From Gloeopeniophorella convolvens (taxonomy: Eukaryota > Basidiomycota > Agaricomycetes > Russulales): DNA of 33,957 nt. Positions 1 through 33,957 of this stretch are shown here, in pieces. The notes beneath the pieces were generated by a model that worked only from the letters and a program-made list of their open reading frames with translations, had not been told where the DNA came from and ran no database searches. Where the stretch lies: contig WTXD01000129.1 of the NCBI GenBank assembly GCA_022496205.1, positions 1-33,957 of the forward strand. Reading direction: 5' to 3'. The translations under genes were made by a program, and so were the position numbers. The stretch's first letter is position 1. Every line of letters starts with the position of its first letter.

Positions 1-734
1 CGACCATCTCAACGAGCAGAAACCCATCCCGCTCGGGGATGAGGTGTCTGTGCGGTGGAAGGGGGAGATTTCCCGGGTACAGAAGGAGGTCGAGGCTGCG
101 TCCGGCGCGCGGGTTGTGTGGGGCCTCGTCGACGGGTTTTTGCTCTACTGGGATCAGGTGCGCGCAATCTAATCGGGTTACTTTCCAAGGCTACTTCTCA
201 CCGTCACCGGTACACACAGGAGGTCGTAGAATCTCTTGATGCTAGGGTATTTCTGCGCGTCCCCTACGACGTATTGAAGCAGCGGAGGGAGGAGCGATCG
301 GGATATGCCACGGCGGGTAGGTCTTCTCGGTTGTCTTCTGTTCGGAACATACCCCTCATCCTCTTCCCCAACCTCGTCAACCCTCTTGCATCCACCACCG
401 CGCGTCTTACCTTGCGCCTGGAGAACAAATGAACGCAGAGGGCTCGTTCTGGAGGGACCCACCCGGCTACTTTGATCAGCTAGTCTATCCGGCATACGTC
501 GATGCTCACAAAGCCATATTCTCTGTGCGTCCCCTTCGCTGCCTGCCGTCGCTTTTGCTCACGAGGAAGGCGAAGGACGCGGACGTTGAGAAGGGCTCAC
601 CCGTACTCCCGGGCCTTGTTCTCATAGAGCCCCTCCAAATGGGCATGGACGACATCGTCACACGATGCTGCGAAGAGCTCGTAGCGGTGCTTCGCAATTC
701 CACTGCTACGGAAACTGAGGAGGCGAAAACTTAG
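1..734 (+). CDS. NRK1: Nicotinamide riboside kinase, 3' part (5' end outside window)
   Basis: Phosphorylates nicotinamide riboside to NMN in the NAD salvage pathway; a cytosolic P-loop kinase. Three exons are visible: 2-157, 220-316 and 439-734, with introns of 62 and 122 bp. The spliced reading frame is continuous to TAG at 732-734. Recognised from the order of NRK motifs: LVDGFLLYW at the end of the first visible exon, DARVFLRVPYDVLKQRREER in the second, and a TAEGSFWRDPPGYF segment created exactly across the second splice junction (G at 316 joined to AG at 439), followed by QLVYPAYVDAHK. These match the C-terminal two thirds of NRK1-type kinases. The P-loop and the start codon lie before base 1, so completeness cannot be judged. 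No break is visible in the part present. Confidence 0.93.
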
Positions 735-1940
735 ATCGCGACATTAGAAGTGAAACACAATGAAGCTAGACGGGAAATTTGGAGGTAACGCTTGGACTTG
801 TCTTGTTGATCGGTTCTTTCAATGCACAGGGAATCTCATGCGCGTTGTTTCGAAATTTTACGACCCTGGACTGGGACTGGTCGTCTCCTCGGCGAGTCCG
901 ACTCAACGACGAGTTCATAGCCGATCCGTTGGGTGTTATGCGAGTCCGGGGTGCGACTCTGGTCTCGCCTGAGGCGACCCCTCCCCCGGAGGCCAAGTTG
1001 TGCTTGGCACCCCGGAGACTCCCCCGCCAATTCTCCTCGGCTCACGAATTCGTCCTGCGCGAATCAGGGCATGTACTTATACAGCGCAAGATCGCGTGAG
1101 CCGGTAGCACTAATGGGGGTACGAGTCGACACCTTCCAGACCTGCGCCCACCGAGATATCCGCCCGCGCACGGACGTGACCACGTACCGGGCATTTTCGT
1201 CGGCGGTGAGCTCACCCTAGGTTAGCCATGGCGACGTACGGCAGTGCAGGTGTTTCGTTACATGCGACGTCGCGACGCTCTGCAGCACTGCACATGGTGT
1301 TCTCCAAAGAACAGGCAGTCGAGGGGACCCATCGCGCCGGTGCCTGCGCCACCGCCACCTAGACAGCAAGTATCGATACAGGGTGTAATCCCCTGGCTTA
1401 CCCCCTGGCCGCGCCCTGGCGGGTCGACGTCCGCCACCGCCACACATCGACTTTCCAAGCGATTAGTAGATCGCGCTGAGCCCTCGCGAATATTATTGCA
1501 CCCCACGTTCTTCTCGCCGACGCTGTGAGAGCCCGTCGGAGAACGATGCTTTTGCCGGTCGCGTTTCCAAGGTTGCGCTTTGGATCTTACGTCGTTATTA
1601 TGCGAAAGCGGTCGTACCGTGGGTGGGAGGGTCTCGCCCGAACGTTTGCTCCCGCGAGCCCTGCTCGCGTAAATGGGGCCTACTGTACTTACGCGCTCGT
1701 GAGCGGCGCCCCGTTGTCCGTCATGCCGTACTTTGGGAGCGTTCGGGAGCATGTCAGGGAGCGACAACTCGCGGGGCGCGTGTGTCACGCAGCACGTGGC
1801 CCTGCGTCACGCTCACGCCTGTCCCGTCGCTTGAATTGCCGGCTCCGCGCCGGGCGTCCGCGTCGACCTCGTCATCATCCCCGAGAGCCCGAGTGACATT
1901 CTCTCCAACACACACAAGGTTCTCCCATCCACAGACCACG
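735..1940. other. Gene-poor interval between NRK1 and the Dmo2-like gene
   Basis: About 1.2 kb of GC-rich sequence. Several open stretches exist on both strands (for example 779-1099 plus and 1258-1788 minus), but none shows recognisable motifs or a spliced continuation. The right part should contain the promoter of the small gene at 1941. I see no transposon ends, tRNA or long repeat here. Confidence 0.5.
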
Positions 1941-2162
1941 ATGAGCACCGAGCAACATACCGCACAGGCCACGGCAGCCCCCGCACGCCCCGCGGACTGC
2001 CTCTCCTGCCGCATCATCGGCAGCGGCGCGCTCGGCGCAACAGGGCTCTACGCGCTCAACCAGGCGCGCGCACACCAGCCTGGCTCGGTGCTCGGCAAGC
2101 GCATCATGGCAGGCGTCGGAGTGCTTTTCCTGCTGGGGAGCGTTGGGCGGTGGCGCGCGTGA
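1941..2162 (+). CDS. Dmo2/DMAC1-like small mitochondrial membrane protein
   Basis: A 73-residue intronless protein. After a short polar, Ala-rich N terminus it carries DCLSCR (residues 19-24, a CxxC-type pair) followed by a small-residue-rich helix GSGALGATGLYAL (27-39), a polar turn and a second hydrophobic helix around residues 54-68. This CxxC plus two-helix pattern is that of the DUF4536 family (animal DMAC1/TMEM261, fungal Dmo2-like), mitochondrial inner-membrane proteins linked in animals to assembly of the distal membrane arm of complex I. The ATG at 1941 is chosen because the whole conserved domain follows within 20 residues. An in-frame upstream extension is open from 1623 but has no family similarity. 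Its function in fungi is inferred from the family only. Confidence 0.82.
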   Translation: MSTEQHTAQATAAPARPADCLSCRIIGSGALGATGLYALNQARAHQPGSVLGKRIMAGVGVLFLLGSVGRWRA

Positions 2163-2861
2163 GCAATACAGAGGTGCGTGCGTGCGTGCGCCGGACGCGC
2201 GGAACTCTGACCGGGAATCTTTGTCTTCCTCGCCAGGCACGTCGGAGGGCGTGTCCGACGTGTCGTCTGCAAGTGCAGTACGCCGCGATCCCGCGCCTTG
2301 CATGGAAGGTCGCGGCTACGCACGCACGCACGCCGCATCGGCATGCCAGCAGCCCCTCTCGCGGGGATCACGCTTTGGTTCTTCGTGTACCCGTGCGCAC
2401 CAGCAGTGGGTTCGGCTGCGCACGAGAATGGAATAGGTGGTGGAGGGGTGCCGTTGGGGAGGCACATTAACGGATGGAATGTTACGACAGCTGCACACTC
2501 GACCGGCGGGGACTGCACTGGCACGCCACTGGCGGCGCTTCTGTCAGTAGCCCGCGACATCGCAACGCACGTGTAAACTCTACGCAAAAATCGAAAGCGC
2601 GGCGCAATGCGGGACCGGGCGGAAGTGGTCGAAAGCTACGTTCGCGCGGGATCGACGTACATCTTGCTGGGAAGGCGGCGCTGCGCAGATAGCCACTTGA
2701 CGGCAGCGAGGCCCGAGAAGAAGCACATATAGCGGCGTTACGCAGCGTGGTGGAAGCAAAGAGGGTGGCCCCGCATAATGAATGAAGTCCAGAAGCACAT
2801 ACAGGATTTAGAAAACACTGCTCGAAATTAACACACTTGGTGAGGATCCTCCGCTGCCGGT
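2163..2861. other. Convergent intergenic interval with a (TGCG)n / (ACGC)n inverted pair
   Basis: This interval separates the 3' ends of two convergent genes. It holds a GTGC-type tetranucleotide run at 2174-2190 and its complement at 2318-2333, which could pair as a stem with a loop of about 130 nt. Open frames here are short and lack motifs. It is probably two 3' untranslated regions plus a short spacer. Confidence 0.5.
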
Positions 2862-4744
2862 TTAGAGCTCGCCCCGTTTCACGGGCAAGTCCTGGCGTTT
2901 CTGGTACAGATCCTGCGCCGGCGTGACTCCCTCGCTCGCTAGTTCGCGTGCGACGTCCTCCGCGCCTCCGAGCACACGCAGGAGGTTGGCACCAGCCACT
3001 CCACGCAGCTCGTCAGCGTTCCATCCGCGGCTGTACAGCTCCGCGATCTACACGCGCAGGGATGTGTAAGCAGAGGACATCAAACTTGCAGCAGAAGAGA
3101 CTGCGCACGAGAGCGGGGTAACGAGAGACATCCTCGAGTCCGCGGGGGGCCATGTCGATGCCATCGAAATCGCTGCCGAGGCCGACACTGGAGGATCGTC
3201 GTGTCGCCATGAGTACGCAACTCGAAATAAATTTAAGGAGAAGACAGTACGCACTGCGCGCGCCCCGTTACGTTGGCGATGTGCTCGACGTGGTCCGCAA
3301 CAGTCCCGACATCCGCATCGCCCGGGTCCTCAGACACAAAGCGCGGGTAGAAGTTGACCTAAACCAGTGGCACATCAGCCTCGAGCTGCATCGACGCAGG
3401 GAGCCTCGCGTACCATGATAACGCCGTCGCGCTGTCCCTCACCGAACCCGACGTGGCGGAGCACCTTGTCCGGCACGTTACGCGGGATATCGTGCAACGC
3501 ACGCGCAGACGAGTGGCTCCATATCACAGGCGCGCGCGACACCTTGAGCGCAGCGAGCGCGGTCTCGTCGGACGTGTGCGAGAGGTCGACGAGCACGCCG
3601 AGGCGGTTCAGCTCGCGCACGAGCGCCTCACCGAATGAGCTTTCCTAGTCATCAGCACCAATACCCAACCCGCGTGAAGGGGCGGGCGCACCTGAGGCCG
3701 TGGTGCAGCGGCTTGATGCCGTTAAACAGCCCGCTCGAGTCCGCGAACACGTTGTGGCAAACGTGCGTGAGTGTGACGTAGCGCACGCCGAGCGCGGCGA
3801 ACTGGCGCAGCGCGCCGAGCGAGTTGCCGAGCTGGTGCCCGCTGCGTGGGCATGAGCGGGGTGAATGCAACGGGTGGGAGGTCGCAACACACCCCTCGAT
3901 ACCGAGTAGCGCAGCGATCTTGCCGCGGCGAACGGTGTTGGAGACATCGCGTGCAGTCAGCGCGAGTTCGAACGTCTGCGCCGCGTGCGCATCAGCACTG
4001 GGTCAGACACGCGTGTGTGACGGGGGCACACACGTCGGAGTACTTCTCGACCAGCTGATGTGAAATGTCGATCTGCTCCAGCGTGTCGCTGCATGCCCAG
4101 GGTTAGCTCGGCCCCGCGGAGCACGCGGCAAGAGACGCAGACGCACCGCGCGCTCGAGGTAGGGTTCAGGAAGTCCTTGCCGGGGTCCTCGCCCGCGTCA
4201 TCCGGGCACGGCGTGTACACCGACCTGCACATGCATGTTCAGGGCGAGGGCGCATACACGTACCAAAGAGTGGTCGACGCACCAGAAGAACGCACCGACG
4301 CGCCCCTGCCGCAGGCGCGCGATATCGACGTGCGCGGGCATGGGCTTGTCGAGCTCGACGGCAGTCGCATTGTTGCCGTACAGGACGCGCACGAGCCACG
4401 GGAGGTCGATGTGCCCGTCCTGCCGTCACCAGCGGCGCATATACCCGCATATAAGTGCGCTGCGCATATACACAGCTGCGCCGCGGACGCACGATGATAG
4501 GCGCCCCGCGCAGGATCTTGTCCGCGGCTTCGTGCGGGTCGCTCGGGAGCCCGCCGCCGAGCCAGGAGTCTGGGTGCTTCGTGAAGAGGAAGACGCCGAT
4601 TGCGACGAGCGCGACGACGACGAACGCGCCGCGGATGAGCAGGCGTGCGCGGTGGGCGCGGTGCTCGCTCGCGGTGCCGTTCGAGACGCCGTTCGAGTGC
4701 GGGAGGAGGGTTGTGCCCTCGTTGGGGGCGGCTGAGGAACTCAT
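2862..4744 (-). CDS. Membrane dipeptidase (peptidase family M19)
   Basis: Zinc dipeptidase of the renal dipeptidase family, which cleaves dipeptides. An N-terminal hydrophobic stretch (about residues 34-56, LLIRGAFVVVALVAIGVFLF) suggests a signal anchor. Ten exons on the minus strand: 4744-4493, 4419-4283, 4224-4147, 4088-4034, 3975-3893, 3841-3692, 3639-3414, 3358-3255, 3187-3109, 3047-2862. They sum to 1350 nt, giving 449 aa with no internal stop. Expected metal ligands are present: DGHIDLP (H87, D89), GIEG (E201), VDLSHTS (H273) and WSHSSAR (H294), followed by GSDFDGI. Introns are 51-73 bp. Intron 6 needs an AAAG acceptor (3643-3640), because the nearer CTAG would shift the frame. The gene converges on the Dmo2-like gene. 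Length and motif order are normal for the family, so I call it functional. Confidence 0.93.
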
Positions 4745-6148
4745 CGCAGGTCGCAGAAGAGGTGTGCGAGTCGTGGTCTGGTCAACGCTGGGTGGTGCTC
4801 ACTCCACGGCGTCGTCGCGTGCTCGCCAACTTTTGTCTCACGCGGCGAATGACTCGACGAGCTGCGGAAGTTGCTCTTCCAGCTTCGCAGTCGGTCGTCT
4901 GAGGCGCCGTCCATCGTGACATGCCTCACGCATGCTAGGACAGGAGTCTGAGACCTGGAGAGCGTGTAATTGTAGGCGTCACGGCCGTCTTACTCCCATG
5001 CCCGTCGAATAGTCATATCGTGAGCGTCACGAGCACACCCCCGCATCAAACGCCAACCCATCTACGCCAGTACAATACTTAGAGCACGCCATACAGGTGA
5101 TACCGGCCGATAGCCCCCGAACCGGAAGAAAGTAAGAGAGCGAGCGAGAGATGCGAGGGCCTCGACGGGTCTCGAGAGCGTCTCGAGTTCCGACATCAGT
5201 GATGGGGACGCACAGTCGGAAGCGGCGTATCCATTTCGGACTCCTGGCGCGCTCGTGGCGCGCCTCTGTGCAAACCCCGGTGCAGGCAGGTACTTCGAAT
5301 TTGTAGTGGGCTGCAGAAAGCGATCACAATTTGTAGAGAGACGGTCATGCACATGTGCGTGGAGCGCCCTGTATCATCTGAAAGTTACGCATGCCGAGCG
5401 TCGACGTGCTTTCTTTCAGTTTCTTCCCGTAGGCCAGAGCGCGTAAAGCAGTCCTCTTTACAGCAGATGTAGCGTTGACACAGCGCCCTGGGGCGCGCTG
5501 TACGAAAGATTTGGGCGGCGTTGTCGCGATTGGTGGGCTGGTCTCACTCCTCCGTTTCGGTCCGAGTCAAGTCTTGGCAGCAGCGAGTAGTAACGTCAGA
5601 ACGCCACGAATCATCACGCAGCTAGGGTGGGTTGACCAAGTGTTGACCAGTAATTCCCTGGCAGGGCCATGGAATGCCTCGGCGAAACGATCAGAGGTAT
5701 TTGTATTTGGCTGGGTCGCTTAGAGAATCACGAGAAAGCGAGCAGCAGCGCACTGCGTCCGCAGCGCAAGACATCCTCTTTGTGGCGATAGAGGATTAAT
5801 CTGTTCCTAGGGCACGTACATCTCTCGCGGCCATTGGATGTGAGCGAGGGAGCAAGTGTAAATGAGAGACTACGTCACTCTGGACGGGGCCACGACACCG
5901 GGAACGGACCGGCCGGGTTGGAATCGGCCGTGCCGTGATTGGCCGAAGTATATGTCTCCCCCGCACTACGACGCACTCGTTGCGCGTGTTAACAACAACT
6001 CACCGCCTGACGGGTGTCTATTTTTCATAGAATGGAGAAGAAAGAGAGGCTGAGGTTCGCAGAACCCGACTCGGCCGGTTAGGGGAGAGGATGTAGTGCG
6101 GGGTTATCACATGCATGTGAGCCGGTAGATCCGTCTAGGGCCGGGCCT
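4745..6148. other. Divergent intergenic/promoter interval
   Basis: Lies between the divergent starts of the dipeptidase gene (minus) and the fumarate reductase gene (plus), so it should hold both promoters. A CCAAT-type ATTGG occurs near 5938-5942. ORFs inside (for example 5062-5352 minus and 5475-5723 plus) have no recognisable motifs. No repeat or RNA gene was recognised. Confidence 0.5.
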
Positions 6149-6154
6149 TATAAG
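6149..6154 (+). promoter_or_regulatory. Candidate TATA box of the fumarate reductase gene
   Basis: TATAAG about 75 bp before the ATG at 6227, followed by a C/T-rich leader with CTCCC and CCCCTT tracts typical of highly expressed fungal genes. Assigned by sequence and spacing only. Confidence 0.5.
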
Positions 6155-6226
6155 TCACAACCCCGCCCACTGCTCCGTCGTCCGACTCTCCCATTTTTCC
6201 CCTTACAACACACTTTTATTTTTCCA

Positions 6227-8135
6227 ATGGCCCAGGTCATCGTTGTCGGAGGCGGTCTCGCCGGTCTTTCTGCCGCCCACACACTTCTCGAACGCGGTGC
6301 GAATGTGCTCCTTATTGACAAGCAGGGGTGAGTAGTTCGCCTTTTCCGATTCCACGCACCAACTCACTGCCGTTTGCCCTAGATTCATGGGTGGTAACTC
6401 CACCAAGGCTACCTCGGGTATCAACGGTTCTGGCACGCAGACCCAGCAGGACAATGGCATCCAGGACTCGGCAAAGGTTTTCTTCGAGGATACCAAGAAT
6501 TCCGTGCGTATATCTTTTGTTACGATAATACCAAAATTGATTGCTTCTCCCGCAGGCCCGCGATCTTGCCCGCGATGACCTCATTCGCGTCCTCACTGGT
6601 CGTTCCGGTGACGCCGTGAGCTGGCTCCAGACCAAGTTCGGCCTTGACCTCTCCAAGGTCTCCCGCCTTGGTGGCCACTCGCAACCCCGCACGCACCGTG
6701 GCGACGCTCAGTTCCCCGGCATGGTCATTACCTACGCTCAGCTCGAGCGCCTCGAGGACCTCGCGCAGTCGAACCCCGAGCGTGTCAAGATCCTCAAGAA
6801 GGCCCGTGTAACTAAGCTCATCAAAGACGAGAACGGCACGGTCACCGGCGTTGAGTTTACCCAAAATGGAAAGACCACCACCGCGCTCGGCCCTGTCATC
6901 CTTGCCACCGGCGGCTATGCCGCCGACTTCACTGAGGATTCGCTCATCAAGAAGTACCGCCCCGAGCTCTGGGACCTCCCAACCACCAATGGCGAGCACT
7001 CGACTGGCGACGGTCACAAGCTCGCCATCTCCGCCGGCGCGAGCGCCATCGACATGGAGAAGGTCCAGGTCCACCCAACGGGTCTTGTCGACCCCAAGGA
7101 GCCCGAAGCCAAGGTCAAGTTCCTCGCTGCCGAAGCTCTCCGCGGTGTCGGCGGTCTCTTGCTCGACAACGAGGGCCAGCGCTTCGTCGATGAGCTCCAG
7201 CACCGTGACTTCGTCACTGGCAAGATGTGGGAGAACGGCAAGTACCCGATCCGCCTCGTCCTCAACGGCAAGTCGAGCAAGGAGATCGAGTGGCACTGCA
7301 AGCACTACGTCGGCCGTGGCCTCATGAAGCGCTTCAACTCTGGTGAGGAGCTCGCCAAGGAGTTCGGTCTTGCACCCGCTGTCCTCCAGAAGACGTTCGA
7401 CGAGTACAACCAGGCGGCGCGCACCAAGAAGGACAAGTTCTCCAAGAAGGTATGATATCTCATTGATATCCTTTGATCCTTTTTTCTGACGATCACATCC
7501 AGTTCTTCTCGGACGAGAACTGGTCTCTCAATGATTACTTCAATGTCGCTGTCATGACTCCTGTCCTGCACTACACCATGGGTGGTCTTGAGATCGATGC
7601 GGAGTCGCGCGTCATCGCCTCGGATGGCAAGCCACTCCCAGGTCTCTTCGCTGCCGGAGAGGTTGCGGGTGGTGTCCACGGCGCGAACCGTCTTGGTGGC
7701 TCATCACTACTCGGCTGTGTCGTCTTCGGACGCGTTTCCGGCGACGCTGCTGCCTCCTACCTCCTCCAGAACTACAGCACTGTATCCGACCGCGCAGCAG
7801 GCCGTGTTGCGGGTGTCGCCTCGCACCTCGGCGCGTCACAACCCGAGACGAAGAAGGCGAAGGAGGAGACCGCGACGAGCTCTGGCGCTTCAGGCAACGC
7901 AGGTGCATACACGCTCGAGGAGGTTGCGAAGCATAACAAGAAGGACGACATCTGGGTAGTCGTTGACGGGCAGGTGCTCGACGTGACCAGCTTCCTCCCC
8001 GACCACCCGGGAGGCGAGAAGGCGATCCTGCTCTACGCCGGCCGCGACGCGACGGAGGAGTTCAACATGCTCCACGATCCCAAGGTCATCCCGCGGTACG
8101 CGCCCGACGCGGTGATTGGGCGGGTGAAGAAGTAG
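6227..8135 (+). CDS. Soluble fumarate reductase with C-terminal cytochrome b5 domain
   Basis: FAD-dependent fumarate-to-succinate reductase of the yeast FRD1/OSM1 and Shewanella flavocytochrome c type, used to reoxidise reduced cofactors. Exons 6227-6327, 6383-6503, 6556-7449 and 7503-8135 give 582 aa, with introns of 55, 52 and 53 bp. Visible motifs are the Rossmann VVGGGLAG (G8-x-G10-xx-G13), ARDLARDDLIR, VQVHPTG (H247), QRFVDE (R283), VLHYTMGG (H395) and GGVHGANRLGG (R435), the substrate-binding and catalytic residues expected of the family. After a Lys/Glu/Ser-rich linker, residues 507-580 form a cytochrome b5 domain with HPGG (H540) and a second candidate haem ligand H563. No N-terminal targeting peptide is visible, so a cytosolic enzyme is likely. 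A 261-codon antisense open frame is a shadow of exon 3. Confidence 0.95.
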
Positions 8136-9484
8136 GCAGCGCCGGGGTGTGTTATCAGGATCGCTCCAGACCGCATCAGACTTGCTTGCTTGTTGTAGTA
8201 ACATCATCACTTTACTCTAATTTCGACTTGGATCTTCGGCATCTATGCTTCCTGTGTGCGTGCGCGGCGATTGCGGGAGGGTGCGCGTGTGCGGCGCTCC
8301 GTGGCGCTGCGCAGACGACAGCTTCGATGGAGTCGGCGCTCCGCTTTCGTGGGCTCACATGCTCGAGCCTGATGCGTCGACGCTGCGACGGCCGCGCTCT
8401 ACGAACAGCGATTGTCTGTTGTTTCCGCTGTGGATTATGCAGTAACAGCGCCCGTGTGCGCAGGCGTCTAATACAGTCCGCGTTTTGCCCCGCGCTTTGT
8501 CCGAGAGGGCCACGGCCCACCGCGGTGGTCCGCCTCTCTTGGATGACGCGTCGCCTGACACGCCCGCGTATACATGTGCGTGCACCCTCCAATTGCCTGT
8601 ACCGACCTCCGATAGTACCATGTGCATGTCATAAGCCGCGCTGTACTTCAGCGCTTCAGCGGCAAACCATTGTCTGTGCTTAAAGGCTCGTTTCAAGTGC
8701 ACGCGGTCCCGACGGGCCCTCTGTCAGATGTCCACCCGGGCCCTGTGCCGCCGCGCCAACCGGTTCTCGTATCGACAGGCCCGCGTTTGTGCTTCGAGGA
8801 CACAGGTGGAGATATATGCGAAACCTCCATCCAAGGATGGAAGCTGGAGGGTCCGCATGCAAGCAACTTACTGCGCCCGCTGAATGGACAGGCGCGCGTT
8901 GGCGCGTGATCATTCGCATCAATCAGCGGGAGTACGAAGGGTTTGGTGTAAGTATATGAACGTCGTTCCGAGGAGAAGACGTAGATGAGATGTGTGCAAG
9001 ATAAGGCGAGGCGAGCGAGGCAAAGGTGACTCTACTAACGGCGTGGGAGTCGAATCGCTGAGAACCCGGGACGTGAGACAGACTGGCACGGGTGCGATGC
9101 ATGAGTCTACGGGAACACAGGGGCATGGGAATCGAAGTGGAGATTTCGAGAACTACTCGGGAGGGATGTTACATTGCAGCAGAGAATACAGGAGTTTTTA
9201 TACAAGGCAGACAGGCGGCCCTCATAAGGACCAAGGTATATAGTCGAAAGTACGGTGAACACGAACGAAAGCGGTAGACAACGGGGAGTGCGTATTCTTT
9301 GAAGAAATACGAACGATGGTCGATGGGAATCGTGTATGGATCGGATGCATCGTTCGGAGACGGTTCGGCAGTACAGCGTACGCACCTTACACAATGGTGC
9401 CATCATTCATGCCACATACGTATATATATGGTCAGCTACGACGGTTGTCGATAAGCCAGAGGTACGACCGGCGTTGCCACACAT
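8136..9484. other. Interval between fumarate reductase and DUF6534 copy D
   Basis: Contains the 3' region of the fumarate reductase gene and the 3' region of copy D (convergent genes). No gene was recognised. It holds one block homologous to the sequence upstream of copy D (8524-8728, listed separately) and a short perfect-looking hairpin around 8824-8850 (CCTCCATCC ... GGATGG ... GGAGG). Confidence 0.5.
8524..8728 (-). repeat. Duplicated intergenic block (partner 16151-16340)
   Basis: Shares about four fifths of its bases, with small indels, with 16151-16340, which lies about 0.5-0.7 kb upstream of the start of DUF6534 copy D. Shared landmarks are GATGACGCGTCGC/GGTGACGCGTCGC, GACCTCCGATAGTAC and CAGCGCTTCAGC. 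Here it sits about 0.76 kb downstream of copy D, the place where the upstream region of a next tandem copy would be. I infer a remnant of a lost fifth repeat unit. A dispersed non-coding repeat is the alternative. Confidence 0.6.
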
Positions 9485-10077
9485 TTAGGCTGCCTCGAAT
9501 CGTGTGTCGTCCAAGGTGTCTTCGGTGGCCGAATGCAACTCTGCGCGACCAAACTGACGAGCGAGCCGGAGCTGGTTGAACGAGTGGGCCATTCCGTTAG
9601 GTCCGCGAAGCATTCCTCGCACATGCTTCCTTGAGTTCAAGCTGGCTAAGGTGTCAGGACGCGTGCGCACGAATGACAGTCGAGGGAGCTGCCTACATCG
9701 CCATGAACGAGCAGAAATACAACCTCGTCTGAATGAGAGGAAAAGCCGTCCAAATGAGTGCTCGAGGAAACTTGACAATCTGTTGCGCCAAGAATACAGT
9801 CACTACCGTCGATGGAAAGGTCGGAAGCGATAACTCACGAAGATCATTGCCATGGTAACACAAAATCTACATAGATGTTTAGCTTCAACCGAAACGTGAT
9901 TGAGGGTATGCGTCAAGTACTCACATGCTGATAGCGCCACAATTGAAAGAATCCAATCGGCGTGGCCTATGGGGCGCGCGAGATAGAAGGCGCATGACTT
10001 GTGGATAGCGAGAGCGGCGCCGACCGAGTAAACCCGGCCGACGCCCAATAATATTGCGCCGCGGGAACCGCACCTAG

Positions 10078-11139
10078 TCAATGGCGTAACAATGGGTGGT
10101 GGAGTGGAGGCTGGTGGTGTGAAGAGTTGAAAGGTTCCGCGGCGGGGGGGACGATGAGCATCGCGAGAAGGGCAGGGTTCTTGCGAATATAAGATAAGAA
10201 GGCCTGCGAAGACCACCTCCCGAGAGTGCGAATGCGTTCATCGGACCACCCGAGCATAGCGAAGTAGGTGGCACCTCCCGAGCGCAACGAGTGGCCGGAT
10301 ACATTGGCTGGGTGTCCGGCAGAAGTCGGTGAGAGCATGTCGCTTAACCGTGCGAGGAACCATGCGCGAGTAGGAACGGACAGGTCACGCCGCAGCCAAA
10401 GTGCGGGATGGATTGGCGCAAGTCGGTCGCGCGAACGCAAGTAGGTGCGGAAGGTGTCGATGACATCAAAAGGTGTTTGCTGCGTCGTGATAACAACACG
10501 GTTCCCCTCGTAGAACCGGTCAGCCTTGTGGGTCGGCAGTTCATACGAGAAGAAGCCTTCCCCAAAGGTGACCGATAGCCGTGGGATGACTTTCCGCCAC
10601 TCACGGTGGCGCGGATTGTCAGGGAAAGTGAGTTCGCCAAGTCGGTGGAGGCCGAAAAAGCCACAAACGAGCAATGCCAGAAAAAGCAAGTCGTCATGCG
10701 TGGGTCGAGGGTATCGGCGAAACGCTAACAGGATGTCATTGACGTAGAGGGGGTCTTTACGATTGGGAGGCCGCTGGAACAGCTTATGACACCCTGCGAG
10801 GGTGCGCTTGACGAGAGGGCGAGCGCGCTCCTCGCGAACAGTGGGATAGTAAGGCTCAAGCGAGTTGCAGATACCCGAGAGGTAAGTGGTAACGGATGAC
10901 GGCTTGATGTAGTGTGCCATGTAGGTGACATACAATGAAAGCGTGTCGGCTGTGGGCGCGATGGGGATAGACTGTTGTTTGCAAAAAGTGAGGTAGGATT
11001 GGAGGTGCGAGTTGTATGATGATGCAGTAGTGGACTCGATCGCTGCCCCCAGCGCAAGCGCACGAGCATGCAAGAGCCGTTCTCGCGACCAGACAGGACG
11101 GGGTCTCTGTCGAGAGGTCGCGGAAATCGAAAGGCTCAT
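10078..11139 (-). CDS. Tyrosine recombinase (integrase) of the Ngaro-like element
   Basis: A 353-aa tyrosine recombinase, presumed to integrate the circular cDNA of the element. The N-terminal SAM-like core-binding region (about 30-125) is followed by the catalytic domain with the expected residues: R166 in FFGLHRLGEL, H283 and R286 in SGHSLRSGGAT, W309 in LGRWSS (the H/W position), and the nucleophile Y317 in AFLSYIRKNP. The start ATG overlaps the stop of the upstream RT frame as ATGA (11139-11136), suggesting termination-reinitiation. The catalytic set is complete, so the protein may be active. Confidence 0.93.
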   Translation of the reverse strand: MSLSISATSRQRPRPVWSRERLLHARALALGAAIESTTASSYNSHLQSYLTFCKQQSIPIAPTADTLSLYVTYMAHYIKPSSVTTYLSGICNSLEPYYPTVREERARPLVKRTLAGCHKLFQRPPNRKDPLYVNDILLAFRRYPRPTHDDLLFLALLVCGFFGLHRLGELTFPDNPRHREWRKVIPRLSVTFGEGFFSYELPTHKADRFYEGNRVVITTQQTPFDVIDTFRTYLRSRDRLAPIHPALWLRRDLSVPTRAWFLARLSDMLSPTSAGHPANVSGHSLRSGGATYFAMLGWSDERIRTLGRWSSQAFLSYIRKNPALLAMLIVPPAAEPFNSSHHQPPLHHPLLRH

Positions 11140-13811
11140 TGCGCGTCGTCCCCCAACGTGCCTCGAGGGGGTATGAATGTGCTAATTCGCAACGATGGAA
11201 CACGCTGCGCGAGGATTTCGGTAAGCCCACGTGAGAGGGCGTCAGCGACAATATTGTCTTCGCCTGGGACATGGAAGACGCGGAGATCCAGACCGCTATG
11301 GATAACAATGCGCGCCGCACGCAAGAGGATGTCGTTGTAAGGCTCCCTTGCCTTAAGGGAGCCAAAGATCTGCACGGTGTCGAGATTGTCCGTGTAGAGA
11401 GCGAGCCGGCGTGGCGGTACGGGTAGGGCAGCGGCCCAGCACAGTGCAGAGAGGACGCACAAGGCCTCGTACCAGAAAATCGTGTCGCCGGACTCCGGTG
11501 GGGATGGAAGTGGAGCTGTGAAACCCACATTGCGGCTTGGGCACCAGTAGCCCAGTCCAACGAGGCTAGCGTCGCAGAAGATGACTAGGTCGGCGTCTTG
11601 GGGCGACCAATTTGAAGCGCGGACCATGTGGACGCCGTGGAAATGCTCGAAAGTGTCGGCAAACCACAGAAGGTCGCGGATGACAGTCTTATTGATATAG
11701 ACTGGCGCGAAACGGACCTTGAGGCCAGCAATCTTCCGGTAGCTAGATGTGAGTGCGGGGCGCAAGTATGGTGCGACGCTAAGGGCCCAATTCATCCACC
11801 CCAATCTCCTCCACCATTCTAAGAGCGGCCGTTTGCGACCCGGCGCATTGAGGACGAAGTCGCGAACCATGGCCACAAGCTTCTCGATACGCGCGCGCTC
11901 AAGCGTGATAGTCATGGTCTCTGTGTCGACCAAGAACCCGGTTATGACCAAAGAATGGCCAAACAGTTGCTTGGGCTTCTCGTGGGGCAAGCCGATGAAG
12001 TCCCAGAGGAGAAGTAGCTTCGCTTGCTTGACAGGAAACCACATGTTGTACGGAGCATAGTACATGAGTGTGGTGGCGGCATCAAATGAGTGAGAGTCGT
12101 CGACGTATGCCAGCAGTGCCTCCAATAAAAGCACGTTGATAGCGATCCAAAGGACCAGGGCCATAAAGGCACAGAAAAGTGTGCCCGATGCGCGGCCACC
12201 AAAGTTGTCGCAACGGTCAACGCGGCGCTGACCATCAACGGTGATGACCTGACGAAGCTGCCATAGGGGGTGCATAGGCAAACGTCGATAGGCCTGCGAT
12301 ACGTCAGACTTGAACACCCATAGGGGTGCGGATGGGCCAAAAACTTCACGCGCGCGAAGGAGGTTGGTACCGAGATGCTGGACAGTGTCAAGTTTGACGT
12401 AGATGCTGTCGCGATCAATGCATGAATTTGGCGAAAACACTCCGGCAGAGTGGTCGACGACGAGTCGCCGTTTGTTGGTTTCAGGTTTTGGAACGGTGTG
12501 AACAGGGACGCTGCACATCCCGGGCCAAAGCGGGTCACTGGCGTCCGCAAATGGCTCAGAAAAGCGGCCTAGCCGCTCCTCTTCTGCAACTTGTCTACGC
12601 ACAAAATCGAGCGCGTCGGGAGATAAGGGGCGTTCAGGGTAGTCGCGTGGTTCAGGATGCTCGACGGGATCCCAATCTGCGTACGGCCAAAACCCTTCAC
12701 GAAAACCTTTGATAACAGAATGCACAAAGGGCTGATTAGGGTGGTCTGCCAGCAAAGACTCGAAACGCGTGACGTTGATTGGCGTGACGATGGGGAAAAG
12801 ATCCGGGTGCGCTCGAATAGTGGATTGAGCAACTGGATCATTGACAATGTGGGATGGTGGACTAGGAAGCGGGTCACACGTCTCGGTGAATGAAGCTGAT
12901 GGAGTAATGAAGTCATGCGTGGCAGCATCCCACAAGAACCCGCGGAACAATCGCGGGGCTTTAGGAGCGGTTGACCGGGGGGCGTTTGTCTCGCCCTTCG
13001 GATTGCTTCGGCGCTGCGGGTGATTGTAACCGGGAGCTGTCACAGGCGAAGGCTGCGTGGCTGCTAGAGAAGCAGGTTGAACAGATGTGTTTGAACCGGC
13101 ACTCCTTTCCCGCGCAGCGTCCGACATTGAAGTTCCGGCAGATTTCGTTGGTGCGCCGTTTAGGACGCGCCGCTCCAGGAGCAAGCGACGGAGCTCCTGT
13201 TGACGCTGCATTGACGAAGTACAGGTCGTGGAGGTCGGCGAATGCACCGTAGTCTGATAAGAGGAGTCGATTAAGTCGGGCAACTCTTGTATGGACTGCG
13301 CGGTCAAAAGCGATGACACGTTCGGGGGCGTTCCTCCAAACGGTGAAGTGGGAATCGATGCGCTCGTGGTAGGCCTGCAGTTCTCCAGATCGATGGGGGA
13401 AGAGGAATGCCACGGCGGCTGAGTACTTTCCCCAAGCAACGATCCATTCACCATGAGTTCGCAGTTGCCCGGACCCTGCCCGAAGTTGTCTAGGTCCTCC
13501 AACTCGATCTCCAGAAACGTCGGCATCGAGTCCGAGGTCTCCGTCGAGAGCGTTGACTCCGGCAAGGATGCGCTCGAGGTCGATATACGAGTTAGCAATG
13601 ATGGAGGGCCAGATAGTTGATGGGAGCTCGGGGCAGTCGGTTCTGGTAAGCATGAGTCTGCGGACGTGCACTGGGTCCCGCAAGTAGTTCTCCTTAAGTT
13701 GGAGAGTTCGCCGGACGTCGGGATGGACATCAGGCTCGGGTCGCCGCAGGAAGGGGACGAGTCCTTCATCAACCCGCCGTCTGACCGTGTCGGCATCTCC
13801 ATCCTGGTCAT
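11136..13811 (-). CDS. Reverse transcriptase-RNase H polyprotein of the Ngaro-like element
   Basis: Open frame of 891 codons. The recognisable domains lie in the C-terminal two thirds. The RT has VDHSAGVFSPNSCIDR, VFKSDVSQAYRRLPMHP, FGGRASGT and the catalytic YVDD (Y569, bases 12107-12096). The RNase H has FCDASLVGLGYW, FWYEALCVLSALCWA, LYTDNLDTVQ and NIVADALSRG, supplying the acidic D-E-D-D set. The first 280 codons overlap the Gag frame in another register and are Ser/Thr/Pro-rich without motifs, so translation of the RT probably begins near the Gag stop by frameshift (+1 relative to Gag) or by a downstream start. It ends in ATGA shared with the recombinase start. No methyltransferase-like domain is visible between RNase H and the stop. 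Confidence 0.9.
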   Translation of the reverse strand: MTRMEMPTRSDGGLMKDSSPSCGDPSLMSIPTSGELSNLRRTTCGTQCTSADSCLPEPTAPSSHQLSGPPSLLTRISTSSASLPESTLSTETSDSMPTFLEIELEDLDNFGQGPGNCELMVNGSLLGESTQPPWHSSSPIDLENCRPTTSASIPTSPFGGTPPNVSSLLTAQSIQELPDLIDSSYQTTVHSPTSTTCTSSMQRQQELRRLLLERRVLNGAPTKSAGTSMSDAARERSAGSNTSVQPASLAATQPSPVTAPGYNHPQRRSNPKGETNAPRSTAPKAPRLFRGFLWDAATHDFITPSASFTETCDPLPSPPSHIVNDPVAQSTIRAHPDLFPIVTPINVTRFESLLADHPNQPFVHSVIKGFREGFWPYADWDPVEHPEPRDYPERPLSPDALDFVRRQVAEEERLGRFSEPFADASDPLWPGMCSVPVHTVPKPETNKRRLVVDHSAGVFSPNSCIDRDSIYVKLDTVQHLGTNLLRAREVFGPSAPLWVFKSDVSQAYRRLPMHPLWQLRQVITVDGQRRVDRCDNFGGRASGTLFCAFMALVLWIAINVLLLEALLAYVDDSHSFDAATTLMYYAPYNMWFPVKQAKLLLLWDFIGLPHEKPKQLFGHSLVITGFLVDTETMTITLERARIEKLVAMVRDFVLNAPGRKRPLLEWWRRLGWMNWALSVAPYLRPALTSSYRKIAGLKVRFAPVYINKTVIRDLLWFADTFEHFHGVHMVRASNWSPQDADLVIFCDASLVGLGYWCPSRNVGFTAPLPSPPESGDTIFWYEALCVLSALCWAAALPVPPRRLALYTDNLDTVQIFGSLKAREPYNDILLRAARIVIHSGLDLRVFHVPGEDNIVADALSRGLTEILAQRVPSLRISTFIPPRGTLGDDAQ

Positions 13812-13860
13812 TAGCGATGCGGGGACGTTTGAACGGGATGACCTGAGATTGGCCCTCCAC
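12961..13860 (-). CDS. Gag-like protein with CCCH zinc finger (Ngaro-like element)
   Basis: Open frame of 299 codons. The helical middle part is followed by a basic linker and a CCCH finger at residues 241-258 (C-x7-C-x4-C-x3-H, in CRNFNVGRC...CRFKH) with further Cys residues after it, as in nucleic-acid-binding Gag proteins of fungal YR retroelements. The conserved-looking start is GTG (13860-13858), not ATG. The first in-frame ATG encodes residue 70, and a stop lies in frame shortly upstream. Either the start codon has mutated, a spliced leader supplies it, or a non-ATG start is used. The last 850 nt overlap the RT frame. Confident as Gag, less so about the start. Confidence 0.75.
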   Translation of the reverse strand: MEGQSQVIPFKRPRIANDQDGDADTVRRRVDEGLVPFLRRPEPDVHPDVRRTLQLKENYLRDPVHVRRLMLTRTDCPELPSTIWPSIIANSYIDLERILAGVNALDGDLGLDADVSGDRVGGPRQLRAGSGQLRTHGEWIVAWGKYSAAVAFLFPHRSGELQAYHERIDSHFTVWRNAPERVIAFDRAVHTRVARLNRLLLSDYGAFADLHDLYFVNAASTGAPSLAPGAARPKRRTNEICRNFNVGRCAGKECRFKHICSTCFSSSHAAFACDSSRLQSPAAPKQSEGRDKRPPVNRS

Positions 13861-13867
13861 GTGACGC

Positions 13868-13952
13868 CCTGGCAGGGAGAGAGAAAAGCTTAGAAGTGAG
13901 AAACGAGGCGGCGACGATTCAGAAACCTACCTGGCAGGGAGAGAGAAAAGCT
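13868..13952 (-). repeat. Two 23-bp direct repeats that look like splice acceptors (leader of the YR element)
   Basis: The same 23 bases occur at 13868-13890 and 13930-13952, 62 bp apart, just before the Gag frame. On the sense strand each reads as a pyrimidine tract ending in CCTGCCAGG. After the upstream copy comes GTAGGT, and before the downstream copy CTTCTAAG, so the 62 bp between them has a donor, a branch-like site and an acceptor. It may be a leader intron created by a short tandem duplication. Confidence 0.6.
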
Positions 13953-15668
13953 AGGGGCTCAGGATGCCCGCAGCTCGCTCGATAACCCGCCCTGCCAGGG
14001 GACACGGGGGCTCCACACGGATCCGCCCATCCGCAACCAGAACAGCCGCAGGCGGTCGCGACCCGTGCCCAAGGTTCCTATCGTGAATTTGGTCAGCTGA
14101 CCGATCCCATAGTGGGCGTACTGCTCGTATACTGACGAGACTTGAGGCTTGCGGGCGCTGCCCGACGCCTGTGCGTGCGGCAAGGCCGCGGCGCTGGAAT
14201 TGACCCGCCGATTGGACTTCTGTAAACAAGCATGTTTAAAATCGAAAAATATCAGCGTGTTCAGGGCGGAGTTTGTCCTGAGCACACCCAGAGGTCAGGG
14301 GGTTTACGAGGTGGCGGAAGCAAACGTGGTGCCGTACCTTCTGAAATTCCCGCGACGCTTTGAAAGGTAGAAGACCATACCAAATGTTATTGACATGTCG
14401 CAAAGGAGTTGGAAAGAGAAGGAGGTGATCATGTAGCGCTGCAGACGGTGTTAAGTAGAGTTAGCTATTCGCATACTCTCTGAAACAATTATCGCGTATG
14501 GTGAGTTGTCACTGACACCTTGATGGATAGTATCATCCACGAAGTGGCGCGGTAGCATCCTGCATGGTTCCAGTGAACAGGGGCAATCACATAGATCGAA
14601 AATATACATACCGTGGTATACTGTATCCTGAAGGATATATTGCGTGAATGAGATGAGCATATCCTTGTGCGCAACTGAGCCGGTTCGCACCGATTGCAAA
14701 AGCTGGTACTATTAATTAACAGCCACTAGCTGCCGACTCTGATGACACACATACCAGAAGAAGTGGTTGAACATATGGCCTGTGCGATGATCCCATGTGG
14801 GCGATGATTAACTTCGAGAGATGATCAGATGACATACTATTACGATGGGTATACGTATAGCCTCCTGGCTGACTGCAGCGGGATCGGATCAGCTAGCCCA
14901 GGGGTCGGGTGACGACAGACCGGTATAGATGCGATGGGCAAAAAAACTGTCGACAACGGCGGTTAAGCTGGAATCGCCACCGCCACGCGTGCTTACTTTC
15001 GTACGGATAGGTTGATGAGAGCTACCAGGATACAACCAATCTTGAGACGAATTAGGCCACGTACGCAGTGGAAACGGCTCACCAGAAAGAATCACTGTCG
15101 CCTTCAAATTGTGGATGAGTGTAGCTCATCCAGACAATCATGATCACCTGGGCCACGCACCCCATAGCTCCTGTTCCAGAGTATCAGACAATGCTCAAGG
15201 CGAACTTGTCATTTACACGGTAACGCACCAAGGATAATATAGATCGGCGGCGATATTTCTGAAATGGGTGACGGATAATGTATAGGTCACATGCGAGCTC
15301 ATGGCTAAAGTCGATGTGTCGGCTGCCCTGGGGTCATCATCAGTGTTGACTAGCTGTCCATGGCATCGTCTGGGACTGTGACTCACAAGAGCAATGCCAC
15401 CTGTGACGACGGGTTGCATCATTAGGGACACCTCGCAGGCGATAGTGAATGAAAGGACCAACAAATGACTTCAACACCAGCCCATCGTGGAGAGAGTACT
15501 TTGTATAATAGGAGAAGGCCTGCCACAAATTCGCGCCGTACACCCTATCGCTGAAATTAATCGACGGCGCAGACTAAGGCAAAGCAATTGTTCTTACATT
15601 GCTGAGATAACAACTGCAAGGAAGACGGCACCAGTGGTGTCGTCAAACCGGATGCCAGATGCTGCCAT

Positions 15669-16857
15669 GATGGAGAGGGTGGGGGAGGTGACTTGAGAAG
15701 GAAGAGTAGCTTACAGCACCTTATGTGACACGAGCATAGAAATCCGTGAAGAACGCCACCGGTATCGTGGTGGACTTAAGCAGCTTCCTAGCATCCATCA
15801 GCAGCGATCTGCAATGCCGGCCGTTGCCGTGCTTAGTATAGTACTACTGTATGTCTGAGCACCCTATATTGGGGCAGAAGTAGCCACATAGGTGAAAAGA
15901 CGGATGTACCATCACTTGCGGGAGTACGGTGGGTCTGAAGTTGGAGCGAGCGGCTGATCAGCAGGGCGTGCATTGATTGAAATCTGCCCAGTGTCCGAGG
16001 AGCGTGTGTCCACTCATTACTCTGTATCGCAATGGGCAACTCGATTGGAAGCTGGACGCCCCATGCAGTGCGAATCTGGAAGTCGCTCTTCGTTATAGTG
16101 CACCCAGGAAGAAAGTTTGATGTACTCGGGCGTCTAACTCGGGGAGGCCAGTGGTCTGCCTCTGTCGGGTGACGCGTCGCCCACGCCCGCATACATGTGC
16201 GCGCTCCCTGTGCACCGACCTCCGATAGTACTGTGTGTATGTCATGAGCCGCGCTGTACATCAGCGCTTCAGCAACAAACCACTGCCTATGCTTACAGGT
16301 TCGTTTTAGTGCATGCGGTCCCGATGGGCGCTTTGCAGCCCGTTCAGGGTCTTAGTGCGACGGGCGAGGGACGAGCACACACAGGAAATCACAAACAAGG
16401 GCCCAACTCACTCACGAGCGCTGACTCCACGAAGATACAAATTTGGACCCTCGGTCGCAGGAGATATAAAGAAACAACAGGCATAGAGATAGGGTCGTGA
16501 AGAGGCGTCAGGATGAAGGTTCAGGATACAAAGCGGAAGCAAAGTGCATCACGAACGCGGAAGCAAAGTCACATCACGAACGCGAAACTAGTATTAGAGG
16601 GAGGCCATCGCGAACCCGAACAGTCACCGTCACTGTCACCGTCACACTTACTGAACGGAGTTAAGCCCGACAAGTTGAAAATAGCATGATCGTGTTGTTG
16701 GGTAGTAAAAGAATGGAACGCGCGTGTGTTTGTCCATACAAACGTGCTGATCAAATGGAAACGAATGTGTACAGTAAAGAACGTAGGGAGATAGCTGTCC
16801 AATCTTCCGACCAGTCTGCACCCGACCAGGGGCCCTCTGCAGTACTAGCACTCATGC
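15669..16857. other. Intergenic interval between DUF6534 copies C and D, with a duplicated block at 16151-16340
   Basis: Upstream region of copy D and 3' region of copy C. 16151-16340 is the partner of the block at 8524-8728. 16690-16857 is homologous to 19790-19963 downstream of copy B, with a strongly conserved AGTAAAGAACGTAGGGAG core in both. No independent gene was recognised. Confidence 0.6.
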
Positions 16858-18648
16858 CTAGACATGTGCCACGCCTGGTAGCACGAGCGTCATGTCACTC
16901 GGCGTCTCGAGGATCGCGCGGATGCGCTGCCGGGAGTTCAGGCTGCAGCGACGGCGCGTCAGCGGGGATGTCAGTATAGGAGAGGGCATGAGGACACACA
17001 GCGCCATGAACGCGCAGACGCCGAGCTTGGTCTGCAGCGCGACGAACACGGCCCAGGTGAGCGCAATCGGGCGTGCAATGTACTGATGGTGCTGTAAGCG
17101 CCAGAAATGGGGGATGGGGCGGGCGTACAGAGATCAGGCAGCCTAAGGTGCACATACTGTAGGCGTATTCGGGTCAGAGAAGCACAGGGCGAAGCATTTG
17201 GAAGCGCACATGTTGAGGACACCGCAATTGAAGCTGTAGAACGCCAGTACGTTGAGGGCTGCATTCGTCCTTGGTTACCTGCTGTAAGGTGCTCCGGGAT
17301 ATAAGGATGCCAGGGCCACGCACTGCTTGATCGGCCCGCGATGAGAGAGGATGTAGAATACCATTCCTGCAGTGATGAGTACGTCGCACAGGGCCTGCAA
17401 TCCGAGACTGCCTATTAGGAAATGCTGCGGATGCCGGTCTCAGCGATGATCGGATTGGTGGGCGAAGGCCTAGGAGGCCGATGGCTCACCCCTTGGAAGA
17501 CACTTCCATCTATTTCTGTGTGGTTTTTGAGCCTATGCAACCCAGTAAGCGCCCGAGAGGGAGACGTTATGCATTACATAGAAGTAGGGCTGACCAATAC
17601 TCGCATGGTCCTGCCCACGGTGCCATCAGATCGATTATACACGAGTTGGGCAACGGGAGGTGGCATACGGATGCAGAGTGCTGAGTGAAGGGTCGCGAGG
17701 TCAGTCCATGTGCTCCCAATCCCAGACGAATGCAAAGCTCACCAAGATATATCAATGAGGTTACGACCTTGGGGTTGACCACAACGTCAGCGTTAGCCGT
17801 TGGGTGTTGAGAGAGACGAGCACACGTACAATACACATTGGCAAGTACGGCGCTTTTCCTCCCACTGCTCATGATTGACATGAAAGAGCGACAGAGTGAT
17901 GATGCAGAGGGTACTGACGATGATATAACCTGTGTGCAAAGAAGCTAGAAAGCCGGGCGGTGTTCTCAGTGGCTGTTTTGTTCCTGGATCTATGAGCTTA
18001 CATCTGGATGGATGTATTGAGGGCGCCTGCCATTGACGTGTAATGTACTTCATGATCTCCCGAGAAGCGGGCACCGCTTACCGTAAATGATTCCAAGCGA
18101 CTTCGTGCAGGTTTAGCCTCGAACCTCTTCAAATTGATAGCTTACTGCAAAGGTCCTGTGTCGAGCGTCTGATCTAAGCTATACATCGTGGATGCTGCCA
18201 AACGCACCAGGGAGGATGTAACAACGATGAAAGATCGCCGAAGTTCGTCACACAAACTACATATTCGACATGCGAGGTAAACGCCACACTGATTGTGTCG
18301 ATGACCCTGCGGTGTTTACGTGAGTGTAGTATCAACTGCCTAGGATGAAGGGGAGACATACAAGAGCACGGCGACCTTCGCCACAGTCGACTTTGGTCAG
18401 CTCCCACTTCCGATGAATGGGCAAGACTCTCAAATAGCTCACGAAAAGTTTCAGCGCCGGGCCATCGTTCGACGCGTACTCCGAATAGTAGGTGGTCATC
18501 TGTCGCAGATTCGCTCCGTATATCCTATCGGGGAAGAGATCAGGAATCAGCGGATCCTTGTAAAGGTGCACTGAACTGACATAGCTGAGAACACCGCGGT
18601 GAAGAGGCCAGCTCCGAGGGTATCGCCTAAAGTAACAAGGACAGCCAT
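16858..18648 (-). CDS. DUF6534-like seven-helix membrane protein, copy C
   Basis: Eighteen exons on the minus strand: 18648-18581, 18524-18443, 18375-18362, 18306-18208, 18155-18146, 18100-18082, 18026-18002, 17944-17919, 17864-17830, 17767-17743, 17680-17669, 17610-17595, 17532-17490, 17424-17324, 17269-17210, 17156-17129, 17082-17000, 16942-16858. They total 831 nt (276 aa), with phase kept at every junction. Family motifs are IYGANLRQMTTYYSEY in helix 1 and its loop, VIDTISVAFTSHVEYVVCVT (helix 2), FFAHRLYHL (helix 3 end), LQALCDVLITAGMVFYIL (helix 5), TNAALNVLAFYSFNCGVLN (helix 6) and LNSRQRIRAI (cytosolic tail). The family is common in Agaricomycetes and has no assigned function. The tail after LNSR is short (28 codons). 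The reference copy for the exon model, closest to B. Confidence 0.85.
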
Positions 18649-19963
18649 AGAGTGTCGGGGTCCGGGAAAGAGATATGTTTCCATTCCTTGCCCGAACAGC
18701 TATATACACTTCTCGAGGCGAATAGCGTTCCAGGTGGGCATATCTGATATCACGTAGCGGTGGGAGACATTCACTGGTTGTCATCAGATGATCTGATGTT
18801 AGGGTACAGTGTTCCAGTCAGAAAATCGGTGTTGAGATAATGCACGCACTGTTAGTACCGCGCTTGGCGACGGATGCATGGAAATGTAGTAAGATCGTCG
18901 TGTTACGTGGGGTTCTGTGCACTGAGGCGCACGTTAATGGATTGGAAAAAGTGATTAGCAGGGCATAAATTCAAGACCCGTGGGATTGGAGTTGGTAATA
19001 GACTGCCGGCGGCCGTGGGTTTCAACGGATTGTCATAAACCAACTTTACGAGAAGGTGTAGATCAGAGGTACGGGCTTATCACGATCGGGTTCTGCGATG
19101 CTGACTGAGAGTTGGAAAGCGTCGCGTCGTGTTTGACGTGGATCAGAGTACGTGTCGTCACATGCAGACCGCAACGACTCTGGATCGATGATCGGAGTGG
19201 TTAGCATGGGTACGGCAGCTCTATAAAAAGACTGACAGTAAGAACAAAGGCCATTGTACGTGTCGAGCGTTCGCTTTCGTGGTTCAGCGCGTGAGGTCGC
19301 GACCAGGAGATACAGACCAAACATCGTCGGGATAATGCAGATTCGGTGTAGGAACGCTACGACATTAGCCCGATGCCTATTAAAGATTCGGAAGTCGAAG
19401 GAAGAGAACGTGATCGTTCGAAACTCGGGATGCGAACTCAACGACAGCGTTGCGTGGGAGGCGGCTAAGTTGGTAGTCTAGAAATTGGATGATGATTGTC
19501 GCGAACTCCAATTGAAGGCGCTTGGCAAAACGCTTGACATGGAATGCGTGCTCGGCCCGTCCCGCGTCCCGCCACACGGCCCGCTGGCACCCAGCCAGCA
19601 GTCAGTGCGCCGGGTTGCGCCCTGCCGTCATCCGCGTCGCTGATATCGACTCCAGTCTCCTCGTCACTACGATTGGCCCAGGAAAAGCCGAGCGCTGTCT
19701 ATACCTATAGATTTATTTCAGTGCACGCTATCTGGATGGGCGCTTTTCAGCCTGCTCAGAACCTCAGATTGACTGTGCGGCCCGACAAGAGAATGGTATC
19801 GTGTTACATATTGGGTAAAAGAACGGAACGCGCGGGTATTTATTCGTACACAGGAGCTGGCAGAATGGAAACGGGCGTGTAGAGTAAAGAACGTAGGGAG
19901 GTAGCTGTCCGGTCCTCCGGTTGGTCGGTGCGTTGCTGGTGAAACCTTCTGCAGTACTCGCGC
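18649..19963. other. Upstream region of copy C, duplicated upstream of copy B
   Basis: 18800-19530 is homologous with indels to 24100-24850 upstream of copy B, and 19545-19780 to 24880-25030. A 24-bp stretch is identical between 19624-19647 and 24941-24964. Open frames here (for example 19046-19441 minus) have partly similar counterparts in the other copy, but indels break the frame. I read this as shared promoter/intergenic sequence, not a gene. Confidence 0.6.
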
Positions 19964-22900
19964 CTAGACATTTGCCACGTCTGGCATCACGAGCGTCGCG
20001 TCACTCGGGACCTCGAACATCGCGCGAATGTGTCGCCGGGAGTTCAGGCTGCGGCGACGGCGCGTTAGCAGAGATTTCAGCAAAGGAGAGGGCACAGGCA
20101 CACAGAGCCATGAACGCGCAGACGCTGAGTTTAGTCTGCAGAGCTATGAACGTGGTCCAGATGAGCGTATTCGGGCGCACGAAATGCTGCGTAACTTTAT
20201 GAACTCCGGAAATGGGCGATGGATAGGGGAGCACACCGAGATCCGGCCGCCCATGGCACACCCTCTGTATGTACGCATAGGTGAGAGGAGCATGGGGAGG
20301 AGATTGGAGGCGCACATGTTGAGGACACCGCAGTTGAAGCTGTAGAATGCGAGTGCATTGAGCGCTGTGTTCGTCCTGCCAGTTTGCGCGATCGTCATCT
20401 AAAGTAAGGATGAGCTCAGTGGCGGCCAGGGTGCCAGAGACACGCACCGCTCGATCGGGCCACGATTTGAAAGGGTGTAGGAGACCATCCCTGCCGTGAT
20501 GAGGGCGTCGCATAGAGCCTGCAAGCCGAAACTACTGATCAGGAAACGCTGGAGATGACAGTGAGCCGTCAGATTGTTGGGCGGGTCCCGGGATGCCAGG
20601 ATCTCACGTCTTGGAAGACAGATCCGTCTATGGCTGTGCGGTCTTTCAACCTGTACGGGTGTGGACATCTGAGGACTGGTTGATGCGCTGCTTTGCATTG
20701 AGACTAACCAATACTCGCTGGGTCCTGTGCTTCTTGTCAGATTGGGGCTGTATAGATAATTCATAGGGAGGCGACAGACGGATACAGAGGCCTTTGTGAG
20801 TAGAGTCAGCAAGTTCCCGTGCGCCTAGAAGGATTATGAGATCACCAAGATATATCAAGGAGGTTGTGACCTGGAGGTTCATCATGATGTCGGACGTCGA
20901 AAGTTAAATGTTGAATCCCAATAAAGACGCCGAGCTGACGCACAATGCTCATTGGCAAACACAGAGCCCTCTTGCTCACTACTCGGGGTTATCAATGTAA
21001 AGACAGAACAGTGGAGCAGAGTATACAGACAATAGTATATTCTGTGCGCGAAGAAGCTAAATGGGTCATAAAACCAGGTGAGCGGGAGTTGTGATGCTGA
21101 GGAGGCAATCTCACATCTGTATAGATGTATTCAGGGCACCTGAGGACAATAAGCTGTACCGCTTGCACTCTCGAGAATTGATCACCACGTACCAGAGATG
21201 ATTCCGATCGACTCGGTGTGCGTCAGTATCATGGCTTCGAATTCGTGCAGACAGTATGTCAACTTACTGCGAAAGTCCTATATCGGACATGATCAGCTGG
21301 GTTGGGCGGCATCAGCAAAACCGGCAAAACCTTGCGGCCACTTGTGGGTCTGGCCGGAACCGCAAGATCTGATATACCCTTATCCGGGATTCTGTAGATT
21401 AGATTCCCGGATAATGTACCTAACGGGTCAGCTCCGAAATTATAAGATGCCGGTCCGATTGCGGAGGGAGATCTCACGCTGTGCACGCATTGGCAATCTA
21501 CATGGAGCATGCTGCAACCTTTGCAAGGGCCTATCAGAGGCCATGATTATCCCTTGCTTCTTGCAAGGGGAGTGTATTTCTTTTGCCCCCTTTGCAATTG
21601 AGTCAGTGGTACAATAAGTTCCAATGAGACTGTACAATAATTATGGGATTAGCAAGACCTCAAGATTGCAGTATTAGTTGCTAGCAACGATAGTAAAAAT
21701 TTGCAAAAGACAGAAGTCGAACGCGAGCTCTCAACGCGAGGATGACTAACGTCACTATTACCAGTACACCACAAAGAACTCGAAACAGGAAGGCACTCTC
21801 TGCAATATAACCCGCACATCGACGCCGTGGAAGTCGGACTCGAAAAATTTGCACAAGTCGTCGTTCACGTCGCTATCTTCTCACCCCCATGTTCGACATC
21901 ATGTATCACGCGTCACGGCGCTCGATGTCGCCCTCCTCCGCCGCAGAGACGGCTCCTATTGTCAAATCCAAGGCCCCACTCCGCACGTAGGCCCAAACAA
22001 TGGAACGGCAGCATGATGATTCGCGGTGCGCGATTCCGCTGCCACCAATATCGTTGCCGGTCCGACCGCTCTCATGCGAGAACCTCGCAGGACGACGTGC
22101 GCACGCATCTCGGGCTGCACCACCCCGTGTTGCACCACGATAACGCCATTGCGCCGGCGCATCAGGTCCTGCTGCATAGCGCGGCTGCGATGTGGCGCAG
22201 TAACATGCATCCTGCAAGGCCTTCGCTGCCGCCGCTTTCGCCGCACGGTTCCGCCGACAGAAATGGCGACCGCACACCCGCCAGCATGCCCGCGCCCGGA
22301 CTCATCACGACGCCGATGCTGCGAACCCCCCTCTCGCAGCCCCGTGCCGAAGCAAGGCGACCCGACCGCGCCCCCGCCACGAGCTTCTTCACGCAGCGAC
22401 ATGGCCGCGACGTGGCATGCTGACGTGCGCCTCCTTACTTCCCCACCGCGCTCTGATGAGCACGGCTCCATCTTCCCAGACAAGGACAGTCGTACCGTCC
22501 TCGTGTTCGACTCGCCACCCCTGCTGCTACGCCATCACGCGGGCGCGGCCCACCCCGATACCCCGCACACCGCCGCACGCTGCGCCAAACCACCACCACG
22601 CTCCAACAAGCGCCGCCCCACTCTCCTAACCGAGGACGCCACCTCCAGTCCCGCATCTGCCTCGCCGCCCCCGCCACTCCGCGACCGTGCACACACGTGC
22701 ATATCACCAGGCGGCCAACCTCGACTAGCATAGACCCTGCCTTGCTTGGCACCAGACCGCCCATGGTGCCGCCATCGAGCCCATGTCTGCGAGGGGACCA
22801 CGACCACCGCGCCTGCATGCCTTGTGGTGAGCTTCGCGCTCAATTGCACTGCTGCTGCCACTGCCTGTGTCGCCACCGACCGGCTATACGAGCCGTTCGG

Positions 22901-24077
22901 CATCGTCGTGCACATTGACAGGTGCAGGTGCGTGCGTGTGCGCGTGCCCATGCGCACCCCTCCCGCACAACCCCTAGCTGACTTGTGCCCCCCCCCCCCC
23001 AGTGTCCAGCGACCCGCACCACGGGCACCCGCGTCCGCAACCACGATCGTCGTATCCGCGAGCCCCGTGGTGAGCCCCGCGCGCAACGCGCTGCCGCCGC
23101 CACCGCTGCCCACGCACCTACTATCACCCAATCCCGCGAATGATCCCGCGCTGCCGTAGCCCCATCACCGCCCCTCCTGCTCCCCTGCCCGCCCTCTCCC
23201 TCTACCGCACCTGCGTTCCCCACCGCTGGGCCCACACAAACAGTATATATGCTGCATGCCCGGCCACATGCGCGTGGCACCATTGTAGCACATGGGTGAA
23301 GCCTGTTACGATGGAGCTGCCCGTAGTTACCAGTGGCATGTAGAGCCTTTTGTAGTGTCTGAAACTGGCAAGGGAATACATGAGCATATGAACACTTTAC
23401 AATACTTCTGCGAGCCTGACAATGTCAGGCCATATTGGCAAGGGACATCTTGATTCGTGTGGCCCACAAGAGTTATGTCAAAATATATGGGATTTTAAAA
23501 AGTAGTAAACTCATATCAACGCTTGTAGACCGACCGACTCCTCGCAGCCCTTTTGGTCCTTTTGACCCTTATAGGGACTCAAAAGTACAGATAAGGTTTT
23601 GCGGGTTTTCGTGATGCCCTGTCCAAGGTATATCCTGTCGGAACGCACCAAGGAGAGTGTGACAAAGACGATACGTCACCGAAATTCGTCACACAAACTA
23701 CGTATTCGACGTGCGAGGTGAACGCCAGGCTAATCGTGTCGACCGCCCTGTCACGGTGGCGTGAGCACGGCGCTTGCGAACTACGACTCAGGGAATGCAC
23801 ACAGGAGCACGGCGACCTTCGCAGCGGGGTTCGGTCAGATTCCGCTGGGGAGGAATGGGTGCAGATTTAGGCTCACAAAAAGCTTTAGCGCCGCACCATC
23901 GTTTGACGAGTACTTCGTATAGTAGGTGGTCGTTTGCCGCAGGTTCACTCCGTACACCCTAGTGTAGGGATGAGATCAGCGAGTCCCTGGAAAGGTGCCC
24001 TGAGCTGACATTGCTGAGAGAACCGCGGCCAACAGGCCAGCTCCAAGGGTATCCCCTAGGGTAACAGGTTCAGCCAT
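19964..24077 (-). CDS. DUF6534-like seven-helix membrane protein, copy B (large insertion in intron 4)
   Basis: Eighteen exons: 24077-24010, 23958-23877, 23816-23803, 23747-23649, 21277-21268, 21211-21193, 21139-21115, 21056-21031, 20978-20944, 20870-20846, 20791-20780, 20724-20709, 20650-20608, 20548-20448, 20375-20316, 20264-20237, 20186-20104, 20048-19964. They total 831 nt (276 aa), every exon the same length as in copy C. Motifs include VYGVNLRQTTTYYTKY, VDTISLAFTSHVEYVVCVTN, FFAHRIYYL, LQALCDALITAGMVSYTL, RTNTALNALAFYSFNCGVLN and LNSRRHIRAM. Intron 4 (23648-21278) is 2371 bp because of an inserted element. Without it the intron would be about 60 bp. The coding frame is intact; whether the intron still splices is unknown. 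Confidence 0.8.
21308..23618. mobile_element. TIR-bearing insertion (DNA-transposon-like, no transposase seen) in intron 4 of copy B
   Basis: 26-bp terminal inverted repeats at 21308-21333 and 23593-23618 match at 23 of 26 positions (GGCATCA...AAAACC.GCAAAACCTT), bounding 2311 bp. The right end read outward gives CAGGGCATCA, reminiscent of hAT ends, but no convincing target duplication was found. Subterminal hairpins occur at 21380-21414 (10-bp perfect arms) and 23414-23430. The interior (about 21890-23230) is strongly C-rich on the plus strand with proline-rich or glycine-rich frames and a diverged internal duplication, but no transposase motif. It is probably non-autonomous, possibly carrying a captured fragment. 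Confidence 0.7.
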
Positions 24078-25119
24078 TGGATTGAGTCCGGGGAAGATCT
24101 TCATCCGACTCGAGTTTATATGGACTCAGAGGCGTTGGAAAATGCTGATCATGGTTGAATGTGGCTGATACGGGGACACTCACTTATCGTCCTTGGAAGG
24201 TCTGATGTTAGGGTGTAGTTGTTCTTTCCCGATTGATGTTCAAGTAACGAATCCTGAAAACTGTTGCCTCGGCCTCACATGGCGACGGAGGCAAACCGGG
24301 TACACAGCCTCACTCATGCACCATAGACGTAGAATTTGTGATAGAATGCTGCGGGTCTCAACGGGTCCGAAAGCCAACTTCGCGAGAAGATATCGACCAT
24401 AAAGTACGTTTTCACTATTATGATTCGGATCTGGCTTGCGTTGCGTTTGGTGTAAGGTACGTGTCGTCACACGCAGGCCGCCGTAACGGGTCTGAATCGA
24501 TGACCACAATGGTTAGCATGGGTACGGCAGCGCTATGGGAAGACTGATCAAGAACAAAAGCCGTTGTACGTATCATGCGTCCGCTTTCGTGTTCCAGCGC
24601 GTGAGGTCGCAACCAGGAGGTACATACCAGACATCGTTGCGATCGTTCACGTTCAGATCCGACGTAGGAACGCCGCAGGTCATTAACCCGACTGGCATCA
24701 AACTTTGGGGGAAGAGGAAATGTAGTCGTTCGAGACTCGGGTTGCAAATTCAATGATACTGTTACACGGGACTCGATAGGCTGGGTTGGTAGTCTGCGGG
24801 GGAACTGGTGATGATTGTCGTGGTCGTGAAGCCACCTACGCGTGGGGGCCGCACAGGGCCGACGCGCGCTCGGCCCGTCTCACCACTGCTCACGTGGCCC
24901 TGGGCCGCTGGCACGGTCCCGCCACTGGCGGTTGCGCCCAGCCGTCATCCGCGTCGCTGATATCAACCCCCACCATCACCAAGAATGCTCAGGAAAAGCC
25001 AAGCGAGGTCCTGCCTTGCCCATTTATCTATTCAGTCTGCTAAGAACGCTCTAAGTACGTACGCAATCCACTAGCAGTGTTCGTAGTATGATCCCAAAGC
25101 GGCTGATGCTAGGTCGCAG
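24078..25119. other. Interval between copies A and B
   Basis: Upstream region of copy B, homologous to the region upstream of copy C (see 18649-19963), plus the 3' region of copy A. No gene was recognised. The open frame 24418-24753 (minus) shares a short segment (ACDDTY and flanks) with 19046-19441 but lacks frame conservation. Confidence 0.55.
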
Positions 25120-27071
25120 TCACAGTCCAATGCTACCTTCCTCTTGCTTCGCTCGTGATACATACTCAGGGCCGTCTGTCTCTGCAGAATGCCGGACACT
25201 GTCTTGGTCATCGGTATATGTGTCGGTGTCGACGCAAACTACGGGTGCTGGCACCTGAGCAACTCCACCCGCTAGCCACCCTGTGCCCGGCGTGGCAGCT
25301 GATCCCGAGAGTATTATGCAGTCGGAACCGAGGAGCATTTCTCGGATGTGGTCCCTAGAGTTCAATCTATGCAAGCTCAGAACTTTGGCCCGGTCAGTGC
25401 CTAGAGAGCACGTACATGGACATGAAAGAGCAAAAGTAGAGCGCAGTTTGGCAGTTGAAGAATATGACCCATATCAGCGTCTGTGGAAGGATGGCGATCT
25501 ACGACAGAGCGAGCAGTGAGAAATACTCATGTGGAGGGTCATCTAGAAGAGCAACAAACAAATGCGGTGGTGATAGCGATGCAGACGCTATGGTGTAGTG
25601 TGAGCGAGATTCGAACCCAACAGTGGGATGTTTCATACATGCTGAGGATGCCACAGTTGATCGAGTAGAATGCGAGCAGTTTGAGAGCTGAGTTTGTCCT
25701 AACAGTCGCTTCAGCTCCCTCAGGCAACTCACAGTTTCTGAGATCAGACCAGGATGGAAACGGACCGTTGGACGTCGCCGCGGCTCCTGAGGAGGTAATG
25801 CACCATGCCAATTGTGATGAGCCCATCGCTGATGGCTTCCGTTACAAACCCGCTAATCGCAAATCTCTGCAACCAGATTAAGCGATTCTGATGACGTTTT
25901 GAGGGAAGTTTGGTTTGGGGTGGCTGACTCACATATTGGAATATCGTCTGATCGAGGGAATCTGATTGCATCCTGTAGACTAGAGTATCAGGAGAGGATT
26001 ATGTCCGGGATCACGATAAATAGGGACCCTTTGATAGCACTTGCTGGCAATACGGAAACAGTGTCAAGGTAGGCGGTGTTTCTCATGATGCTGTCCTTTT
26101 GCTCACCAAGCCCAAGAGCTACGAAAATATATCTCGGCTTCCTGGGGATGTTGAAACGGGATAGGCTCACCAGTTGATACAGCGGAGGTCAGAGACTAAT
26201 CGACAGGGAATGTAGAACTGATCAGAGTAAAGGAAAGAGACGAGTATGGGTACGCACGATTGCGGCTGTCAAGGGTACCAGACCTCCGCTCACTGTGTTC
26301 GAATGATCAGCACGAATAGGAGCTGCGCTGGTGTGACTGACAGCGGTAAAGTCTTAGCGATAAGAAGCTGAGAGAAGAACAGTAAATCGAGCTGAAATAG
26401 GCATTGTTCATCACCGCACTGGCCTCTGGATGAAAAGACTGAGGACAACTAGTAGTCGAGGGGGTTACGAATTGCAGTATTCCAGTTGAAAGCACACGGT
26501 GCCAACTTACTCTTAGGGAAACCGCTCAGCTGCACATGGCGAAAATAAGGTGCATAGCGCTGAAGTCCGAACTTTGGGTACTTACCCAAAACGTCCTGTG
26601 CGCAGTTAGAAAAGTTCGGAATCTGCAGTGGTGAGCTTGCCTAGGGACGCGCGACTCATCGATGAGGTCATTCAGATCCGGCACGAAGGCGAGGTATCCA
26701 GAAGTTGCAGTGAGAACTAAGTGGGCCGTGTCGAGGAAGCTGACATGCATCTGGGTATATTGGTCGGACAGATAATTTGGCAAAATCAACCTACAGAAGC
26801 ACAGCGACCTCAAAAATGGCAGGATAAGCGGGTGCCCCTTCACTGCGACACAGCACTCACAAAAGATCTCAAGAACCTCCCATCGCGACCGGAATATCTT
26901 GTATAATAGGAGGTTGTCTGCCACACATTAACACCATACAGTCTGCAGGTGGTGAGAGTGCTGTCAATTGATCCTGAGAAAAAGATTATAAGGGAGTACT
27001 TACGCTGCCGCTATTATGATAGAAGAGTAGCCAGCTCCGAGAGTAGCCCATACCGGGGCGTCGGGACCCAT
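25120..27071 (-). CDS. DUF6534-like seven-helix membrane protein, copy A
   Basis: Eighteen exons: 27071-27004, 26942-26861, 26808-26795, 26739-26641, 26595-26586, 26529-26511, 26448-26424, 26367-26342, 26292-26258, 26195-26171, 26118-26107, 26043-26028, 25972-25933, 25866-25766, 25698-25639, 25587-25560, 25498-25416, 25366-25120. They total 990 nt (329 aa) with no internal stop. Motifs are LYGVNVWQTTSYYTRY, FLDTAHLVLTATSGY, LSLRLYRLSGG, VTEAISDGLITIGMVHYLL, RTNSALKLLAFYSINCGILS and LNSRDHIREM. The tail after LNSR is the longest of the four (81 residues, acidic end). The most diverged copy, yet with the same exon lengths. Introns 4 and 7 need GC donors (AG|GCAAGC and AG|GCCAGT). Product probably in a membrane, with unknown function. 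Confidence 0.85.
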
Positions 27072-27123
27072 GACTTGTTAAAGCAGTTTGAAATAGCGGG
27101 GGACCTGTGCGTGATCGAGTGTG

Positions 27124-27131
27124 TTTATATA
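27124..27131 (-). promoter_or_regulatory. Candidate TATA box of copy A
   Basis: TATATAAA on the minus strand about 53 bp before the ATG at 27071, in a C-rich context. Assigned by motif and spacing. Confidence 0.55.
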
Positions 27132-28113
27132 GTCGACAGACTGGAGCTGGTGGAGGCGAGTCGTCTACCCGCGCCGCTCTAAATGGAGAGCGGTGAGTTC
27201 GAGCTGATCTAGCGCAGATCCTTGCGATGAGCCACGAAGACGCCGCACTCTAGTAGGCTGCCGACATTGGACGTGCTATGATCTCCTCTTCGGGGAGTTA
27301 GCCCGCCGAGGAAGATCGTTTTGTCGCTTCCATAGTACCAGCGACGTATGGATAACGTGGGGAGCACTGGATCGCCATGTGGTTCGCGAGAATGGAAGAA
27401 GACATGCGATAGCCCACGAACGCGGGATGCGATTGGGGATTGGAGGGTAGAGCTGTAGCAGCACAGCCTGCGCGTCGCACTCGTTGGATACATCAGGCTC
27501 GACCGTGAGTGCCTCGGGGCCCAAGCGCTCGCTAATGAAATCCGGAGATCATCAATTAACCCCTGCCTATGCCACGACGATGGTTGTCGGGCTGAAAGCC
27601 CTAAGAATGCAAGGAACTGGACAAGCATACGGCAGGAAAAGGCTGGTGAGACTTGGGTGTCTAGTAAGAACTTGAAATGTTAGTGAGATCTTGAGGGGTG
27701 GTGCGGTGATGCGAGGCTGACTGAGAGGTTCCAAATGTAGCCGCCCAACAGCGGATCATGTCGGCTGCCAGCGGAGACTGTCACGGAAAAGCCCGAGGTC
27801 CAACGCTGCCGGCTCGTAGACTGGTGACCGAGTCTCTTCACTCCGCTGATGATGACAAGCATGTACTTACCTCCGTTAGAGACTGGGAGAATTCGGGATG
27901 GCGTGACTACGCCGGATCAGGAAGTGGACAGGACCAGGAAGTGAACATTTTGGAAAGATCGACTCCGCACGCAGCAATGGCTGCATAGAATTCGTTTATA
28001 TTTTTATACAATGAATAAATAGATCCATTCCACATGCTTGCGAAGTTTGAAGCCGATTGAGCTGCCGGATGATGCTAGAGAAATCGGTACTTCTGGGACA
28101 CTGATGTGGACAG
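27132..28113. other. Interval between copy A and the LTR element; no gene recognised
   Basis: Open frames exist at 27209-27628 and 27276-27524 (minus) and 27484-27675 (plus), up to 139 codons, but none shows a motif I recognise and they overlap in conflicting frames. It ends at the 5' end of an LTR, whose 5-bp flank is GACAG. Confidence 0.45.
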
Positions 28114-28766
28114 TGTCACGAACACTAAGGCCTCAAGGAGGTCGAACTGCTCAGAACACTAGAGCAAATCCAGCCCTACCAGTAAATACCCTACGCGTCG
28201 CTCACAATGCGACGCGTACCACTCACATTGCGACTACAAGTCGAAATGCATCACGTGACCCTTCACCCCCATTCCTCGCCCTACTCCCTAATGGCCAATT
28301 AACCCTGGAATACCCCCAAGATCCCGGACTAGGGATCTCTCAGAATGGCCATATTACCCGTCCCAAAGTAACCAGAACCTTGATCAAGGTGAAACACTTC
28401 ATGCGTCCTCTTTGGGACTCTGATCATCAAGAACTCCATGGGGCCTCAAGCCCCACTCTGCGATGGAATCTAAGAAGTGTATCAGAGAGGAGAGGTTATG
28501 GGGAATCCCCTCTGGAATCCCCATCAGTAATTAGACCAGATTCGTCTGGAGGGTCTCCAGTAGTATATAAGACCCCCATGTATCGCCCAGTGGTCCTCAG
28601 ACTGTCCATCTGTGGCACTCTCATCTGTACCTAGCACTGCAATAGCACTGTTAGTGTGTTCCCTCTCTGCTCCTGCATATCGCAGCTCATCTTCTGTCTA
28701 TCCCCCTCGACGCTCTCCCAAACTCTGCTATCCTCTTTGCGCGCACTCCGCGAGTGAGTCCTGACA
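28114..28766 (+). repeat. 5' LTR of a Ty3-like retrotransposon
   Basis: A 653 bp segment starting TGTCA and ending TGACA (perfect 5-bp inverted ends, TG...CA), upstream of gag in the same direction. It contains a TATATAAG box (28564-28571). Two bases after its end comes TGG (28769), as expected for a primer binding site complementary to a tRNA 3' CCA, though the tRNA cannot be named. The matching 3' LTR is outside the window, so the boundaries rest on the ends and position only. Confidence 0.75.
28564..28571 (+). promoter_or_regulatory. Candidate TATA box in the LTR
   Basis: TATATAAG about 200 bp before the LTR end, placed as expected for the U3 promoter of an LTR. Confidence 0.55.
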
Positions 28767-28807
28767 TTTGGACAGTCTCTTACACCCTCTGATCAGCTGC
28801 GATCCTA

Positions 28808-31800
28808 GTGTCTTACTTTGGAATCACCGCACCCCAGACCGCGCTCCTCTCGGACCGTACTCATCCTCAGGCGCTGATTCGTCCTTCCTACTCTGATCTT
28901 GACGCTCCCCCTCGTGGACCGCCAACCCTTCTTGACTACGGCACTCCCACTCGTGGACTGTCACCTGAACTCCAGTATCCTCCCCTGTTTCTACTCCTTG
29001 TCCTCTACCCACACCTCGTTCTCCGTCATACCATCCACGCTCTCCATCTCCGATCGACGTCGAACCAGGACAGATCCTCGACATCCTCACTGTACCACCT
29101 CGCTCTCCCTCTCCTCATCACTCGGCCTTTGACTTTCTAGTCCGCCTCAGAGCGCAACAAGTGCAAGAACGCTTTGCAGAAATCCTGCGCACCTCAGCCA
29201 TCCCACAGTCTCCTATCCCTGGCCCCTCTACTGGTGAACAAGCTCCCAGCCCCTTGGTCGAGTCTACTCCAGCCTCCCCTTTCCTATCCACTCCCCAGCC
29301 TCGCCCTGCGTGTTCTTCACCTCCTTACTCCCCTTCGCATTTGTCTGACCTTGCCCCTTCTCCTCATCCTGTATCACCGGCGCATACTCCGGCGCTCCCT
29401 CCTACTCGCGCTCCTACTCCTCATCCTGTACCAACTCCCATACCCTCGCGAGCAGCGACGGTATCCCCTTTGATCTTCGCTCCCAACCTCGCCCCAGCAC
29501 CTGCTCTCGAGATCCTCGTCGACGTCGCCGTCGAGCAATTCCCTGACCAAGCACCTCCCCCATATCATCGCGTCCGTTCCCCCTCTGAGGTCACAAACGA
29601 TAGCGACCTCACTGACTACGTCGATTTCCACTTCGACGCTCCACCACTCCAACCCATCCCTGCTTGCCCACGCGTACTTCATCGACCCCACGAGCGAATT
29701 GCAGCACAACTTGCTGGTCGCCCCCAACGTTCTGACGCATCCCAACTCCTCTGGCACGTCCCTCGCATTAAGTCAGCTCAATTCTACCTTGAAAACATCA
29801 ACAACTACCTCCCTGAGCTTCGCCCCTTCCGCTCCCACCTCGAGGAGTACCATTACTTCACACTTGAAGCTACTCGCCCAAACGAAGGCAACAGATGCTT
29901 ACCAGAGCACCCATATCACCCTCGCCACATCTGCGCCTTCACCATCTACATCCCACCATCGCGTGAACTACCCCTTGGAGCTATACGCTACGAGTTCACT
30001 TACCATCTTGTCGACAATCTCCTCTCCCTCGAATTTGGCACCCAAAGGTGCTTTGAAGGTGCCAGAGTCCCACTCCGTCATATCGACTTCCTAGACGGCC
30101 GATTCCTGAGTACTTACGGCTCTCTCCACTTCGACCACGGCCGCATCATCTCTATCCGCGACCGCTACTCAGAACTCAACGATTCCTGTCTCCTGTATCC
30201 TGCACTTCGACTCTTCACTGCCTTCCATCGCATCCCTGACAACGTCAGAGAAGTAGGAGACACACCTTTCCTCCGCCACACCACAACCTCATCGCCCTCA
30301 TCCACGTGCCAAGGGGAGAACTTGAATAAATCTAGCAAATCAGTCGAATACTTGTACCTGTAAATAGTATCTGCCCAATTACTTTCTAGAGTGCGTAGCA
30401 CCTCTGTGGGAGATACTATTGACTCAGACTCGACTCAGTGGAAGCACCACCCCAAGTATTGCTTGAAGGACTCCACTTATCCTTACAACGACGACAATCG
30501 CCTAACCTTTGACCAAGCCTATCGACGCTTCTTCGACAAATATTATCAAGTCCTTCATCGTATTATCCGACTCCAGTTCTACGACCCTCGCGCTCGTGTC
30601 CACGACTTCTCACCGACACTCTAGTTCGCTCTGACTCTTGGCTTACCCCGGTCCTAACAAGACTTCGACGATCTCTCCCATTCGGACAACTCTTTGACAA
30701 CGATCTACACCTCAGTCACTGGTTCAACGCTGAAAGGAACATTGTCCAAAGTGCTGTAGAAGAACAGCACCTCTTCTGGTTCCTTCAACGACCTAGCGGT
30801 GTACGCTGGGAACCCATCCAAACCACCAACCTCTGGCTCGAACTCGAGCTCTTCTGGTGGAACATCGTCCAAGTCCACAAAGAACATCTCATTGAGAAAA
30901 TCCTTACCGGCCATCGAATCTACTATCTTGAACGCTTCATCACTACTCCGTACCAGACTCGTCTCCACTTCGCTCAACTTGTCCTACTTCAAGAAAACCC
31001 TCTAGTACCTCTCTACTCTATCCGCTCCGGCCCTTCTGCAACTATACCTTGCACCTGCAAGACGCACACTGGATCATAAGTAATCCTCTCGACCTCGACC
31101 TTGTCCAATCAAACAACGACTTCCTGTATCCTGTACCTCGACGACCTCCTCTTATTCCTCCAGCAACCCCTGAATCAGACACGGAAGAAAACAGTTGGAA
31201 CAACGCCCCAAGCATCGTCAGCAACTTCAGCCTCGACGAAGAACAAGAAGCAACAGACAACGACGTCCCCAGCATCCACACTATCAGCGACCTCGACCTA
31301 CAAGACACCAGTGACCTTACCGACACCCAGTATTTAGAGATCTAGTCAGATCCTCCTGTACCCTGTATTTTAGACTATCAGAGTCTTTCTGTCGCAATCC
31401 TGGCATCCAGACCTAATCGTCGACGGTCTCCCAGACACCGTCCTCCGACACCACTACCGCAAGTAGCGTTACCACCAGTACAACGTACGCCAACCCCTGA
31501 AGATCCAAGAAACCTCAGCAGAACCCGACTCATCGACATCCAACGTGATAACGTTGCGCACCACCCAGAAATCATCTACATCGGCCAAACCTTGCCTACC
31601 CGAAACTACCTTGGTTTTCACAACTTCCGACGCTGGTGCAGAGAAGAATACAATCGTCGCCAACTCCGTATCATCAGTTTCCCCCACGATCTCCACGAAC
31701 TCGCCAACTTTACTAGCGATCCTCTGCACTTTGAAGGCTATCTGTGGAAGCGATCTACAAGAATCTTTCGCGACCACATCGAAGAAGACTACGCCCGCAT

Positions 31801-31915
31801 CGAACGCCATTCCATTGATCGACGTCGTCCTATCCTTAACCACGCTTTCACCATCACATATCATCACAACGTCAACACCTACACTGTGCAAGTTGTAGGA
31901 CTCCCTATCATCTGA
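28808..31915 (+). pseudogene. Leader coding region of the Ty3-like element, unknown function, frame-broken
   Basis: Protein-like sequence runs almost without gap but changes frame: 28808-29140; then 28969-30624 (one in-frame TAA at 30361-30363); then about 30625-31079; then about 31049-31915 (one in-frame TAG at 31343-31345). Each change is by -1. The first third is Ser/Thr/Pro-rich and low-complexity. Later parts are rich in Tyr, His, Phe, Trp and Arg, with motifs such as NNYLPELRPFRSHLEEYHYF, FDQAYRRFFDKYYQVLHRII and NFRRWCREEYNRRQLRIISF. I do not recognise a family. The composition and continuity suggest one or more ancestral ORFs before gag, damaged by deletions. Programmed frameshifting or splicing is the alternative. 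A short intron-like stretch ending at 30389 could remove the TAA. Confidence 0.5.
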
Positions 31916-31925
31916 ATCACTCTTT

Positions 31926-33731
31926 ATGAGTACCGAATTCCAAAGATACATCAAAGAGAACAATTGGAACGACCCTAGCCCAGAAGAAATCACTGACATC
32001 TCCCGACATCTACCTCCCGGAAGCATTATTAGGAAAATCAGACTTGACGAAGAAAGCGGACACGTCTACGCCATCGCCACAGTCCTTGGACGAACTCTCG
32101 TCCTCGACGAGGCAACCAAGCAAACAGTTTTCACCACTTATCAAGTACCAGTCCTCGACGCACTCAACGCTTACTACCCACACGCCGATCAACTTCAAGG
32201 TTACGCCTGGGCGTCCTTAGAAGGACTTTACAAAGACAAGAAAGTCCGTTGGAACGAAGGAAGGAAACGGTGGCAATACTTCAACAACCAACCAGTATAC
32301 TTTGACCCTCCTGAACAAACCCGCGTCGTACCACCACCTACACCACCTCCCTCAGACGACTCAGACGAAGTCAACGAACTCCTAGAATCTACTCAAGAAA
32401 CCATCCATCGTATCTCCAGAAAAGTTACTCCATTAGGCACCCCATTAGCTGCAAACTCGCCTCGCACCATACCTGGAGGCTTTGGTACCCCGGAACGTCA
32501 TCCATCTCCTCAACAAAACCCAATTCCTGAAGAATCGTCTGAACCAGTTGCGCCTCCATCGTCTCAGCCTCAAGAACTTGTACCTTTCGTCCAGACTCCT
32601 ACGCCTCCTGTCTCTCGTATCGGACCGACTCAGACTCCAGTTGCCTCTTCATCTCGTCAGACTCAAGTACCGCCTCCATTTAAACCACCAGTAAACCCAC
32701 CATCACAAGGAACCACTACTGCTCCGCCCAAGATGTCTTCCAAATTACTCGGCAGCCCACCAGAACCCTTTGACGGCGCAGAAGCCACTGCCCGCCAATT
32801 CCTTTCTCATCTTAACAACTATTATTCGCTCAATGAAGACCTGTATAACACCGACACCAAGAAGATCGCCGACGCCTATACTCACTTTAAAAACAACACC
32901 CGTGCTGGGGAATGGGCTCGCGTCCGCATGAATGACGCACTCACGAATAAAGCCTACGGCACCTGGAAAGCCTTTGTCGACGCCTTTGAAACTATGTTCA
33001 CCAACCCGGACCAGAAACAACTCGCTATCAACAAGTTCTTCCAGTACCCACAAGGCATTCGCCGCTTCCGCGAATGGTACCAAGATTGGGATGTTGCACG
33101 CACTGAAGCTGCCATCACTGACGACACTGTCACCATCCCCGTTCTCCGCCATAACTTGAACAATCAACTTGAGCAGAAGTACTCTGCTGTCGCAAACAAA
33201 CCAAAGACGCTTGCGGAAGTCGTTAAGATTATCCAAGAACTTGACGACTCCTACTGGACGAACCGTCCTAGGAGTACCTTCCGAGGTGGACGCGGACGAA
33301 GCAATATCCGCTCCCTCGAAGAAGGAGAAATCTCACAAGTCAATGCGACCACTGCATTTCCCCCACTCACTACTGAAGAGCGCAAGCGTCGTCGCGACAA
33401 CAATCTTTGCATGTACTGTGGAGGAGGAGGACACTGGTCCGACAAATGCCTCAAGAAGCCTAGCGGACCCTCATCTTCCACTTCGTTCAATTTTAACCGC
33501 CGAGGTAGAGGAAACTTTAGAGGATCATTCCGAGGCCGCGGACGCGGCGGATCCTTTACTCCCTCATCTAACTCTCGCAATCTCATTGCGAATGACCCAT
33601 CATCCTCCTCCACTACCGACACTTCTATCCAAGCTATCAATAGCTGGTATGCTCAAGCCACTCCCGAGGCCAAGCAAGCCGTTTCCGACATCATCTCCCC
33701 ATCTACCACTTCCGAGAAGAAGGATTTTTGA
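31926..33731 (+). CDS. Gag polyprotein of the Ty3-like element
   Basis: 601 aa. The N-terminal 130 residues form a compact charged domain (RYIKENNWNDPSPEEI...). A Pro/Ser/Thr-rich linker covers about 135-270. The retrotransposon gag (capsid-like) domain spans about 272-440 (FDGAEATARQFLSHLNNYY, AYGTWKAFVDAFETMF, RRFREWYQDW). A CCHC zinc knuckle lies at residues 495-508 (C-x2-C-x4-H-x4-C), followed by an Arg/Gly-rich RNA-binding tract. It starts 10 bp after the stop of the leader frame. The stop TGA (33729-33731) abuts the -1 frame that continues into pol. Intact. Confidence 0.92.
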   Translation: MSTEFQRYIKENNWNDPSPEEITDISRHLPPGSIIRKIRLDEESGHVYAIATVLGRTLVLDEATKQTVFTTYQVPVLDALNAYYPHADQLQGYAWASLEGLYKDKKVRWNEGRKRWQYFNNQPVYFDPPEQTRVVPPPTPPPSDDSDEVNELLESTQETIHRISRKVTPLGTPLAANSPRTIPGGFGTPERHPSPQQNPIPEESSEPVAPPSSQPQELVPFVQTPTPPVSRIGPTQTPVASSSRQTQVPPPFKPPVNPPSQGTTTAPPKMSSKLLGSPPEPFDGAEATARQFLSHLNNYYSLNEDLYNTDTKKIADAYTHFKNNTRAGEWARVRMNDALTNKAYGTWKAFVDAFETMFTNPDQKQLAINKFFQYPQGIRRFREWYQDWDVARTEAAITDDTVTIPVLRHNLNNQLEQKYSAVANKPKTLAEVVKIIQELDDSYWTNRPRSTFRGGRGRSNIRSLEEGEISQVNATTAFPPLTTEERKRRRDNNLCMYCGGGGHWSDKCLKKPSGPSSSTSFNFNRRGRGNFRGSFRGRGRGGSFTPSSNSRNLIANDPSSSSTTDTSIQAINSWYAQATPEAKQAVSDIISPSTTSEKKDF

Positions 33732-33957
33732 ACCGTCCCATAGCCGCACTGTCTATTGGGACTCTTCGTGTTCAGAGGACATATGAGAGGTTCTTCGGAG
33801 TCGAGAAATTTGAACCCTTTGTAACGATTGACTCTATTCCTGTACCGTCGTCTACGACGCGTAATCGACGGACTCCGTCCATATCTGTTAGAGTCAATTT
33901 CCTGGGACAGTCCTCTGGCGAAAAATCAGTGCACGCGCACTCGTTGATAGTGGCGCA
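33731..33957 (+). CDS. Start of pol (aspartic protease), truncated by window end
   Basis: The frame -1 to Gag is open from the Gag stop (NRPIAALSIGTLRVQRTYER...) into a beta-rich stretch like the beginning of a retropepsin domain. The diagnostic RALVDSGA is encoded by the last 24 bases, but in the next frame (codons ending at 33957), so a 1-nt shift lies around 33925-33935. Either this copy is damaged or one frame assignment is wrong. Only the beginning is visible. Confidence 0.6.

What the first reader, a model, noticed from the sequence alone, without database searches (positions are those of the whole stretch)
9485..27071. Four tandem membrane-protein genes with an identical 18-exon, micro-exon-rich structure
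Copies A, B, C and D can each be read only with the same exon series. Exons 2-12 measure 82, 14, 99, 10, 19, 25, 26, 35, 25, 12 and 16 nt in all four, and exons 14, 16 and 17 measure 101, 28 and 83 nt. Phase is kept in all copies although the proteins have diverged strongly (A especially). About 17 introns of 45-80 bp split 276-329 codons. An exon chain of 10-35 nt, conserved through duplications, would be hard for gene finders and poses the question of how exons of 10 and 12 nt are defined. Possible roles are splicing-dependent control or isoform switching by skipping; in-phase skip pairs exist. This is read by eye from sequence. DUF6534 membership is from family knowledge, and function is unknown.
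Basis: partly seen in the sequence, partly recalled or inferred. Interest (0 to 1): 0.88.

Follow-up and report, generated by a model that had tools for sequence, protein, structure and literature searches.

The report
Receptor-like genes with micro-exon chains
This stretch of a wood fungus's genome holds a cluster of receptor-like membrane-protein genes cut into 18 pieces, many only 10 to 35 letters long; the pattern is real, old and shared by about twenty sister genes, but two of the four copies carry large inserted DNA elements.

Summary
All four copies (minus strand; Gloeopeniophorella convolvens, Russulales) follow the stated exon series. Spliced B, C and D match Pfam DUF6534 above cut-off.

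(1) The series is not special to this cluster. A profile alignment not told the intron positions finds them in 19 loci (20 genes with C, 8 contigs). Exons 2, 3, 5-8, 10 and 11 keep their length in 16 of 16 counted genes. Two deposited proteins equal my 18-exon models. Proteins from contigs too short to hold the introns contain the micro-exons. Annotation errors in Lactarius, Multifurca and Mycena proteins mostly fall on these borders.

(2) Copy A is cut in exon 15 by a 4.3 kb element. Copy C has a 2.3 kb insert in intron 4. Copy D has two GC donors. Only B is clean.

(3) Isoform switching has no support. 1 of 10 micro-exons is a multiple of 3. Introns (40-78 nt, C's intron 4 apart) never reach the length needed to skip one (107-160).

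Likely mechanism, inferred: constitutive splicing by intron definition, giving seven-helix receptor-like proteins. The predicted fold is closest to yeast Ste2, without detectable sequence kinship.

The parts
16858..18648 (-). Copy B, 18 exons, 276 aa. Exons 1-18: 18581-18648, 18443-18524, 18362-18375, 18208-18306, 18146-18155, 18082-18100, 18002-18026, 17919-17944, 17830-17864, 17743-17767, 17669-17680, 17595-17610, 17490-17532, 17324-17424, 17210-17269, 17129-17156, 17000-17082, 16858-16942. The one clean copy.
   Evidence: all 17 introns GT-AG; DUF6534 46.6 bits; dN/dS 0.18 against C
19964..24077 (-). Copy C, 18 exons, 276 aa, open frame; intron 4 (21278-23648) is 2371 nt long because of an insert. 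Micro-exons 5-12: 21268-21277, 21193-21211, 21115-21139, 21031-21056, 20944-20978, 20846-20870, 20780-20791, 20709-20724.
   Evidence: DUF6534 47.0 bits
25120..27071 (-). Copy D, 18 exons, 329 aa; introns 4 and 7 have GC donors (GCAAGC, GCCAGT). Micro-exons 5-12: 26586-26595, 26511-26529, 26424-26448, 26342-26367, 26258-26292, 26171-26195, 26107-26118, 26028-26043.
   Evidence: DUF6534 58.2 bits; the C382 copy lacks one base at the intron 2 donor
14246..15668 (-). Copy A, 5' part: exons 1-14 (15598-15668, 15463-15544, 15387-15400, 15229-15327, 15161-15170, 15083-15101, 14997-15021, 14921-14946, 14838-14872, 14755-14779, 14691-14702, 14612-14627, 14517-14559, 14338-14438) and the first 32 nt of exon 15 (14246-14277).
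9485..9952 (-). Copy A, 3' part: last 28 nt of exon 15 (9925-9952) and exons 16-18 (9839-9866, 9697-9779, 9485-9641).
9953..14245 (-). About 4.3 kb element inserted inside exon 15 of copy A; ORFs 11136-13811 (weak reverse-transcriptase match) and 10078-11139 (recombinase-like motif, recalled): DIRS-like retroelement by resemblance, not shown. Ends good to about a base.
   Evidence: empty site in a C386 paralogue; ORFs; RVT_1 E 0.059, below cut-off
21308..23618 (.). About 2.3 kb insert with inverted ends (GGCATCACGAAAACCCGCAAAACCTT / GGCATCAGCAAAACCGGCAAAACCTT) in intron 4 of copy C; outer ends taken as the starts of these repeats.
   Evidence: contig C382 carries it as well

Best explanation
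The window holds a local cluster of DUF6534 genes whose 17 short introns sit at ancestral positions shared by a large subfamily in this fungus and, by indirect evidence, in other Russulales. Exon lengths are constant because the introns stay put and the transmembrane-coding stretches between them tolerate almost no indels; lengths vary mainly in exons 1, 13 and 18 (ends and a loop). SHOWN: positions, phases and lengths. INFERRED: every intron is recognised across itself (intron definition) as a unit of about 56 nt and removed constitutively, so a 10 or 12 nt exon needs no recognition of its own. The product is a seven-helix membrane protein, probably a G-protein-coupled-receptor-like receptor; exons 5-12 code helices 3 and 4. 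B is the likely working copy; A is dead by insertion; C is doubtful because intron 4 has outgrown the size the other introns keep; D is doubtful because of weak or missing donors.
Against: No RNA from this species was available, so expression of A-D and actual splicing are untested. Best chains were picked by splice signals and the splice matrices were trained on them, so donor quality is partly built in. Micro-exon donors are slightly weaker (P 0.003), which could permit regulated skipping. Receptor function rests on fold resemblance; profile-profile comparison with Ste2 finds nothing (probability 3.8% and 1.0%).
Confidence: 0.8

Rival explanations
1. The micro-exons are a regulatory device: in-phase sets are skipped to switch receptor isoforms, as in animal microexon programmes or the Trichoderma Xlr2 switch.
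For: Splicing of a microexon switches a fungal regulator (PMC11121469, passages); alternative splicing is suggested for micro-exon-rich P450 genes of Phanerochaete (PMC1184071, passages); donors at micro-exons are slightly weaker.
Against: Multiples of 3 are not enriched: 1 of 10 micro-exons, 3 of 16 internal exons. Skipping would break predicted helices 3 or 4. No micro-exon of exons 4-12 is missing in five external proteins. Cassette exons are rare in fungi and protists (average cassette fraction 3%; PMC2397502, passages).
Confidence: 0.1
2. The window cluster is a graveyard: all four copies are pseudogenes and the exon series here is only inherited residue.
For: A is cut by an element and shows dN/dS 0.53 (micro-exons 0.93, 61 codons) against its C386 relative; the C382 copy of D lacks a donor base; C has a 2371 nt intron 4.
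Against: B has an open frame and 17 GT-AG introns; B against C gives dN/dS 0.18 at dS 0.78, with introns 61% alike. That the series works elsewhere is suggested by the paralogues.
Confidence: 0.15
3. Chance or over-fitting: with exons this short, a series of matching lengths can be threaded through any DNA.
For: Short exons place few constraints one by one; many alternative chains exist at the variable exons (1029 for B).
Against: Of 1044 ATGs only those of B and D open a chain; antisense and shuffled controls score -43 to 76 against 497-999 for real loci; identical deposited proteins.
Confidence: 0.01

Closest known systems
DUF6534 (PF20152) proteins of Agaricomycotina, proposed as a new GPCR class (PMC12842992; section 3.5 and passages seen)
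   Same: B, C and D match the family above cut-off; seven helices predicted for paralogues.
   Different: A word search of that paper's main text finds neither 'intron' nor 'exon'. The conserved 18-exon chain is an addition of this work.
Micro-exon-bearing tandem P450 clusters of Phanerochaete chrysosporium (PMC1184071, passages seen)
   Same: Agaricomycete tandem families with frequent small introns (45-55 bp), exons down to 6 bp and conserved intron positions within small clusters.
   Different: There micro-exons are spread over families and larger clusters diverge; here eight consecutive exons of 10-35 nt are kept in about 20 genes on 8 contigs.
One-nucleotide exon of Fusarium CYP621A (PMC12940212, passages seen)
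   Same: Micro-exon whose length is fixed by a conserved protein stretch.
   Different: A single exon in an ascomycete P450; there archive reads confirm it, here no reads from this species.
Schistosome micro-exon genes (recalled; seen only as a reference title)
   Same: Chains of very short exons.
   Different: Those use symmetric exons for variation (recalled); here 1 of 10 is a multiple of 3.
Ste2, class D GPCR of yeast (PDB 7ad3)
   Different: 10-11% identity; no profile-profile kinship.

Membership tests
DUF6534 (PF20152) | Match above Pfam's curated cut-off (28.2 bits) | tested here: met
   B 46.6, C 47.0, D 58.2 bits over profile positions 2-80
DUF6534 (PF20152), copy A | Match above cut-off | tested here: inconclusive
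   17.1 bits for the 5' part only, which matches positions 2-30 of 80 because the insert cuts the domain
DUF6534 micro-exon subfamily of this genome | The same 17 intron positions and phases | tested here: met
   B and D all 17, A 14 of 14 before the insert by profile alignment; C all 17 by the fixed-length chain only
Seven-transmembrane receptor (GPCR-like) | Seven-helix bundle of GPCR/rhodopsin type | tested here: met
Seven-transmembrane receptor (GPCR-like) | Coupling to a G protein | not testable with these tools
   no experiment; machine predictions for the family in PMC12842992 (section seen)
Ste2 (class D GPCR, PF02116) | Sequence or profile kinship | tested here: not met
   hhalign probability 3.8% and 1.0%, out of register; Pfam scans list DUF6534, not STE2
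Schistosome-type micro-exon gene | Symmetric micro-exons (lengths divisible by 3; recalled criterion) | tested here: not met
   1 of 10 exons of 35 nt or less
Microexon switch (Xlr2 type) | Condition-dependent inclusion | tested here: inconclusive
   exons 4-12 complete in five external proteins, but no RNA series examined

The most novel reading that the evidence does not exclude
A long chain of constitutive, non-symmetric micro-exons is the ancestral gene form of a mushroom-wide receptor family that folds like the ascomycete pheromone receptor Ste2. More distant DUF6534 genes of this genome (contigs C1, C375) still keep many of these introns, so the chain was held while other members lost it, because the dense introns serve expression or quality control of a seven-helix receptor.
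Probability: 0.25. Interest if true: 0.75.

Novelty: new variant of a known kind. Interest (0 to 1): 0.55.

Why it matters
Eight consecutive exons of 10-35 nt, kept in about twenty diverged genes, make a natural test of how small an exon can be when splicing is by intron definition, and a hard benchmark for gene finders and long-read mappers. Inserted and missing pieces at these borders in deposited Lactarius, Multifurca and Mycena proteins suggest that surveys of DUF6534, including the proposal that it is a new GPCR class, rest on partly wrong models. Copy C, with a 2.4 kb intron beside a 10 nt exon, is a ready-made natural experiment.

Tried and rejected
Isoform switching, MEG-like genes and chance threading: rejected or down-weighted as told in the rivals. 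Ste2 kinship by sequence: hhalign of two DUF6534 alignments against 23 Ste2 proteins gave nothing. In this genome PF02116 (STE2) has two weak matches (E 0.004 and 0.005, C361 and C351), none over cut-off, while STE3 (PF02076) has strong ones on C350. PDB sequence search with the DUF6534 profile: 0 matches at E up to 1.

Annotation status of A-D: one search lists no protein from a contig of this length, but it also fails to list P0001, which is identical to a row of its own query, so its silence shows nothing; I make no claim.

DIRS identity of the insert in A: neither ORF has a match over a Pfam cut-off; a PDB search with the longer ORF gave one match at E 0.44, taken as chance.

Intron-poor DUF6534 loci: of seven aligned (L041-L047, one gene each), L045, L042 and L044 have 14, 12 and 10 introns exactly at positions of the series, plus others elsewhere; L046 has one, L041, L043 and L047 none. 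A second C1 gene agrees for its first eight exons with L045. These alignments are weaker (scores 266-387; other loci 497-999, with another profile).

Rows dropped and choices made. The exon-length tally uses 16 of 20 genes, those with exactly 18 exons as called; left out are A (cut), C26-1 (lacks intron 5), C26-5 (lacks intron 4) and C26-4 (one spurious call at the end; its exon 9 is 38 nt). Of the 11 of 322 introns off the 17 places, four are spurious calls at the very end and the rest are displaced by 3-20 nt, some by gap placement. The 336 introns include one spurious. The longest intron among the earlier chain models is 86 nt, C's intron 4 apart. The scar count takes insertions of 15 aa or more between positions 20 and 250; I set these limits after seeing the list. 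Of the shorter insertions in that range, three of four lie within 1 aa of a border and one is 5 aa off. Deletions are mixed: some end at a border, others do not. In P0012 the sequence before the border is unrelated, so it may be another kind of error. One Mycena insertion of 23 aa is 6 aa off. In the external-profile control, D (exon 4 called 87) and A (exon 14 called 113) depart.

Novelty searches: DUF6534 (4 papers); micro-exon and related terms with basidiomycete, fungi, Phanerochaete, Basidiomycota, Agaricomycetes, mushroom. I saw listings, and passages of five of the papers; no listed title or abstract describes micro-exons in DUF6534. Subscription papers are mostly not held.
Full report
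WHAT IS THERE. The window lies in a 36.7 Mb assembly of 404 contigs. It is Gloeopeniophorella convolvens: a protein spliced by my model from contig C257 is identical to BC834DRAFT_390210 of that species, and contig lengths agree. On the minus strand four genes lie head to tail. The stated lengths are right. Of 1044 ATGs in the window only those of B and D open such a chain with normal introns.

FAMILY. Spliced B, C and D match Pfam DUF6534 above cut-off; A's 5' part does not, because the insert removes most of the domain. B and C are 75% identical; D and A's part are 37 and 40% identical to B. The tree puts the window copies beside genes on C386, C368 and C111, apart from the other-species proteins, but the root is open.

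THE SERIES IS FAMILY-WIDE. The fixed-length chain also appears complete in seven genes elsewhere in the genome: three on C386, two on C257, one each on C377 and C26 (9 of 5717 ATGs in the fetched loci). I then wrote a splice-aware profile alignment that knows residues and splice signals but no intron positions; its splice matrices were trained on 153 introns of nine chain models. On 19 loci it introns, 311 at the same 17 places; on the antisense strands 9 of 347. Four spliced-cDNA controls yield no intron inside the coding chain, with one spurious call at the very end of one. A profile of nine proteins from outside this genome (six of named species, three of unnamed contigs) gives the same series except in D (exon 4 called 87 nt instead of 99) and A (exon 14 called 113). 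With C, taken from the chain, 20 genes on 8 contigs have been modelled. Two lack one intron each (C26-1 intron 5, C26-5 intron 4), both plain losses that fuse two exons without changing the sum. Among the 16 genes called with exactly 18 exons, exons 2, 3, 5, 6, 7, 8, 10 and 11 have the same length in 16 of 16; exons 9 and 12 in 15 of 16. Other deviations are multiples of 3 except in one distant gene (C371), where the intron 16 call is shifted by 20 nt.

INDEPENDENT SUPPORT. P0001 and P0019, deposited for this species, equal my 18-exon models exactly. P0004, P0005, P0020, P0023 and P0024 are proteins of 279-345 aa from clusters tagged lgn (read as Logan, recalled) or jgi, whose longest contigs are 1478, 2343, 1138, 1323 and 1162 nt. 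Four of the five are too short to hold the intron-bearing form, so they probably come from transcripts; the records do not say. All five contain every residue of exons 4-12 and 14-17; P0023 and P0024 start late, and exon 13 is 0-2 residues short. Of eight insertions of 15 aa or more in deposited proteins of Lactarius, Multifurca and Mycena, seven lie within 1 aa of a border of the series (background 17%; P about 3e-5); the limits were set after seeing the list, and shorter insertions and deletions are more mixed. Many look like retained introns. The structure is therefore probably older than the split of these genera. In this genome, three more distant DUF6534 genes keep many of the introns (L045 14, L042 12, L044 10 exactly), while four others keep one or none.

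STATE OF THE FOUR COPIES. A: the C386 relative has an uninterrupted exon 15 at the place where A carries a 4.3 kb insert. A against that relative shows dN/dS 0.53 overall and 0.93 in 61 micro-exon codons, as for a decaying copy. C: intron 4 is 2371 nt because of an insert with inverted ends; contig C382 carries it too. D: introns 4 and 7 start with GC, the latter (GCCAGT) a poor site; C382, 99.2% identical, lacks one base at the intron 2 donor, which could be an allele or an assembly error. B: intact; B against C shows dN/dS 0.18 overall and 0.12 in the micro-exons.

MECHANISM. Over 336 introns, 331 begin GT and 5 GC; leaving out intron 4 of C, lengths run from 40 to 78 with median 56. Skipping any one micro-exon would need an intron of 107-160 nt (159 cases), outside that range. 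Donors at micro-exons are slightly weaker than elsewhere (6.70 against 7.28 bits, P 0.003) and acceptors equal. This is what recognition across the intron predicts, a mode inferred for fungi at large, basidiomycetes included (PMC2397502, passages). 1 of 10 micro-exons is a multiple of 3, unlike exons used as switches. Constitutive splicing is inferred, not shown.

NOVELTY. Micro-exons, dense small introns and tandem families with shared introns are known from Phanerochaete P450 genes (PMC1184071, passages). A chain of eight consecutive micro-exons held across a receptor-like family was not found in the searches named under Tried and rejected. I file it as a new variant of a known kind.

Noticed in passing
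window 9953-14245: About 4.3 kb element with a long ORF (weak reverse-transcriptase match, E 0.059) and a second ORF with a recombinase-like motif (recalled), sitting in an exon with a precise empty site in a paralogue.
   Followed up: partly
window 21308-23618: About 2.3 kb insert with imperfect 26 nt inverted ends in intron 4 of copy C; no Pfam match over cut-off in the two ORFs scanned.
   Followed up: partly
window 6541-8135 (+): FAD-binding (E 5e-39) and cytochrome b5 (E 1e-24) domains in two neighbouring ORFs: fumarate-reductase-like flavoprotein gene (name recalled).
   Followed up: no
window 31926-33731 (+): 601 aa ORF with weak retrotransposon capsid/gag matches (E about 0.002, below cut-offs).
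   Followed up: no
window 8598-8693 and 16211-16306: 96 nt repeat, 86% identical, one copy just after the flavoprotein-like ORFs and one between copies A and B; unexplained.
   Followed up: no
L042, L045 (contigs C375, C1): In these more distant DUF6534 genes exons 6/7 measure 18/26 instead of 19/25, a one-base shift of intron 6 with the sum kept; a true slide or an ambiguous junction.
   Followed up: partly
contig C382 (L029-L030): Last 10.4 kb are 99.2% identical to window 21244-31677: probably the second haplotype, with the insert in C present.
   Followed up: partly
contig C350 615-756 kb: Cluster of STE3 pheromone-receptor matches: the likely mating-receptor locus of this genome.
   Followed up: no
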